Positions 1 through 64,000 of a stretch of DNA of 64,000 bases are shown here, piece after piece. Under the pieces are notes generated by a model, which worked only from the letters and a program-made list of their open reading frames with translations, was not told the DNA's origin and searched no databases. Numbering within the stretch: the stretch's first letter is position 1; every line of letters starts with the position of its first letter. The position numbers and the translations under genes were made by a program. The DNA is from Spirochaetota bacterium (GTDB taxonomy: Bacteria > Spirochaetota > UBA4802 > JAFGDQ01), in the NCBI GenBank assembly GCA_016932015.1, contig JAFGDQ010000059.1, positions 1-64,000 on the forward strand. Reading direction: 5' to 3'.

Positions 1-86
1 AATAGAGAACGTTTTAAAAATGCCATCCTGTTCCATTTAGGTGGGTTGGATGTCATGCCTGCTCTCACCATATAGTCTGAAGAGCC
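1..86. mobile_element. Possible end of an ISL3-family insertion sequence
   Basis: Read on the minus strand, the Z1 reading frame loses its family pattern exactly where the sequence GGCTCTTCAGAC begins (positions 86 down to 75). GGCTCTTC-type ends are typical of ISL3-family terminal inverted repeats. From there to the window edge neither frame resembles a Z1 protein and no gene is visible. The inference is that an element inserted into the Z1 gene and its transposase lies outside the window. A plain frameshift in the run of seven A/T at 89-95 is the alternative. Confidence 0.35.
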
Positions 87-997
87 ACTTTTTTTAATAC
101 GGCAATACATGGTTTACCAGTGTCTTTTAGAGCAATAGAACCTGCATTAAAATCTTTTTGGGCCTTAGTCAATCTGAAAATTGGTTGTGATGGTGATCTT
201 ATCTCACCTTTTACAAACTTGTCTCTATAGTTTTGTCCCTCTCTTATACTTTTTTGTTCATAGTAGTCTTTTTCACCGGCATCTAGACTTTCCCATCCCA
301 TTACTTCCATATCAAGTCTAGCCTGGGTCTGATCTCGCAGGATGTTTGAGCGTCCTGAAAGTACTATTATCATTCTATAACCTAAATCTACTGCTTTGGC
401 AATCACTGCGCTATAATTTGCAGTTTTTCCACTTTGTACGTATCCTACTACTAACCCCTTTGTCGTTGTTAGAGAGTGTCCTAACGGGTCATTCAGATGA
501 TTTAGAATTCTAGTTGTACTCTTATCAACACTATCGACGGCTTCTTCATCCCATCTCTTAGTTTTTAGCAGGTGGTTTCTGTATCTTTCCCAATAACCAT
601 ACTCATTGAACCTGCTGACCTGTACCCAGTCTTCGTGGTTTTCATTTCCAGATATGACAGATGGGCCGGTTTTAGGTTCATTAGGTGGAATACTGTTACT
701 GAGACTCTTAGCAAGAGCAGTTCCTTCTATATCAAGTTTTGAAAATATTAATTCCCTTCTTTCTTTCGAACGTGGCATGGTGTTGGAGGTCCATCGTCCT
801 TCGGCATTTTCCCATATCGCGAAAATTGATCGCCATAGCTTTGTTTCAGGGTCGTTTTCATCTTCAGGTATTCCATAAGAAAGGCAATGACCAATTTCTT
901 CAGACGTAAACTCAAGTGTATGAAGCTCATTTCTTATTGACAATGGCCGCGTTCGGGCATTGAGTACCAAGAGAAGCTCTTTTCTGATATTATCCAT
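65..997 (-). pseudogene. Z1-domain ATPase, N-terminal fragment (interrupted)
   Basis: This is the start of a Z1 superfamily helicase-like ATPase, the motor protein found next to restriction-like genes in the MutL/MORC-linked R-M systems and related islands. The fragment has 310 codons; family members are usually far longer (several hundred more residues). A Walker A motif GYVQSGKT is at residues 185-192 and a conserved SGRSNILRDQT segment at 214-224. After residue 303 (PCIAVLKK) the expected continuation is lost and a stop follows within seven codons, next to an IS-like end. Without the later ATPase motifs it should be inactive. It begins one base after the DUF4420 stop, so the three leftward genes were one operon. 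The fragment identity is firm; the cause of the break is inferred. Confidence 0.75.
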
Positions 998-998
998 A

Positions 999-1994
999 TT
1001 ATTCTCCGTATCTCTGCGCCTCTAAAAAGACTTCATCTATTTTTTTTCGAGTGTATTCAACAGAAGATAAATTCAGAACGTATCTACCCCTTTCAATTAG
1101 CCTAGCTGTGCTTTCGCCAAATATACAATTTAATTTACTTCTATTAAGAACTGGTATTGAATCTGATATTTCAACAATAGAAGGAGTACCGTCAGACTTC
1201 ATTGAAAAATTCAAACTAGAGGCTTCAGTTAAAGAATTCAAGACAACATTTATTCTATTTTCCAAAATTTCTTTTACAGCAGAGGTCAATTTTTCAGAGA
1301 TCGAATTTACCAGAAATTTAATAGATTTACCACCATCCTCAATGGGAGTATGAAAAGCATGAATGATTACTATCCATGAACGATCTGCATCTAACTGCTC
1401 AAAACTTGAAATTTCTACTACATTTATTTGTTTTGAAGTAGTTTTAATTTCAATTGCTGTTCTTCCAAATGAAAAATCATTTGGCTGCCCCAGTGGTCCG
1501 GTCCAGTTTAGCACTATAGAATCAGGGTCTATTTTAGAATTTTTCAGAACCAAGTAGATTACATAGAGTTCTCCCCATAAACCTACAAGAGTAAATGGGG
1601 ATGGTGTAAGGGGTTGAGCTAAAATCGCCTTGTATTGATTATAAGATTTGGTTATAGAGTCTTTTGGAGAATAATTTTCTGTAATAATATTGTTTGAAAT
1701 GGAATAAAAGAAATCCAGAACTGCTTCCAACAGGTTTGGCAATTCGCATTTAATGGCCAGATAACTGTAATTTGCAGTATTGGCCTTTTCGTAAGTAAAT
1801 CTAATCAGGTGTGGAAGGGATGAAATTTCTGTAGAAAATGATTTATCATCTCTCATTTGCAACTCAATCCCCATTGAAGGTCTGATCACTAACACACATC
1901 GATCAGACCCATATAATGGAATCGGAGTATCATGATCATTCTTCAGGTAACTGCATAAGGATTGCCAATTCAACATTTTTGAATGATCAGGCAT
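999..1994 (-). CDS. PD-(D/E)XK nuclease-like protein (DUF4420 family)
   Basis: The 331-residue protein matches the DUF4420 family of PD-(D/E)XK nuclease-fold proteins that travel with Z1 ATPases and AIPR proteins. The candidate active-site residues are present: Glu142 in GLWGELYV, Asp173 in GQPNDFSFG and Glu182-x-Lys184 in AIEIKTTS. An intact nuclease centre is therefore plausible. Its start overlaps the end of the AIPR gene by eight bases and its stop is one base from the Z1 start, which indicates translational coupling. The likely role is the DNA-cutting subunit of an anti-phage or restriction-like system. No partner methyltransferase is visible in the window, so self-protection is unexplained unless it is encoded beyond the left edge. 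Confidence 0.8.
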   Translation of the reverse strand: MPDHSKMLNWQSLCSYLKNDHDTPIPLYGSDRCVLVIRPSMGIELQMRDDKSFSTEISSLPHLIRFTYEKANTANYSYLAIKCELPNLLEAVLDFFYSISNNIITENYSPKDSITKSYNQYKAILAQPLTPSPFTLVGLWGELYVIYLVLKNSKIDPDSIVLNWTGPLGQPNDFSFGRTAIEIKTTSKQINVVEISSFEQLDADRSWIVIIHAFHTPIEDGGKSIKFLVNSISEKLTSAVKEILENRINVVLNSLTEASSLNFSMKSDGTPSIVEISDSIPVLNRSKLNCIFGESTARLIERGRYVLNLSSVEYTRKKIDEVFLEAQRYGE

Positions 1995-3723
1995 TCAACC
2001 ACTCCTCTGTTTCAGCTTTTTGTACAACAAGTTTCCAAGTATTTTCTCTTTTTGCGTGCTCCTTTATAGAACGGTCAGTACCTAAAGCAATAAAAAAGGA
2101 ATGCACCTTTTCGAGAAGAATCTTCATTTTTTCATCTATCATCAGAGGGACTTCCTGCCCCATATGGATTCTTTCAAGGTATTCAGGAAAATTTGTAGAC
2201 CATGATAAAATTGCACATGCATATTCAACGATACAGGAGCGACCTTCACCAATTCCCATACTACGAGCAAGTTTTGTAATGCTTTTTACAAGAATGACTT
2301 TACCAATAAGCTTCCTGTACCAGTCCAAATCAGGTACAAATCCTTCCGGAATGTTCTCAAGAAAATCTACCTGACATTTTGTTTCACCACGTGAAGAAAT
2401 CCATGGTTTCTGTGCAAATATGCACTCTACTCGAGCAACAATTCCTTTTTCAATAGAAAAAATTTTAGGATAGGTTTCTTCAAATTTCTTACGCTCAATA
2501 TGTCCACGCTTTTTATTCTGTGCCAATTCTGCATCATATTCTTTCCTGACTCGACTGAAATACCATTTATATTGTTCGGTTCCCTTTCTAAATACAGCTT
2601 GTGTTGAAAGCTCTTTTATTTTTCTATAAAGTGGATTATGTGAACTTAGGTCTGCTTCCTTAATGGCATTTTGGGTGTTTGAGGTTTCTGCTATCCGCTC
2701 AATCCAGTCCATGTGCTTTTCCTGATGTTTTACATGAATTATTTTTGCAGTGACCATTACACTGGACAGACATTCAGATATATTAACATTATATTCATTT
2801 GCCAGAACAGCTATTGTCTGACCACCATTTACAATTTGGGTATCTTCAATTCGGTTAAGGTCATTTTGAGGTGAAAGCAAAATATTACTCACTGTAATTG
2901 TTAGTCCATTGTTATAAGCAAGAAAGCGTTGCGGTTGTGTTAATATTGTTTCTTGTATTTTTTTGTTCTTTTTCCCCCTAAGGCCAAGGAATGCTCTGAC
3001 GTTTTTTTGAAGCAATCGTTGTCCATGTTCTCTGAATGATTTGGCGAGTGATATAGCTGGGAAAGCGGCTAAATAAACATCATGGTCGTCCATTTCATGT
3101 ACAAGAAAGCATTTAACAATATTTCCATCAAATTCAATTGTCGGGCCTTGTGCTGCCCCCTCGCTGCTCAGACAAAGGTCTTCAATGCCGCAAAATCTGA
3201 AATCTGTATGGATGTCTTCAGGTAGTTTGTTTTTAAGCCTTGTTCTGAACTTCTTCTGCAGATTGGGAATAGTGATGCTTGAGTCGGTAATTACTCGAAC
3301 AAGTATTGATTCGGGGCATGGTATAAGGTTTTGGATTCTTCGAATCAGGCTCTCGACTGATGTTGGAACAACACGTTTAGTCGGGATACAGAGACTATGT
3401 AGAATAGCTATGGTTTTTTCAAATGCATTTGTGATTTCACTCTTTATTTCTTCTTCGGGTTTATTTCCTTTAATAAAAAGAAGAAACTCTACAATTGGTT
3501 GATCATTTTCTGGCCAACAAATGGCGTCAACCCTGTATCCATACTCATCTATCAGTACAATCTCAGGCTCATCGATGAGCATCCCTGATTCATAGAGAAT
3601 CTCGGAACAGGCTCTAACAAATGATTCCCTTTCTTCATTGTTCGTTGTACATTCATCATACAGTTCGATCTGGCGGTTTTCCAATTCATTGTGGAAAAGT
3701 GCGATTGTGTTAATATCAATCAT
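1987..3723 (-). CDS. AIPR family (abortive infection phage resistance) protein
   Basis: The 578-residue protein carries the AIPR domain named from lactococcal abortive-infection proteins. Signature segments are RAFLGLRGKK (243-252), RFLAYNNGLT (266-275) and TQIVNGGQT (295-303), followed by a helical C-terminal half. The N-terminal 200 residues include a VDAICW / IVEFLLFIKG stretch (65-86) that looks like part of a degenerate nuclease fold. It is the first gene of the leftward AIPR, DUF4420, Z1 operon. In many islands these three families occur beside a cytosine methyltransferase and a MORC-type ATPase; neither is here. Family assignment is firm; the molecular activity of AIPR proteins is poorly known. 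Confidence 0.85.
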   Translation of the reverse strand: MIDINTIALFHNELENRQIELYDECTTNNEERESFVRACSEILYESGMLIDEPEIVLIDEYGYRVDAICWPENDQPIVEFLLFIKGNKPEEEIKSEITNAFEKTIAILHSLCIPTKRVVPTSVESLIRRIQNLIPCPESILVRVITDSSITIPNLQKKFRTRLKNKLPEDIHTDFRFCGIEDLCLSSEGAAQGPTIEFDGNIVKCFLVHEMDDHDVYLAAFPAISLAKSFREHGQRLLQKNVRAFLGLRGKKNKKIQETILTQPQRFLAYNNGLTITVSNILLSPQNDLNRIEDTQIVNGGQTIAVLANEYNVNISECLSSVMVTAKIIHVKHQEKHMDWIERIAETSNTQNAIKEADLSSHNPLYRKIKELSTQAVFRKGTEQYKWYFSRVRKEYDAELAQNKKRGHIERKKFEETYPKIFSIEKGIVARVECIFAQKPWISSRGETKCQVDFLENIPEGFVPDLDWYRKLIGKVILVKSITKLARSMGIGEGRSCIVEYACAILSWSTNFPEYLERIHMGQEVPLMIDEKMKILLEKVHSFFIALGTDRSIKEHAKRENTWKLVVQKAETEEWLNA

Positions 3724-3965
3724 TTTCAGAATTGTCCTCGTTTCAATCGTTTCATCGCAAATCCCTATCTATACTTTACATCTATTCATACTTCAATACT
3801 AACTGTACAAGCTCCTATTTTAACTTTATTTCCTCCCTCATACTTCCAGATACAAAACGTTTATCAATGAAAAAACATATCTTATTAAAGTTTTCATGCT
3901 TTTAACATAATTTTCTATCAGTATTTTAGTAAAGGAACGTTCATTTATTGCAAAACGTAAAGTCC

Positions 3966-4018
3966 CCCTCCGGGCGATTGCGTCATCATTAGGATGACGA
4001 GGGGGGCGAAGCAGCAAT
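3966..4018. repeat. Palindromic intergenic repeat overlapping the kwaB 3' end
   Basis: A perfect hairpin CGTCATC / GATGACG (3981-3987 and 3993-3999, loop ATTAG) is flanked by C-rich and G-rich arms (ccccc near 3964-3968, gggggg at 4001-4006). It resembles the bacterial repeats that read GATTGCTTCG...AATGACG. It supplies the last nine codons and the stop of kwaB and could also act as its terminator. A similar but degenerate unit lies at 43943-44014. Confidence 0.55.
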
Positions 4019-4987
4019 CTTCCCGGTCGCAATATACTCATTATCAGTCAGCTGCGACCGCTCATAATCGTCATTCAAAATTCTCGCCATAACCTGCAAA
4101 TCAGACTTCTCGTCAATACTCCAAACCTTATTCTCTTTATTCAAATCCAGGTTCCAGTTATAACGCTTATTCAGTTTCACCAGCTTATCAAACTCAACCT
4201 GCTTATAATAACCGTTCACCCTTGCGGAATGCATCTTGTGAGCAAGGCGCTTGCTCCGGCCAATCTTCTCATTCACCGCATCAGCATCAGCAAAGGTTAC
4301 AGAATAATTCATATCAGCAACCTTACCCTTTTCAAGCTCGCGGATAAGTTCAACAGCATTGGCCCGGTAATAATTCTCAAAATTAAAGATATTTTCAAAA
4401 GATGATATTTTCGTAACAATAAAAGTATTCCTGAAATAAAAGAAATCCATAGAATTGTTAAGATAATAAGTCTTCTCCTTAAGCAGCTTAAACTTGTCAC
4501 CCTGCTCAATAAAAAAAGACTTACCCGAGCTCAGCATTCTGCTCGTCTGAAACTTCTGAAAAAATAAAATCTCCTCCACCCTGTTTCCAGATCCGCATTC
4601 AAACCTTACAACCCATGATTTTAACTTCCTTTCCTCAACATCATCCCTCTTGTAAATTTTGCACAGCGAAGCACCCGTAGCCATATCCAGAATGTCCTTA
4701 AACATCCCCACCTCGCCCGAACCAATCCTGAAAATACTCTGCTTGTCATCAGGATTATACTCGGGAATAGAATCGTTCTCTTCCTGCAAATAGCCGCCGA
4801 TAACGTCCGTCAAATATTCGGAGCAGATGCTTTTAACATTCTCAACAATGTCCTGATTAATATTAAGGCTGTACAGCGAAAGCGGGTCGTTTTTAACATT
4901 TCTGTATTCAAGCAGATAAAGGAAGGTATTCGAATCCTGCAAATAATCATTTGAAATGAGCTCTCTTATCTCTTTACTGTTTATCAT
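3989..4987 (-). CDS. kwaB: Kiwa defence protein KwaB (DUF4868)
   Basis: This 332-residue protein fits KwaB, the soluble DUF4868 component of the two-gene Kiwa anti-phage system. The family core is visible at about residues 139-207: EILFFQKFQTSR, then a LLKEKTYYLNNSMDFFYF stretch and ISSFENIFNFENYY. It is directly downstream of a small four-helix membrane protein that fits KwaA, and the reading frames overlap by 14 bases, the expected Kiwa arrangement. KwaB is understood to work with membrane-bound KwaA to block phage replication after infection. The last residues, IAASPPSSS, come from an intergenic repeat, so the natural C-terminus has probably been replaced. Activity may or may not survive that change. 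Confidence 0.8.
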   Translation of the reverse strand: MINSKEIRELISNDYLQDSNTFLYLLEYRNVKNDPLSLYSLNINQDIVENVKSICSEYLTDVIGGYLQEENDSIPEYNPDDKQSIFRIGSGEVGMFKDILDMATGASLCKIYKRDDVEERKLKSWVVRFECGSGNRVEEILFFQKFQTSRMLSSGKSFFIEQGDKFKLLKEKTYYLNNSMDFFYFRNTFIVTKISSFENIFNFENYYRANAVELIRELEKGKVADMNYSVTFADADAVNEKIGRSKRLAHKMHSARVNGYYKQVEFDKLVKLNKRYNWNLDLNKENKVWSIDEKSDLQVMARILNDDYERSQLTDNEYIATGKIAASPPSSS

Positions 4988-5552
4988 TACCGTTCCCTTT
5001 CAGCAAATGCAGTTCATTATGGATCTGAACAGCATCAATAGTCTTTTTATATTTCAAAGAATAAGCATCCAAACGCGAAATCAGCATTACAGTCCGCGCC
5101 TCTTTCCACCCGCTCTTCTTCCACTCCACCTTGATAATATGATAACCAAACAAAGCAAGCACAGGATTAATAGCAATCATATCAGTTCTGATATAAAGAA
5201 TACAAATTACAAATAGGATAAATAACGCCACAGCAATACGTCTCTCAGCAGGAAAACCCAGGAAAGGCAGAATGTAGGTGAAAATATACGCAACCAGCTG
5301 ATTATCCATATTCTCAACTTTAACAATATTCATCTTCTCCCAGCCGCTCGCCCTGACCCTGAAATGCCGCAGCAAAAAAAACAGGAGGATAATAAGAATA
5401 ATCATTAAAACAATAAGCAGCGGAGAACAAATCCTGTGCGCGAAGAAAGGAAATTCAAAACCATTAAAATCAATAATCAGGCAGATAATCCCCAGGGGAA
5501 TATATGAGGTAAAAAATAGAATAAGTTTCGAAAACAGTGTCAGCTTCTGCAT
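4974..5552 (-). CDS. kwaA: Kiwa defence membrane protein KwaA
   Basis: The 192-residue protein has four hydrophobic segments (about residues 5-27, 40-63, 86-104 and 107-127) and a basic C-terminal cytoplasmic tail. Size, topology and position just upstream of a DUF4868 gene fit KwaA, the inner-membrane sensor of the Kiwa system. KwaA has few invariant motifs, so the call leans on context. A GGGAA ribosome site precedes the ATG. The pair is co-directional with the AIPR/DUF4420/Z1 operon, which makes a defence island of at least five genes. Confidence 0.75.
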   Translation of the reverse strand: MQKLTLFSKLILFFTSYIPLGIICLIIDFNGFEFPFFAHRICSPLLIVLMIILIILLFFLLRHFRVRASGWEKMNIVKVENMDNQLVAYIFTYILPFLGFPAERRIAVALFILFVICILYIRTDMIAINPVLALFGYHIIKVEWKKSGWKEARTVMLISRLDAYSLKYKKTIDAVQIHNELHLLKGNGNDKQ

Positions 5553-5729
5553 TTATTTCCCGGAACATTAAATTTAAAAACCGGCAGGAACGGAATACTA
5601 TATATCAGTCATCTTCACCCGCGTATAATAATTTTCAACAAATAATTGGCAAATTTAACTATTTTTAACCAGTTATCACCCGATAAAACATTTTAATTAA
5701 CATATTACAACCACACAGCCTTCTGTAGA

Positions 5730-5777
5730 GGCAATTCATGAATTGCCCATAAATGAATTGCCCCTGGTGAATTGCCT
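5730..5777. repeat. GGCAATTCATGAATTGCC palindrome cluster
   Basis: A perfect 18-bp palindrome at 5730-5747 is followed at once by further half-units (AATGAATTGCCCCT and GTGAATTGCC) up to about 5777. A partial copy, GGCAATTCATGATTTGCCCC, sits at 7260-7279 just after the DUF4442 gene. These resemble short dispersed intergenic palindromes common in several phyla. Confidence 0.6.
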
Positions 5778-5801
5778 CAAATTGCCCGGCAGCCGCCTCA
5801 T

Positions 5802-5855
5802 CAATAATTACATATTCCCGTACCCCGTAGAGACGCACGGCCATGCGTCTCAAAA
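5802..5855. repeat. GAGACGCACGG palindromic repeat, copy 1
   Basis: The core is a near-perfect palindrome at 5830-5851 (GAGACGCACGG followed by its complement with one mismatch), preceded by CCCCGTA. The 25 bases before it (TCATCAATAATTACATATTCCC) also match copy 2 closely, so the repeated unit is at least 50 bp and not only the hairpin. Confidence 0.65.
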
Positions 5856-6233
5856 CTCTCAAAAACAAACACCCGGACAGAACCGCGCGCCAGAGCGCTC
5901 GGCAGCTTCGCCCTTGCCGTAAAAACATGGCAGCAGATGACAAAAGAGGAAAAACACGTCTGAACAGGAAAAGCCCGCAGCAGCTCACAGCAATAACTGC
6001 AGCAAACGCCAACACCCCGCCAAAGCGCAAAATCTATGCCCGAATATTGCCCTTTTCAAAAGTCTTCTCCCGATCCACACCGTTTCAGAACCGTTCCTTC
6101 TCCTTACCACCATTACCGCGTACGCGGCAGCGCCAACCTGATCCTGAACCCCGGTCAAAAAACCCGGCATTCACCCGGAATAAAACCAAATCTTGTAACA
6201 TACTCTGTTTCCAGAACAAAAAAACCGACAATC

Positions 6234-6294
6234 ATCTCATTAAAAATTACAAATCCCCTCTCCCCGTAGAGACGCACGGCCGTGCGTCTCAAAC
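6234..6294. repeat. GAGACGCACGG palindromic repeat, copy 2
   Basis: A perfect 22-bp palindrome at 6269-6290 is preceded by the same TCTCATTAAAAATTACAAAT-like leader seen in copy 1 and followed by CAAAC in both. The copies lie 439 bp apart in direct orientation. Confidence 0.65.
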
Positions 6295-6332
6295 CTTCCG
6301 CCAAAATATCACACCCTCCCGGCCCGGTGACC

Positions 6333-6395
6333 TCTCCTTCCAGCCTGGTCAGCATCTCCTTCCAGGCCAGTCAGCAGTCCTACCAGGGCTGTGCC
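6333..6395. repeat. 22-bp tandem repeat, about 2.5 units
   Basis: Two adjacent 22-bp units (6333-6354 and 6355-6376) both start TCTCCTTCCAG and end GTCAGCA, differing at three central positions. A third, weaker partial unit (TCCTACCAGGGCTG) follows. It lies between the second palindromic repeat and the DUF4442 gene. Confidence 0.6.
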
Positions 6396-6622
6396 CCCTC
6401 CTTCCACCGTAGATACAGTGTCTAAATTAAACATAAAAAATAAAAATGCATTATTATTGATAAATCGAATGGAAAAATCGCATCAAGTGAATAAAAAGCA
6501 GTAAAACCCACAAAAAAGTTCCCGGAAATATTCAGGCAAAGTAAACAATCCCGGCAGCAAACCAAAACAAACTCCGTAAAACCTGAGTTCAGGAAATCAG
6601 GAATAAATCCTTCCAATTAATC

Positions 6623-6653
6623 TTGACAACAAACCCCGCAGGCGCTCTCTAAT
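6623..6653 (+). promoter_or_regulatory. Candidate promoter of the DUF4442 gene
   Basis: A consensus -35 TTGACA (6623-6628) is followed 19 bases later by TCTAAT (6648-6653), a fair -10. It lies about 50 bases before the ATG of the only gene in this stretch. The long spacer keeps confidence low. Confidence 0.3.
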
Positions 6654-6703
6654 ACCTTAAATAATCAATTCAGAAAAAGAACTGATACAGAAGCTAAAAC
6701 CAC

Positions 6704-7231
6704 ATGAAAACAATATTCAAAACCCATAGAAAAGAATCCCTCAAATCAAAAATAGTAAGAGTTGTCTTTACCCTTTTCCCCGCATACAGAAGAACAGGAG
6801 GCCGCGTAGTATTTCTCTCATCAGACTTCAGGGAAGCACACATAAGACTCTCAATGAACTGGCGTACAGTCACAGTAAAAGGCGCGGTATTCGGAGGAAG
6901 CATATACGGCTCACTCGACCCGGTATACATGTCGCAGCTCGTGCACCTTCTAGGCAAAGACTATGTTTTGTGGGATAAAACCGCCACAATCAAATACATA
7001 AAACCCATAAGGGGAACAGTATACGCAAAATTTTTAATAACAGACGAAATACTCGGGGAAATTAAAACGCATGTAAAAAATAACAGCAAATACACAATAC
7101 ACCTCGACGTAGTTTATCAGGACAAACACGGAACGGTCTACGCAGAAGTGATCAAAGGCATATACATAGCAGATAAAACCTACTATCGAAACAAAATAAA
7201 CGGTACAATCCCGGTACCGGACAACAGCTGA
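6704..7231 (+). CDS. DUF4442 hotdog-fold (thioesterase-like) protein
   Basis: The 175-residue protein matches DUF4442, a hotdog-fold family related to acyl-CoA thioesterases (PaaI/YiiD-like). Family features are FPAYRRTGGRVVFLS near residues 25-39, the MNWRTVTVKGAVFGGSIYG stretch (around 51-69) that normally contributes to the active-site helix, and DKTATIKYIKP near 90-100. The substrate is unknown; a coenzyme-A thioester is likely. It stands alone between repeats with no operon partner, and no signal peptide is seen. Codons here favour C and A at third positions, like the surrounding skewed DNA. Confidence 0.75.
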   Translation: MKTIFKTHRKESLKSKIVRVVFTLFPAYRRTGGRVVFLSSDFREAHIRLSMNWRTVTVKGAVFGGSIYGSLDPVYMSQLVHLLGKDYVLWDKTATIKYIKPIRGTVYAKFLITDEILGEIKTHVKNNSKYTIHLDVVYQDKHGTVYAEVIKGIYIADKTYYRNKINGTIPVPDNS

Positions 7232-7435
7232 AAAAAATCACAATTTCTGTAAAAACCGGGGCAATTCATGATTTGCCCCTGCATGCATCATAAATTTTGC
7301 ATACATGCATTATTAATTACCCCAGCATAATTTTGTGTGCCTGTAATATGTTAATAAAAATGTTCTGTGATGTTATAATTAGTAAGAACAGTTAAATCTG
7401 AGGATTATTAAAGAAGAAAATAAAAAGAAAAAAAA

Positions 7436-9709
7436 CTAACTGTCAAGCGCCTCCCGGATAAGAACAGCAATATCCTTCTTGGTTACAGGCTTATAACACA
7501 GCTTCATGATCCCGGCATTCCTGACTTTATCGGGATTAAGACTCTCACTGTATCCGGTACATAGAATAATACGGGCGGAAGGATTTATCTCCAGAATCCT
7601 TCTGGACAGATCAAAACCTGTCATATGAGGCATAGTATGGTCTGTAACAATAATATCATAAGACCCGGGAGATTTCTGATAAAGTTCAAGAGCCTCCAGA
7701 CTGCTGTTAACCGGAGTAACCCTGTATCCAAGTGAAGTCAGAATATTGTCCGCAAGCGACAGCAGCAGCTTTTCATCATCAACGAACAATACACTCTCTT
7801 TTCCTGACTCTATAAAGTTCGAATGTTTCCTGCCGTTGTCCTCTCTGTTTACAACACGCGGCAAAAGTATTGTAAAGGCCGTGCCCTTTCCCGGATAGCT
7901 CTCCACAACAATATCGCCTTTATGATCTTTTATAATACCGTGAACAACAGCAAGGCCCATTCCGGTTCCCTCACCGTTCTCCTTTGTTGTAAAGAACGGT
8001 TCAAAAATTCTGTGTATAACCCCCGGATCAATACCTTTACCTGTATCGGATATTTTCAGCTCAACATAGGGGCCGGGCGCAAAATCATGATATTTCTTTA
8101 TGGAATCAGGAGTCAGTACAACCGGAATGAGAGAAATATCAAGTACACCTCCTTTTTCCCGCATCGCATGAGCGGCATTGGTGCATAAATTCATGACAAC
8201 CTGGTGCATTTGCGTAACATCCGCGTTAACAAGCCCGCAATCATCATCAACCTTCAGATTTATATCAATAGTAGCAGGAAGAGCTGACCGCAGTAGTTTC
8301 ACCTCTTCTTTTATCACTTCAGATAAATATACAGGCCTGCGCTCTTCATGGCTTTTTCTGCTGAAAGTAAGTATCTGCTTCACAAGTTCCTTTGCTCTTG
8401 ACCCTGAACGCAGCACCATCTCAAGAAAATTATACGCCTCACTGTCAGGAGGAACCTCATCCTTAGCCAGCTCAGTATACCCGATAATAGCACCGAGTAT
8501 ATTGTTAAAATCATGGGCAATTCCTCCGGCAAGTGTCCCGATAGCCTCCATTTTCTGAGATTGTTTCAGATTTTCCTCCATCTGCTTTCTCTCTGTAATA
8601 TCATTAAAAATTCCGAGAATGCCGAAAATATTCCCGTTTAAATCCTTTAACGGAACCATGGACTTGACAATATATCTTTGCTGCCCGTACGGACCTGTAA
8701 CAGCCTCTTCAGCATTAATTTCCGGCTTACCGGTTTTAAGAACACGTTTATCATCATCTTCCAGTTTATCAGCATCCTCTTTATTCCATTTCAGTTCATG
8801 ATTGGTCCTGCCAATAACATCTTCAGGCCCTTTCATTCCAAATGTATTGAGAAATGTCCTGTTGCATCCCTGGTATACCAGATTCGTGTCTTTCCAGAAA
8901 ACATTAAATGGAATTTTATCAATAATATTGTTAAGAAGCTCGGTCTGCTCTTCAAGCATTCCCTCAGTCAGAGTACGTTCAGTGATTTCATCCTCGAGCG
9001 CATCGCGTGATTTTTCAAGCTCCTCCGCCATAATATTTATATCATCAGCAAGCTCCTGAAATTCATCACGGGTTTTCGTTTTAATCCGGTAATCGAGCTC
9101 TCCTCTCCCGATTCGTTTCACACTGTCGCGCAGAATATGTAAAGGCATGGAAAGCATTCTTGAAAGAAAAACTGCAAGGCCGAAAGGCACCAGTATCAGC
9201 AGCAGCAGGCCTGTTGCTATCATCAGATTAATATGTTCATTGAGTTCGTCTTCTACAATTTGTCTGGAAATTCCAAGGTGCAGGACGGTATCAGGCGGGC
9301 TGTTGAGCAGTATGCGGTAATGATAATAAAAAGTCCCGTCTTTCTTTTCAACCGCAGTTATGTCAGGCGTATTAACAATCCTGACAGGCGGAAGTTTCAA
9401 AAATCCCGCGGGCACGCCTTTTTTAAAAGTATGAGCAAGTATATCCGAATTTTTCTGAATAAAAATATAATCTGTATGGGAGTCATTTTCAACATATGAC
9501 TGATAATAATTCTGCAGATCAGCCAGGTCGTTTCTTAATACATATTCTTCGGACATAACAGCAATAAAGCCTGAGACCTGTCTCCCGAAATCAAGATGAA
9601 CATTCGTATGATGCTCTGTGATCCATATGTGAGTAATTACCGATAATCCGATAATAATCAGCGCTGAAGCTATGAAAACATAAATAAATATTCTGGTTGA
9701 AAATTTCAT
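7436..9709 (-). CDS. Membrane hybrid histidine kinase (HAMP-PAS-HisKA-HATPase-REC)
   Basis: The 757-residue sensor kinase has a membrane segment at 7-28, a periplasmic domain of about 130 residues, a second membrane segment at 161-183, a HAMP linker (about 184-237) and a PAS domain (about 255-372). Then come HisKA with phospho-acceptor His399 in GGIAHDFNNIL, HATPase with N-box NLCTNAAHAM (507-516) and G-boxes DTGKG (555-559) and GEGTGMGLA (579-587). A receiver domain follows with Asp690 in IIVTDHTMPHMTG. The N-box and G-boxes are intact, so it should be active. Its start overlaps the upstream PhnD-like gene by four bases (ATGA), so the binding protein very likely serves as its periplasmic signal partner. 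No separate response regulator lies nearby; the final output is unknown. Confidence 0.9.
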   Translation of the reverse strand: MKFSTRIFIYVFIASALIIIGLSVITHIWITEHHTNVHLDFGRQVSGFIAVMSEEYVLRNDLADLQNYYQSYVENDSHTDYIFIQKNSDILAHTFKKGVPAGFLKLPPVRIVNTPDITAVEKKDGTFYYHYRILLNSPPDTVLHLGISRQIVEDELNEHINLMIATGLLLLILVPFGLAVFLSRMLSMPLHILRDSVKRIGRGELDYRIKTKTRDEFQELADDINIMAEELEKSRDALEDEITERTLTEGMLEEQTELLNNIIDKIPFNVFWKDTNLVYQGCNRTFLNTFGMKGPEDVIGRTNHELKWNKEDADKLEDDDKRVLKTGKPEINAEEAVTGPYGQQRYIVKSMVPLKDLNGNIFGILGIFNDITERKQMEENLKQSQKMEAIGTLAGGIAHDFNNILGAIIGYTELAKDEVPPDSEAYNFLEMVLRSGSRAKELVKQILTFSRKSHEERRPVYLSEVIKEEVKLLRSALPATIDINLKVDDDCGLVNADVTQMHQVVMNLCTNAAHAMREKGGVLDISLIPVVLTPDSIKKYHDFAPGPYVELKISDTGKGIDPGVIHRIFEPFFTTKENGEGTGMGLAVVHGIIKDHKGDIVVESYPGKGTAFTILLPRVVNREDNGRKHSNFIESGKESVLFVDDEKLLLSLADNILTSLGYRVTPVNSSLEALELYQKSPGSYDIIVTDHTMPHMTGFDLSRRILEINPSARIILCTGYSESLNPDKVRNAGIMKLCYKPVTKKDIAVLIREALDS

Positions 9710-10677
9710 TTTTCCATGGATTTTAATCTTATAAATTTTTGAAGCCGCCTGACGCTATTGTAATCACTGTCCCTTCCTTCCGTAAATTTTTCAATTTCAA
9801 GTTTTTTCAGTATTTCTTTTCCTTCAGGCATTTTATGAATGTTCAGGAATATTTGTTTAAGTTTTTTTCTGATGCTCATATTTAATTCCGGATGCGCAAC
9901 TACAGGAGGCATCCCGTATGGAGGGGATTTCTCAATAATCACCGTATTTCCAGTAAGCTCCGGATTCTTTCTTTTAAAAAAATCATATATTAAAGAATCC
10001 ACAGCTGCTCCGTCTGCCAGGTTCCGGGAAACAGCTTTAATGGAATTGTCATGACTGTGAGTAAAAAAAAATCTTTTAAAATAATTTTCCGGAGTTTCAT
10101 TCATTTTCGCGAGATAATATACAGGCACCGAATACCCGGTATTTGAAAGCGGATCTGTAAAAGCAAAGACCTTTCCCTTAAAGTCTCTGAATGTTTTAAT
10201 GCCATTGTTCTTCCTTGCTATAAAATATGAATAATAAACTCTTTCTCCATTGCATACAGGAACAGCAATTATTTCCATTCCGAATTCCCTGTGTCCTGAG
10301 ACATAAGGGCCGGAACACACAAAAGCAAGATCAATCATTCTCATCTTAATCATATGATTTACTTCGGAATATGTCTGCTTCTGCACAAAAACAACTTCCA
10401 TGTCCATCCTGCTTCCAATAAGCCTGAGAAGATCAATATAGTATTTATACGTATATTTGGGTGAGATCATTGCAGCTACAGCAATTCTGAGGTAAGGCCT
10501 GTCAGGAGTGTTCGCGTTACTCTTATTATCCTTAATAACATCATCAAAATCAATTTTAACAGGATTGCTTTCATCTATATTGTTCCCGGCCTGTCCGGCA
10601 GAGGCTGTCAGCACAGAGACGGACAGGGGAAAAAACATAATAAGAATAATTCTAATGATGGTTTTATGCTTAAACAT
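9706..10677 (-). CDS. PhnD-like periplasmic binding protein
   Basis: The 323-residue protein has an N-terminal signal peptide (about residues 1-27, ending in the TASAGQAG region) and the fold of phosphate/phosphite/phosphonate ABC-transporter binding proteins (PhnD-type, two-lobed). Typical segments are YLRIAVAAMISPKYTYKYY, GPYVSGHREFGMEIIAVPV and FKGKVFAFTDPLSNTGYSVP. No ABC permease or ATPase is adjacent. Instead it overlaps a hybrid sensor kinase gene by four bases. Stand-alone PhnD-like proteins next to kinases are usually read as sensors, not transporters. The ligand cannot be told from sequence. Confidence 0.85.
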   Translation of the reverse strand: MFKHKTIIRIILIMFFPLSVSVLTASAGQAGNNIDESNPVKIDFDDVIKDNKSNANTPDRPYLRIAVAAMISPKYTYKYYIDLLRLIGSRMDMEVVFVQKQTYSEVNHMIKMRMIDLAFVCSGPYVSGHREFGMEIIAVPVCNGERVYYSYFIARKNNGIKTFRDFKGKVFAFTDPLSNTGYSVPVYYLAKMNETPENYFKRFFFTHSHDNSIKAVSRNLADGAAVDSLIYDFFKRKNPELTGNTVIIEKSPPYGMPPVVAHPELNMSIRKKLKQIFLNIHKMPEGKEILKKLEIEKFTEGRDSDYNSVRRLQKFIRLKSMEK

Positions 10678-10730
10678 AATTTACTCCACAATTAAAATTA
10701 AACATGCGGAATATTATTTTAAATATTAAT

Positions 10731-10798
10731 AACTCAACCTGACTGATTTTTTACTTTAGTATAATGTTAATTTTCGTTAAATGTATAGAATTTTAATA
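10731..10798 (+). repeat. Dispersed 64-bp repeat, copy A (promoter-like)
   Basis: This stretch aligns without gaps to 56512-56579. The outer parts (CTGACTGATTTTTTACTTTA and TTAAATGTATAGAATTT) are well conserved while about 15 central bases differ. Copy A includes CTGACT followed 15 bases later by a perfect TATAAT (10760-10765), so it could fire rightward into the hairpin element at 10802-10868. The same sequence lies in the leader of the leftward PhnD-like gene. Confidence 0.5.
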
Positions 10799-10801
10799 TT
10801 C

Positions 10802-10868
10802 GTTTTTCAGGTGGGAGATATCCGCACGGCATATAAAGTCATCCGGAACTGTGCACCTGAGAAAAAAA
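10802..10868. other. Hairpin element of unknown type in the kinase operon leader
   Basis: Arms TCAGGTG (10807-10813) and CACCTGA (10854-10860), extended by T-run and A-run flanks, enclose 40 bases with further short pairings (CCGCACGG, CCGG, CTGTG). It sits in the 400-bp gene-free stretch 10678-11078 upstream of the PhnD/kinase pair. Followed by a run of A on one strand and T on the other, it could be a terminator for either direction or a small structured RNA. I cannot match it to a known riboswitch. Confidence 0.35.
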
Positions 10869-11078
10869 ATGAACAGCAGTGATCTGAATTGTATAAAAGA
10901 TCCGGTGTATTATAAATATTCCAAAATTTTATAACAAAAAACAGATATAGTCAAATAATTTATATATCAACTTATAATCGGAAATAAATTTTAAAATTCT
11001 TTGGACCCTGGTGTCCTGGCTGGAATTATTGAAATACAGGCCTGAAACATGAGAAAAAAGATCAGCAGAGTTTGATAA

Positions 11079-11867
11079 TTACTTATTATCAGCTGTTATG
11101 CTGTATTCTTCAGCAAAACAGGCTGCTCCAATAGCGTTTATCAGCTGAGGATTTGGAGGAACGTCCGCTTCAATTCCCAGGCCGGCCAAACTTTTTATCA
11201 GACCGGCATTAAGCCCTCCTCCGCCGCATACAGCACACGGCATTTCCATGCCAACATCATTTACAAGAGAAGCCAGTCTGGATGCGAGCGCATTGTTTAC
11301 ACCCGCCAGAATATCCTCTTTGGGGGTGCCTTCCGCTACTCTGGAAATAGCTTCCGACTCCCCGAACACCGCACAGCCTGTCGTAAACGTGACAGGATTA
11401 GACGATTTAAGGGAAAGCGGCCCGACATCATTTATGTCAATCTGAAGAATATTGGATACTACAGTAAGAAAATAACCGCTGCCGCTGGCGCAAATATCAT
11501 TAACGGAATGATCACTTATCCTGCCTTTTTCGCTGAGCTTTATTACCTGGCTGGACTGCCCCTGTATATCAAGGACAGTGCGTACCTCAGGAAAAACATG
11601 CCGTATTCCCTTTGCACAGCACAAAGCAGTACTTATGTGGCGGCTGCTGAAAGGAATAAGTTTTTCTCCATGCCCGGTTGTTGCAGTACAGGCAATATCC
11701 TCTTCGCTTATGCCTGCGCTTTTTAAAAGTTCATCTCTTAATTTAAGGGCTGCTGTTTTATAATTGATTCCTGAAGGAATAACTATCTGCGTAAGGATTT
11801 CACCTTCCCCTGTAATAACACCCTTACTGAATTCCGATCCAATATCTATTCCGATGAAATACCTCAT
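11079..11867 (-). CDS. BadF/BadG-type ATPase, second activase subunit
   Basis: The 262-residue ASKHA ATPase belongs to the BadF/BadG/BcrA/BcrD/HgdC family, which injects a low-potential electron into a partner dehydratase or reductase at the cost of ATP. Motifs are GIDIGSEFSKGVI (phosphate 1), NDICASGSGYFL and TGCAVFGESEA, which hold the two cysteines that bridge the dimer with a [4Fe-4S] cluster. The phosphate-2 loop reads DIQGQSSQV where the sister subunit has the usual DIGGQDAK, so it departs from consensus at key positions. Its ATG directly abuts the stop of the upstream ATPase gene. It is the last gene of the four-gene operon and probably pairs with the 289-residue ATPase. Confidence 0.88.
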   Translation of the reverse strand: MRYFIGIDIGSEFSKGVITGEGEILTQIVIPSGINYKTAALKLRDELLKSAGISEEDIACTATTGHGEKLIPFSSRHISTALCCAKGIRHVFPEVRTVLDIQGQSSQVIKLSEKGRISDHSVNDICASGSGYFLTVVSNILQIDINDVGPLSLKSSNPVTFTTGCAVFGESEAISRVAEGTPKEDILAGVNNALASRLASLVNDVGMEMPCAVCGGGGLNAGLIKSLAGLGIEADVPPNPQLINAIGAACFAEEYSITADNK

Positions 11868-12737
11868 TTACGATGTCCCCTTCCTAAAGAAACTCGCTTT
11901 ATCGAGTTGTCTTTTCTCTTTCTGTATATGCTCTCCTTTTGCCAGTGCTTTAAGCGCCTTTTCCTTCGCGATAACAGCCGCGCCAAGTGCTCCTGTCAGC
12001 ATGGGATTCTCAGGAACAAAAATCCTGCAGCCCAGTCTGTTCTCAAGAGCCTGAACAACGCCTTTATTTTCAGCAACACCGCCCGTAAAAATCACGTCAG
12101 GCTCCACCTTCAGCTTATGCAGCATTCTAACCGTTCTGACGGCAATCGCATCATGTATTCCTGCAAGAACATCCTCTACCGACTCACCTTCAGAAAGCCG
12201 CGAAATTACCTCCTGCCTCGCGAAAACAGTGCATGTGCTGTTAACAGATACCTTGTTTTCTGCTTTTAAAGAAAAATTTCCCAGTTCATCAATATCAATA
12301 TCAAGCGTATTTGCCATTATCTCGAAAAAACGGCCTGTGCCCGCAGCGCATTTATCGCTCATAACAAAATCAATTAGCCTGCCGTTATTTATCTGCATTC
12401 CTTTCGCATCCTGGCCGCCAATATCAATAACGAGCTTCGCGTCGGGAAAGAGAGCCGAAACTCCTCTGGCATGGCAGGTAAGTTCAGTTACCTGAGTATC
12501 GGCGAAAGGCACAGTAATTCTGCCGTAACCCGTAGCAACAATAAAAGTGATATTGTCAATATCAAGATCACATTCTGCAAGCGCTTCCTCCATTGCTTCA
12601 TTGGCGAGCTGCCTGTGTTCAGCTCCTGTATGATGTATTACAGCAGAACAGATTTCTTCATCACTGTTTATTATAACTGCCTTGGTCATTGTGGACCCGA
12701 GATCAATTCCCGCGAAAAAAATAGCACTCACCTCCAA
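11868..12737 (-). CDS. BadF/BadG-type ATPase, first activase subunit
   Basis: This is a canonical activase of the 2-hydroxyacyl-CoA dehydratase / benzoyl-CoA reductase family: GIDLGSTMTKAVI, DIGGQDAKGM, SDKCAAGTGRFFE (first cluster cysteine), STCTVFARQEV (second cluster cysteine) and TGGVAENKG. It would bind ATP and donate one electron from a [4Fe-4S] cluster to the dehydratase/reductase heterodimer encoded just upstream. The longest frame begins with TTG inside the ribosome-binding site. A strong GGAGGTGA (12735-12728) is instead spaced eight bases from an ATT codon at 12722, which would give MFFAGIDLGS, the usual length for the family. The start is therefore uncertain and may be a non-standard codon. 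Confidence 0.88.
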   Translation of the reverse strand: MEVSAIFFAGIDLGSTMTKAVIINSDEEICSAVIHHTGAEHRQLANEAMEEALAECDLDIDNITFIVATGYGRITVPFADTQVTELTCHARGVSALFPDAKLVIDIGGQDAKGMQINNGRLIDFVMSDKCAAGTGRFFEIMANTLDIDIDELGNFSLKAENKVSVNSTCTVFARQEVISRLSEGESVEDVLAGIHDAIAVRTVRMLHKLKVEPDVIFTGGVAENKGVVQALENRLGCRIFVPENPMLTGALGAAVIAKEKALKALAKGEHIQKEKRQLDKASFFRKGTS

Positions 12738-12756
12738 AGTTCAGATTATTTAAGCA

Positions 12757-14151
12757 TCAGGATTTATTTCCCGTATTTTCAATCATCATTTCCCTGAATA
12801 TTTCGAGTCTGTTTTTGAACTGCTGATGATTATAGGAACGCGGATCAAAATTTTCCCATTCCATAACCATTACGGGAATGCCGAGCTCCTTTTTTACCGC
12901 TTCCTCAATCAGCAGGGCATCGGCAACTACAGCTCTGCATCCGACATGATACCTGTCAAGAACACCGTTAACCTTTAATTTTTTACACGCGTTTATGATC
13001 AGCGGAATTCTGCCATAGGGCGGAAGTTCCAGAGAGACCTGCTGCGAACCCAAAGCCATTTCAAGATAAGGATCATCAGAATGTTTTTTTGATTTCTCCC
13101 CCATTGTAAAATCAATTCCCACGACAGCAATACCGACTTCACATAACAGATATTCCAGTCTCGGATCTGTCTGCCCGGCAGGGCAAATTGCCAGTACCCT
13201 GGGTGCTCCTTTTTCAACATCGCCCTCACCCCTGGCTGCTTTTTCTTTAAGTTCATTGCAAAGCATATTGATCGCGTCAGTTGCTTCTTCAATGCCGTCA
13301 ATAGTTGAAGTAAGCGAAAGCAAACACCCCCAGATATTCTCATGAGAAGAACTTATAAGCAGAGGATCACTATTAATGACAATTTTCCTCATTTCTGTTA
13401 TTGCCTTTTCCAGTTTCCTCTTAGTCTCCTTAACCTGAATAAGTAAATCATCCTCTATTTCGAAACCTGTAATTGACTGCACTTTCTCTACAAAACGTTT
13501 TATGCTCTCAGCAGTTAATTTGGCCACCCTGTCCGAGGGACCGGGATATTCTGTTATAGCCCTGTCCTTAAAATGATCAATATACCATACCGGAATATCA
13601 TAAAGTTCATGCAGTATATCCAGTGTCTTGGAAGAGGTTTCACAGGTATATGCTGATGTTACAAGCATATCCGGATTTGGAAATAATCCCATGGAAAGCG
13701 GTCCTGCAATAGTTTTCACATTCGCGCAGTGAGCTACTGCACCAGCCTTTAGCCAGGTCTTTTCAGCATCTTCCAGCACAGGTACTATCTTGCCGAATAT
13801 GCATCCTATGACAATATGAAATGCCCAGCTGTGATGTATTGAAAACACCTTGTCAGATTTTGTCATAAAAGCGGAACCTAATAAATCAATTCCGGGGCAC
13901 ATAAACCCGTAAATAAGTTTTTCCCTGCCGTCCTCTTTTGCGAGTATTGCGTTAACAAGTTCTTTGATGATCAGTCTGAATACTTTTCTGAGACCCTGCA
14001 AATCTATATCATAGTATTTATGAAGTCTTTGTTTTCCTGTTTCAATATCTTCATCGGTTATACCGAGTCTTTTAAAGACTTTTTCAATTCTTGCCAGTTC
14101 CGTTTCAGGTTCCTTATCTGTAAAGCCGCATAATTTCAGAAGTTCTTTCAT
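12757..14151 (-). CDS. 2-hydroxyacyl-CoA dehydratase / benzoyl-CoA reductase-like subunit (464 aa)
   Basis: This is a FldB/FldC (HgdB, BcrB/BzdO) family subunit, which forms the Fe-S heterodimer that either dehydrates a 2-hydroxyacyl-CoA or reduces an aromatic acyl-CoA. Cysteines suited to cluster binding are at 85 (GFMCPG), 142 (AHCANVKTIAG), 170 (AYTCETSS) and near 410 (YHVGCRAVVAD). The C-terminal half has the family segment IPVMVMEWENFDPR. It shares one base with the upstream gene (TAATG), so the two subunits are translationally coupled. The length pattern of the operon (389, 464, 289, 262) resembles the bzdNOPQ type of class I benzoyl-CoA reductase, but sequence alone does not settle the substrate. 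Confidence 0.85.
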   Translation of the reverse strand: MKELLKLCGFTDKEPETELARIEKVFKRLGITDEDIETGKQRLHKYYDIDLQGLRKVFRLIIKELVNAILAKEDGREKLIYGFMCPGIDLLGSAFMTKSDKVFSIHHSWAFHIVIGCIFGKIVPVLEDAEKTWLKAGAVAHCANVKTIAGPLSMGLFPNPDMLVTSAYTCETSSKTLDILHELYDIPVWYIDHFKDRAITEYPGPSDRVAKLTAESIKRFVEKVQSITGFEIEDDLLIQVKETKRKLEKAITEMRKIVINSDPLLISSSHENIWGCLLSLTSTIDGIEEATDAINMLCNELKEKAARGEGDVEKGAPRVLAICPAGQTDPRLEYLLCEVGIAVVGIDFTMGEKSKKHSDDPYLEMALGSQQVSLELPPYGRIPLIINACKKLKVNGVLDRYHVGCRAVVADALLIEEAVKKELGIPVMVMEWENFDPRSYNHQQFKNRLEIFREMMIENTGNKS

Positions 14152-15320
14152 TATTCCACCTCCTCCTTTACCATTTCAATAAAAGCTTCTATGCGTGTTT
14201 TAAACTGTCCAATATCTGCTGTTCCATAATCAGCCTCAAGTATCAGCATAGGAATATTTTGTTCAGACAATTTCTGAGTAAAGAAGTAAGCTTCAGAATC
14301 ATAAACTTCACAGTCCAGTAATTCGTACCAGATAACACCGGAAACATGAAAGTCACTAATCAGTTTTGTCATGAATTCCAGTCTCTTTCCTGCAGAGCTG
14401 CTCATAAACGCGCACGGCACTCTGTCGGTCAGATAACCTTTTGCAAGAGACTTCATCAAATCATCACCGGCTTCAATTTCATTCCAGTAATACCTTACAC
14501 CTTCACAAATCTCTTCAATAACTATGTTTCCTCCGGCTGCCTCGACGAGTTCAGGAACCCTGTAATCTCCCATTGCAATATTCGGCCCTGCAAGCAGCAG
14601 ACGCGGTGCGTCATTATCTGAAGCAGTATTACTTTCTGCAAGTTCTCCGTATATCTCTTCCAACACTTCAGTCATAAATACAGGATCCGCGTAAAAAGAT
14701 ACATGGTTCAGCTTTATGAAATCCATGGAGCTTATAACGGAAGTATTTGAAGTCCGCATTAAGCTGATCTTTCTTAAAAGCTGCCGCATGCGGTTATACA
14801 GCTTAACCGCATCTGTTAGTTTTGCATCTGTAACTTTATTTCCAGTCAGCGCCTGAAGTTTATCCTTCAGAGCATCAAGTCTTTCAGCAAAATCATTAAC
14901 CTCCAAACCGTCATAAACCTGATGAGGAATACCTAGCTTGAATACTTCAGGCTCTCCTCTGTACTCCCAGATCTCCGCGGTTTTTCTCAAATGCTGGCAT
15001 GTTATCGGAGCAACCACCATATCAACGGCACTGTAAAAAGGATTTTCTTTAAGCATCATTTCGCCGATTAGAGCGCGGGCAAAAGGACATATAACACGGG
15101 GTACGGAGGAAAGTGCAGTTTCAGCAGGTTTGGGGTTCCCGCCGTGAATGAGACAGAGGGGTACGGCTCCTGACGCGTATATCAGTTCTTCAGGAACGTA
15201 ATTCCCGGGGAAAAATCCGACTATTTTAACACCGTTCCTTTTCGCTTCTTCCAGCTCAGACGGCCTGTTTCTCAAATGAGTGTCAAGACGTTCATTGAAT
15301 ATAAAACATTCATTGTTCAT
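14151..15320 (-). CDS. 2-hydroxyacyl-CoA dehydratase / benzoyl-CoA reductase-like subunit (389 aa)
   Basis: This is the smaller Fe-S subunit of the same family. Features are GFFPGNYVPEELIYASGAVP (36-54), cysteines 56 (PLCLIHGG), 78 (VICPFAR), 108 (PITCQHLRK) and 337 (LDCEVYDS), and the C-terminal family signature ADYGTADIGQFKTRIEAF (363-380). An upstream in-frame extension of 59 codons exists, but the ATG at 15320 has GGAG eight bases before it and gives the standard family length, so that start was chosen. It heads the leftward operon with the 464-residue subunit and two ASKHA ATPases. Together they form an ATP-dependent, oxygen-sensitive enzyme acting on a CoA thioester in the cytoplasm, in amino-acid fermentation or aromatic degradation. 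Confidence 0.85.
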   Translation of the reverse strand: MNNECFIFNERLDTHLRNRPSELEEAKRNGVKIVGFFPGNYVPEELIYASGAVPLCLIHGGNPKPAETALSSVPRVICPFARALIGEMMLKENPFYSAVDMVVAPITCQHLRKTAEIWEYRGEPEVFKLGIPHQVYDGLEVNDFAERLDALKDKLQALTGNKVTDAKLTDAVKLYNRMRQLLRKISLMRTSNTSVISSMDFIKLNHVSFYADPVFMTEVLEEIYGELAESNTASDNDAPRLLLAGPNIAMGDYRVPELVEAAGGNIVIEEICEGVRYYWNEIEAGDDLMKSLAKGYLTDRVPCAFMSSSAGKRLEFMTKLISDFHVSGVIWYELLDCEVYDSEAYFFTQKLSEQNIPMLILEADYGTADIGQFKTRIEAFIEMVKEEVE

Positions 15321-15443
15321 TATGTTTTCTCCGTATGTTGATCTGTGTCTGCAGAAAAAACAGATAACATTATATTTTAATTTTTTATATTTTCCGAATG
15401 AACAGCCAGCCGCAAAAAGCGGGACATCAAAGCCTGAAAAATC

Positions 15444-15464
15444 CTCCCGCGGCAGGCCGCGGAG
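15444..15464. repeat. CCGCGG hairpin repeat, copy 1
   Basis: CTCCCGCGGC, AG, GCCGCGGAG forms a GC-rich hairpin followed by AATAATACCGAAAAAGATT. Similar hairpins followed by AATTAAACCAAAAGAGATT or TATCAAA occur at 30132-30151 and 30179-30196, and a related one at 29168-29189. It lies in the 332-bp gap upstream of the dehydratase operon; nothing else but a weak promoter is seen there. Confidence 0.55.
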
Positions 15465-15517
15465 AATAATACCGAAAAAGATTAAAGAGAAAACCAAGAG
15501 TTAATATCAATCATTTG

Positions 15518-15546
15518 CATTAAACAGTTAACAGCAACTTTGTCAA
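15518..15546 (-). promoter_or_regulatory. Candidate promoter of the dehydratase operon
   Basis: On the minus strand, TTGACA (15546-15541) and, 17 bases on, TTAATG (15523-15518) form a plausible but weak housekeeping promoter about 200 bases upstream of the first dehydratase gene. Confidence 0.3.
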
Positions 15547-15652
15547 GATATTTTGGTATAACCATTAACTGTATCAGGATATACATGTTGCGGGTGATGA
15601 TAATGAAATAACTGCAGGATTATAAAATTATGTAAGATAATTTTTAAAATAT

Positions 15653-15976
15653 TTATTCTTTTTTATCCGGAAAGCCCCACAGCGGATCGTTTCCGAACTT
15701 ACTGTCCCAGAATGCTTCAGGATCATCAAAAGCAGTTTTGCCGGCATTTTCCTTTCCAGGGGAAAATTTATAATTAAAACAAAAGGCCGTTAAAGTTTTA
15801 TAGGCTTCAATAATTTTCTGAGTCATCTCTTTGCATTCTTCAGGAATCTTTTCGCAATGATCAGGATGCCATTTAAAAAGAAGTTCCTTATAGGAAAGAT
15901 TAATATCATTTATTGAAAATTCCGCGGGCAGATCCAGTATTTTGATCGCATCAATAATCGAATCAGATTTATTCAT
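15653..15976 (-). CDS. Small J-domain protein
   Basis: The 107-residue protein is essentially one J domain: an amphipathic helix with YKELLFKWHPDH carrying the HPD motif (residues 36-38) that stimulates DnaK ATPase, then the MTQKIIEAYKTL helix. It lacks the Gly/Phe region, zinc fingers and substrate-binding domain of DnaJ, so it is a type III-like co-chaperone or a specialised recruiter of Hsp70. The C-terminal 40 residues are acidic and tryptophan-rich (AFWDSKFGNDPLWGFPD). It stands alone, 155 bases before the sulfotransferase-like gene on the same strand. Its client is unknown. Confidence 0.8.
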   Translation of the reverse strand: MNKSDSIIDAIKILDLPAEFSINDINLSYKELLFKWHPDHCEKIPEECKEMTQKIIEAYKTLTAFCFNYKFSPGKENAGKTAFDDPEAFWDSKFGNDPLWGFPDKKE

Positions 15977-16149
15977 TTATAACTGACTCCTTTATTTTAA
16001 TAAGACGCCTTTTGTAATACTCTTATGCAATTATGTTAAACTTCAAAAAAGAATAGTACCGCCGCGTTCAGCCCTGTTCCAGGGAAAGGAAAAAATATAA
16101 ACGCAGTATTTAAAAAAACAGCAGCAATGTTAAATAATATGCTGTATTA

Positions 16150-16767
16150 TTAAAGAGTGCCTGCGCCTGCTCTCTGCCTGTATAGGGTTCTGTCAATTAC
16201 TGCTGACATTTTCTCTGTATCAAGTTTATTTTCCAGAAATTCGTTAATCTCTTTTGACTTCTGCAGCGAACTGTTTATTACTTCATTATAATTGATATAA
16301 ATAACATCCATATTATTCCTTGCGGAAATCCATTCTTTAATATCTTTTATATGATTTCTGTTTTTTAAAATCATTTCCTTATCTGAAAGGCCGCTTCCTG
16401 CATTATTTAACCGTTCAAGCATTTTATTTTGCGAATTGATGATCTCTCTCATATCGCGCTCCATAAAAATGATCCTGTAACGGTTTTGTTCAGGAAGAAA
16501 ATACAGCAGGGGAGATACAATCTTTACAGCCTTGCCGCCGCAATCCTGAATCCAGGATATATCATTCTTGATTTTCCTTGTTTTTTCAAATTCATAATAA
16601 CCTTTAAGATTATTATCATCAGCAGTTCTTTTCCCGTCTGTCATTATATCAAGACCGCCTGCTTCCAGCATCTGCATCATCATTGACGTACCTGAACGCG
16701 GCAGTCCTGAAACTATAATGATATCCTCATTTTTTTGGTCGGTTTTTTTTGTGAACAAAGATTTCAT
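16150..16767 (-). CDS. Sulfotransferase-family protein
   Basis: The 205-residue protein starts its fold with IIVSGLPRSGTSMMMQML (residues 17-34), the P-loop-like 5'-phosphosulfate loop that binds PAPS in sulfotransferases. A later RIIFMERDMREIINSQ segment (about 94-109) fits the 3'-phosphate binding region. It is shorter than most sulfotransferases (about 250-300) and may be a minimal form. No signal peptide is seen, so it should be cytoplasmic. It sits beside a sulfatase-like hydrolase on the opposite strand; a shared sulfated or phosphorylated substrate is possible but not shown. Confidence 0.75.
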   Translation of the reverse strand: MKSLFTKKTDQKNEDIIIVSGLPRSGTSMMMQMLEAGGLDIMTDGKRTADDNNLKGYYEFEKTRKIKNDISWIQDCGGKAVKIVSPLLYFLPEQNRYRIIFMERDMREIINSQNKMLERLNNAGSGLSDKEMILKNRNHIKDIKEWISARNNMDVIYINYNEVINSSLQKSKEINEFLENKLDTEKMSAVIDRTLYRQRAGAGTL

Positions 16768-17134
16768 ATTTCTCCGGATTACATTCTATCTGGCTTTTTT
16801 ATGAGAATTATATCTGTAAAGGATAAATTTCCGATGCAAACACTATTCTAACTTATTCTTACAGATATGCAACAATTAAAGTATCCTTTTGTTCATACAT
16901 ACAAAAATTGTACAAGGAAAATTCAAAAAATGATAAAAGTTTCTTGAAATAATATTTATAAACTCTAAAGTATCTGAATAAGATAATTGCAAATCACAGT
17001 AAAAATTCCGAATATTTCGATATTAATTATTATTCATAATATTAATTGACCCGGAATGCTGCTCTTTTTGTTTTATAAAAAATAAACCCGATATAATACG
17101 CTATACAAAAAATAAAAAGGAAATTTTCAGCACT
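16768..17134 (+). promoter_or_regulatory. Divergent intergenic region; candidate sulfatase-like promoter
   Basis: The 366-bp AT-rich gap separates the divergent sulfotransferase-like and sulfatase-like genes. A perfect TATAAT at 17092-17097 lies about 40 bases before the sulfatase-like start, without a good -35 at normal spacing. AAAAGGAAA precedes that ATG as a ribosome site. No repeat or RNA structure stands out. Confidence 0.35.
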
Positions 17135-18598
17135 ATGTTCAAACAAAAAATATTATTTATTACCGGCCTTATTATTTGTGCAGCAATTGCACTTACCATA
17201 TCTTTAAATTTTGCTACAAATAACAGCTACTTTCCGAATATGGACCTGAATCCGGTGGAAACCCTTACCAAAAAAAATAAAGAGAATAAAATTGTTTTTA
17301 TTTTAATTGACGCGCTAAGGCCGGATCATCTCAGCTGTTACGGCTATGAGCGTAATACATCTCCCGCAATTGACAAAATTGCCGAAGAGGGAGTTACATT
17401 CACAAATGTAATAGCAAATGCACCATGGACAAGGCCCTCCACCGCAAGTATATTTACATCACTGCACGCGTCTCAGCACGGAGTCCAGACGGAAAAAGCA
17501 GGCCTTTCGCGAAACTTTCTGACACTCGCGGAAGTGATAAAAGACTCAGATATAAAAACCGCGGCTGTAATAGGAAACGGCAACGCGAGTTCAGCATGGG
17601 GCCTGGATCAGGGATTTGAGGATTACATGGATACCAGGGAACACTGGGAAGGCCTTCCCAATGCTCAGATGGTATTTGACCTTGGCAGGGAATGGCTGCA
17701 GAAAAATAAAGATAATAACTTTTTTCTGACCTTATTTGCAATTGATCCTCACAGCCCTTATAAATCGCCGGCAGAATACGAAGAGCTTTATACAGACCAG
17801 CCCCGGGACAGGATTATCAGAAGGCCCAGATGGCAGTACAAAAAAGGCGAGAACCTTGATCCCCGGACAGTAAAAAATACAATCGGCCTGTATGACGGTG
17901 CGATAAAATACACGGATGATGTAATCAGGGATTTTGTCAGTGAACTGAAAAGACTAGATATTTACGATAATACTACGCTCATAATAACAGCAGACCACGG
18001 CGAAGGATTCGGCGAACACAACCGTTACCGTCACGGCTATCATTTCTATGATGAAATAATACGCGTACCGCTTATAATAAAATCTCCGCTTATCAAAGAA
18101 AAGGGAGTAACCTATGACCGTTTAACCGCGCTTATAGATCTGTATCCTACAATACTCGATCTGTACAATATTCCGGTCCCCGCAGCATGTGAAGGAATTT
18201 CTGTATTTAATAAAAATAAAAAAGCTAATTATCAGCACGAAAGAGTGATCTTCAGCGAATACAACAATTTCGGCCTTCATAATCAGTGCGTGAGAACAGC
18301 TAAATGGAAGCTTATATACGAAGCAAAAGCGGACATCGAAGTCTTTGACAGCTACATTAAAGACAGAAGCCTGCTGCCGCTCTTCCTTCTGGACAAAGAA
18401 AAATATGAACTATACAATCTTGAATCAGATCCGTTTGAAAAAAACAACCTGATCAGAACCGAAAAAGCAACAGCAGATAAAATGAAAGCAAACCTGAAAT
18501 TATTCCTGAGCAAAAGCAAAAAGGCCGTCAACGAAGTCGAAGGAGAAATAGACCCGGCTGTTATGGACGACCTGAAATCCCTCGGATACACGCGTTAA
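17135..18598 (+). CDS. Sulfatase-like hydrolase/transferase without the formylglycine motif
   Basis: This 487-residue alkaline-phosphatase-superfamily enzyme has an N-terminal membrane anchor or signal (about 5-27), so it acts outside the cytoplasm. The metal site is visible in FILIDALRPDHLSCYGY and ITADHGEGFGEH. The catalytic stretch reads APWTRPSTASIFTSL, which puts Thr where sulfatases have the Cys or Ser that becomes formylglycine, and the following CxPxR arginine is also Thr. It therefore looks like a phospho-ester hydrolase or transferase, as in other Thr-nucleophile members such as LTA-synthase types, not a true sulfatase. The C-terminus ends DDLKSLGYTR, echoing the tail of the small protein at 19489-19689. 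Substrate unknown. Confidence 0.85.
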   Translation: MFKQKILFITGLIICAAIALTISLNFATNNSYFPNMDLNPVETLTKKNKENKIVFILIDALRPDHLSCYGYERNTSPAIDKIAEEGVTFTNVIANAPWTRPSTASIFTSLHASQHGVQTEKAGLSRNFLTLAEVIKDSDIKTAAVIGNGNASSAWGLDQGFEDYMDTREHWEGLPNAQMVFDLGREWLQKNKDNNFFLTLFAIDPHSPYKSPAEYEELYTDQPRDRIIRRPRWQYKKGENLDPRTVKNTIGLYDGAIKYTDDVIRDFVSELKRLDIYDNTTLIITADHGEGFGEHNRYRHGYHFYDEIIRVPLIIKSPLIKEKGVTYDRLTALIDLYPTILDLYNIPVPAACEGISVFNKNKKANYQHERVIFSEYNNFGLHNQCVRTAKWKLIYEAKADIEVFDSYIKDRSLLPLFLLDKEKYELYNLESDPFEKNNLIRTEKATADKMKANLKLFLSKSKKAVNEVEGEIDPAVMDDLKSLGYTR

Positions 18599-18657
18599 CA
18601 ATACCCCCCCGCAGGGACTGGCCTGCGTGCCTGTTCCTGCCTATGTGCCTGCCACCC

Positions 18658-19467
18658 CTACATCCGAACCCCAAGCAATTTTTTGAAAACAAGCCCGAAC
18701 ACAATAGTAAGCATACTGAAAAGCACAAGCCAGTGCATCTCCAGGCCCGGTAAATTAACAGTCCTCGGTTTGTAATCAATTGCAATTTCGCGTATATTCG
18801 TATCTGCTGTCAGGGATTTATTGGAAGGATATAATAATTTGTAAAAACCGGGTTTTAAAATTATCCTGGGGGTAAGTTTTACCAGTGTATCATCAGCTGC
18901 AATGATGTTTTTATACAGTACACTATCATCAATATTTATCTTAATATTATGCCTGCCCGGTTTATCAGCGGAAATTCTCCAGGAAATTTCATTATCCTCC
19001 GCTATTCTCAATGCAGGAGTATCAATATTAATCCCTTCACCTGGTTCAATGCTTATTTTATTAAACGCATTTTTATCATCAAGTATCACTCTGAAAACAG
19101 CTGACCCTTTAGTACTTAAAGGCTCATAACCGAGCCATTTCTGCATCTGAAAGACACAAACAGACATAGGTATTATTACAATGAGTACAGGCTTTAATAT
19201 TGACGTCAGAAATTTGAGATTAAATCTAAGTATATTCTTCTGAGCAGACAGAAGAATCCTGATATTATCTTTATAAAGAGGGATCTCAAGCAGATGGGCA
19301 ATTATGCGCCTTTTTGCGAACTTTACTCTTTTGCTGTTTAACGTCATACGAAAGACAATCATCACAAAAATGCCTGCAGCCAGTGACACTATAAGAACAG
19401 GCCATACAGGATCAGCTTTCCTGAAAGGGTCAAATATCAAATTAAAAAAATTATTTAAATACAGCAT
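18658..19467 (-). CDS. Membrane protein resembling the YidC/DUF106 group, with extracytoplasmic domain
   Basis: The 269-residue protein has a hydrophobic segment at about 23-41, then a charged cytoplasmic helical hairpin (LNSKRVKFAKRRIIAHLLEI... RILLSAQKNILRFN), a second membrane segment at about 90-106, a beta-rich extracytoplasmic domain (about 115-240) and a final membrane segment (245-265). The first half resembles the Oxa1-superfamily layout (YidC, archaeal DUF106), in which a cytoplasmic coiled coil sits between membrane helices. The resemblance is by pattern only. It closes a leftward operon behind two phosphodiesterase-like proteins and a small RHH-like protein, so it may help place or assemble an envelope component. 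Confidence 0.55.
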   Translation of the reverse strand: MLYLNNFFNLIFDPFRKADPVWPVLIVSLAAGIFVMIVFRMTLNSKRVKFAKRRIIAHLLEIPLYKDNIRILLSAQKNILRFNLKFLTSILKPVLIVIIPMSVCVFQMQKWLGYEPLSTKGSAVFRVILDDKNAFNKISIEPGEGINIDTPALRIAEDNEISWRISADKPGRHNIKINIDDSVLYKNIIAADDTLVKLTPRIILKPGFYKLLYPSNKSLTADTNIREIAIDYKPRTVNLPGLEMHWLVLFSMLTIVFGLVFKKLLGVRM

Positions 19468-19488
19468 AACAGTAAAAATTTAACCTGC

Positions 19489-19689
19489 TTATTCAATATA
19501 TCCAAGCCCCTGCAGCTGCTTTTCCATATCTTCATCAATTCCGGGTACTTTGCGGTTTTTCTTTAATTCTTTTTCAAGAAGATGTGTAATGAATTCTTCG
19601 ACACTGCTGTAGCCCGCAGTTAATGAATATTCCCTGCTCATATCAAACAGATCTTTATCGATTTTAATTTTTGCAGTCTTCATTTTCAT
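19489..19689 (-). CDS. Small ribbon-helix-helix-like protein ending in LGYIE
   Basis: The 66-residue protein begins with a beta strand AKIKIDKDLF and two helices (SREYSLTAGY, SSVEEFITHLLEKELKK), the layout of ribbon-helix-helix DNA-binding or antitoxin-like proteins. A short linker leads to MEKQLQGLGYIE at the C-terminus. It lies three bases after the stop of the 674-residue phosphodiesterase-like gene. No toxin-like partner adjoins it, so a plain antitoxin role is unlikely. The LGY ending recurs on the neighbouring sulfatase-like protein. Function unknown. Confidence 0.7.
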   Translation of the reverse strand: MKMKTAKIKIDKDLFDMSREYSLTAGYSSVEEFITHLLEKELKKNRKVPGIDEDMEKQLQGLGYIE

Positions 19690-19692
19690 TTC

Positions 19693-21717
19693 CTATATTT
19701 CATATATTGGTTTACCGGTCATGTTTTCCGGAACCGGAATCCCGTATTCAGCAAGTATTGTAGCAGTAACATCCGGAAGAGCCGGATCTTTTTTTGTTAT
19801 TTTTTTATTTGAAATAAGAACGGCAGGCACATGTGCAGGATCAATGCAATGGTCGCCGCTCCACTTATCAAGATTATTGCTGAAAATTTTACGGGTAAAG
19901 CTTCCAAGAACGGTTTCCCAGGATGCTCTGTACCCTCTGTTCCAGCCTATTACAATATCAGGAACAATGTCATCAGCTCTGTTATAGAGCTCCTTGCCGA
20001 ACCAGATATTTGAGACAGCATTAATTCCTGTTAACGGATCTTTTAAAGCCAGAAGTTCTGTTTTCAGCTTCTTTAATAATTTATCCTCATCCTTCTGTTT
20101 TACTATGCCGTACTTTTCCCTGCCCTCTTTATTCAGATACAAAGCATTAATACCAAGCCCGTATGCCTTACTCTTTGCCCAGTTAAGATTTTTAAAATAA
20201 GTTCCCTTCTCAATGAATTCATTATTAAAAAAAGAAATATACTTGTTCCTGTAAAGCCAGGTATTCAGATTAACACAACGGTAAAACGGAGCAAAACCGT
20301 GATCGGATAAAACAATCAGCCTCAGATTCGGATCTTCAATATTAAACCTGCTGAAGAATTCCCCGAGTACATCATCCATCTCAATGTACAGTTTTTTTAT
20401 AACATCTGAATAGTTGCTTCCGATTTCACGCGTATACAGCGGATGTTTTTTATCTATCGCGCGCCAGAACATATGACTGTCCTGATCCAGGTTCGAAAAA
20501 TAATAAAACAGCATGCCGGATGACTTAGCTTTCAATTTATCGCATTCATACCTGAACAGTGCCCTGCTCTCTTTTAATATCTGTTTTGAATTATCAAGAT
20601 AAGCGTTCTCCGGAAGCACTTCATAACTGAGCGACTTGGTATCTGCAGGAAGCCCTTTTGTATCAAACAGACCGACATTTTCGGCGAGTTCCGCACCGTA
20701 TTCTTCCGGCTGCGTTACAGGCAAAGACTGTTCGGACGGGTCAATATTTACCGGCGATATGTACATTTCAAAGTGAGGATGAATCTGCCTGATGTATAAT
20801 TTGCAAATACCTTTCACTGAGCTGACATGCTTCATTAAATCGAATTCCACCTGCAGCCAGTCACTCCACTCATTTTCCTTCATCAGCATTTCGTACTGCT
20901 GTACTTTAATTTTAACAACACTGTTTTCAGAATCACGCCATATTGTTACAGGTATCTTTGTACCCGGTTTGTTTTTCTTCAATGAATTGACCGGCCCCGG
21001 CAGATAAAGCTCTGATTTATTGTTCTCAAAATTTACAGGAATAACCTTACCGCCTGTAATATTCTTATATATATCAGGACGCGAAGTATAAAAAGAAAAG
21101 GTCCCGTAGGAACCGAGAAGATCAGGAGTGCCCATGCCTGAAACGCTTGTTACGTTTTTATTTGTTTCTTTTGCCGGGAATTCTCCGGGCAGTTTAAACA
21201 CAGTAGTCGGAATACCCGCTTCTCCGAGATACTCCCAGAAAGGCTTTCCCTGCCGGAGCTGCTTAACAGTACCGCCGGAAATGGGAATCTCCCAGTCGCC
21301 TATCTCCACTGTGCCGGCTGAACCTTTCACCTGCGAAGTGGAAAAGAAAGGCGTCATTGCAGCAGGGTCTCTGTGAATAAAATCGAAAATTCCATGCACT
21401 GAAGCCGAAGCACCAACCGCAAAGTCAGACCATGCCACAGGGCTTTGCGGCGGAATGCTGGTCCTCATTTCCTTAAAACCGCCTGTATCAATCAAACGCC
21501 TGAAATTCGGCAGGACTCCCTCTTTAAGCAGCTTTCTTAATATTCGCGGGTCCATGCCGTCTATCCCGATTACTATTACTTTCTTTCCTGTATCTTTTCC
21601 ACTCATTGATCCGGCGCACGAATAAATAAGCGGAGAAAGCGCAAGCGCAGCACCGGCCTTTACTGATTTATCCAGAAATTTTTTTCTGGTTATTTCTTTA
21701 GCTTTATTTTTTTTCAT
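19693..21717 (-). CDS. Type I phosphodiesterase-like lipoprotein (alkaline phosphatase superfamily)
   Basis: The 674-residue protein starts with TRKKFLDKSVKAG, a near twin-arginine motif, and a hydrophobic stretch ending LIYSCAGS, a lipobox with Cys at about residue 34. Export by Tat with lipid anchoring is therefore likely. The catalytic fold follows: VIGIDGMDPRIL (metal Asp), a QSPVAWSDF segment where the nucleophile is expected (Ser in place of the usual Thr), HGIFDFIHR, VLSDHGFAPFYR and SGDHCIDPAHVP (metal Asp/His pairs). It is a paralogue of the 700-residue protein encoded 15 bases upstream. Family members hydrolyse phosphodiesters or phosphomonoesters; the substrate is unknown, possibly a glycan or lipid headgroup of the envelope. 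Confidence 0.82.
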   Translation of the reverse strand: MKKNKAKEITRKKFLDKSVKAGAALALSPLIYSCAGSMSGKDTGKKVIVIGIDGMDPRILRKLLKEGVLPNFRRLIDTGGFKEMRTSIPPQSPVAWSDFAVGASASVHGIFDFIHRDPAAMTPFFSTSQVKGSAGTVEIGDWEIPISGGTVKQLRQGKPFWEYLGEAGIPTTVFKLPGEFPAKETNKNVTSVSGMGTPDLLGSYGTFSFYTSRPDIYKNITGGKVIPVNFENNKSELYLPGPVNSLKKNKPGTKIPVTIWRDSENSVVKIKVQQYEMLMKENEWSDWLQVEFDLMKHVSSVKGICKLYIRQIHPHFEMYISPVNIDPSEQSLPVTQPEEYGAELAENVGLFDTKGLPADTKSLSYEVLPENAYLDNSKQILKESRALFRYECDKLKAKSSGMLFYYFSNLDQDSHMFWRAIDKKHPLYTREIGSNYSDVIKKLYIEMDDVLGEFFSRFNIEDPNLRLIVLSDHGFAPFYRCVNLNTWLYRNKYISFFNNEFIEKGTYFKNLNWAKSKAYGLGINALYLNKEGREKYGIVKQKDEDKLLKKLKTELLALKDPLTGINAVSNIWFGKELYNRADDIVPDIVIGWNRGYRASWETVLGSFTRKIFSNNLDKWSGDHCIDPAHVPAVLISNKKITKKDPALPDVTATILAEYGIPVPENMTGKPIYEI

Positions 21718-21731
21718 TTTAAATGTAAATT

Positions 21732-23834
21732 CTATTGCTTACTATTTATTAAAGATTTTCCCTGCATATAAGGAGGATTCTTTACACCGAAAGCATCAAG
21801 AACAGTCGGTGCAATATCTTTAATATCAGGCTGATCCGTATTTATCTTTTTATTGCAGAAGAATACGCCCGGTACCTGTTCCGGGTCCATACAGTGATCT
21901 CCGCTCCAGTGCTTTGTGTTATCTTCAAAGACCGAATCAGATACAGAACCCGACGCGCATTCCCATGAGTTTCTGTATCCCCTGTTATAGCATACCATAA
22001 GGTCAGGCCCTTCAGATGCATACGGGCCGGAATAAAAATTCTCCGTATCCAGCATTCTGTTAATTGCAGTACAGTTCTTTTCCTTATCAACAAGTCCTGT
22101 TAATTTATCCGATAATTCCTTTTTCAGCTCTGTATATTCATTGTCTTCATCAACAATACCACTGGACTCCCTGCCCTTTTTATTTATGTAAATGCCTGAC
22201 AGTCCGAACGAATAAGCCTTTGTCCTGTCCCAGTCCACATTGCTGAACCATTCTCCCGACCTGTTGCCGTCTTTCAGAAACATATAACCGTTTTCGAGCA
22301 GCCATGTGTTTAAATTCACTCCTCTGTTAAAAGAAGCAAATCCATGGTCTGAAATAACAACGATCATAGTTTTCTTATCAACCTTTTCCAGAATCCGGCC
22401 CAGCATATTATCCATATTGACATACAGATTTTCAATTGTGTCTTTATATTCCATTACCCTTTTATTCTTATTTGACGGATGAGATTCTTCAAGACAACGG
22501 AAAAACATATGCTGAAGACGATCAGTAATATCAAAAACGCACGCGCATAAGCCTTTCGGAGTTTTATCAAGAGCGTTAAACAATATCTGTTCCCGTTCCT
22601 CATGAAATTTATAAGCCTGGTCTATGAATGCATCTTCATCAATAATGCCTTCGTTAAGGGCCCATGTATCTTCGGCAAGTCCGAGAGTAGCGTAATCTCC
22701 TACCATCTTTGAAAGATAAATTGAATAATACGGCGGATGAGAGATCGGAATTGAAGGCTTTTCAGGATCTATGTTTATAGGTGTAACATACATTTCAAAA
22801 TCAGGTTTTATTTTTTTTACATAAAAACGGCATATACCGGATATTTTTCTTTTAAGTCCATTTTTAAAGGACAGCTTCTTCCATTCAGAGTATACTCCTT
22901 CTTTTAACTTAAAAGTATCCGTACCTGTTTTGAACAATGCCTCATTATTTCCATTTAACTGAATTTCCAGAGGAAGTTTTATCTCATCACCGTTTTTCAG
23001 AACTGAATTTTCCGGCCCCGGAATATAAGTGTTTATCCTGTCCGATTTGATGGTAAGCGGTATTTGGATTCCGGCAGTAGTCTCTTTATTGATACTTCCG
23101 TTTGAACTGTAAAAAAGAAAAGTTCCCTGTGTACCTTTAATATCCGGTACGCACATACCGGAAAGCAATGTCCCGTTAAATTTTTCAGGCGGGAATGTAA
23201 TTGGTACGCGCAGAATAGAACTGAAAATATTATATTTACCAAGAATATTCCAGAAAGGAATTCCCTTTCTAAGCATTTTTACCCTGCCGCTTTTAAGAGG
23301 TATCGAATATTTACCCAGTGACAGCATGCGTGAAGGCTTTTCAACTTTTGATGATGACAGTACCGGTTTATACGAACTTAAATCACGATTTAAGAAGTCA
23401 AATATGCTGTGTCCTGACGGATCAACGCCTGTAATGAAAGAAGACCACGCGACAGGCGAAATTGCAGGAGTGGTTGTTTTAAGTTTTCTGAAAGATCCCT
23501 CTGAACTTAGCTGCTTAAAATTAGGAAGTTTTTTTTCCTTTATATACTTCTCAGCAAGAACAGGGTCCATACCGTCCAGGCCGATTATAACAATCCGGTC
23601 AATATTACTGTTTTTTTCCGGTTTTTTTCCACAAACAGACTTTATTAAAAACCGGATCGGCCAGAATATAATAATTAATAGCGCGATAATAATTGTTATT
23701 AATAGTATTGAGAAACCGGAAACCAGGGCAAATCCGGCACCCGGACCTATATATGCCTGAGCTGTTTCTATACCTGTAAAAATAACAATTATAATAGTAA
23801 GAACAGGGATTAATATTTTTTTTCTGAAAGACAT
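21732..23834 (-). CDS. Type I phosphodiesterase-like membrane protein (alkaline phosphatase superfamily)
   Basis: The 700-residue protein has an N-terminal signal segment (about 7-28) ending AQAYIGPGAGFAL, a second membrane helix (about 40-65), and then the same catalytic fold as its neighbour: VIIGLDGMDPVL, ISPVAWSSF, HSIFDFLNR, VVISDHGFASFNR and SGDHCMDPEQVP. The AYIGPGAG motif before the second helix is typical for this membrane-bound subgroup. Metal ligands and the candidate Ser nucleophile are kept in both copies, so both should be active. It leads the leftward operon; the two copies differ in anchoring (two helices here, lipoprotein there), suggesting work at two sites. No Shine-Dalgarno sequence precedes the ATG. 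Confidence 0.82.
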   Translation of the reverse strand: MSFRKKILIPVLTIIIVIFTGIETAQAYIGPGAGFALVSGFSILLITIIIALLIIIFWPIRFLIKSVCGKKPEKNSNIDRIVIIGLDGMDPVLAEKYIKEKKLPNFKQLSSEGSFRKLKTTTPAISPVAWSSFITGVDPSGHSIFDFLNRDLSSYKPVLSSSKVEKPSRMLSLGKYSIPLKSGRVKMLRKGIPFWNILGKYNIFSSILRVPITFPPEKFNGTLLSGMCVPDIKGTQGTFLFYSSNGSINKETTAGIQIPLTIKSDRINTYIPGPENSVLKNGDEIKLPLEIQLNGNNEALFKTGTDTFKLKEGVYSEWKKLSFKNGLKRKISGICRFYVKKIKPDFEMYVTPINIDPEKPSIPISHPPYYSIYLSKMVGDYATLGLAEDTWALNEGIIDEDAFIDQAYKFHEEREQILFNALDKTPKGLCACVFDITDRLQHMFFRCLEESHPSNKNKRVMEYKDTIENLYVNMDNMLGRILEKVDKKTMIVVISDHGFASFNRGVNLNTWLLENGYMFLKDGNRSGEWFSNVDWDRTKAYSFGLSGIYINKKGRESSGIVDEDNEYTELKKELSDKLTGLVDKEKNCTAINRMLDTENFYSGPYASEGPDLMVCYNRGYRNSWECASGSVSDSVFEDNTKHWSGDHCMDPEQVPGVFFCNKKINTDQPDIKDIAPTVLDAFGVKNPPYMQGKSLINSKQ

Positions 23835-24154
23835 AGGAGATTAAATAATATTCCATGCAGATAAATGAATAATAATAATTATTTTTATAAATTGCCCTGT
23901 TAAGGACGATTCATTATCTGTTTGAATATCTGACCTATATTACATTTACGGCTGAAGGGCAACTACTTTTTAAAAAAAGGCATACGCTTGAAAAAAAATA
24001 CCGCTATTTCATATTAATCAATATAAAAACAACGGATAATATTAAGACATTGAGCATAAACCGTAAAAAATCTGCTTGAAGTATTATAATAATTTAAAAA
24101 TATTCTGACTTAATAATTAAAAAAATACAATAAATTCTGTCCGGTTACCATTTC
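23835..24154. other. Divergent intergenic region between phosphodiesterase operon and LytTR gene
   Basis: The gap of 320 bases is very AT-rich. A TATAAT-like hexamer occurs at 24085-24090, about 65 bases before the LytTR gene, without a good -35. I see no repeat, hairpin or RNA here. Confidence 0.4.
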
Positions 24155-24952
24155 ATGAATATTTCCAGGGGAAAAATCAAATCAGCTGCAATATGGCTTG
24201 TTATAAATACAGTTATAACTCTACTCGTATTTTCATTTATTGCTGAAGATTATCAGTTACCTTTATGGAAGCTGTTTTTTATGATTTTTATTATTACAAA
24301 CACAGTTTCAATATTATGTAATTTATCCGGCTATTATTTATACTACTTATTCGGGAAAAAGCCTCTCAGTGTCCTGCTGTCTGTTTCACTTTTCGGTTCT
24401 ATATTTGCAGCCGTACTTGGAATAATAATAAGTCATTTATTGATCTATCAAATATTTGATTACACAGTTTTTGAGCAAAAATATGGTTATATTTTTCCAA
24501 CAATTTTAATCGCGATTATTGTTACAGCAATCGCAATACTTACCAGCCATCTCCAGTTAAAAAAAGATGAACTGGAAAAAAAACTTAACAAGGTGAAGCT
24601 TGAGAATGAAATCAGCTCTGAAAATTATTCACTGTCTATAAAAGAAGACGAAAAATATCACATGATAAAATCTGATGAGATTATTTACCTATCCTCTCAC
24701 GGTAAAAAAACAACTGTTCACACCTGCAGTAGAGATTTTGAAACAAATCAATTAATGAAGAATTATGAAAACAAGCTTTCAGATAACTTCGTAAGAATTC
24801 ACAGGCAGTTTATTATAAACACGAAATATCTGTCACAGATAAAATACTATGAAGGCGGCAGATACATGGCCTACCTCAGTGACGAAGACGAAAGCACGCT
24901 CCCAGTGGGAAGAAAGGTTGCGCCTGTTTTAAAAGAAAAACTTGGAATTTAA
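24155..24952 (+). CDS. Membrane-bound LytTR-family transcription regulator
   Basis: The 265-residue protein has four membrane helices (about 11-30, 38-60, 72-96 and 110-130), a coiled linker (LKKDELEKKLNKVKLENE) and a C-terminal LytTR DNA-binding domain (about 165-262) with MIKSDEIIYLSSHGKK, FVRIHRQFIINTKYL and LPVGRKVAPVLKEKL. Such proteins sense the membrane directly and bind pairs of short direct repeats. An 11-bp direct repeat with 21-bp period starts only seven bases after this gene and lies upstream of the next promoter, so it likely controls the DUF2141 gene and perhaps the fusion gene beyond. There is no partner kinase. Confidence 0.88.
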   Translation: MNISRGKIKSAAIWLVINTVITLLVFSFIAEDYQLPLWKLFFMIFIITNTVSILCNLSGYYLYYLFGKKPLSVLLSVSLFGSIFAAVLGIIISHLLIYQIFDYTVFEQKYGYIFPTILIAIIVTAIAILTSHLQLKKDELEKKLNKVKLENEISSENYSLSIKEDEKYHMIKSDEIIYLSSHGKKTTVHTCSRDFETNQLMKNYENKLSDNFVRIHRQFIINTKYLSQIKYYEGGRYMAYLSDEDESTLPVGRKVAPVLKEKLGI

Positions 24953-24958
24953 ATACCG

Positions 24959-25024
24959 TTCATTCCCTCTTTAATATCATTCATTCCCTCCCATATTGAC
25001 AACAAAATAAAATTCAATTATGTT
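24959..25024 (+). promoter_or_regulatory. Paired direct repeats and promoter of the DUF2141 gene
   Basis: TTCATTCCCTC occurs at 24959-24969 and again, perfectly, at 24980-24990, a period of 21 bp or two helical turns. A housekeeping promoter follows: TTGACA at 24996-25001, a 17-base spacer and TATGTT at 25019-25024. The ATG at 25055 has AAGGAG before it. Paired direct repeats just upstream of -35 are the usual geometry for LytTR activators, although the repeat itself is not the classical LytTR consensus. Confidence 0.6.
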
Positions 25025-25054
25025 CTCTTTGAATCAACAAAAGGAGAATAAACA

Positions 25055-25498
25055 ATGAAAAAAATTTCAATTCTGTGTTTAACATTTTTACTTTTAATAA
25101 CAGCAGGATTTCTTTTAGCAAAAGAAACCTCAAAAACCGGAACTCTTACAATAATCGTGAACGGCTTTGAAAATAACAATGGAAAAGCAATGATTGCGCT
25201 CTGTAATTCGAAAGAGTGCTATAAGGACACAAACAAAGCGATAAGAAGAGAAATGACAGGAATAACAAATCAGCAATCAAAATGTGTTATAAAAAATCTT
25301 CCTTACGGCACCTACAGCATAAGCCTCTACCATGATGAAAACGAAAATAACGAGCTGGATAAAAACGCACTTGGAATACCGAAAGAAGACTACGGATTTT
25401 CGAATAATGCGCGAAGTACTTTCGGACCGCCTGATTATGAAGATGTTGTATTTGAATTCAATAAAGCTGAAATGATAGTGACTATAACAGTCAAATAA
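25055..25498 (+). CDS. Secreted DUF2141 protein
   Basis: The 147-residue protein has a signal peptide (about 1-21, LLLITAGFLLAKE) and a DUF2141 beta-sandwich domain: GTLTIIVNGFENNNGKAMIAL, CVIKNLPYGTYSISLYHDEN and a C-terminal DVVFEFNKAEMIVTITV strand. An ENENNELDKN loop could bind calcium. Two cysteines (CNSKECYK) may form a disulfide. DUF2141 proteins are periplasmic or surface proteins without an assigned function. It is preceded by a good promoter with paired repeats, probable target of the LytTR regulator next door. Confidence 0.85.
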   Translation: MKKISILCLTFLLLITAGFLLAKETSKTGTLTIIVNGFENNNGKAMIALCNSKECYKDTNKAIRREMTGITNQQSKCVIKNLPYGTYSISLYHDENENNELDKNALGIPKEDYGFSNNARSTFGPPDYEDVVFEFNKAEMIVTITVK

Positions 25499-25584
25499 AA
25501 GAAATAATGTCTTAACAGTAAATCTGGTTATCATTATCAGCCTCGTATAACAAATACTTATAAAATAATAATGGATTAAGAGAA

Positions 25585-27438
25585 ATGATAAAGTCAATAG
25601 AAATACTTCAGTTTGTTTTTCTGACAGCTTTTATAACTGCAGGCAACATTACAGGCTTCGACACACAGGTAATACGGTTACTGAGTGTAATTATTCTTAT
25701 AGCAATGACACCAATGATGTATTACATAAGAATGAAGAGCGGCCTTTCTATGATACATAAAGGCGTTATGTTATTTATGTTACTGAACATACTTATTTTC
25801 TGGATATTCCCTCAGAAACTGGGTCAGGTAATGTTCTATTCACCTCTGGGAATTTTATATGCGATATTTTTTGCTGTTATATTTTTCTCTGCAATACTCA
25901 TGAAATCAAACTTCACTGAATACTATGCGAAGAAAACAACACCTCAGGAATTCTGGGAAACTGATATTTTTAAAATAATAAACCGGAACATGAGTTTAGT
26001 CTGGGCCGGAATATTTGCAGTATCTGCATTCATTACTTTCCTGCCCTATCTTCTGCCATTTGAACAAACAATATTAACTGGTTATGCTTTTCAGTTAATA
26101 CTGCCGCTAATCATAATGATCGGAGTCGGGATACCTTTTAACAAAAGATATCCGGAATACATAATGAGAAAATCCGGTCTTGATCAGTCTTTTACAAATC
26201 CGGGAATCAGCACCCCGGCATTTACAGAATATAAAAAAGATGAGAACAAAAGTGAGGATATAATGAATAAATTAAAGATTACAGCAATTAACGGTTCACC
26301 GCACGGTAATGTGGGAAGTACAAGCCAGATGATTCAAATGATAGGTTCTGCAATTGCTGAACAGGGAATCACCTTTGAACTGGAAGAAATTTTTCTGTCT
26401 GAGAAACACATTGAATACTGTGTAGGGTGCGGCTTCTGTCTTGAAAACGCACGATGCTGGAGAAAGGACGATCATCCTGAAATAATTGAAAAGCTGCTTA
26501 ACGCAGATGCTGTTATCCTGGGATCGCCTGTTTACTTCAGTCATGTCACCGCACAAATGAAAACTTTCCTGGATCGCTCATTGAGCTTTGGTCATAAACC
26601 GCGTACTGCAACAAAACCTGGTATTGCTGTAAGCGTTTCCGCAGGGATGGGAGAAGCCGCTGTTGGTCGCTACCTTGAAGGAGTTATGCATGTCTTTGGC
26701 GCTTTTTCAGTGGGTGCACTGACTTCAATGGCTGTAAATCCGGGAGGATTCCTCGGCAAAGATGCAGTGCAGGCAAGAGCCAAAGATCTTGCCTCTGATC
26801 TCATAAGAGCAATCAAAGAAAAGAGGACATATCCTGTAACAGACGAGACATACCAGTTCTATTTATTTATGAGAGATCTTGTAACGCGGGAAAAAGAGTT
26901 CATGAAAGGCGATTACAGGCACTGGCAGGAGTCCGGGCTCTTAGACAGATTTGAATCATATGTGAAACAGAATTTTACCGAACTGAATTATGATGAAGGT
27001 TTAAGAAAAGAATGGCTGAAAGGATTGATGCAGGAATCAAAAAAAGATAAAAGGGAAAAAACACAAACTGCAAACCTGAAAAATAATCAGAATAATGTAA
27101 ACGGACCGGAATCCGTGAACAGCTGCTATGAACTTTTAAAAATAATGCCCATGGGTTTCAGACATGAATCCGCAAACGGATTAAAAGCAGTTTACCAGTT
27201 TCAGATAACAGGTGATGAGGAATTTACTGCACATCTTGCTATAGAAAACGGCGATTGTTCTTTTCATGAAGGAAATCACAGCAGCCCGGATGTTGTTATA
27301 AATTCACCTGCAGACATATGGCTAGCTATATCAAAAGGGGAACTTGACGGGCAGGCAGCATTCATGCAGGGCAAATATAAGGTTACCGGAGACCTTACTA
27401 TGCTGATGAAAATGAATTCGATGTTCGGGAATGCCTAA
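25585..27438 (+). CDS. Membrane / NADPH-dependent FMN reductase / SCP2 fusion
   Basis: The 617-residue protein joins three parts. Residues 1-200 hold about six membrane helices of no recognised family. Residues 228-400 form a flavodoxin-like FMN reductase (KITAINGSPHGNVGST for FMN phosphate; CVGCGFCLENARCW, a Cys-rich loop; VILGSPVYFSHVTAQMKTF). Residues about 505-617 resemble an SCP2 sterol-carrier domain (FTAHLAIENGDCSFHEG, PADIWLAISKGELDGQAA). An internal Met at the start of the reductase part (MNKLKITAING) could yield a soluble form. The architecture suggests redox work on a lipid-like or quinone-like substrate at the membrane. It follows the DUF2141 gene by 86 bases and may share its regulation. 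Confidence 0.8.
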   Translation: MIKSIEILQFVFLTAFITAGNITGFDTQVIRLLSVIILIAMTPMMYYIRMKSGLSMIHKGVMLFMLLNILIFWIFPQKLGQVMFYSPLGILYAIFFAVIFFSAILMKSNFTEYYAKKTTPQEFWETDIFKIINRNMSLVWAGIFAVSAFITFLPYLLPFEQTILTGYAFQLILPLIIMIGVGIPFNKRYPEYIMRKSGLDQSFTNPGISTPAFTEYKKDENKSEDIMNKLKITAINGSPHGNVGSTSQMIQMIGSAIAEQGITFELEEIFLSEKHIEYCVGCGFCLENARCWRKDDHPEIIEKLLNADAVILGSPVYFSHVTAQMKTFLDRSLSFGHKPRTATKPGIAVSVSAGMGEAAVGRYLEGVMHVFGAFSVGALTSMAVNPGGFLGKDAVQARAKDLASDLIRAIKEKRTYPVTDETYQFYLFMRDLVTREKEFMKGDYRHWQESGLLDRFESYVKQNFTELNYDEGLRKEWLKGLMQESKKDKREKTQTANLKNNQNNVNGPESVNSCYELLKIMPMGFRHESANGLKAVYQFQITGDEEFTAHLAIENGDCSFHEGNHSSPDVVINSPADIWLAISKGELDGQAAFMQGKYKVTGDLTMLMKMNSMFGNA

Positions 27439-27508
27439 AACAGGTAACCCATTTCAATTTAATATTTAATACTAATTTCAGATACTGATAAATATTTAAG
27501 GATTTTTT

Positions 27509-29017
27509 TTATCTGTATTCGAGTTTAAACGTATTTCCGTCATCCTGAAGTATAAGATCCCAGTTAAGACTGGTAAGCTTACTCAGGAAATAAGCATCGT
27601 GGCTGACAAGCACTAAAGCGCATGGACAGTCACAGAGCGCACTCTCAAGGCATTCAATGGAAGTAAGATCCATGTGATTCGTAGGCTCGTCCATTATAAT
27701 AATATTCGGATCACGCGTCATACCCAGTGCAAGAAGCAGCTTGCGGGTCTCACCAGGACTCGGCTCAGCAGTGGAAAGGAGCCTTTCAGGAACGGAATTC
27801 AGCCTGCTAACAATATTCATCAGATGCCCGAGCTTTTCCCCTGATAAAGATACAGCTTTTTTAAGAATTTGCCTTGCCTCCTGCACATCTATTTCCTGCG
27901 GTACATAAGTTATGCGGTCAGATTCAATGTTTAAATGCTCCAGCATATATTTAATCAGCGTACTTTTACCTGAACCGTTTGGCCCGGTAACAGCTATACG
28001 GTCAGCAGGCCTGATATTCAGATCAGGAAATATAAGCTTCTTTTCTTTGCCCATTGCAACAGTGCCTGCAGGCAGATTAATTATCTGATCACGTTTTGTT
28101 ACAGATCCCGAAAGCCATATTCCGAGAGTTCTTTTCTTCTCTATTGTTATTTTCTCAAAGTCCACCTGCATCCGGTCAACCCTGGTCTGCAGCTGTTTGT
28201 ACAGTTTACCTGCCTTTCCGTCTTTCCCTGTAAGTATAGCATGGTCGATCTTTCCTTTTGCATCCTTGTCCTTAGGCGCAATGTGCTTCTTGGAGCGCTT
28301 TTTATCAGCCTGCTCTGCTTCCTGCCCGCGGCGGACGGCCTCGCGTCTCAGCTTTTTTACAGCCTTTTTCTGAATCACATACTGCTTTTGAACAGCCTGC
28401 TGCTCCTGTTTAATGGCAGCAGCTGCTTCAGTCACACCCCCGGGGCGTACACTCACAGCAGGCGGCTTTGCAAAAACGCATGCCTTGCAAAGCCTGTCAA
28501 GAAGCTCCCGGTCATGACTTACAAGCAGCCCTATGCCTTTGTATTCTGATAATGCCTCAGCTGTCAGTTTACGGGCATACGAATCAAGGTGATTTGTGGG
28601 TTCATCCACAGCAAGCAGTTCCGGTTCCTGCCATAATGCGGCTGCCAGCTGAACTCTTTTTCTTTCGCCGTGTGACAATGTCTGCCAGCGGTTCTGCCAG
28701 TCGTCTTTTATTTTCAGCTGTTCCTTCAGTATATTGGCACACCTCTCACGTGCCCTGAAAAATTCCGTCATCATGTTCGGCGGATCATCTGTTCTCTGCA
28801 TGCAGTAAATGGAATTTTCCGGAAATTCTATATTACCCTTTTCAGGTGTAAGATAACCCGTTGCAAGTTTAAGCAATGTTGTTTTACCTGTACCGTTCGC
28901 GCCGACAAATCCTGTCCATCCGTTTGAAAGATGAAATGATATATCAGTAAAAAGCTGTTCAACTGACGAATTATAGCTGAATGATACAGAGCTGAATTTT
29001 AAGTATATATTATTCAT
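27509..29017 (-). CDS. ABC-F family ATPase
   Basis: The 502-residue protein has two ABC ATPase domains and no membrane part, as in ABC-F proteins that act on the ribosome. Domain 1: GANGTGKTTLLKL, LSHGERKRVQLAAALW, LLAVDEPTNHLD. Domain 2: GPNGSGKSTLIKY, PSPGETRKLLLALG (a variant signature) and IIIMDEPTNHMD. The linker (about 195-270) is very basic, rich in Lys, Arg and Gln, as in the P-site tRNA interaction motif region. Members protect ribosomes from antibiotics (Vga/Lsa types) or rescue stalled translation (EttA/Uup types); which applies here is not decidable. It is monocistronic and convergent with the fusion gene. Confidence 0.88.
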   Translation of the reverse strand: MNNIYLKFSSVSFSYNSSVEQLFTDISFHLSNGWTGFVGANGTGKTTLLKLATGYLTPEKGNIEFPENSIYCMQRTDDPPNMMTEFFRARERCANILKEQLKIKDDWQNRWQTLSHGERKRVQLAAALWQEPELLAVDEPTNHLDSYARKLTAEALSEYKGIGLLVSHDRELLDRLCKACVFAKPPAVSVRPGGVTEAAAAIKQEQQAVQKQYVIQKKAVKKLRREAVRRGQEAEQADKKRSKKHIAPKDKDAKGKIDHAILTGKDGKAGKLYKQLQTRVDRMQVDFEKITIEKKRTLGIWLSGSVTKRDQIINLPAGTVAMGKEKKLIFPDLNIRPADRIAVTGPNGSGKSTLIKYMLEHLNIESDRITYVPQEIDVQEARQILKKAVSLSGEKLGHLMNIVSRLNSVPERLLSTAEPSPGETRKLLLALGMTRDPNIIIMDEPTNHMDLTSIECLESALCDCPCALVLVSHDAYFLSKLTSLNWDLILQDDGNTFKLEYR

Positions 29018-29141
29018 TCTGCTACCTTCAATATTATCAAAAATAAAATTAAATATTAGAAATTTATTTTCTCAGATTAAGCAGTGTTTGAGAAATAAAG
29101 TTGTTTATGGTATTATTGAGTCTGTCACATGCGCTGATTGT

Positions 29142-29335
29142 TTGAAAAGAATTCCGTATTAATTAAAAAAGCCGCGGGACCGCGGCTTTAATAGATATAT
29201 CTCAGGCCGCGGAGTTAAAGATTAATACGGAACACACTTTTCAGTATAAATCGCACTGACATGACATCATGTGTGCTTTTTGAAATTTACATTTCAAACG
29301 AAATTAGCATTTCAAAAAAGTGTTATTCCGAATTA
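29142..29335. repeat. Nested inverted repeats upstream of the XRE-cupin gene
   Basis: In the 490-bp gap between the ABC-F and regulator genes, TTCCGTATTAAT (29152-29163) and its exact complement ATTAATACGGAA (29221-29232) enclose a GC hairpin AAAGCCGCGG/CCGCGGCTTT (29168-29189). The outer arms extend with one gap to TGAAAAG/CTTTTCA. A second inverted pair (CTTTTTGAAAT at 29276-29286 and ATTTCAAAAAAG at 29309-29320) follows, and CACTTTT/AAAAGTG with CGGAA/TTCCG occurs a third time. It looks like a MITE-like unit with partial duplications, and the GC hairpin could end ABC-F-side transcription. Confidence 0.5.
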
Positions 29336-29445
29336 GTTCTTCACTATAGCGACTCCTGTTATTCAATTTTTTTAATTCTCATCACAGCCGGCAAAATATC
29401 AAGTAAAAAAAAATTTAACAAATTATAAAAATCCTGCAAAAAAAC

Positions 29446-29501
29446 TTGACAATTTTTGATGACATTTATATATATTAAAGTAACTTAAGTATTACTAAAG
29501 T
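29446..29501 (+). promoter_or_regulatory. Promoter and candidate operator of the XRE-cupin gene
   Basis: TTGACA (29446-29451), 17 bases, then TATATA (29469-29474) make a strong housekeeping promoter. Directly after it, AAAGTAACTTAAGTATTACTAAAGTAA contains two AAAGTAA copies and a dyad AGTAA-CTTAAG-TTACT overlapping the transcription start. Its place just ahead of a helix-turn-helix gene suggests self-repression. The ATG at 29508 has only a close-set AAGGAT as ribosome site. Confidence 0.6.
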
Positions 29502-29507
29502 AAGGAT

Positions 29508-30098
29508 ATGCCGGAAAAAACAAACAATACAAAATATAATTACGGGGAAAAAATCCGTACGATCAGGGAAAAAAAACAAATGACCCTGAAAGAAGTCGCG
29601 TTAAAGGCAGAGGTAAGCGAAAGCCTTGTGTCGCAAATTGAAAGAAACAAAGTATCACCCGCAATTGATACGCTGCTGAGACTTGCTGATGTACTTGAAA
29701 TTGATCTTGAATATCTGTTTCAGGATTACAAAAAAAAGAAGAAAATCAACCTGGTAAAAGCAGGTGAAAGAAATAAAATAATCAATCAGGGCATTTTATA
29801 CGAACAGCTTTCAAAAACCATTGATGATGACAAGGAACACGCAATAGAGGCTTATTACCTTGAAATTGCCCCTGATATGGAAAAAGGCAGCAAAGAATAC
29901 GGACACAGAGGCAGAGAGCTTGGTATTATTATTGAAGGCAAAGGTGAATTTATAATCGGCGGTGAAAAATTCGACCTCGAAAAAGGCGACAGCATTTCTT
30001 TCGAGTCTGATGTCCCTCATATCCTCAGGAACAAGGGACAAAAGACTTTGAAAGCATACTGGATGGTCACACCGCCCAAAAAGGCATTTGGAAATTAA
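29508..30098 (+). CDS. XRE-family regulator with C-terminal cupin
   Basis: The 196-residue protein has an N-terminal helix-turn-helix (about 13-67: IRTIREKKQMTLKEVALKAE, VSESLVSQIERNKVSP) and a C-terminal cupin (about 120-190: GRELGIIIEGKGEFIIGGEK, GDSISFESDVPHILRN). These XRE-cupin proteins repress metabolic genes and respond to a small molecule held in the cupin barrel. It precedes leuCDB on the same strand by 137 bases, so the leucine-type operon is the natural target, but a general stress or amino-acid role is also possible. It likely also binds the dyad at its own promoter. Confidence 0.88.
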   Translation: MPEKTNNTKYNYGEKIRTIREKKQMTLKEVALKAEVSESLVSQIERNKVSPAIDTLLRLADVLEIDLEYLFQDYKKKKKINLVKAGERNKIINQGILYEQLSKTIDDDKEHAIEAYYLEIAPDMEKGSKEYGHRGRELGIIIEGKGEFIIGGEKFDLEKGDSISFESDVPHILRNKGQKTLKAYWMVTPPKKAFGN

Positions 30099-30131
30099 AT
30101 TTTTAATGAAATTCTAAATTTGAATGAACAA

Positions 30132-30196
30132 CCCCGTCGCAAGCAGCGGGGTATCAAAAACTATAAAAACATAATGTTCCGCGCCAAGCCGCGGGG
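30132..30196. repeat. Two GC hairpin repeats in the leuC leader
   Basis: CCCCGTCGC-AAGCA-GCGGGG (30132-30151, followed by TATCAAA) and CCGCGCCAAGCCGCGGGG (30179-30196, followed by AATTAAACCAAAAGAGATT) are two direct, related units in the 137-bp gap before leuC. They match the unit at 15444-15464. They could attenuate read-through from the regulator gene into leuC. Confidence 0.55.
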
Positions 30197-30235
30197 AATT
30201 AAACCAAAAGAGATTAAAATAACGAGGAGGAACAT

Positions 30236-31636
30236 ATGGGTAAAACAATCGCAGAAAAAATCTTCGAATCACATCTGGAAGATCAGCCGTTTGAAGGAAT
30301 AAATGTAATCAGGCTTGATGCTGTTTTCTGTCATGAGATTACAACGCCGGTAGCAATTGCCGACCTTGTTGCCAGAGGCAAAGACAGGGTGTTTGACAGC
30401 ACAAAAATAAAAGCAGTAATTGATCATGTTACTCCGGCCAAGGATTCAAAAACAGCCGAGCAGGGTAAGATCATGAGAGACTGGGCAAAAAGGCATGATA
30501 TTAAAGACTTCTTTGACATAGGCAGAAACGGCGTATGCCACGCGATCTTTCCGGAAAAAGGTTTCGTAAGGCCCGGATACACTGTTATAATGGGCGACTC
30601 TCATACATGTACGCACGGAGCTTTTGGAGCTTTCGCTGCAGGAGTCGGTACAACTGACCTTGAAGTAGGCATACTGAAAGGAGTATGCGCGTTCAAGGAG
30701 CCGAAGACAATCAGGTTCGTACTGAACGGAAAGCTTCCGAAAGGCGTTTATGCAAAGGATGTGATTCTGTACATCATAGGACAGATAGGCGTTAACGGCG
30801 CAACCAACATGGTAATGGAGTTCACAGGCCCTGTTGTAGACAAGATGAGCATGGAGTCAAGAATGACTTTGTGCAACATGGCAATTGAAGCTGGCGGAAC
30901 AAGCGGCATCTGTTATCCTGACATGACAACAGTAAATTACCTGTGGAAATTCATTAAGCAGGATTTCATAACAAAGCAGGATGCGTTAAAAGCATATTCA
31001 AAATTCATCTCGGACAAAGACGCTAAGTATGAAAAGGTTATAGAATACGACTTAAGCAATCTGGAACCGATGATGACAGTCGGTTATAAACCTGATGAAG
31101 TAAAAACCGTTAAAGAAATGGAAGGGGCTAATATTGACCAGATTTACATAGGTTCATGCACAAACGGCAGAATAGAGGATTTAAGGATTGCATCGGAAAT
31201 ACTTAAAGGCAAAAAGATAAGTGACAAAGTCAGAGGAGTTTTGTCACCGGCAACTCCGGATATTTATTCCCGGGCGTTAAAAGAAGGAATTATCGACATC
31301 TTCATGAAAGCGGGTTTCTGTGTGACAAACCCGACATGCGGAGCCTGTCTTGGAATGAGCAACGGCGTTCTTGCGAATGGAGAAGTCTGCGCGTCAACAA
31401 CAAACAGAAACTTCAACGGCAGAATGGGGAAAGGCGGAATGGTTCATCTGATGAGTCCTGCAACTGCTGCAGCCACGGCAATAGCAGGAAAGATAACAAA
31501 TGCAAAAATATCCGGCGATAAACCAAAAGCAAAACCTGTGAAGAAAACTGCTCAGAAAGCTGAAAAGAAAGTTAAAAAAACAGCAGTACAGAAACCAGCT
31601 AAGAAAAAAGTTACCGGCAAAGGAGGCAAAAAATGA
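30236..31636 (+). CDS. leuC: 3-isopropylmalate dehydratase large subunit with lysine-rich tail
   Basis: This aconitase-family LeuC isomerises 2- to 3-isopropylmalate in leucine synthesis. The [4Fe-4S] ligands are present in YIGSCTNGRIEDL and NPTCGACLGM, and substrate segments in GDSHTCTHGAFGAFAAGVG. The catalytic core ends around residue 422 (ATAIAGKITN). A 44-residue tail follows with 18 lysines plus Ala and Pro (KPKAKPVKKTAQKAEKK and so on), like bacterial histone H1-type tails, unusual for this enzyme. AGGAGG lies just before the ATG. The tail overlaps the leuD start by four bases. leuA is not in the window; a role as homoaconitase or citramalate-pathway enzyme cannot be excluded. Confidence 0.92.
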   Translation: MGKTIAEKIFESHLEDQPFEGINVIRLDAVFCHEITTPVAIADLVARGKDRVFDSTKIKAVIDHVTPAKDSKTAEQGKIMRDWAKRHDIKDFFDIGRNGVCHAIFPEKGFVRPGYTVIMGDSHTCTHGAFGAFAAGVGTTDLEVGILKGVCAFKEPKTIRFVLNGKLPKGVYAKDVILYIIGQIGVNGATNMVMEFTGPVVDKMSMESRMTLCNMAIEAGGTSGICYPDMTTVNYLWKFIKQDFITKQDALKAYSKFISDKDAKYEKVIEYDLSNLEPMMTVGYKPDEVKTVKEMEGANIDQIYIGSCTNGRIEDLRIASEILKGKKISDKVRGVLSPATPDIYSRALKEGIIDIFMKAGFCVTNPTCGACLGMSNGVLANGEVCASTTNRNFNGRMGKGGMVHLMSPATAAATAIAGKITNAKISGDKPKAKPVKKTAQKAEKKVKKTAVQKPAKKKVTGKGGKK

Positions 31637-32157
31637 AAAATTTCAGCGGCAAGGTCCTTTTTCTGGACAGAAGCGATATAAATACTGACGAGATCATTCC
31701 TGCCAAGTATTTAACCGAGATTACAAAGGAAGCTTTAAAACCTTATCTGCTTGAAGATTTAAAGCTGGATACTTTTAATCCGGAAAAAGATATAGAAGGA
31801 AAGGCTGTTGTCATAACACGCGAAAACTTCGGATGCGGGTCTTCAAGAGAACACGCGCCATGGGCTCTGGAAGTAAATGATATAAACGCTGTTTTCGCGG
31901 CAAACTTTGCAAGAATATACAGACAGAACATGTATAACTGCGGTATGCTTGCAATGGAGCTGCCTGAAAACACAATCAATGAAATATTCAGCAAGTTCGC
32001 CAGTAAGGATACAGAAGCAAAAGTAGACATTTCTTCCTCTACTCTTACATTAGAGTCCGGAGATATAAAAGAGACATACAATTTTAATCTTGCCGGATTC
32101 GACAGATCTTTGATCGAGTCAGGCGGATGGGTGGATTACGCAGATAAAAAATACTAA
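31633..32157 (+). CDS. leuD: 3-isopropylmalate dehydratase small subunit
   Basis: The 174-residue LeuD has the swivel domain that closes over the LeuC active site. Hallmarks are DRSDINTDEIIPAKYL (16-31), VVITRENFGCGSSREHAP (59-76) and an FAANFARIYRQNMYNCG segment. It is the short, stand-alone form found with the LeuC type here. It starts four bases inside leuC, so both subunits are made together. A gap of 34 bases with AAGGAG leads to leuB. Confidence 0.93.
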   Translation: MKNFSGKVLFLDRSDINTDEIIPAKYLTEITKEALKPYLLEDLKLDTFNPEKDIEGKAVVITRENFGCGSSREHAPWALEVNDINAVFAANFARIYRQNMYNCGMLAMELPENTINEIFSKFASKDTEAKVDISSSTLTLESGDIKETYNFNLAGFDRSLIESGGWVDYADKKY

Positions 32158-32191
32158 TAGATAATAATGTATTCAAAAGGAGTTTTACAAA

Positions 32192-33283
32192 ATGCAAAAA
32201 ATGATAGCAGTACTTGAAGGCGACGGCATAGGCCCGGAGATAGTTAAGGAAGGCGTAAAAGTATTAAACGCCATAGAGAATAAATTCGGACACAAATTTA
32301 ATCTGGAATACTGCCCGTTCGGAGCAAGCGCGTATTTTTCCGACGGATCATGTTTTCCCGAAAAAACCAAATCAGTATGTGACGAAGCAGACGCTATTAT
32401 AAAAGGCCCTGTTGGGCTGGCAGTTACGGAAATGAACAAGATACCTCAGGCGGAAAGGCCTGAAATAGCGGGCATTCTGCCTTTAAGAGAACGATACGAC
32501 ACATTCGCGAATTACAGGCCTGTATATCTTGATAAAAGCTATGCTGAAATTTCTACACTGAAAGAGGAACTTGTAAGTGAAGGAATTGACATAATGATGA
32601 TCAGAGAACTCGTAGGCGGAATATACTTCGGGAAAAAAGTAGAAGGCGAATCCACGGGTATGGAATATTCCACAGACGAATGTACATATAAGAGAAAAGA
32701 TGTGGAACGCATCGCTCATGTAGCTTTCAGGGAAGCTCAGGGCAGAAATAAAATTATCACTAATGTGCATAAATCAAATGTTCTGGCAACATCACGTTTC
32801 TGGAACGCGATTGTAGAGGAAATAGCAAAAAATTATTCCGATGTTCAGTACAATTCTATCCTCGTTGACAATGTCGCTTTTCAGCTTGTAAAAAATCCGC
32901 GTCAGTTCAACGGCGTAATGCTGCTTGAGAATATGCAGGGCGACATCATTACTGACCAGGCAGGCGGACTGCTCGGGACACTGGGTCTGATGCCTTCGGC
33001 ATGTGTCGGGCCTGACAAAGGATATGTTGAACCTGCCCATGGTTCCGCACCGGACATTGCAGGAAAGAATATCGCGAATCCGTATTCCATGATAGGCAGC
33101 GTTGCTTTTATGCTGGAAAAATTCTTTGATCTTAAAGAAGAAGCATCTTTGATCTGGGATGCGTTGAAAAAAGTATTAAAAGACGGCTACAGATCCAGCG
33201 ACATTGCAGATAAAAATACACCGAAAGAAAAAATCTTATCAACAGCAGATTTCGGGAACAAAATTGCAGAGTACATCAAATAG
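32192..33283 (+). CDS. leuB: 3-isopropylmalate dehydrogenase
   Basis: The 363-residue NAD-dependent beta-decarboxylating dehydrogenase oxidises 3-isopropylmalate. Motifs are LEGDGIGPEIVKEG, IRELVGGIYFGKK (LeuB-type signature, with Val where Thr is usual), ITNVHKSNVL, a DNVAFQLVKNPRQF stretch and GSAPDIAGKNIANP for NAD and metal binding. Isocitrate or homoisocitrate dehydrogenases are related; the RELxGGIYFG motif and the leuCD context favour LeuB. It ends the operon. Confidence 0.9.
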   Translation: MQKMIAVLEGDGIGPEIVKEGVKVLNAIENKFGHKFNLEYCPFGASAYFSDGSCFPEKTKSVCDEADAIIKGPVGLAVTEMNKIPQAERPEIAGILPLRERYDTFANYRPVYLDKSYAEISTLKEELVSEGIDIMMIRELVGGIYFGKKVEGESTGMEYSTDECTYKRKDVERIAHVAFREAQGRNKIITNVHKSNVLATSRFWNAIVEEIAKNYSDVQYNSILVDNVAFQLVKNPRQFNGVMLLENMQGDIITDQAGGLLGTLGLMPSACVGPDKGYVEPAHGSAPDIAGKNIANPYSMIGSVAFMLEKFFDLKEEASLIWDALKKVLKDGYRSSDIADKNTPKEKILSTADFGNKIAEYIK

Positions 33284-33292
33284 ATACATTAT

Positions 33293-33322
33293 CCCGGAAC
33301 TCTTATTCAACCGGGTTCCGGG
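33293..33322. terminator. Hairpin between convergent leuB and pyrG
   Basis: CCCGGAAC (33293-33300) pairs perfectly with GTTCCGGG (33315-33322) over a 14-base loop. No long T-run follows on either strand, so it is a weak or Rho-assisted terminator at best. Confidence 0.4.
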
Positions 33323-33364
33323 CAAAACCCTCTTACATTAAAAATATTATTTCATATGATAATA

Positions 33365-34966
33365 TTACTCAAAACAGGCTTTTACGAAACCGTAAAAGAG
33401 TGGAGACGGAGCATCCATCCTTGACTTTAATTCAGGATGAGCCTGAGTAGCGACAAAATATTTCAGCTTTGGAAGTTCGATATATTCCACGAGCCTGCCG
33501 TCAGCTGATGAACCGGAAAAGACCATTCCGTTTTTTTCAATAATCCCGTGAAATTCAGGATTAACCTCATATCTGTGACGATGCCTTTCGGAAGCTTCGT
33601 TAGCACCGCCGTACAATGATTTTACAACTGAACCCTCTTTCAGCACTGCTGTATAGGCTCCAAGCCTCATTGTACCGCCCTTTTCAGTTATATTCTTCTG
33701 TTCCGGAAGTATATCTATTACAGGATATTTTGTATCAGGGTCCATTTCCGTGGAATTGGCGCCTTCAAGGCCGCAGACGTTTCGCGCGAATTCAATAACA
33801 GCCATATGAAGTCCAAGACAGAGACCAAGGAACGGTATGTTTTTCTCTCTCGCATAACGTATGGCCTCAATTTTGCCTTCAGCTCCGCGGGAACCGAATC
33901 CGCCAGGAACAATTATTCCGTTAACTTCATCAAGAATTGACATATCCTTAAGGTCGGTTGTATCAATCCATTTTAAATTGATAATGCAGCTGTGATGCGC
34001 GGAGCAATGATTGAACGACTCAACAATGGAAGCGTATGAATCTTCCAGCTTTGTGTACTTGCCGCACATTGCGATAGTGATTTCTTTTTCAGGATTTTTA
34101 CGGTTAGCAATAAGCTGTTTCCATTTTTTCAGATCAGGCGGGCTGTAAATATTTAATTTCTTATGAAGTATGCCGGGAAGGCCCTCTTCTTCAAAAACAA
34201 CAGGAATTTCATAAATATCTTCAACATCAAGGCCGGTAATAACAGCCTCTGGATCAACATCGCAGAAATTTGATATCTTTGTCTTGATTTCTTTTGTCAG
34301 ATATTCATGGCATCTGCCAATAATAATATCAGGAAAAATACCTCTCTGCTTTAAAAGAATAACACTCTGCTGCGTTGGTTTTGACTTCTGTTCATTAACA
34401 CCTTCAGGAATAGGAACATATGTAAGGTGCACATAGGCAATATTATCACGCCCCACATCTTCTTTCATCTGCCTTGTTGATTCCAGGAACAATTCATTTT
34501 CCATGTCCCCGACAGTACCCCCAATCTCAACAATTACAAGGTCGGCCTCTTCTTCTTCAGCAACTTTAAATATATGGTTTTTTATTACATCAGTTACGTG
34601 AGGAATAAACTGCACAGTCTTTCCAAGATAATCGCCCTTTCTTTCCTTCTGCCGGACAATATCAAAAACTTTTCCCATTGTCAGGTTCCAGCTGGATTTG
34701 CATGTAACAGCAAGAAAGCGTTCATAATGCCCGAAATCCATGTCAACTTCACCGCCGTCATCAAGGACAAAAACTTCACCATGCTCATAAGGATTCATTG
34801 TGCCGGGATCGACATTCAGATATCCATCGCATTTAACAGGAACAATCTTAAGTTTTGATGACAGGAGATGGCCGATAGAAGCTGCGGCAATTCCCTTGCC
34901 CAGTCCTGAAAGGACGCCGCCGGTTACAATTATATATTTTGTAGAACTAAGTTGACCTGGAGCCAT
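33365..34966 (-). CDS. pyrG: CTP synthase
   Basis: The 533-residue enzyme makes CTP from UTP, ATP and glutamine. The synthetase domain shows TGGVLSGLGKGIAAASIG, KCDGYLNVDPGTMNPYEHGEV, EIGGTVGDMEN and EQKSKPTQQS. The glutaminase domain shows GGFGSRGAEGKI, FLGLCLGLHMAVIEF (catalytic Cys) and the His-Glu pair in QAHPELKSR. All catalytic residues are in place and the length is normal. GGGGAAG precedes the ATG. The gene is alone on this strand, convergent with leuB. Confidence 0.95.
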   Translation of the reverse strand: MAPGQLSSTKYIIVTGGVLSGLGKGIAAASIGHLLSSKLKIVPVKCDGYLNVDPGTMNPYEHGEVFVLDDGGEVDMDFGHYERFLAVTCKSSWNLTMGKVFDIVRQKERKGDYLGKTVQFIPHVTDVIKNHIFKVAEEEEADLVIVEIGGTVGDMENELFLESTRQMKEDVGRDNIAYVHLTYVPIPEGVNEQKSKPTQQSVILLKQRGIFPDIIIGRCHEYLTKEIKTKISNFCDVDPEAVITGLDVEDIYEIPVVFEEEGLPGILHKKLNIYSPPDLKKWKQLIANRKNPEKEITIAMCGKYTKLEDSYASIVESFNHCSAHHSCIINLKWIDTTDLKDMSILDEVNGIIVPGGFGSRGAEGKIEAIRYAREKNIPFLGLCLGLHMAVIEFARNVCGLEGANSTEMDPDTKYPVIDILPEQKNITEKGGTMRLGAYTAVLKEGSVVKSLYGGANEASERHRHRYEVNPEFHGIIEKNGMVFSGSSADGRLVEYIELPKLKYFVATQAHPELKSRMDAPSPLFYGFVKACFE

Positions 34967-35373
34967 ATTACTTCCCCTGTTTTCAAATTGAGCTTTGTAT
35001 TAATGAAAAGTAATAAACCGGAAGTTTATTACAGGCTGAATTCTGATATACGGCATAGAAGGCTAATAAATATCAGTTTATATTATCAAATCTGAATAAT
35101 AATATACGATCAAATCAGGCGCGGAGTGGAAAATTCCGAAAAAAACCGGATTTATCTGTTTAACAGTAATTTTACTATTTCAGCCTGTACTTAAGTATTA
35201 AGTCTCAGGATATTATGTCAACTTGAAAAATATTAATGACGCATTTGCCGGATAAATTTACAAGAATGTAAAAAATATGAGTAAAAAATATTCAGAAGGG
35301 TTAAATAAAAAAACATTACTGAAAGATAGCGCCTTTTAAGTCTGATTCGGAAAATAAACTGCCGCAGTATCTT
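34967..35373 (-). promoter_or_regulatory. pyrG leader: hairpin and candidate promoter
   Basis: Within this 407-bp gap, TAATAAAC-CGGAA-GTTTATTA (35011-35031) is a perfect eight-base-pair hairpin about 45 bases before the pyrG start. Further up, TTGACA on the minus strand (35221-35216) with ATACTT 17 bases on (35198-35193) could be the promoter, giving a leader of over 200 bases. No pyrimidine-run start like that of Gram-positive pyrG attenuation is obvious. Confidence 0.35.
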
Positions 35374-37026
35374 TTATATGACCTGCTTTTGAAACGAATT
35401 CAGATACCTGTCTGCGGATAATGCAGCCTTTGCGCCTGCGCCCGCAGCTATCACAATCTGTTTATCCGGCTCATCGGTGACATCTCCTGCCGAGAAAAAC
35501 CCGGGTATTTCCGTAGATTGATCTTTGTTAACCGGGACTTCCCCGTTTTCATTCAGAGTAATCAGATTTGTTACAGCAGCACTGTTTGGCTCAAGCCCGA
35601 TTTCAAGAAAAACTCCGTCAACTGCAACATCAGTCACTGCCTGACCTTCATCAGATGCGATCCGTACTCCTTCAAGCTTGTCTTTGCCGAGGAATTCCCT
35701 GACCTGGCTTTTAAGATAGATTTTAACTTTTCCGCTTTTTTTCGCCTGAATAATTTCTTCTACAAGTACCTTATCTGCCTGAAAACCATCAAGAACATGT
35801 ATCATTGTTATTTGCGAGGCGTATCGCAACAGGTCTCTTGCGGCAGTAAACGCGGAATTTCCGCCTCCTATTACTGCAACTCTTTTTCCCGTATAAAGAG
35901 GCGCATCACATGTCGCGCACCATGCTATCCCGCGTCCAATAAAACGCTCTTCTCCCGCAACATTCAGACGCTTGTATCGTTTACCGGCACAAAAAATAAC
36001 GCTTCTGGATTTATAAATCTGCTTATCTTCCGTATGAACATGAAAAATATTTTTTTTAACCATGATCGAATCTACCTGTGTATGGCACCTTTCCGAAACA
36101 GGATAAATTTCAACATGCTGACGCATTGCCTGCGCAAGCTCCGGTCCGCCGATAGAAGCTACACCCGGATAATTTTCAATCACAGCCGTATCATTGATCT
36201 GCCCTCCTGCTTCCTTGCCGATTAATGCTGTTATTCTCCCTTTCCGCTGCGAATAAAGCGCGGCACTTAATCCTGAAGGGCCTGCTCCGACAACGATTAC
36301 ATCATATAGCTCATTCTTGCTGACTTCTTTTGTCTTTTTTACACCTTCCGCTTCTCTTATTTGAGTTTCGAGTATTTCATAAATCTCAGGATCGGATATT
36401 TTTATTATATTCAGAATAGCCTGATCAGGCTCAAGAGCACCTTCAAATCCGCGCTTGCCGTTCACGATTGTAAGCGGAACTCCGTGAACATCATAACGGC
36501 TAATAAGCTGGGGGAATTCCGATACATCTACCATATCACCCTGCGCCTTATCAGAGGCCATTGCCAGCTGATGCGCTATATGTACCATTTTCGGACAGTA
36601 CGGGCACGAAAGAGAAACCATAACCTCAATATGCACCGGTTTGGTAATGACTTCAGCAATTGACCGGATTGACGGATCAACACCGTCTTTTCCGGCTGAC
36701 ACCAGACTGATTGCTTCAACAAGAGAACCGAACTCGTATCCTCCGGTAAGTCCGTAAAAACGAATGCCTGGATCGTCTTTTCCTGTTATAACAGTTGCAG
36801 GTACCTTATCGATTCCGTATTTGACCGCAATCTTTGTATCAAGCCTGTGTACCTCAAGGCTTATTTTCCCGCTATATTCAGCAAGAGCCTCCAGCAGCTC
36901 TTTCTGATCTGCACATGCTCCGCATTCATTCTGCTGAGTAAAATAAATAAGCTTAACCGGATTCTTTAATCCGGAAAAATGTTCTTTAAGCTGACTTGAA
37001 ATTTCAGGTGTAATCAACTTTGACAT
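35374..37026 (-). CDS. Thioredoxin reductase with N-terminal double thioredoxin fold (AhpF-like)
   Basis: The 550-residue flavoprotein has two thioredoxin-like folds in its first 215 residues, with CGAC (NECGACADQ) and CPYC (LSCPYCPKM) motifs. Then comes a thioredoxin-reductase module: FAD site GAGPSGLSAALYSQ, redox CATC (AWCATCDAPLY), NADPH site GGGNSAFTAARD and FSAGDVTDEPDKQ. This is the AhpF/disulfide-oxidoreductase layout, passing electrons from NADPH through FAD and CATC to the N-terminal CPYC. No AhpC peroxiredoxin is adjacent; a TrxC-like thioredoxin gene lies 15 bases upstream, so that protein is the probable acceptor. Expected role: cytoplasmic thiol reduction and oxidative defence. 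Confidence 0.88.
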   Translation of the reverse strand: MSKLITPEISSQLKEHFSGLKNPVKLIYFTQQNECGACADQKELLEALAEYSGKISLEVHRLDTKIAVKYGIDKVPATVITGKDDPGIRFYGLTGGYEFGSLVEAISLVSAGKDGVDPSIRSIAEVITKPVHIEVMVSLSCPYCPKMVHIAHQLAMASDKAQGDMVDVSEFPQLISRYDVHGVPLTIVNGKRGFEGALEPDQAILNIIKISDPEIYEILETQIREAEGVKKTKEVSKNELYDVIVVGAGPSGLSAALYSQRKGRITALIGKEAGGQINDTAVIENYPGVASIGGPELAQAMRQHVEIYPVSERCHTQVDSIMVKKNIFHVHTEDKQIYKSRSVIFCAGKRYKRLNVAGEERFIGRGIAWCATCDAPLYTGKRVAVIGGGNSAFTAARDLLRYASQITMIHVLDGFQADKVLVEEIIQAKKSGKVKIYLKSQVREFLGKDKLEGVRIASDEGQAVTDVAVDGVFLEIGLEPNSAAVTNLITLNENGEVPVNKDQSTEIPGFFSAGDVTDEPDKQIVIAAGAGAKAALSADRYLNSFQKQVI

Positions 37027-37041
37027 TTCCGCCTCCGGTTT

Positions 37042-37476
37042 TTAATTATTTTTCTTTGCCCATCGAACTATATCTGCAGACTGAATGGCTCCGGACTGAC
37101 GGTTAATTTCCTTCCCTTTCAGGAACATAGCCATAGTCGGAATACCGCGTATATTATACTTTGCTCCCAGCATCTGCTCAGCTTCGGTGTTTACCTTTGC
37201 GAGCCTGAACTCCGGCTCCAACTGAGCCGCAGCCTGTTCAAACTGGGGAGCCATCATTCTGCACGGGCCGCACCAGGGCGCCCAGAAATCAATAAGCACC
37301 GGAATATCGTTTAGTGATGTGTGTATATCAAAATTAGCTGCAGTAAGTTCAGCCGGCTTTCCCGTAAACAGAGGCTTGCGGCATTTACCGCATTTTGGAT
37401 TATCGTTTATCCGGGAAGCAAGCGTTCTATTCAAAGCATCGCAAAAAGGGCATACTATTTGAATTGAATTATTCAT
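37042..37476 (-). CDS. trxC: Thioredoxin with N-terminal zinc motif (TrxC-like)
   Basis: The 144-residue protein has an N-terminal zinc ribbon (CPFCDALNRT, then CGKC) and a thioredoxin fold with active site WAPWCGPCRMMAPQ and the cis-Pro segment IRGIPTMAMF. That is the layout of thioredoxin 2 (TrxC), a reductase-linked thioredoxin often tied to stress. It leads the leftward pair with the fused reductase. AAGGGG lies before the ATG. Confidence 0.9.
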   Translation of the reverse strand: MNNSIQIVCPFCDALNRTLASRINDNPKCGKCRKPLFTGKPAELTAANFDIHTSLNDIPVLIDFWAPWCGPCRMMAPQFEQAAAQLEPEFRLAKVNTEAEQMLGAKYNIRGIPTMAMFLKGKEINRQSGAIQSADIVRWAKKNN

Positions 37477-37973
37477 ATTATAACCCCTTAAACTTTCATA
37501 TTTTTTGCAGATTTCTATAATATGTAATTATATATCATATATTCTCTTAAAATGGAAACATCTTTTACACAGAAATCCCATTCCGGTTACATATTGGACA
37601 CTGATCATTTCCATTTGCCGGCAGCCTAAAATACATATTTTAATTTTTTCCTATGAAAATTTATACTTTTCATCAATAATAATATCATAGCAACATGCCG
37701 ATAAACTTAAAGGGCTTTATTTTTAAAACAATACTGATATTTACGGTCAGTAAAAGTCAGACTTTGACTTTATAAAAATTTTAAAAATAATCTTATAACA
37801 TCAACTTACCTGCTTACAGCCTTTATATTTTTATTTAACTTACGGGTAGATATCTATCAATAATTTTTTTCATTTTCGGTTATTATTAGAATTAAAAAAT
37901 CATAAATCCCATACCGGATCTTTATCAAAAAATAATGATAACCGGATTCGAAATACAAAACGGAGTAAATGAA
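37477..37973 (+). promoter_or_regulatory. Divergent intergenic region; candidate chemoreceptor promoter
   Basis: The 497-base AT-rich gap lies between trxC and the chemoreceptor gene. TTGACT (37764-37769) with AATAAT 16 bases on (37786-37791) is a possible promoter. A small palindrome TAGATATCTA lies at 37847-37856. I see no sigma-28 type motif and no RNA structure. Confidence 0.3.
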
Positions 37974-39695
37974 ATGAAGGTTATGAATTTTAAAATTGTA
38001 ACAAAAATAAAATTAAGCTTTTTACTGCTTTTAATTTTTTCCATAACTACAAACGGAATATTAATTTACGAGCTTAAGAACAGTGAAAGTATAGTAAAAA
38101 AATTATACAGTACATTTGTCGTCACTTATAATTCTCTGAAGGCTGAAAAAGTTATGAGTGATTTTGATCTTGAACTGGAAGAGTTTATTTCAGCGGTTGA
38201 AAATGAAGAAGAAGACAGAATGTCCGATATATTTTTCAATAAAATCATGAAAAATGTTAAATCCTCCGCTGAATTTTTAACCGGCCTTAAAGAAAAAATT
38301 AAAGATGATAAATGGAAAGATTTTATGGCTGAAATTGATGAATTAACGAAGACATGGGAAGATCAGAAAAAGAAACTTTTCAGCCAGGTATCAGCTAAAA
38401 ATTATTCTTCGATTATGGAAATTACAAACGCCTTTAAAAAAGATACTGACGTATTTCTTGCAGGATTCCAGTTAATGAGCATGCGGGCTAAAGAAGCTGC
38501 TGATGAATCCAGCGTAACATCACAAAAGGCCATTATGCGGGGATTGATTATTTCAGGGAGCATTTCATTATTACTGATAATAGTGGCAGTTCTAATTTCA
38601 ATTCTTATTACAGGCAACATTTCAAAATCTTTATCATTTTTTAAAGAGGTTTTTGAAAAAGGAGCATCCGGTGACCTTAATACCAGATACCCGGTAAAAG
38701 AGAAAAAGAAGGATGAACTGAATGAACTTGGTAAATTTTTTAACAATTTTATAGATAATGTACGCAGGCTGATTGGTGAAGTAATGGATGCCTCCAGTGA
38801 AATGGGCGCTTCATCGGAAGAGCTTTCAGCTACAATAAACAACTTTTCGGACAACTCGCAAAACCAGGCAGCTTCTTCAGAGGAATTAACGGCAACGATG
38901 GAAGAGATCAGTGCAGGCGTGGATAATGTATCTGAAAATTCCAGTTTTCAGTATAACAAATTTACAGAATTTATCTCTTTAATGAACGAACTCTCTGCAA
39001 TGATAAACCTGATGGCAGGAAGAATAATGGAAGCTCAGGAGCTTTCAAATAATATCTCAGAGCAGGCAATAGCCGGGAACAAGTCGTTAAGCATGATGGA
39101 TATTATAATGAAAAAAATAACCGAAAGCTCGGACAGAGTGTCGGAAATAGTAACAATCATTGACGATATATCCGATAAAATAAATCTTCTTTCACTTAAC
39201 GCCGCAATTGAAGCTGCCCGTGCGGGAGAAGCAGGCAGAGGTTTTGCCGTAGTCGCCGATGAAATTTCAAAACTCGCGGACCAGACAGCTGCAAGTATAG
39301 GCGATATAGATTCTTTAATAAATAAAAACAAAACTGAAATCGCCGGCGGAATGAAAAATGTTGTTGATACCATTGACAATATCGGACGTGTAATTGACAG
39401 CGTTGATTCAATCAATCAGATGATGACTGATCTTTTTTCAGATATGAAACAGCAGCAGTCAACAAATGAAGCTGTAAATACGAATATGGATGACCTTAAA
39501 ATCAGGTCAGAGGAAGTCAGGAATTCATCAGAAGAGCAGAAAACAGCTGTATCGGAAGTTATGAAATCAATAACCAATATAAACGACCTGATACAGTCAA
39601 GTGCTGCCGGTGCGGAGCAAATGAGAGCGAACGCGAACAGGCTTGCCACGATGGCTGTCGACTTAAAAAACAAAATAGGTTATTTCAAGATATAA
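37974..39695 (+). CDS. Methyl-accepting chemotaxis protein
   Basis: The 573-residue chemoreceptor has a membrane helix near 7-28, a periplasmic four-helix-bundle-like sensor (about 30-180), a second membrane helix (about 188-212), a HAMP domain and a long signalling coiled coil. The hairpin tip, [20 protein letters not shown] followed by [16 protein letters not shown], is the conserved CheA/CheW contact. An in-frame ATG 39 bases earlier exists, but the chosen ATG has GGAG eight bases before it. There are no che genes in the window. It implies a flagellar or type IV pilus chemotaxis system elsewhere. Confidence 0.9.
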
Positions 39696-39701
39696 AATCT
39701 T

Positions 39702-39740
39702 CCGGTATGAAATCAAAGCAAAAAATTAATTTAATACCGG
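39702..39740. terminator. Possible two-way terminator between convergent genes
   Basis: CCGGTAT (39702-39708) pairs with ATACCGG (39734-39740) around an A/T-only loop. It lies at the convergent ends of the chemoreceptor and the 1293-residue cyclase and overlaps the cyclase's last codons. Confidence 0.3.
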
Positions 39741-42700
39741 TTTGTTTGCAAATGCGTAGCTGTTTTTACCGGACTTTTTTACGGTATACATTGCTTCATC
39801 TGCCAGTTTAATCAATTGCTCCATTTCCGTACAGTCATCAGAATAAAAAGCAATTCCTATACTGGCGGAAATATTAAAAGTCTGTTCTTCAAGCTCAATC
39901 GGCAGGGCAATCTGCGTGATGGCTTTCTTAGCAATGAGTTCAGTATCCTGGGGAAAATTAAGTTCTGCAGCTATGATAAGAAATTCATCTCCGCCTAAAC
40001 GGGCAACTGTATCAGTTTCACGTATTGAACTCTGAAGGCGTTCGGCAACCAGTTTAAGAACGCGGTCTCCCGCGTTATGTCCCAGAGAGTCATTAACTTT
40101 CTTAAAACCGTCAAGGTCAATAAACATAACTGCCCGAATATTCCTGCGCCTGCGTGCCGCGCTCATTGCAACAGACAAACGGTCTCTAACCAGATTAATA
40201 GTAGGCAGTCCGGTTAATATATCATGTGTTGCCATATGGATAATTTTTTCTTCAGCGATCTTGCGTAAATTGATATCCTGTTGTGTTCCGCAAATAAGCA
40301 GCGGTTCGCCGGAGTCAGTCCACGTTACCACCTTTCCTCTTGCCAGTACCCAGACCAAGCTGCCGTTTTTATGCCGCATACGGACTTCAGATTCATAATA
40401 CAAAATTTCTTTTTTAATGTGTTTTTCAACCAGCTCCTTTACTTTGTCAAAATCATCCGGATGAATAAATTTCCGGGGAATCTGATCATCAACAGGCTCC
40501 AGCTCCTCAATAGTATAACCGATCATTTCAGCCCAGCGGTCATTAATTTTGAATTCATGTGTCTGGTAATTCCATTCCCAGGTGCCTGCATTTGTTCCCT
40601 CGAGTATATAGCCGAGACGCTGCCTTTCCATTCCGAGCAGTTCTTCCGCCTGTTTACGGTCTGTGATATCCTGATTCGCTCCTGCCATAAGTAAAGGTCT
40701 TCCGTTATCCGCTCTTTTCACGACTTTTCCCTTATCCAGTACCCATATCCAGCTGCCGTTTTTATGACGCATACGGACCTCACATTCGTAAAACGGAATT
40801 TTATTTTTAAAATGCCTGTCAAATATTTCATTGGCGACTGTATAATCATCCGGATGAATAAATGCGGATGGAGTTTCATTTGTAAGCGGGCCGATTTCCT
40901 TCAGTGAATAACCGATAATTTCAGCCCAGCGTTCATTAAAAATAATTTCATTTTTTTCAATATTCCATTCCCATGCGCCGACATTTGTAGCTTCGAGAAT
41001 GTAGGCCAGCCGCTGTCTCTCTTCGGCAAGCATTTTCTCCGCCAGCTTTCTTTCAGTAATATCAGTTGCTATTGCGCACGTTCCTGTAATTTCATTATTA
41101 TCGTTTCTGATTGGAAAAATTACATTAAGAAGATATCTGCTCCCTTCTTTATTGTCAACGGTTATCTCCCTGTAATTCGTAATGCCCGATTCAATTATTT
41201 TCCTGTCATCGGCAAAAAATTGATTAGCGAGCCCGTCAGGAAAAAAATCCGTATGTGTTTTACCTATTACATTCAAACGGTTAAACCCCGTATGTTCCTC
41301 CCACTTACGATTGACAAGTTCAAAACGTCCATTCAGGTCTTTAACGACAATAGCAGTATCACTATGCTCAATAAGATCGGATAAAAATCTCCTGCTGCTG
41401 CTCAGCTCGTCCTCAGCTTTTTTCCGCTCCGTGATATCAGTACCGATTGCGCATACACCTGTTATTTCATCTTTAAAATTTTTAACAGGATAAATAATTG
41501 TAAGATAATACCTTATGCCGTAAACATGATCTCTTTGAAATTCTCTTTCTTTGGTAATTCCTGATTTCATTACTTCAAGGTCGTCTTCGCGGATTGACTT
41601 TGCCGTCTCTTCAGGGAACAGGTCAAAATCAGTTTTCCCGATGACATATTCCCTGCTGAAACCTGATTCCCTTTCCCATTTTTTATTTACAAGTGTATAA
41701 CGGCCTTCAAGGTCCTTAATACATATAACCGTGCTGCTGTGATCTATCAAATCGGAAAGAAAAGTGCGGCTTTCAATTATTTCCTTTTCTGCCTGCTTTA
41801 ACTGGGTAATATCTGTTCCAACTGAACAAATCCCGGATATCATACCCTGATCATCAATCATAGGATATACGTTGTTTAAAATGATTCTATCTCCTATCTG
41901 AAATTCAAATTCCTTACTGTTGCCCGATTCCATCACCTCCCGGTCATCAGTCATATATTTTAAAGCCCTTTCCCTGTTATCAGGATATATCTCTTCGTCA
42001 GTTTTTCCTATTACTTCCCCGCGCTTAAATCCCGTATCTTTTTCCCATTTCCTGTTGACAAGCACATATCTGCCACTCATATCCTTAACACAAAAACCGG
42101 CAGAACTGTGATCAATAAGTATTGACAGAAACTGACGGTTTTTCTTCAGCTCTTCCTCCATCAGTTTGCGCTCTGTGATATCAGTCCCTATCGCGCATGT
42201 CCCGGTTATAATGCCCTCCTTATTTTTTACTGGAAAGACTACGTTAAGGATATATTTTTCATTATCCCCACAACCAAAAACAAGCTCAAATTCGGCCGCC
42301 TTCCGGGATTCAATGACATGCATGTCATCCTGACGAATTTTAACCGCCTTTTCTTCCGGGAACAGATCTTCATCTGTTTTCCCGAGGGCATCCTTACGTT
42401 CAATTTTATTGTCTTCCTCCCAGATACGGTTTACAAATGTGTAATGGCCGTCTGTATCTTTTATGGTAATCCCGGTAGCACTGTAATCAATAAGCTCTTC
42501 AAGAAAAAGTCTGCTGGCACTTAGCTCCTCTTCCGTTTTTTTCTGCTCCGTAATATCCTGAACAATGCCTACGGATTTTAAAGCATTTCCATCATCATCA
42601 TAGCTGGTTCTGCATATCTCCTTTACCCATTTAACCCTTCCATCCTTCATTAACAGACGGTGGGATATTTCATAGGGTTCTTTCTTTTCCAGGGATTCAG

Positions 42701-43607
42701 TATAAGCCTTATCAACCATTTCACGGTCATCAGGATGAACTGCTCCGAGAAAAGCATCGTACGAGGCGTCAAATTCCACCGGATCAATCCCGAAAATATT
42801 GAATATTCCCTCCGACCATATGAGAATGCCGGACACGAGATCAAGTTCCCAGTTCCCGAGTTCTGCTATGGCCTGCGCTTCTATTAGCTTTGCTTCGCTG
42901 CTCTTTAATTCATTTTCAACTATCCTGTGCAGGTCAATCTGCTTTTCCCTGTCAAGAGACATCCTTCTATTTACAAGAAGAACTATAAGCGGAAGCAGAG
43001 TTAAAGCAATGAATGCATCAGCAAAAAGAAACAGGGAGTCAGCTTTTCCATCTTTAAAAATATTATCTCCCTGAGTACCGGGAAGATTATTAAAAATATA
43101 AAAAATTTTATTGATACATAAAAGCAGAACCGTGATTCCGATCGGGCGGGTAATAATCTTCAGCGTATGTTTTCTTGCTTTATAAATCATAAACCAGGCT
43201 ATCTGTAATGATATAATAATGATCCCCGCAGCCAGATTGATATTCCTCAATAAAAGAGCGGGCTTAACACAGGTAAAATAGCTGTGTATTATTGCGAATA
43301 TGATTATAATGGCAATATTCCGGAACTGCCGTTTACTTACACCAAGATAGCGTTTGTATCCTTCATACAGTACCGCAAGACTGGAAATAATTAGTATATT
43401 TGCCGGTACTATTGAAAAAACATCAGGAACAATATCTCTTAATAGAATTAAACAAACGGCGGCAAACTGGAGTATGTATGAAACAAGCCATAAAACAATT
43501 TCAGGGGAACGTTTTCTGTTAAGCAGCCACAGAAATATCATTGTGATAACGCCTGACAGACAGATTAAGATATAAACAAAAAAGAGTGTCTTTATATCTA
43601 GCAGCAT
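39726..43607 (-). CDS. Membrane diguanylate cyclase with seven PAS domains
   Basis: The 1293-residue protein has about seven membrane helices (1-225), seven PAS domains in a row (each about 125 residues, from about 240 to 1115) and a GGDEF domain (about 1120-1285). The active-site loop reads RLGGDEFLIIAAEL, so it should make cyclic di-GMP. PAS 2-5 are near copies of one another (each has a form of IKD..GRY.LVN..WE and ends in a GTDITERK-like linker). PAS 6 and 7 form a second type (GAWEWN / GTWEWN). This indicates recent internal duplication. No allosteric RxxD or EAL domain is obvious. It is a paralogue of the 1032-residue protein upstream and probably arose by gene duplication. Confidence 0.9.
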   Translation of the reverse strand: MLLDIKTLFFVYILICLSGVITMIFLWLLNRKRSPEIVLWLVSYILQFAAVCLILLRDIVPDVFSIVPANILIISSLAVLYEGYKRYLGVSKRQFRNIAIIIIFAIIHSYFTCVKPALLLRNINLAAGIIIISLQIAWFMIYKARKHTLKIITRPIGITVLLLCINKIFYIFNNLPGTQGDNIFKDGKADSLFLFADAFIALTLLPLIVLLVNRRMSLDREKQIDLHRIVENELKSSEAKLIEAQAIAELGNWELDLVSGILIWSEGIFNIFGIDPVEFDASYDAFLGAVHPDDREMVDKAYTESLEKKEPYEISHRLLMKDGRVKWVKEICRTSYDDDGNALKSVGIVQDITEQKKTEEELSASRLFLEELIDYSATGITIKDTDGHYTFVNRIWEEDNKIERKDALGKTDEDLFPEEKAVKIRQDDMHVIESRKAAEFELVFGCGDNEKYILNVVFPVKNKEGIITGTCAIGTDITERKLMEEELKKNRQFLSILIDHSSAGFCVKDMSGRYVLVNRKWEKDTGFKRGEVIGKTDEEIYPDNRERALKYMTDDREVMESGNSKEFEFQIGDRIILNNVYPMIDDQGMISGICSVGTDITQLKQAEKEIIESRTFLSDLIDHSSTVICIKDLEGRYTLVNKKWERESGFSREYVIGKTDFDLFPEETAKSIREDDLEVMKSGITKEREFQRDHVYGIRYYLTIIYPVKNFKDEITGVCAIGTDITERKKAEDELSSSRRFLSDLIEHSDTAIVVKDLNGRFELVNRKWEEHTGFNRLNVIGKTHTDFFPDGLANQFFADDRKIIESGITNYREITVDNKEGSRYLLNVIFPIRNDNNEITGTCAIATDITERKLAEKMLAEERQRLAYILEATNVGAWEWNIEKNEIIFNERWAEIIGYSLKEIGPLTNETPSAFIHPDDYTVANEIFDRHFKNKIPFYECEVRMRHKNGSWIWVLDKGKVVKRADNGRPLLMAGANQDITDRKQAEELLGMERQRLGYILEGTNAGTWEWNYQTHEFKINDRWAEMIGYTIEELEPVDDQIPRKFIHPDDFDKVKELVEKHIKKEILYYESEVRMRHKNGSLVWVLARGKVVTWTDSGEPLLICGTQQDINLRKIAEEKIIHMATHDILTGLPTINLVRDRLSVAMSAARRRRNIRAVMFIDLDGFKKVNDSLGHNAGDRVLKLVAERLQSSIRETDTVARLGGDEFLIIAAELNFPQDTELIAKKAITQIALPIELEEQTFNISASIGIAFYSDDCTEMEQLIKLADEAMYTVKKSGKNSYAFANKPVLN

Positions 43608-44053
43608 TTTAAAAGAATCCGGGTATAATTCTTTTTTTCAATATATTTACAACCTGAAAAAAATTTTTAACAGTTAACAAAATAATCAGTTCACAGTTCC
43701 CTTCGATCCTGAGACTATGTGAAAAGAAATAATTTTAACACAGTCTACCTGTTTAGGAAACTGCAGCTTATCGGCTGAATGAAGCTGAATCCAAAGAATT
43801 GCTTTAATAAAAGAAATTACTTATAAGAATACTGATCTTTCAAAAATTTGATTTTAATTTTACCATAATCCTGGAATTAAATCAAACTATAAATATTTAG
43901 AATAATCATAATTTTAATATTAATAATGGAATTGCTGCAGAGCATCATTCCGACCTGTGTAATAATCTCCATAACACGGGTCATGATGATGCCGGAAGAG
44001 GTCAGAATGACGAGGTATAAAAAAAATATTTACTATAGCGGTTTAGAAACCGG
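43608..44053. repeat. Gap with a degenerate palindromic repeat
   Basis: The 446-bp gap between the two cyclase genes holds one recognisable item: CATTCCGACCT (43946-43956) and AGGTCAGAATG (43999-44009) form imperfect arms of an about 70-bp palindrome (43943-44014) ending in ACGAGG. ATTGCTGC next to it also occurs in the repeat at the kwaB end. Nothing else stands out. Confidence 0.4.
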
Positions 44054-47000
44054 TTATGAAGGCTTGTTCGCAAAAGAATAATTATTTTTACCTGTCTTTT
44101 TCACGGCATACATTGCTTCATCAGCCAGTTTAATCAATTCCTCCATATCCGCATACTCATCAGAATGAAACGCGATTCCAATGCTGGCAGAAAGATTAAC
44201 TGTATGTCCCTCAAAAGAAATCGGCTCTGTAATATGCTTAATTGCTTTTTTCGCTATAAGTTCTGCATCCTGAGGGAAATTAAGTTCTGCAGCTACAATA
44301 AGAAATTCATCCCCTCCGAAACGTGCGACAGTATCAGTTTCACGGACTGAATCCTGAAGCCGTTTTGCTGTCTGCTGCAGAACAAAATCCCCTGCATTAT
44401 GGCCGAGCGTATCATTAACTTCCTTAAAGCCGTCCAGATCAATAAACATTACCGCAACCAGGCTTTTATGCCTGCGCGCCATACTTATCGCAACAGATAA
44501 ACGGTCATTAACCAGATTTACTGCGGGGAGTCCGGTTAATGTGTCATGTGTCGCCATATGTACTATTTTTTCCTCAGCTATTTTTCGTAAATTGATATCC
44601 TGATGAGTACCGCAAATGAGCTGCGGTTCGCCGGCATCTGTCCATTTCACGACCTTTCCTCTGTCAAAAACCCATATCCAGTTACCGTTTTTATGACGCA
44701 TACGAAGCTCAAATTCATAATAGGGAGTTTCTTTTCTGAAATGTTTCCTGAATAATTCTTTTGACTTATTATAATCATCCGGATGCATGAATTTCGAAGG
44801 CATTCTTTCATCTATAGGTTCAAGCTCTTCAATAGTATAACCGATTATTTCAGCCCAGCGGTCGTTAATTTTGAGTTCACCTGTTTGATAATTCCATTCC
44901 CATGTCCCGACATTTGTTCCCTCAAGAATATATGCAAGACGCTGTCTTTTTTCAGCCAGAAGTTTCTCAGCCTCTTTCCGCTCTGTAATATCAGTGCCGA
45001 TTGAACAAATTCCTGAAATATTTCCTTTATCATCTTTTAAAGGATACACATTATTCAGAATAATTCTGCCGCCTATCTGAAATTCAAATTCCTTGCTTTC
45101 GCCTGACTCCATTACCTCTCTGTCATCAGCCATATATTTCAGAGCGGCTTCTCTGTCAAAAGGATAAATCTCTTCATCCTTTTTTCCCAGAACGTCATCT
45201 CGTTCAAAGCCTGTATCTTTTTCCCATTTCCGGTTTACAAGTATATAACGCCCTTCAGTATCTTTTACGCAAAAACCCGAGGTACTGTGTTCAATAAGAA
45301 TGGATAGAAACTGACGGCTTTGTTTTAACTCCTCTTCAGCTTTCTTGCTTCCCGTTATATCTGTCCCTATTGAACAAACCCCTTTTATTCGGCCGTTATT
45401 ATCTTTAAGAGGAAAAATATTAGTAAGATGATAGCTTTTACCATGCTCATTCTCCGTAAAAAAATATCTTTCTCTTGTATTGCCCGACTTTAATATTTCT
45501 TCATCATCTGAGCTAAAAGCGGTTGCTTTTTCTTCCGGAAACAAATCCGCGTCAGTTTTTCCCAGTACATTATTCCGGTCAAAGCCCCAGTAACCCGCCC
45601 ATCTTTTATTAACCAGTGTATAACGGCCTGCGGCATCCTTTACACAAATAGCCCCCGGACTATTTTCAACAATCTCATACAGTAAACGCCTGCTGCTTTT
45701 TAATTCATCTTCCGCTCTCTTAATAGGTGTAATGTCCGTTCCTATGGCACAGATTCCGGTTATTTCCCCATTTCTGTTTTTTATAGGGAAAATAGTGTTA
45801 AGAATGTATTTCTTACTGTTCTTTAAATCCAGCTCAAGCTCAAACTCTTTTGTCATGCCGGATTCAATTACACTTAAATCATCATTCCTGAACTTTCGAG
45901 CCGTTTCCGGGGGAAATAATTCTTCATCTTTTTTCCCAAGAACATCTTCTCTGTTTAATGAATTACCCTCCTCCCATATCCTGTTAACCAGAGTATAGCG
46001 ACCCTCCGGATCCTTAATGCTTATGCCTGCTCCGCTGAAATCAATAAGCTCGGAAAGAAAATGCCTGCTCTCGATCAACTCATCCTGAGTCTTTTTACGC
46101 TCTGTAATATCAAGCAAGCTGGAAATGAGGTATTTCTCACCTGAGAGCCGGATGATCTGCGACCATAACAGGCATGTTCTGATTTCTCCGTTTTTCATCC
46201 GGAATCTGAATTCCTTTTCCTTAACTTCAGATTCAAGCTTCAGTATTGACAGCATCTTTTCTCTGTCTTTATTGTCAGACCAGAGATTTAACCCTGTTGC
46301 AGAATCATTATAAAGTTCATCCCGCGAATAGCCGGTAATCGATACCAGGGCATCATTTACTTCAATAATTTTACCGTCTTCAAGCCGTGAAATTATGATC
46401 GCGTTTGGAGATGTTTGAAAAGATTTTGAAAATTTTTCCTGGCTTTTCCGAAGTTCATCTGCAGTCTGTTTATGGAGGAACAGCTCACTTTCAAGGTCCA
46501 GCGCGATTCTTTTATTTACCAGAAGAACGAGCACTGGAACCAGTGCCATAAGAAGAAATTCTTCAACTAAAATAACAACAGCGTCTAACGTACCTGACTG
46601 GAAAATATGTGTTCCCTGTAAATTTACAAGGTTATTGATTACCTGGATTATGTTGATCAGAAGAAACAATGCAGTTAAAAGGCCGATTATTCGCGCAATC
46701 GCTTTAAGGGCATGCCCCCTTACTCTGTAGAACATAAGCCATATTACCTGTATGCAAATTACGGCAAATCCCAGAGAGATATTGACTTTTCGCATTGCGA
46801 GATCCGGAACTATATATGTAAAATATGAATGGCTTAATATAAAAAGCAGTATGATGATATAATTATGAAACTGCCGGGTTCTCAACTCAAGATATTGTTC
46901 AAGCCCTGCGTATATGGCAGTCAATCCGGCAAGTAATAATACGTTTGATGTAACAATTGAAAATATTTCAGGAATTATATCGCGCAGAAGAATTAAAACA

Positions 47001-47152
47001 AGGCTGAATAGCACTAAAATATAACAACTTAGCCATAATAAAATACCCGGAAAGCGTTTCCTGTGCTGCAGCCATAAAGAGAATAAAACTATTATTCCCA
47101 TCAGGCTTATAAAAACAAAAAGAAGAAAAAGAGTTTTAATATCAATTCGCAT
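44054..47152 (-). CDS. Membrane diguanylate cyclase with five PAS domains
   Basis: The 1032-residue paralogue of the neighbouring cyclase has the same membrane region (1-225). Five PAS domains follow (about 240-855), then GGDEF (about 858-1025) with RFGGDEFLIVAAEL, so it is active by motif. PAS 1 differs from the first PAS of the other protein (FSKSFQTSPNAIIISRLEDG); PAS 2-4 and 5 correspond to the two repeated types there. The pair differs mainly in the number of copied PAS units. Both genes run leftward with a 446-bp gap, so they are likely transcribed separately. The signals are unknown; the membrane helices and PAS array suggest redox or small-ligand sensing at the membrane. Confidence 0.9.
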   Translation of the reverse strand: MRIDIKTLFLLFVFISLMGIIVLFSLWLQHRKRFPGILLWLSCYILVLFSLVLILLRDIIPEIFSIVTSNVLLLAGLTAIYAGLEQYLELRTRQFHNYIIILLFILSHSYFTYIVPDLAMRKVNISLGFAVICIQVIWLMFYRVRGHALKAIARIIGLLTALFLLINIIQVINNLVNLQGTHIFQSGTLDAVVILVEEFLLMALVPVLVLLVNKRIALDLESELFLHKQTADELRKSQEKFSKSFQTSPNAIIISRLEDGKIIEVNDALVSITGYSRDELYNDSATGLNLWSDNKDREKMLSILKLESEVKEKEFRFRMKNGEIRTCLLWSQIIRLSGEKYLISSLLDITERKKTQDELIESRHFLSELIDFSGAGISIKDPEGRYTLVNRIWEEGNSLNREDVLGKKDEELFPPETARKFRNDDLSVIESGMTKEFELELDLKNSKKYILNTIFPIKNRNGEITGICAIGTDITPIKRAEDELKSSRRLLYEIVENSPGAICVKDAAGRYTLVNKRWAGYWGFDRNNVLGKTDADLFPEEKATAFSSDDEEILKSGNTRERYFFTENEHGKSYHLTNIFPLKDNNGRIKGVCSIGTDITGSKKAEEELKQSRQFLSILIEHSTSGFCVKDTEGRYILVNRKWEKDTGFERDDVLGKKDEEIYPFDREAALKYMADDREVMESGESKEFEFQIGGRIILNNVYPLKDDKGNISGICSIGTDITERKEAEKLLAEKRQRLAYILEGTNVGTWEWNYQTGELKINDRWAEIIGYTIEELEPIDERMPSKFMHPDDYNKSKELFRKHFRKETPYYEFELRMRHKNGNWIWVFDRGKVVKWTDAGEPQLICGTHQDINLRKIAEEKIVHMATHDTLTGLPAVNLVNDRLSVAISMARRHKSLVAVMFIDLDGFKEVNDTLGHNAGDFVLQQTAKRLQDSVRETDTVARFGGDEFLIVAAELNFPQDAELIAKKAIKHITEPISFEGHTVNLSASIGIAFHSDEYADMEELIKLADEAMYAVKKTGKNNYSFANKPS

Positions 47153-47407
47153 TTTTATCTGATCCAGGCGGATTCCTTTAATTGACCTGGCGAATAATGT
47201 AAAAAAATAATTATTATTTTACATGTATTTTTTCTATTAATCAAATGAAATATTTATATAATCCTGCCTTGTTTTGATGAATATTTTTATGCTAAAAAAA
47301 CATAGTGATAAAATTTTAGCGAAATAAATGCTTTTATAATTATATTATCGGAATTGAAGTATTTGATCCGGTGATAATTATTTTTTGTAATAACAGGAGG
47401 CATTTGA

Positions 47408-47448
47408 AATAATAAAGCATTCAGCAACAGGCTGAAAGCTTTATTATT
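47408..47448 (-). terminator. Terminator of the MATE-MFS operon
   Basis: AATAATAAAGC (47408-47418) pairs with GCTTTATTATT (47438-47448), and inside it TTCAGC (47420-47425) pairs with GCTGAA (47431-47436), leaving a five-base loop. It begins 12 bases past the MFS stop. The 307-bp gap 47153-47459 holds nothing else I recognise. Confidence 0.65.
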
Positions 47449-47459
47449 GAAGGATAAAA

Positions 47460-48671
47460 TTATTCATGCTGCTGACTGCCGATATGATGCCTGCTGCCCT
47501 TTACAGACAGTCCGGCAATTATTCCCAGAATTCCAACAGGAATAAAAGCAATAAAAGAATTATACCATCCAAAACCTTTATCCAGCATTATACCGAAGGA
47601 CATAGGCCCTGTAAGCATTCCGGCATTCTGGCCCATAAGAATGATTCCCATTGCAAGGCCCTGTAAACGGCTGTCCCTGACAATTTCAGTAACTTCGGAA
47701 AAAAGCGCAGTAGGCACAAAAGATATAACAAGCCCAAGCACGATCATGATTACCGGAAGTCCGGGAGTGGCGGTCACCGGAGTAAAGGCCAGTACAAAAA
47801 CAAACACGAACAGAGGAAAAATATAAATAACCTTTCTGGACCCGATTCTCTCACACAGCCATCCGCCAAGAGGCCCGGAAAAAATTAAAAACAGTGTCAT
47901 TACACTGGTGAGCAGGTCTGCTTCAGTAAGCGGCAGCCCCCTCTCCGTATGAGCATAGGAAGGAAACCATGTCAGATACGTTGAAAAAATTGCGTTAAAA
48001 CTCATAAGAAGGAAACTTAACAGCCAGATATCCCTGTTTCTTAAAACTTTGCCGATGCCTCCATGCCCGGAAGCATTTTCCGGTATTTTTCTGTGCATAC
48101 CGGATGCGGCTGATCCTACTTTAAAGAAAAACAGAATACCTGTTATCAGGCTGAAAGCTGAAAAGACAAGCCATATAGTCTGCCAGTTCCAGAGACGCTC
48201 AATAAACGGCGACAAGGTAAAAGCCATCATTAAACCCGCGGGAACAGACATGCTCGAAAATCCCATAGCTTTAGTCAGCCTTTTACCGGGAAAGTAATAA
48301 GCTATAACAGGAGGGCCGAGTATGGAGGCCAGACTCAACCCGATACCCTCAATAAATCTGCTCATTAACAGGAGAAAAAATCCGTTACTGAAAGCTCCAA
48401 GAGCAGCACCTCCTGAAAGTGTCAGCATAATTATAAGTCCGGTTATTCTGACTCCTGCATGCCTGAATATAAATCCAGCGGGTATACCGATCATCATTCC
48501 GGTAAGCGCGAATATTGACATAAGCATACTGGCAGCACCTGCAGAAAAATTAAATTCCTGCATCAGAACAGGCATAACAGGCGGCACCTTGAACTGCGTT
48601 AAAGGCGGTGCCATATTAAATAAAATAATAACAACAAGAATTATCCACGGTGAACTTACTTTGCGGGACAT
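47460..48671 (-). CDS. MFS transporter
   Basis: The 403-residue protein shows about twelve membrane helices and major-facilitator features, including GIPAGFIFRHAGVR between helices 2 and 3 and GPLGGWLCERIGSRK between helices 8 and 9. It resembles the cyanate/nitrate-like or general anion subgroup (MFS_1) but the substrate is not evident. It follows the MATE exporter gene by 12 bases on the same strand, and the two share a terminator, so they probably form one export operon. Confidence 0.85.
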   Translation of the reverse strand: MSRKVSSPWIILVVIILFNMAPPLTQFKVPPVMPVLMQEFNFSAGAASMLMSIFALTGMMIGIPAGFIFRHAGVRITGLIIMLTLSGGAALGAFSNGFFLLLMSRFIEGIGLSLASILGPPVIAYYFPGKRLTKAMGFSSMSVPAGLMMAFTLSPFIERLWNWQTIWLVFSAFSLITGILFFFKVGSAASGMHRKIPENASGHGGIGKVLRNRDIWLLSFLLMSFNAIFSTYLTWFPSYAHTERGLPLTEADLLTSVMTLFLIFSGPLGGWLCERIGSRKVIYIFPLFVFVFVLAFTPVTATPGLPVIMIVLGLVISFVPTALFSEVTEIVRDSRLQGLAMGIILMGQNAGMLTGPMSFGIMLDKGFGWYNSFIAFIPVGILGIIAGLSVKGSRHHIGSQQHE

Positions 48672-48683
48672 AGAACAAACTCC

Positions 48684-50066
48684 TTATATAAGGTTCCCTT
48701 TTTCAGGTGCAGTTCCGGTTTTTACAGAGCTTAATTTCCTGAGTTTCATTATTAACGGTATAGTAATGGCGATTACAAAAACTGCGGACAGAGAATCATT
48801 TACGGGAAAAGCCCACCATACTCCGTCAAGCTGAAAAAAACGCGGAAGAATTAAAATCAAAGGCAGAAGAAAAACTACTGACCTGGAAATAGTCGCAAGA
48901 AAAGCCTGAACAGCTTTTCCGAGTGACTGAAAAATACTGGAACCGATTATTACAAATCCGCTGAGATACATTACGGCAAAAACTCTTTTAACAGCATACG
49001 CGCTAAGCATAATAAGTTCATTATCTCCCGTAAAAAGACCTATTATAGCTTCAGGAATCAGGAATACTATTAAAAATACAATAACGCCTGACGTAACTGT
49101 TGCTCCTAATCCCGTTAAAATTACTTTTATTACCCTGTCATAGCGGTGAGCACCGTAATTAAAACCAATAATCGGCTGAATTCCCTGGCCTATTACAATG
49201 GCAGGCATAATGGCAAACATAAGAATCTGATTAATAATGCCGTACGCAGACATTGCAATATCCCCGCCGTATGATACGATTGTACGGTTAACGAACACAG
49301 CGCACAGGCTGTTGGCAAGTGTCATTGCAAGAGAGGAAACGCCAATTGCCAGTATAGATTTGATGGAAGCAAAATCCGGCTTAAAAGCTGATATACGGAG
49401 AATGATTGCCGGTTTTCCCAGAAGATAATACCTCAGGAAGAACAGTAAAGCAATGACCTGAGATAAAACTGTTGCCCATGCCGCGCCCTGAACTCCCATT
49501 TGTAACTTGATCAGAAAAACAGCATCAAGAGCAATATTACATACAGCACCCAGTACCTGCCCCATCATAGGGATCATCGGATTCCCGCCTGCTCTGATTA
49601 AAAAGCTGAAGGCAAACCCGCAGGTTGCAACAGTCATGCCTATCAGCATAATTCTGAGATAATCGACAGAATAAGGCAATATCGTATCTGTCGCGCCCAG
49701 TACGCGGCATAAAAGTTTTACGTTTACAAGGCCTGACATAGAAAGGGTTAGAGCCACAACAACACTAAGCAGTATGGAATTTCCAAGAGCAGTTTCGGCA
49801 CGCTTCATATTCCCTCTTCCCAGCAGCCTTGAAATAAGAGAAGCGCCTCCCATTCCGGTCATAAGGCCCATGCCTACTACAAAAAGCTGAATCGGGAGTA
49901 CAATAGTAAGTCCCGCAATTGCCATGGAACCCACAAAGTGCCCGATAAAAATCATGTCCACAACATGATATAAAGTCTGTACCAGCATTGCAAAAAAAGT
50001 CGGAACAGTAAATTTAAGCAGTAATCTGCCTATTGAATCGCTGTCTAAGTTGAATTTTGAATTCAT
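48684..50066 (-). CDS. MATE family efflux transporter
   Basis: The 460-residue protein has twelve membrane helices in two six-helix halves, typical of MATE sodium- or proton-driven exporters. Family segments are VDMIFIGHFVGSMAIAGLT in the N-half and QGIQPIIGFNYGAHRYDRV in the C-half. It exports cationic drugs or metabolites; the precise substrate is unknown. First gene of the pair with the MFS protein. Confidence 0.9.
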   Translation of the reverse strand: MNSKFNLDSDSIGRLLLKFTVPTFFAMLVQTLYHVVDMIFIGHFVGSMAIAGLTIVLPIQLFVVGMGLMTGMGGASLISRLLGRGNMKRAETALGNSILLSVVVALTLSMSGLVNVKLLCRVLGATDTILPYSVDYLRIMLIGMTVATCGFAFSFLIRAGGNPMIPMMGQVLGAVCNIALDAVFLIKLQMGVQGAAWATVLSQVIALLFFLRYYLLGKPAIILRISAFKPDFASIKSILAIGVSSLAMTLANSLCAVFVNRTIVSYGGDIAMSAYGIINQILMFAIMPAIVIGQGIQPIIGFNYGAHRYDRVIKVILTGLGATVTSGVIVFLIVFLIPEAIIGLFTGDNELIMLSAYAVKRVFAVMYLSGFVIIGSSIFQSLGKAVQAFLATISRSVVFLLPLILILPRFFQLDGVWWAFPVNDSLSAVFVIAITIPLIMKLRKLSSVKTGTAPEKGNLI

Positions 50067-50454
50067 TATAAAACCTTCTGATTGTTTACTTCTGAATGAT
50101 AGTAGATTTTTTTACTTAACCATAACGCAATATATAGAATCTGATCAAAACAATTCCATATCATGGGAAATGTTTATAAAATATTAATTATATCAAAATG
50201 ATGTAATTCCGATTGATAGCCAGTGTTATTATTCCGGAATAGTTGGCAAGAGAGATTTTTAATAATAGCACATTTTTAGGAAAAAAGCACATCAAATATC
50301 TGTTTGACTTTTTGCCAACTTCCTGTTTTTATGATAATCAATACTTATATCAGAAGATAGCCATGAAAAATTTCGCGGGTAAGGCGGCATTCATATTACT
50401 CAATGAATGCGTTATATTTTTTTCATAATCGGAATATTTTCAGGGATTATAACA
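50067..50454. other. Intergenic region with a long inverted repeat before the SRAP gene
   Basis: AGTTGGCAA (50241-50249) is repeated in inverse at TTGCCAACT (50312-50320), enclosing 62 bases. TTGACT at 50304-50309 lies against the right arm. The 388-bp gap separates divergent MATE and SRAP genes, so the repeat could be an operator. No LexA-like box is seen. Confidence 0.35.
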
Positions 50455-51138
50455 ATGTGCGGAAGATTCACACAAAAGAGCGAAAGGCCTGATATTCAGA
50501 TCGAGTTCTATATAAAGGGCTGGAACAGCGAACCGGATATCAGTTACAATGTGGCTCCGTCACAGAATGCAGGCATTATAACAAATGACGGTACCGGAAA
50601 TAAATTCAGCCTTTTCCGCTGGGGCCTTGTTCCTTTCTGGTCAAAAGATCCGAATGCAGGATTTAAAATGATAAACGCAAGGGCTGTAACTATTACTCAA
50701 AAGCCGGCTTACAAGACGCCGTTTAAAAGTAAGCGGTGCCTCGTACCTGCCAACGGGTTTTACGAATGGAAGACGGATGGTAAGAGCAAAATTCCGTACT
50801 ACATTTTCCTGAAAGACAGACCTGTTTTCAGTCTTGCCGGAATCTTTGACGAATGGAACACTCAGGACAATGAAAAACTTTTTACTTTCAGCATAATTAC
50901 AACAGAAGCAAATGAACTTGTCGGGGAAATACATGATAAGAAACGAATGCCTGTTATAATCGATAAAGAAAACCGGGAACTATGGCTTAATAATAATGAA
51001 TATCCTGAATCAGTTTTAACAGGTTTACTGAAACCTTATGACTCAGGCCTCATGGATGCATACGAAGTAACTCCGTTTGTCAACTCACCGAAAAACAATT
51101 CACCGGAATGTATAGAACCTGCTGAAAATCTGCTTTAG
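50455..51138 (+). CDS. SRAP domain protein (YedK/HMCES family)
   Basis: The 227-residue protein begins MCGRFTQ; after Met removal Cys becomes residue 1 and forms a DNA-protein crosslink with abasic sites in single-stranded DNA. Other active residues are in PSQNAG, INARAVTI, CLVPANGFYEWK (Glu) and EIHDKKRMPVI (His). An upstream in-frame start would bury the cysteine, so the ATG at 50455 is correct. It protects abasic sites during replication. It stands alone. Confidence 0.93.
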   Translation: MCGRFTQKSERPDIQIEFYIKGWNSEPDISYNVAPSQNAGIITNDGTGNKFSLFRWGLVPFWSKDPNAGFKMINARAVTITQKPAYKTPFKSKRCLVPANGFYEWKTDGKSKIPYYIFLKDRPVFSLAGIFDEWNTQDNEKLFTFSIITTEANELVGEIHDKKRMPVIIDKENRELWLNNNEYPESVLTGLLKPYDSGLMDAYEVTPFVNSPKNNSPECIEPAENLL

Positions 51139-51164
51139 AAAAACCCATATCTCTTTTTCCTTCT

Positions 51165-51986
51165 CTATAGCCGTGAATCATTTCCCTGCTTAACTACTGA
51201 TGCCCTGTTCCAGTAGAAATATGACGAAGCATAAGGGTTCTGTCTCAACTCATTAAGTTCGTTAATAGCGCTGTCAATCTCATCCTCGATGACATTTTCC
51301 ATTTTCATTAACATGTCTTTCTCGCTTCTTAATATTTCAATGGAATTGACAATCCATGGATCAAAAGCAGGTGAATTATAATAATGAACCTCAGGACAAA
51401 TACTTAATTCTATTGAAGAAAAGCCTGCCTGTTTTAACAGATAAAACAGCTTTTTCCCGATCTCTGCATCACCTCCAAGTTTTGACTGAAGGTCTATTGA
51501 TTTTTTTAAAACAAAATTATAGTCAGGGCAGTCAGGGTAAAAAGAATTCATCAGGACATTATTTTCCTGTATAAAGAATCTTCCACCGTCTTTCAATACT
51601 CTTAAAATTTCTTTGAGTACAGTCTGCGGATCAGATACATGCTCCAGTACATACCTGCAGTAAACCAGGTCACATGAAGAATCTTCAATATCAAGAGATA
51701 ACGCGTTTCCCTGAATAAATTTCAGATTTTCAGTACTGCCGAAATTATTCCGCGCTTTTTCAATCTGTTCGGCTGCTATTTCAATTCCTGTTACTGCTGT
51801 GTCCGGAAACCGTGCAGCTATTTCATTGGCAAGTATGCCAAGTCCTGATCCGACTTCAAGAATTGAATCATTATGATAAATTGAAAGAAAATCAATAAAT
51901 GCATTATTTGTAATTTCATTGAGCAGTGATAAGCGTTTCTGTTCCTCCGTATGAGTGCCGTGAATGTAAGTTGATTCACTTTTCAT
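51165..51986 (-). CDS. SAM-dependent class I methyltransferase
   Basis: The 273-residue protein has the class I fold: ILEVGSGLGILANEIAA (SAM loop), TGIEIAAEQIEKA, KFIQGNALSLDIED and DLVYCRYVLEHVSDPQTV. The substrate is not evident; the C-terminal part (about 170-273) is family-specific. The ATG at 51986 has CAGGAGA eight bases before it, so it is preferred over an upstream Met. It is leftward and convergent with the SRAP gene. Confidence 0.85.
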   Translation of the reverse strand: MKSESTYIHGTHTEEQKRLSLLNEITNNAFIDFLSIYHNDSILEVGSGLGILANEIAARFPDTAVTGIEIAAEQIEKARNNFGSTENLKFIQGNALSLDIEDSSCDLVYCRYVLEHVSDPQTVLKEILRVLKDGGRFFIQENNVLMNSFYPDCPDYNFVLKKSIDLQSKLGGDAEIGKKLFYLLKQAGFSSIELSICPEVHYYNSPAFDPWIVNSIEILRSEKDMLMKMENVIEDEIDSAINELNELRQNPYASSYFYWNRASVVKQGNDSRL

Positions 51987-52074
51987 ACTTAAATTCTCCT
52001 GAAGGGTATACAATAAGCTTAAAGATTTGAAATATAAAATTGAATAATAAATATTTCAACTTCCAAAATCATAT

Positions 52075-52815
52075 TTATGTAATCCATTTTTTGTTTATGT
52101 TTTTAATACTGGCATAAAAAAGGATTAAGCAAAAGCATATGATTATTAAAAAATCCAGTCCAAGCGGCATTATATTTTTCCCGCTTACCGCACCCCGGAG
52201 AATATCAACACCATATGTAAGAGGAAAGACGTATGACAGAGGACGCAGGAAAAACGGAAGAGATGCTATTGGGAAAAACAGGCCGCAAAGAAATACCATG
52301 GGAAAACGCAGAAAATTGGAAAAGGTCTGGGCCTCAAAGACTTCACTGACTGTTACAGCAACAAAAAGTCCCAGAAACGCGGAAGCAATAGCTATCAGTA
52401 CAACCGCTGGTACTATAATCCCCCATGATACATTTGATAGATCTACAAGGAAGAGAGAAAAAATTACCGGAATCGCTGCGTTGACAGCCCCGAAAAAAAT
52501 TGCACCGGTTGTTTTTGCGAACATAAGAAAATTTAAAGAGACAGGAGCAAGCAGCAGTCTCTCAAAAGAACGCGCTTTTTTTTCAAACGTAACAGTAACA
52601 GCAAGCATTGAAGTAGTACCGAATAGCACTGAAATCGATATTACACCCGGGAGAAGGTCAAAAACATCCTCCACTCCCCTTCCGGTTTTTATGAAGAACA
52701 TTCCTATCCATGCTATCGGAAAAATAATTCCCCAGCTTATATTCGGCGGCTTCAGATAATAGGAGCGCATATCTTTCAGGAGTATATTCCAGAAAGCGAT
52801 CCATTTTTTTTTCAT
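52075..52815 (-). CDS. ABC-2 type transporter permease
   Basis: The 246-residue protein has about six membrane helices and the ABC-2 layout, with FLRFPMVFLCGLFFPIASLP near helix 5 as in exporters of the DrrB/YhhJ/NodJ type. It overlaps the ATPase gene by four bases, so both form one exporter. The substrate is unknown: drugs, polysaccharide or lipid are options. Confidence 0.88.
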   Translation of the reverse strand: MKKKWIAFWNILLKDMRSYYLKPPNISWGIIFPIAWIGMFFIKTGRGVEDVFDLLPGVISISVLFGTTSMLAVTVTFEKKARSFERLLLAPVSLNFLMFAKTTGAIFFGAVNAAIPVIFSLFLVDLSNVSWGIIVPAVVLIAIASAFLGLFVAVTVSEVFEAQTFSNFLRFPMVFLCGLFFPIASLPFFLRPLSYVFPLTYGVDILRGAVSGKNIMPLGLDFLIIICFCLILFYASIKNINKKWIT

Positions 52816-53816
52816 GCCTGGCCTCTCTTCTTGTCGGATTCCTTTCTTAAAATTTTCGCTTCAATACCTGTAACATTTACGAAAATATCTTCAAGCGTCG
52901 GCACCTGTCTTTTAGCTTCATTCAGTTCGATTCCATGTTCATCCAGAAGCCTGACAAACGGAGCAAGATGTATATCAGTACCGGCTTCAATTCTTATCTG
53001 ATCCGTTGAAACATATTGAAAATTAAAATCAGGAAAGGCATCTGCAAGAACAGCTGACGCTTTTCCGGCAGCACCCTGTACTGAGAGCAGCATAATCTGC
53101 TTTCCTTTTACGGGCTGCAGGAGATTTTCTACAGTATCTGTCCTGACAATTTTTCCGTTTACTATAAAAGCAATACGGTCACAAAGCCTTTCAGCTTCTT
53201 CAATATAATGAGTGGTAAGAAAAATAGTTGTTCCCTTCTCCGGCAGTTCCGAAATAAGCTGCCTTATCTGCCTCGCGCTTGCAACGTCAATGCCTGTTGT
53301 AGGTTCGTCAAGAAACAGAATCTGAGGATGATGAATAATGCCCGCAGCAATAGTCAGCTTCCTCTTCATTCCTTTGGAATAGCCTGCGAACTTTCTTCCG
53401 CCTGCCTGTTTGAGCCCGAAAAGGTCCAGAAGTTCCGCCGCACGCTTCTTTCTTTCCTCTTTTCGTATCCCGTAAAGTGATGCGCAGAAACAAAGATTAT
53501 CAAAGCCCGTAAGTTCGGGATAAAGATTGCTCTCATCAGGAACTATACCAATCAGATGCTGAGCCGCTTTAGGATTTTTTGTGCAGTCAAGACCTGCTAC
53601 ACTGATTCTTCCGGAATCAGCTCTTGAAAGACCTGTAAGAATATTAATAGTTGTGGTCTTCCCGGCTCCGTTCGGACCCAGAAAACCAAACACCTCTCTT
53701 TTATTAAGAAAAAAAGATACTTCATCAAGAGCAGTGATATCCCCGAATTTTTTCGTGAGTTTAACAGCGTCTATTAAAAATCCATCATTATTATCTTTAC
53801 TGATCATTTCCGGCAT
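52812..53816 (-). CDS. ABC transporter ATP-binding protein (DrrA/CcmA type)
   Basis: The 334-residue ATPase has Walker A GPNGAGKTTTINILTG, signature GYSKGMKRKLTIAAG, Walker B ILFLDEPTTGID and switch TTHYIEEAERLC, and a C-terminal extension (about 235-330) typical of DrrA-like exporters. It pairs with the overlapping permease. It stands 180 bases from the STAS-like gene, with no other partner. Confidence 0.92.
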   Translation of the reverse strand: MPEMISKDNNDGFLIDAVKLTKKFGDITALDEVSFFLNKREVFGFLGPNGAGKTTTINILTGLSRADSGRISVAGLDCTKNPKAAQHLIGIVPDESNLYPELTGFDNLCFCASLYGIRKEERKKRAAELLDLFGLKQAGGRKFAGYSKGMKRKLTIAAGIIHHPQILFLDEPTTGIDVASARQIRQLISELPEKGTTIFLTTHYIEEAERLCDRIAFIVNGKIVRTDTVENLLQPVKGKQIMLLSVQGAAGKASAVLADAFPDFNFQYVSTDQIRIEAGTDIHLAPFVRLLDEHGIELNEAKRQVPTLEDIFVNVTGIEAKILRKESDKKRGQA

Positions 53817-53996
53817 TATATAGTTTTTCCCGTCAGCATAAAGTTATATAACAAGCAATTATGCCTGTAAACATATAAAAGAAACAAAAATTTATCGCAT
53901 AGATAAAAAAAATCAGTACACTAAATATTTTTAAATTCTGATAAATTTATAAGGGTTAGATTAAAAAAAATATCTAATTTAAAGTAAATAGCAAGG

Positions 53997-54386
53997 CTAT
54001 TCATGCGAGTCTTCTTTAAATTGTTTATTCATTAAAGATTCAAGTTCATCTGAATAAGTAACAGCTTTCATTTTTATTTGATATGGTTTTGCCAGCAAAC
54101 ATATCAGCTTCGCCAGAAATAAAGTTTCTTTGGCCATTACCAGTGTGATATTTCCCTGAAATTGCTGCTTCATTGAGTTTATGGAATCTCTGATCGTGAA
54201 GATTTCCGGCGAAGTTGGAGTATATTTCATTTTTCGCAAATCAACAATTATGCTAAAATGGGATTCAAATTCAACATTAAACGCGACATCTCTCATAACC
54301 TGAATAATGGATGACAAATCAATTATTCCATCTGCTTCCACAACAGCTGTATTTTGATGAACAATTATCGTATGATTAAACGGCAT
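53997..54386 (-). CDS. STAS/SpoIIAA-like domain protein
   Basis: The 129-residue protein has the alternating strands and helices of the STAS / SpoIIAA-like fold: TAVVEADGIIDLSSIIQVMR, SIIVDLRKMKYTPTSPE, NITLVMAKETLFLAKLICLL. No conserved phospho-Ser (DSSG) is seen, so it is not a classical anti-sigma antagonist. Similar short proteins occur as stand-alone genes. The gene is leftward with an open 361-bp gap upstream (54387-54747). The role is unknown. Confidence 0.6.
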   Translation of the reverse strand: MPFNHTIIVHQNTAVVEADGIIDLSSIIQVMRDVAFNVEFESHFSIIVDLRKMKYTPTSPEIFTIRDSINSMKQQFQGNITLVMAKETLFLAKLICLLAKPYQIKMKAVTYSDELESLMNKQFKEDSHE

Positions 54387-54689
54387 TGGAGGTACCCTTT
54401 TAAAAAAATTATTTTTCCATTCTTTAATACAGGATACTTAAAAACTTTTTATGATGTCTTATTTATAAAGCAACACTTTACAGTATGTAGTTTCAGAAAA
54501 CAATTACTATTTTTCCAGTACTTGTTATTTATACTTCTTTATTGTATTTCTGTTTTTTCGTAACAATTCAGCTGTTATTAATCTATGAGAAAAATCCATT
54601 TATCCCCTGTTTTTTCTGAAAACCGGGAAATCTGTTTGACGAATAACAACTTCATAAACACACTTCTTCTATGTTATTGGAGTCTGCTA

Positions 54690-54716
54690 TTGCAGTACCT
54701 TTTAATCCGATACAAT
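54690..54716 (+). promoter_or_regulatory. Candidate promoter of the SDR-cupin operon
   Basis: TTGCAG (54690-54695) and TACAAT (54711-54716), 15 bases apart, lie about 30 bases before the SDR start; GAGGAAG serves as ribosome site. The rest of the 361-bp gap 54387-54747 shows nothing recognisable. Confidence 0.3.
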
Positions 54717-54747
54717 AACTTAAATATTAAAACGAGGAAGAAAACAT

Positions 54748-55551
54748 ATGTTTAAGACTACACCTATTCCAAATATGACAAACGCATTTGATGTCAGCGG
54801 CAAAAATGTCGTTATTACAGGCGGAAACCGCGGTATAGGCAAAGGTATATCCGCAGCTTTCGCGCAGAGTGGAGCAAATGTTGTTATTTTATGCCGGAAT
54901 CAGGAAAGCGGCTTAAAGGTTGTTGAAGAGCTTAACGAGTCCGGCGGAAAACACGCTTGCTTTAAATGCGATATTGCGGACATGAGCAGTGTACAGGCAG
55001 CTGTTAAAGAAGTCTTCAATTTCTTTGACCATGTTGATGTTCTTGTAAATAATGCCGGAGTAGCAACTACAACTCCGTTCCTCAGCAAAGATGGACTTAA
55101 CGAATGGCATCGTGTAATCAATACCGACCTTCACGGCGTTGCCAATGTCATTTATGAAATTGCTCCTTCAATGCGCGACAAGGGACTCGGAGGCAGCATT
55201 ATAAATATTTCATCTGTTGGAGGCCAGCGCGTAAGCGGTTCAAAACATCATCATAATGCACCTTACAACGCTGCGAAAGCAGGCCTTGATATCTTTTCAA
55301 AATATCTTGCTGTTGTACTGGGAGATAATGGAATCCGTGTTAACGTTATTGCTCCGGGCCCGACTCATTCAGACCTTGACAAGGATCTGCCGCCGAGCGC
55401 AATTGAAACAATCGAAAAGGATTTGCCTGCACACAGATTCGGTGAGCCTATTGAGATTGGAGCATTCTGTGTTTTTCTTGCCAGCAACGCCGGATGCCAG
55501 ATAACAGGCTGCGTACTGCCTCATGACGGCGGACTTCTCTGTGTTGTTTAA
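54748..55551 (+). CDS. Short-chain dehydrogenase/reductase
   Basis: The 267-residue classical SDR has a TGGNRGIGKGI cofactor loop, NNAGVA, catalytic Ser in IINISSVGG and YNAAK (Tyr-x3-Lys), and RVNVIAPGPTHSD. The segment ANVVILCRNQESG after the first strand has Arg at a position that suits NADP. The substrate is unknown. The gene is followed by a cupin-like gene 24 bases later; the two probably form an operon, as in other genomes where an SDR sits beside a small sugar- or polyol-handling protein. Confidence 0.9.
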   Translation: MFKTTPIPNMTNAFDVSGKNVVITGGNRGIGKGISAAFAQSGANVVILCRNQESGLKVVEELNESGGKHACFKCDIADMSSVQAAVKEVFNFFDHVDVLVNNAGVATTTPFLSKDGLNEWHRVINTDLHGVANVIYEIAPSMRDKGLGGSIINISSVGGQRVSGSKHHHNAPYNAAKAGLDIFSKYLAVVLGDNGIRVNVIAPGPTHSDLDKDLPPSAIETIEKDLPAHRFGEPIEIGAFCVFLASNAGCQITGCVLPHDGGLLCVV

Positions 55552-55575
55552 AAATTTCTAACAGGAGACAATAAA

Positions 55576-56427
55576 ATGTCCAATGCGAAATACTTCGCTT
55601 TAGCCGAACCGGATGCAAAAGGCGTAATTCCGCCTGTTTCAGACGACACACGCGCTGAAATTGTAACAATGGATAAAACTTTTTTCGAAGGCTGTATTTT
55701 CAGTAATGCCAACTGGATTAAAAAACCATTTAAACGTGAAGGATTATTTAAGCATAATTCTGACGTACTTTTAATGTTTATAGGCGGTAATTATCAGGAC
55801 CCTGAAAATCTGAATGCTGAAATAGAGCTGTGGATTGAAAACGATAAGCTTGTTTTAAACAGAACCTGCATAGTATTTGTACCCGCAGGTGCGGCCTACG
55901 GCAATATGGAAGTAAGGAACGTTTCGAAACCGGTATTCAATTATATGTGCCATGTTAATACTGACACATATGAAGAGATTCCGGCTGAAGCAACTGCAGC
56001 TCCGGGGACTTATGCAGATAACCGGGTTGAGAAATACGCACCTGTAGACGGAAAACTGCCGTCAGCTCCTGAAGGGTTTCTCACATTACTGCTATGGATT
56101 GACGGTAAAAAACTCAGCGGTGCGCCGTATCTTGAATCCGTGTGGTTCAAGACTTCAAATGACACAGGCCCTGAAAATCACACACATGATTTTGACGAGT
56201 TTATCGGGTTCTTCGGTTCAGATCCTGATCATCCCGATGATCTCGGCGCGGAGCTTTCATTTGAAATAGGCGATGAAACAATAACAGTTACCAAAAGCTG
56301 TCTGGTTTATGTTCCCAGAGGCCTTGGCCACAGCCCGATACTGGTTCCGAAACTGGAACGTCCGATCATACACTTCTCAGGCGGCAACGGCGGCGATTAT
56401 ATCAGAAAAGGCAGTGACCAGTTTTAG
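55576..56427 (+). CDS. Duplicated cupin-like protein
   Basis: The 283-residue protein contains two similar halves. In the first, HNSDVLLMFIGGNYQDPENL, ELWIENDKLVL and CIVFVPAGAAYGNMEV; in the second, HTHDFDEFIGFFGSDPDHP, LSFEIGDETI and CLVYVPRGLGHSP. This is an internal duplication of a cupin-like barrel. Metal-type histidines (HTHDFDE) are kept only in the second half, so one half may be active and the other structural. It follows the SDR gene. The function is unknown; it may act on the SDR product. Confidence 0.6.
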   Translation: MSNAKYFALAEPDAKGVIPPVSDDTRAEIVTMDKTFFEGCIFSNANWIKKPFKREGLFKHNSDVLLMFIGGNYQDPENLNAEIELWIENDKLVLNRTCIVFVPAGAAYGNMEVRNVSKPVFNYMCHVNTDTYEEIPAEATAAPGTYADNRVEKYAPVDGKLPSAPEGFLTLLLWIDGKKLSGAPYLESVWFKTSNDTGPENHTHDFDEFIGFFGSDPDHPDDLGAELSFEIGDETITVTKSCLVYVPRGLGHSPILVPKLERPIIHFSGGNGGDYIRKGSDQF

Positions 56428-56462
56428 TTAGTATGCGATAAAATTATTACCGAGAATATATC

Positions 56463-56505
56463 ATAAGCAAAGACGCGGAATACTGCATACTGCGTCTCTG
56501 CTTAT
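56463..56505. terminator. Hairpin terminator between convergent genes
   Basis: ATAAGCAAAGACGC (56463-56476) pairs with GCGTCTCTGCTTAT (56492-56505), one bulge, followed by TTATATTTA. It lies between the end of the cupin gene and the end of the GAF gene and can serve both strands. Confidence 0.6.
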
Positions 56506-56511
56506 ATTTAC

Positions 56512-56579
56512 TAATTCAACTTGACTGACTTTTTACTTTAATCTTTGTAATTGAGCAGTTAAATATATAGAATTTATCT
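56512..56579 (+). repeat. Dispersed 64-bp repeat, copy B
   Basis: It aligns to 10731-10794 without gaps, about 46 of 64 identical by eye. The ends TTCAACTTGACTGAC and TTAAATATATAGAATTT are shared and the middle is different. Here it lies between convergent gene ends, so a promoter role for these genes is unlikely; it is a dispersed element or relic. Confidence 0.5.
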
Positions 56580-56587
56580 TAAATATT

Positions 56588-57349
56588 TCATTCATCTTCA
56601 TTCTTCTTATTTAAATTTATTATCCTGTCATAATAATCGGGGTAAACCTCTCTAAGACAATCAGGACACAGACCGCGGGCAATCTCAGCTTTCCTGTGTC
56701 CGGTTATATAGTTTTCAAAGTATGCCCGGAATCCTTCATCATCCTGAACCTTTTTACATCTTGAACATAACGGAGCCAGTCCGCTCAAAGCCTGTATTTT
56801 TGACATTGCCAGGTCAAACAAAACAGTCTTCTCTTTTAAGAGGCCTGATTGTCTGCTGTTATGCAATGCAATTGCTGTGAGTTCTGCAAACGCAGATGCA
56901 ATTTCCGCATCGTCATCTGTAAAGTCGGCAGGTTTGTTAGCAAGCGTAATTATTCCTGCAGTCTTACCCTGAATATTCACGGGAGCGAATATCACATTCC
57001 GGAGAATGATATGGCCGTAAGGCATAAAGCTTCCCCATTCGCTGTTCATAAAATCATTTTCATAAACTGTCCGATGAGTCGTATATGCAAGAGACTGAAG
57101 ACCGCGTATTGACATAGGTAAACTAGTATCTGCGGAACAGTCCATTCCTCCTGATTCAAGAAAAAGAATTTCATTTTCTTTCCCATTCCCACGCAGAAGA
57201 GCAATGTATCCGGATTCGGCTCCCGTAGCTTCACAGCAGTAATCAAAAATTATGCGTGCGGTTTCGTCGAAGGTATGTTTTCTGAGTATCATATGTGCTG
57301 CTTTAATAAACGCCTGCAGTTTTATGTCAGCTGTAATGTTATTCTGCAT
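56588..57349 (-). CDS. GAF-domain protein with C-terminal zinc-type motif
   Basis: The 253-residue protein has a GAF domain (about 10-160, IFDYCCEATGAESGYIALL, IFAPVNIQGKTAGIITLANK) and a C-terminal CSRCKKVQDDEGFRAY ... RGLCPDCLREVYPDYY segment with four cysteines, as seen at the ends of certain sensor proteins. GAF domains bind small ligands such as cyclic nucleotides or heme. Without any output domain it may act through protein contacts. It stands alone. Confidence 0.8.
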   Translation of the reverse strand: MQNNITADIKLQAFIKAAHMILRKHTFDETARIIFDYCCEATGAESGYIALLRGNGKENEILFLESGGMDCSADTSLPMSIRGLQSLAYTTHRTVYENDFMNSEWGSFMPYGHIILRNVIFAPVNIQGKTAGIITLANKPADFTDDDAEIASAFAELTAIALHNSRQSGLLKEKTVLFDLAMSKIQALSGLAPLCSRCKKVQDDEGFRAYFENYITGHRKAEIARGLCPDCLREVYPDYYDRIINLNKKNEDE

Positions 57350-57504
57350 CTAATGGTATCCAAAAATATAAAAATTTAAATCAGTATAATTAAAAATAAA
57401 AGGAAAGTCAATTACAACAGCATAACGGATGGATATGGAGGATGCTTCTCATATTACTCTCCATTATTGTGTAACAACTGCAGCAGTAAAGAAATCAAAA
57501 TTTA

Positions 57505-58509
57505 TTAATCTCCGGGAAGCCTGCCTGCCATCAGCTCCGAGATTGCTTTTGTTGCTTCAATTTTGCCGAGAATTATTTTTAAAATTGCGGTTATAGGAAC
57601 AGCCAGAAACATGCCGGGAATACCCCAGACAAGTCCCCAGAACATAAGAAAAATCAATACAGTAACAGGATGCAGATCCATCCGTTCCCCCATCAGCTTC
57701 GGCTCAAGAAAATTGCCGATTATAAACTGAACCGTAGCTGAAATTATCAGGATTAATAATAGTCTGATTCCGAATCCGTATTGAATTAATACTACAGGAA
57801 GCGGCAGAATTGAAGCAATTACAGAACCAATACTGGGAATAAAATTAAAAAGAAATGTGAGTACCGCGAAAAGAAACGGCATTTCAACTCTGAAAAAAAA
57901 TAAAACAAAAAAGACTATAACTGCAGTTACAAGTGAGGTAAATAATTTTGTTACGGCATATCTTGAAATACTGCGCTTAATCTGGAATATAAATTTATTT
58001 TCCTTTTCCCCGGATCTGGTCTCCCCGAGAAGGAAGAAAAGAAGAAAAACAATAACCAGCACTGAATATCCTAAAGTACTGCCTGCGGCTAAAGTAATAT
58101 TGCCTGCCATTGAAAAAAGTGATAAATTTTTAATCTGCGTATCAAGCGATAAATCAAAATCATATCCTAATGACCCGGCTGTGTCACGAATCCAGCTGAC
58201 AAATTCTAAAATCCTGTTTTTATAAATAGCAGCATCACTGAAAAAATCATTAAACGATCCTCCAATGAAAAATCCTGTCAGAACTGTAAATATTATAATA
58301 GTTAAAAAAATTACTATAACAATGATAATTCCCGGAAGCTTTAACCTTGTTTTTAACAGGATTATCAAAGGGGTAAGTAATGTATAAATGAAAAAAGCTA
58401 TTACCAACGGAACAAGTACAGTTTTTGTATAAATCAAAGCAGCAGTTATTGCAATGGAGGCAATAATAAGAAGGCAGACATTATTTATTTTTTCATATTT
58501 TTCGTTCAT
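57505..58509 (-). CDS. AI-2E family transporter
   Basis: The 334-residue protein has about eight membrane helices and the AI-2E (PF01594-type) pattern, including FNFIPSIGSVIASILPLPV and the PVTVLIFLMFWGLVWGIPGMFLAVP segment. Members export small molecules or act as sodium/proton antiporters; the autoinducer name is historical. No partner gene; substrate unknown. Confidence 0.88.
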   Translation of the reverse strand: MNEKYEKINNVCLLIIASIAITAALIYTKTVLVPLVIAFFIYTLLTPLIILLKTRLKLPGIIIVIVIFLTIIIFTVLTGFFIGGSFNDFFSDAAIYKNRILEFVSWIRDTAGSLGYDFDLSLDTQIKNLSLFSMAGNITLAAGSTLGYSVLVIVFLLFFLLGETRSGEKENKFIFQIKRSISRYAVTKLFTSLVTAVIVFFVLFFFRVEMPFLFAVLTFLFNFIPSIGSVIASILPLPVVLIQYGFGIRLLLILIISATVQFIIGNFLEPKLMGERMDLHPVTVLIFLMFWGLVWGIPGMFLAVPITAILKIILGKIEATKAISELMAGRLPGD

Positions 58510-58765
58510 ATTACCTTTATGATAAAGTTATGATAATGATCATACACTTATAATCTCTAAACAAAAGAATTGAAATTTATTTGTTTTAATAGCAGAATTA
58601 TTAATCTAAATAATTATTAAAAGTATTATTTTTATTTATTTATCAATCAGGTAAAAAATGTGGGTATATAGAATAAACACTCATACGGCTATTTTCAAAA
58701 TAAAATCCAAAAATTTGATCAGAAAGCAAATTTGAATATTTTTGTATTTATGGAAGTTTGGCGGA

Positions 58766-60151
58766 TTATAATTTTTTTACAACAATCAGTGTAAAGTCAT
58801 CATCAATGTCTTTTTCATCAAGAAAATTGTAAAAACGGTTCACAATAAAATCCATTAATTCTTTCGCAGTACCGTCCGGAGCCTGTTTATAGGATTCAAT
58901 CAGCCGTTCTGTCCCATATCTGCATTTATCATGATTATTTGTTTCTGTTATACAGTCAGTATACATTAAGATCGAATCTCCCTTTTCCGGAGTTACTTTT
59001 GCAGATTTATATGCTGAAACAGCATCAATAAGGCCAATCGGCGGAAATTTGTTTCCCGGTACAATGTTGGATATGTTCTCAACATTCTTCGTTGAATTAC
59101 TCTTATACAGAATATCAGGATGCCCCGCATTAATATATTCAAAATATTCGCCCGTAAGTCGAATCATGATACCTGTAATATACATGCTAATCTGATTAAG
59201 CTCTTTTCTTAATGTATAGTCGGCAATTTCAATCACCCGCTCCAGAGGATCATTTCTGAATTTATTAAAATACCTTGAAAAAACAGGTTTTGCGAGTATG
59301 GTTATAAGGCCTGACGCGATTCCATGCCCGGATACGTCAAATAAAGACAATCCTGACAAGATATTGTTTTCATAATAAAAATCATAAAAGTCACCCGACA
59401 CGCCATATCTCGGCCTGTAGGAAAGGGCGATATCCCAGTCCGCATTACTGACCGGTTCAGCAGGGAGCAGTGTTTTTTGAATATCATAAGCAAGTTCAAG
59501 TTCAATTTTTGCCATTTTATGGTTATGCTCAAGCTCCTTATTAAGAGAGACAAGCCTGTTGTTCGCATCCTCAAGGTAATTTTTCGATTCGTTCAGTTCC
59601 TTATTTTTTTTATGAATATGATTAGCTATAATTGAAAGAATGACAGCTGAAGGAAGAAAACATGCGGCAAAAAATACATCATAAGTAAAATTCCCTGTGT
59701 GCCCTTCACTATATACGGACAGATATGCTGCTATAAGATAAACAATGACAGTACTGACAGACATAATCAGGGATTGAATGATATTTGTGTAAGTAAGAAC
59801 AATCGTTATTGCAAGCAATGAACTGAAAAGAGCAAATATTCGAAAATCATACAGGAGATAAACCCATACTCCGTACATTGCCAGATAAGCAATAAGATGC
59901 CATATAAATAAATATTTTTCAAAAGTCGGGCCGTATGTTTTTTTTGCCAGCACCACTATTATAAACAATGCTGACCAGGCTATAACAACCGTCGCTATCA
60001 GCAGCAGGTCAAATAGTGATATAGCTGTGAGGTGGAGCAATCGCGCAGCGGCAGTTTCAATAAAAACTAAAATATATCCTAGCAGTACTAACATACTGCC
60101 CCAAAGCACATATTTCAGCATATTATTATCGGATCTGTAGGAAATCAGCAT
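58766..60151 (-). CDS. Membrane SpoIIE/RsbU-type serine phosphatase
   Basis: The 461-residue protein has six membrane helices in the first 190 residues, a coiled linker and a PP2C-like SpoIIE domain (about 210-461): IQKTLLPAEP, SGDFYDFYYEN, LFDVSGHGIASGL, INAGHPDILY and DDDFTLIVVKK. Metal-binding Asp residues are present, so it should dephosphorylate an anti-sigma antagonist or STAS protein. The STAS-like protein at 53997 is a possible but unproven target. Start is uncertain: M1 and M11 both lack a good ribosome site. Confidence 0.88.
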   Translation of the reverse strand: MLISYRSDNNMLKYVLWGSMLVLLGYILVFIETAAARLLHLTAISLFDLLLIATVVIAWSALFIIVVLAKKTYGPTFEKYLFIWHLIAYLAMYGVWVYLLYDFRIFALFSSLLAITIVLTYTNIIQSLIMSVSTVIVYLIAAYLSVYSEGHTGNFTYDVFFAACFLPSAVILSIIANHIHKKNKELNESKNYLEDANNRLVSLNKELEHNHKMAKIELELAYDIQKTLLPAEPVSNADWDIALSYRPRYGVSGDFYDFYYENNILSGLSLFDVSGHGIASGLITILAKPVFSRYFNKFRNDPLERVIEIADYTLRKELNQISMYITGIMIRLTGEYFEYINAGHPDILYKSNSTKNVENISNIVPGNKFPPIGLIDAVSAYKSAKVTPEKGDSILMYTDCITETNNHDKCRYGTERLIESYKQAPDGTAKELMDFIVNRFYNFLDEKDIDDDFTLIVVKKL

Positions 60152-60481
60152 ATAATTATATCCAGAATATAATACGAAAATAAAACAGCAATAGAAAGGC
60201 TGGATAAAGCACTTGTAATTTATATTTTTACTGTTTTTTATATATACTTTAATTTAAAGTACCATATTAAAATATATCAATTAACAATCCTCGACAAGTC
60301 CGATTTTATTTTTTTCCTGCTTTATAATAAATATGACTGTATTTTTTCTGCATACTGGAACAAAAAGCTGAATGAAATAGAATTTGTCAATTATCCGGTA
60401 TTTTTTTGATTGAGGAAAATTATATACGGATTTCTTTAAAAGGAAGTTATTTAATATCAGGATAGAATTTAATTATTATGA
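60152..60481. other. Gap without recognised features (330 bp)
   Basis: AT-rich sequence between the nrdG stop and the phosphatase start. A TTTAATTTAAAG stretch and TATAAT-like words occur but no complete promoter, hairpin or repeat could be supported. Confidence 0.4.
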
Positions 60482-61174
60482 TCAGCGGATTACAACCTGT
60501 TCTAAATATCCTCTGCACAGTTCGGCAAAAGATTCAATCATGTCCACAGGAGTTCTTTCTGCAGTTCTCAGATCCTTCCCGGGAAGATTATCCCTTGGAA
60601 TAAATGTCTGAAGTACAAATTTTCTGACACCGATCAGTTCCGAACATATTTTCTTTATATCTTCTTCAGTGTGAATCCCGGGAACTACAGTTGTTCTGAT
60701 CTCATATTCTACACTGCCTTTTTTAAGAAGATTCAGGCTCTGCGCTATGGATACTTTGTCAATATCTACACCTGTAACAACAGGGTACCTGTCAGCAGAT
60801 ATCTTGTAATCCATTGCAACGTAATCACAATACTGCATAACTTTATCAAGCATATCCGGAAAACTGCCCTGCGTATCCAGCTTGATGTCCATTCCCGTCT
60901 TCTTAATATAAGACAATGTTTCAGGCAGTGCTTTCTGCAGAGTAGGCTCGCCGCCTGTAATACATATACCGTCTATCCAGTTATCCCCTGCTTTTTCAAG
61001 AATCGTCCCCAACTGTTCAAAAGTCATATTATTGTCTTTTACAGGAATCAATTCCGGATTATGGCAGTAACAGCATCTGAAATTGCACCCCTGTGTAAAA
61101 AAGACAAGGGCTATTCGCCCTTCAAAGTCAATTGTTGATTCTGTTTTCTGATATGTAAAAACAGCGGATTTCAT
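60482..61174 (-). CDS. nrdG: Anaerobic ribonucleotide reductase activating protein
   Basis: The 230-residue radical-SAM enzyme carries the CxxxCxxC cluster motif in QGCNFRCCYCHNPEL (residues 29-43) and a GGEPTLQ glycine motif for SAM binding. It makes the glycyl radical on NrdD. It lies five bases after the glutaredoxin-like gene and about 410 bases from nrdD on the same strand, so all three form one operon. It is somewhat longer than minimal NrdG (about 155), being of the NrdG2 or PflA-like size class. Confidence 0.9.
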   Translation of the reverse strand: MKSAVFTYQKTESTIDFEGRIALVFFTQGCNFRCCYCHNPELIPVKDNNMTFEQLGTILEKAGDNWIDGICITGGEPTLQKALPETLSYIKKTGMDIKLDTQGSFPDMLDKVMQYCDYVAMDYKISADRYPVVTGVDIDKVSIAQSLNLLKKGSVEYEIRTTVVPGIHTEEDIKKICSELIGVRKFVLQTFIPRDNLPGKDLRTAERTPVDMIESFAELCRGYLEQVVIR

Positions 61175-61179
61175 GAATA

Positions 61180-61569
61180 TCAGGATATTGTCTGCGCCAG
61201 AGACATAAGCTCTTTTATATTCTCTGTCCCGATAACCGGATTATCCATAGAATAATCAGTCTCAAGCTGCAGATAGTAGGAAGCGGTTTTTCCGGAAGTA
61301 TTCGTGCTGTATTCCGGATTCGGTATTTTTATATAGGAATTTCTTTCCTTGTTGAATTTCATGATCTGAAGAGCGGGAATTCTCTGTCCGTTTACTGTCT
61401 CGGAAAGAGCATACGCCTGCATTCCTTCAACAGTGGAAAGGTTCTGATAATCCATATCAAAGTCATTGCGGCTTTTCTCTTCCTTAAGAATCATGCCAAC
61501 ATCTTTTTTTAACTGAACGCATTTTTCGCATCCGTTCTTTCCATATATTACAATAAGATATTTTTTCAA
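61180..61569 (-). CDS. Glutaredoxin-like protein of the nrd operon
   Basis: The 129-residue protein starts with a strand and a CxxC (YGKNGCEKCVQLKK), as in glutaredoxin and NrdH, but is longer and the rest diverges (YQNLSTVEGMQAYALSETV, GQRIPALQIMKFN holding the likely cis-Pro in RIPAL). Position between nrdD and nrdG implies it is the electron donor to the reductase, taking the place of formate. The donor-reductase chain (possibly the fused thioredoxin reductase) is elsewhere. Confidence 0.75.
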   Translation of the reverse strand: MKKYLIVIYGKNGCEKCVQLKKDVGMILKEEKSRNDFDMDYQNLSTVEGMQAYALSETVNGQRIPALQIMKFNKERNSYIKIPNPEYSTNTSGKTASYYLQLETDYSMDNPVIGTENIKELMSLAQTIS

Positions 61570-61585
61570 ATTACTTGCCTCCTGA

Positions 61586-64000
61586 TCAGTATAAAGTGCA
61601 TACGCCGTTTTCGCATGAACCGGATTTTCCGTAGGAAGCCCGGGCTTCCTCCAGTCCGTTTACGTTCCGGCCAATTATATCCTCATGATTCATTGAAACA
61701 GAACTCTTTTTATAGGAAGGCATTATACTGTTACCTGATTCTGAAATACCGTCCCTGTTTGCCAGCGCGTAGTTGCCCTCTTTCCTGGACCTCAGCTCCC
61801 CTTTCTTGGATTTATTCCAGTCATGAATAACACTGTAATAACCTACAATACGCGAGATACCGTCAACATTGCTGCTTCCGCATCTGTCGCATTTTTCAAT
61901 AAGTCCTCTCATTTCATTATGACAGTCATTACAGTATGTAAACTCAGGGCTGATTGTAAGCTGAGCTGACTGTGTTCTGAAAAATGTATTCCTGACCAGT
62001 TTAAAAATTGCTCCTGAAGAAGGCCTTTCCTCTCCTACAAATGCATGCGTAATCGCACCCGATTCGATCAGGCCGTGAAACAGGCCCTGCACTCTTATTC
62101 TTTCAACAATGCTTACATTGCAGTCAGCAGAAAGGTGTATGGAATTTGTATAATATATGGAATCATCGTCAAAGCTGCCTTTAACAATGTCAGTTGCGTA
62201 CTTTTCAAAATAAATCATGTCTGTCTTTGCCAGTCTTCTGGCAGCGCTTTCAGCCGGAGACTCTTCAAGAGTAAACTTAAGCCCGTATCTTTCAGTGTAC
62301 TCTCTTAGTTTTACATTCATTGCGGCTACAATCTTAATCGCGAGTTCAACCGACTCTTCAGACTCATGCATTTCTTTTCCCGTAAGAAACTTAACTGCAT
62401 CGTTTACGCCTATCAGTCCTACGATATAAGTACTTTTATCAAGATCAACATATCTTTTACCGTCACAGCATTGTTTGCCTATCTGCCAGAGCGGCCCGCC
62501 TTCCTTCATCATTTTTTCTTCAACAAAATTCTTTTTCAGCAAATGAGCCTCAATTGCAAGGTCCATTGACTCGTATATTTTTTCCAGAAGGCCGTCAGTA
62601 TTTTTCTGCCCGTCTTCTGCTGCAAGATATGCCGCGTGCGGTATATTAATTGTAACATTCTGGAATCCGCAAAATCTCATGCTTTCAGGATGCATAAGCA
62701 TATAATTATCATTTATTGTTGTACGAAGGCGGCAGCACGCGGAAAGAGTAACCTGATCCCTGTCAAAAATAAAATAAACCGAGCCGTTCCTGGAAGCTAC
62801 TTCACATGCCCTGTCCAGAATCTTAAGCTGCTCAGGATCAGAAAATGATTCTTCGCTTACATGAAAATCGCATTTCGGAAATTCAAAAACCCTGCCGTTG
62901 GTATCTCCTTTTTCCCAGACATCCAGCATTTTCAGCGCGAAATCTCCGGCAAGTTTTTCATAATCGCCGTACGTAACTATTTTTTCACCATTTGCCTCAA
63001 GCTCCTGCTGAACCGACGTGTCATATTCAATCTGTCCGTCATTTTTCAAAATCTCTCTGAGCACTACACGGCCGCCATGTTTCAAAACCATTAGCCTGTA
63101 ATCTCCGGATGATAATTCATCTGAAGTGAACTCTTCAAGGCCAACTTTCCCGCCGTCAGCATTCATCAGCATATATCTGCCGCCCGGGCCTATTGCCGGA
63201 ACCTTTTTCAGATATTCCGGAACACCGGCATGTATATTGAAATCCAGAAAAATACTCTGCCCGCCTCTTGAGAACGCATTCTGGGATCCGTTAAAAATAA
63301 GTTCCTGTGCTCTCTGATAAATCTCCTTTTCCGAAAGACCTTCAAGAAGAGGTGCGTAAAGAATATTTATGTAGGCCACCCCTAGTGCTCCCGCGTAATA
63401 AGCCTGCATGGACGCGAGATAAGTATTTAAATGTCCTGTCAGCACCTGAGCGGATTTTGCGGGGCTTGATTCACTGGTAAGGTTTACCAGCCCCTTCAGT
63501 CCGTATTTTTTAATGTATTCTATAGAGTGAGAAGAACAATATACTCTGTCCGGAAAACCAAGATCATGAATATGGATGCGTCCTGTTGCGTGCGCCCTTT
63601 CCAGTTTGTCCCCGAAAAGAAATCTCAGCGCGTACTGCTTTAATACAATCTCTCCTATTGTCTGTGTAACAGCTTCAGGATTGTTATTTTTGATATTGCT
63701 GTTTTCATCTGACTTTGAAAAAAGCAGCCCTTCTAGAATAGGTTTTGCAATGGAAAACTGCGCCATGTCCCTGAGGCACTCAATGTGGCCTCTTTCTTCA
63801 AGCTCATTATTTACCATCTCTCTTACAAGAGCAGTACTGATTGTCGAGTCATTCCATGCGAACGCCCGGTTTTCAACAGACTTCGCGATGCTTCTTGATT
63901 CTTCATACGAAAGAGAGGTTTCTTTCTGCAGAGCTTCAACAATTCTTGACTTGTCCCATGGATGTGTCACGTTCTGAGTAGTTGACTCAACCAGAAGAAG
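61586..64000 (-). CDS. nrdD: Anaerobic ribonucleoside-triphosphate reductase (partial, runs off right edge)
   Basis: This class III reductase makes dNTPs without oxygen. In the window about 800 codons are visible; the frame is open to base 64000 (in-frame codons upstream of the GTG at 63970 read LLLVESTTQN) with no ribosome site before that GTG, so the true start is outside. The N-terminus is ATP-cone-like (HPWDKSRIVEAL). Radical-fold segments include SACCRLRTTIN (thiyl Cys). A zinc site lies in CNDCHNEMRGLI / CDRCGSSN, followed by the glycyl-radical motif SRIVGYYSVIHDWN. A tail of about 65 residues then ends SCENGVCTLY, with a Cys-x4-Cys pair. The tail and adjacent glutaredoxin-like gene suggest a thiol-dependent subtype. 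Confidence 0.9.
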   Translation of the reverse strand, partial: LLLVESTTQNVTHPWDKSRIVEALQKETSLSYEESRSIAKSVENRAFAWNDSTISTALVREMVNNELEERGHIECLRDMAQFSIAKPILEGLLFSKSDENSNIKNNNPEAVTQTIGEIVLKQYALRFLFGDKLERAHATGRIHIHDLGFPDRVYCSSHSIEYIKKYGLKGLVNLTSESSPAKSAQVLTGHLNTYLASMQAYYAGALGVAYINILYAPLLEGLSEKEIYQRAQELIFNGSQNAFSRGGQSIFLDFNIHAGVPEYLKKVPAIGPGGRYMLMNADGGKVGLEEFTSDELSSGDYRLMVLKHGGRVVLREILKNDGQIEYDTSVQQELEANGEKIVTYGDYEKLAGDFALKMLDVWEKGDTNGRVFEFPKCDFHVSEESFSDPEQLKILDRACEVASRNGSVYFIFDRDQVTLSACCRLRTTINDNYMLMHPESMRFCGFQNVTINIPHAAYLAAEDGQKNTDGLLEKIYESMDLAIEAHLLKKNFVEEKMMKEGGPLWQIGKQCCDGKRYVDLDKSTYIVGLIGVNDAVKFLTGKEMHESEESVELAIKIVAAMNVKLREYTERYGLKFTLEESPAESAARRLAKTDMIYFEKYATDIVKGSFDDDSIYYTNSIHLSADCNVSIVERIRVQGLFHGLIESGAITHAFVGEERPSSGAIFKLVRNTFFRTQSAQLTISPEFTYCNDCHNEMRGLIEKCDRCGSSNVDGISRIVGYYSVIHDWNKSKKGELRSRKEGNYALANRDGISESGNSIMPSYKKSSVSMNHEDIIGRNVNGLEEARASYGKSGSCENGVCTLY

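Follow-up and report, generated by a model that had tools for sequence, protein, structure and literature searches.

A conserved four-gene set of bacteria encoding two predicted phosphodiesterases and a putative DUF106/EMC3-like membrane protein, and its probable link to sulfate metabolism

What kind of system is encoded by four tightly packed genes for two predicted phosphodiesterases, a small ribbon-helix-helix-like protein and a membrane protein, and which chemistry of the bacterial envelope would it serve? We analysed such genes in a 64-kb window (the whole stretch of DNA under study), where four open reading frames were confirmed head to tail on the minus strand, from 23834 to 18658, in the order PDE1-PDE2-RHH-MEM, with intergenic gaps of 14, 3 and 21 bases (PDE1/PDE2, PDE2/RHH and RHH/MEM, respectively). 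The four genes and their two neighbours are as follows.

PDE1: 23834-21732, minus strand; 700 amino acids, PF01663 at 102.7 bits (cut-off 23 bits)
PDE2: 21717-19693, minus strand; 674 amino acids, PF01663 at 102.8 bits
RHH: 19689-19489, minus strand; 66 amino acids, ribbon-helix-helix-like, with a conserved C-terminal LGYI tail
MEM: 19467-18658, minus strand; 269 amino acids, putative DUF106/EMC3-like membrane protein
SulfoT: 16150-16767, minus strand; 205 amino acids, predicted small PAPS-type sulfotransferase, on the same strand as the cassette and downstream of it; PF00685 at 34.7 bits (cut-off 22)
Sulfatase-fold enzyme: 17135-18598, plus strand; on the strand opposite to the cassette and a looser neighbour; PF00884 at 179 bits

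The four-gene set has no name in Pfam, NCBIfam, PADLOC or the literature searched. Five of the proteins were compared with PADLOC and matched no defence system, and Rfam gave no RNA match within the window. Inverted repeats upstream of PDE1 were considered as RHH sites and rejected as AT-rich.

Conservation and spread of the gene set

The initial annotation of this DNA had proposed a conserved, unnamed envelope gene set, with the four-gene order to be checked in other genomes. We used a PDE alignment to scan 84,980 species genomes, which yielded 80 loci; all four genes were present in 65 of these 80 PDE2-found loci, mostly in the same order as in the window, and this bears out the proposal and rules out non-recurrence. 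Terriglobia loci often have the order PDE2-RHH-MEM-PDE1 instead. According to the record titles, the 80 loci come from Acidobacteria/Aminicenantes, Desulfobacterales, Poribacteria, Dadabacteria, Planctomycetes, Nitrospirae, Omnitrophota, Sumerlaeota, Eisenbacteria, Gemmatimonadetes, Armatimonadetes, Kiritimatiellae and others, and the four-gene core spans about a dozen phyla, mostly uncultured. Several of the Acidobacteriota loci are close relatives of one another, and the counts are raw with respect to shared ancestry.

An independent test was seeded with MEM alone, for which 71 MEM loci were fetched with their flanks, and the controls were 29 stretches of 20 kb, picked at random from the same set of genomes. 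RHH was found in 71/71 and PDEs in 70/71 of the MEM-seeded loci, as against 0/29 control stretches for both. At the level of genomes, strong RHH matches (E < 1e-13) were present in all 40 genomes with MEM and in none of 40 without it. The order PDE1-PDE2-RHH-MEM is conserved, far from chance, and the gene set is real, widespread and previously undescribed. Each of its parts lies in or near a known superfamily.

Among sampled genomes, MEM was detected in 66/247 Acidobacteriota, 10/247 Desulfobacterota and 1/296 of the window's own phylum, usually with one copy per genome. A single-sequence MEM search of the phylum gave an extra match (L004) that is not a MEM relative; its FolP-CdaA-PdxJ context, read by eye, identifies it as CdaR/YbbR-like. 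The rarity of the set in its own phylum, together with closest matches in Desulfobacterota (48% for PDE2 and 54% for SulfoT), suggests that the window's organism may have gained the set horizontally.

The predicted phosphodiesterases and the membrane protein

PDE1 and PDE2 had been described as paralogues that are anchored differently, with serine at the nucleophile position and the motif SGDHC(I/M)DP in both, and all of this was confirmed. Across about 145 relatives of both paralogues, D53, S92, D411, H415, D472, H473 and H623 (PDE2 numbering) are almost invariant and the PDE1 counterparts (D87, S126, D438, H442, D496, H497 and H647) are conserved, with threonine in place of the serine nucleophile in just two sequences. 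Because these nucleophile and metal-ligand residues are conserved, both proteins look catalytically intact and are predicted to be phosphodiesterases. In the tree they form two clades (support 0.999 for PDE1 and 0.972 for the other), and the pair is therefore an old duplication kept together. The AlphaFold model of PDE2 (pLDDT 91.9) retrieved ENPP1, Xac NPP and phosphonoacetate hydrolase with Foldseek, at E values of about 1e-11 to 1e-10.

The two paralogues are predicted to work on opposite faces of the membrane. PDE1 has a hydrophobic N-terminus (AQA followed by YIGPGAG) and one more membrane helix, and then a catalytic domain of the nucleotide-pyrophosphatase fold. Net charge in the window's PDE1 is +4 after membrane helix 2 and 0 before it; in the 57 PDE1 proteins with YIGPGAG, the mean is +6.3 after the second hydrophobic segment vs 0.07 before, and the segment after helix 2 is the more positive one in 56 of the 57. 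By the positive-inside rule, this charge predicts a cytosolic catalytic domain. PDE2 is predicted to be exported because its relatives often start with twin-arginine-like signals (42 of 81). The window's PDE2 has a Tat-like TRKKFL motif, followed by a possible lipobox (IYSC) that is atypical; of the lipoprotein anchor originally assigned to it, the difference in anchoring from PDE1 stood, and the lipobox itself is the doubtful part.

MEM raises the question of its relation to YidC. Bacteria are described as having the five-helix YidC and archaea and the ER the three-helix DUF106/EMC3 type, and which core of the Oxa1 superfamily is ancestral is treated as open (PMC7618853, PMC8887752). In the AlphaFold model of MEM (pLDDT 91.8, pTM 0.84), TM1 (about 21-42) is followed by a coiled coil (about 45-88) and by TM2 (to about 112), and an Ig-like beta domain (about 120-243) is inserted ahead of TM3 (246-265), the last of the three membrane helices. 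MEM has no over-threshold match in Pfam or NCBIfam, and NCBIfam holds no model for its relatives. A profile of 65 MEM members, run with hmmsearch against 177,635 PDB sequences, matched archaeal MJ0480 (5c8j, E = 1.9e-8) as its sole match up to E = 10, collinear over positions 5-118; a second segment, at TM3, matched weakly. Pfam EMC3_TMCO1 was matched by 33 of the 65 relatives (best E = 3.8e-7). The best of seven singly scanned members reached 24.1 bits against the PF01956 gathering cut-off of 27.1 bits, and PF01956 was over its cut-off in 0/8 MEM genomes, and among the control genomes it was detected in three archaea and in none of the bacteria; MEM is therefore treated as related to PF01956 and is not filed as a member. 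Foldseek of the MEM model against the PDB gave, among the best 50 matches, mostly Ig-like or other beta domains, none with E <= 0.001 and no Oxa1-superfamily protein.

An ordinary YidC is also present in 8/8 MEM genomes tested, and hhalign of MEM against these YidC (PF02096) proteins returned a probability of 0.2%, that is, no profile similarity. Of the earlier label "YidC-like", resemblance to the Oxa1 group held and similarity to YidC did not, and the Oxa1-like front half of the protein was upheld, with sequence and predicted topology narrowing it to the DUF106/EMC3-like type. MEM thus appears to be Oxa1-like and nearer to the archaeal DUF106/EMC3 branch than to YidC, with putative membership at the level of fold; such a protein in bacteria would be surprising. 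The mean net charge of loop 43-88 is +5.6, which predicts a cytosolic coiled coil and would place the Ig-like domain outside.

These features also suit another explanation, in which MEM is a true EMC3/DUF106-type insertase or chaperone that places PDE1 or another product of the operon, RHH docks on the coiled coil or regulates, and sulfation (considered below) is only one user. The collinear similarity to MJ0480, including the weak TM3 match, the modelled three helices and coiled coil, the strict co-occurrence of RHH and MEM, and the occurrence of the core without SulfoT in many genomes are consistent with it. We nevertheless consider it unlikely: YidC is already there in every genome tested (n = 8), the single MEM of each genome, always found with the same partner genes, points to a narrow role, and insertases do not feature an Ig-like insertion.

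Sulfotransferase and sulfate-activation genes

SulfoT is a predicted PAPS-type sulfotransferase, and its PAPS motifs, R24-S25-G26-T27 (P-loop) and R104/S112 (3'-phosphate binding), are invariant in 21 sequences. The sulfotransferase-like gene had been annotated as lying beside the set; its presence was upheld, and it proved to be a statistically linked partner and not a bystander. SulfoT homologues occur in 28/71 MEM loci vs 0/29 controls (raw counts, kinship ignored) and in 21/40 genomes with MEM vs 2/40 without (Fisher's exact test, P = 3e-6, kinship ignored). In three Desulfobacterota loci (L209, L211 and L212), SulfoT follows MEM in the same orientation at a distance of 4-6 bp, as the fifth gene. 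It was not found in about half of the sampled MEM-carrying genomes, most of them small. Genes for sulfate activation recur as well: Sat, CysC, CysD or CysN is present in 11/71 MEM loci vs 0/29 controls (P = 0.03, kinship ignored), 35/71 loci have SulfoT or an activation gene, and four (L145, L146, L152 and L156) have the order CysD-CysN-PDE-PDE-PDE-RHH-MEM. APS kinase was found in 36/40 genomes with MEM vs 25/40 without. The window's own genome (a MAG, 91% complete) has no APS kinase (CysC) match, so PAPS supply in this organism is unproven.

The RHH-like 66-residue protein was annotated three bases after PDE2, and its place is confirmed. Among its relatives K7 and K9 are nearly invariant and LGY is invariant; 19 of 40 match RHH_1 weakly (best E = 8.4e-5), the RHH of L045 scores 19.8 bits against a cut-off of 20.5, and NikR is a weak match among solved structures (E = 0.026). 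Genomes both with and without MEM have weaker RHH paralogues, located no more than about 3 kb from CysC. The 20 CysC-adjacent regions that we read contain operons of the RHH-Sat-PDE-CysC type; in L315 SulfoT replaces PDE (RHH-Sat-SulfoT-CysC), and in L326 the CysC reading frame runs on into an RHH-like segment with an LGY tail, an apparent fusion for which Pfam is clear for APS kinase alone and the RHH-like part rests on the RHH profile built here. CysD ends in LGYM, which we take to be the ordinary C-terminus of its family, and it was therefore dropped as a special RHH-like tail.

A PDE between Sat and CysC also fits a housekeeping role, in which sulfation is limited by PDEs that break down PAPS, PAP or nucleotides related to them, with RHH as the sensor. 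The paralogue at this place is predicted to be cytosolic, and the fold is closest to nucleotide pyrophosphatases; however, PDE2 is predicted to be exported, to where PAPS is not expected, and MEM is left unexplained, so that we regard this role as improbable.

The remaining neighbour bears on the polymer that the initial annotation had in mind, which was a phosphate-containing envelope polymer trimmed or moved by the set. The neighbour has the PF00884 fold, as annotated, but it is ruled out by motif as a formylglycine sulfatase: Thr99 (TRPST) occupies the formylglycine/nucleophile position, the C/S-x-P-x-R motif is absent, and the formylglycine cysteine is missing. In 47 sequences of such neighbours, this residue is Thr in 37 and Cys in none. 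Sulfatase-fold enzymes are present in 15/71 MEM loci vs 1/29 controls and were first counted as support for sulfation, and then dropped; with Thr and not Cys at this position, they are no evidence for sulfate removal. Phosphoethanolamine and phosphoglycerol transferases have a threonine nucleophile within the sulfatase-fold family. PDE1, PDE2 and the sulfatase-fold enzyme might act on phosphodiesters in a glycan or lipid of the envelope, by cleavage or transfer, with SulfoT incidental, and the PF01663/NPP fold with its complete active site agrees with this as does, from family knowledge, the Thr nucleophile. Nothing was found that points to such a polymer, however: no recurrent polymer-biosynthesis genes were recognised among the clustered neighbours, whereas sulfate-activation and sulfotransferase genes recur. 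We consider phosphate-polymer remodelling doubtful. Sulfation is the better lead, because SulfoT is statistically linked to the set and sulfate-activation genes recur.

A proposed role in sulfation and comparison with known systems

A link between the cassette and sulfate metabolism is probable, and we lean slightly towards the cassette being the membrane arm of a bacterial PAPS-dependent sulfation pathway. The missing APS kinase match in the window's genome and the sampled MEM-carrying genomes without SulfoT tell against this. From the computed parts, their conservation and their linkage, we infer the chemistry, the step order, a substrate and the action of MEM as follows. Sat or CysDN with CysC would make PAPS, and SulfoT would sulfate a precursor of the envelope on the cytosolic side of the membrane, where the target of PDE1 would be a phosphodiester, namely an intermediate linked to a lipid or nucleotide. 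MEM, whose coiled coil is positive and predicted to be cytosolic and whose Ig-like domain would lie outside, might serve as a membrane scaffold or conduit, holding or passing on the product or the enzymes concerned, and PDE2 might release or transfer this product on the outer side. RHH, which is related to the RHH proteins in Sat-CysC operons, could repress or tune the set. The order of the enzymatic steps is a guess, in which we place little confidence. A bolder and rather tentative proposal is that a second bacterial member of the Oxa1 superfamily (EMC3/DUF106-type, non-YidC, with an outside Ig-like domain) and a PDE pair on opposite membrane faces could form a dedicated envelope sulfation machine, under an RHH family common to sulfate-activation operons.

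To our knowledge, the sulfation of envelope molecules in bacteria is little mapped, and a gene set tied to Sat, CysC and sulfotransferase in about a dozen phyla makes it testable. If bacteria widely have a three-helix relative in addition to YidC, this would bear directly on which Oxa1-superfamily core is ancestral.

Each part can be set against a known system. Like MEM, archaeal DUF106/MJ0480 (Ylp1) and EMC3/TMCO1 (PF01956, Oxa1 superfamily) have three membrane helices with a coiled coil between helices 1 and 2; unlike them, MEM is found in bacteria, its helices 2 and 3 are separated by an Ig-like domain of ~120 residues, and its gene belongs to a PDE/RHH operon. YidC (PF02096) shares with MEM a proposed common superfamily and the overall core topology, but has five core helices to the three of MEM and is present in addition to it. 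ENPP1 and Xac NPP (PF01663) resemble the PDEs in fold, metal ligands and nucleophile position, at ~12% identity in structure alignments; NPPs have a Thr nucleophile, whereas the cassette PDEs have Ser and a large inserted beta region and come as a pair of paralogues, one predicted for each face of the membrane. CopG/NikR ribbon-helix-helix proteins share with RHH the strand-helix-helix pattern and the conserved K-x-K strand, and RHH differs in having no metal domain, an invariant C-terminal LGY tail and MEM as companion. Small PAPS-dependent sulfotransferases (PF00685) have, like SulfoT, the P-loop RSGT and the R/S residues that bind the 3'-phosphate, from which SulfoT stands apart by its length of about 190-205 amino acids and by being encoded with the cassette.

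A C-terminal tail shared by RHH and other proteins

Ribbon-helix-helix-like proteins (RHH; 66 residues in the window's cassette), C-terminally extended APS kinases (CysC), sulfatase-fold enzymes, and some of the phosphodiesterase-fold enzymes (PDEs) have in common, at many loci, the C-terminal tail EExIxxRLxxLGY(I/L/V/M)x(0-2). Tails of this LGY type end two genes of the window:

19489-19506, RHH on the minus strand: end of RHH
18578-18598, gene on the plus strand: end of the sulfatase-fold gene

At the 71 loci found through the DUF106/EMC3-like membrane protein (MEM), 16 LGY-ending proteins other than RHH were observed (0.85 expected), and 1 was observed (0.45 expected) in the 29 random control stretches. 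The 16 include four CysD proteins, in which the LGY end is probably the natural CysD terminus.

RHH and PDE genes in Sat-CysC operons

An RHH protein with the LGY tail is encoded by the first gene of a recurring type of Sat-CysC operon. The order RHH-Sat-PDE-CysC is repeated among the regions around CysC (L314, L315, L318-L321, L325, and L327), and the interval between Sat and CysC in these operons holds a PDE, a small sulfotransferase, or neither. An operon of this kind is also present in a genome without MEM. In L326 (5434-6159), an RHH-like segment ending in LGYLE continues the APS kinase ORF. In the single-chromosome genome G296 (C1:52092-52652; L266, L315), the sulfotransferase match between Sat and CysC contains one in-frame TAA. 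A third, shorter PDE paralogue (about 430 aa) lies upstream of PDE1 in many Aminicenantes (e.g., L029, L034, and L061).

Other genes of the window

The window also encodes, all on the minus strand:

15653-15976: J-domain protein, 107 aa (PF00226, 34.5 bits)
12757-15497: two neighbouring ORFs resembling, by eye, 2-hydroxyacyl-CoA dehydratase subunits (HgdB/HgdC-type)
39729-43607 and 44057-47152: a pair of diguanylate cyclases (GGDEF), both very large and with multiple PAS domains
1990-3723: AIPR protein (PF10592, 209 bits)

The J-domain gene is downstream of the sulfotransferase gene on the same strand, and the two GGDEF genes are near each other. The AIPR gene is at the window edge; AIPR is a phage resistance family of the abortive-infection type.
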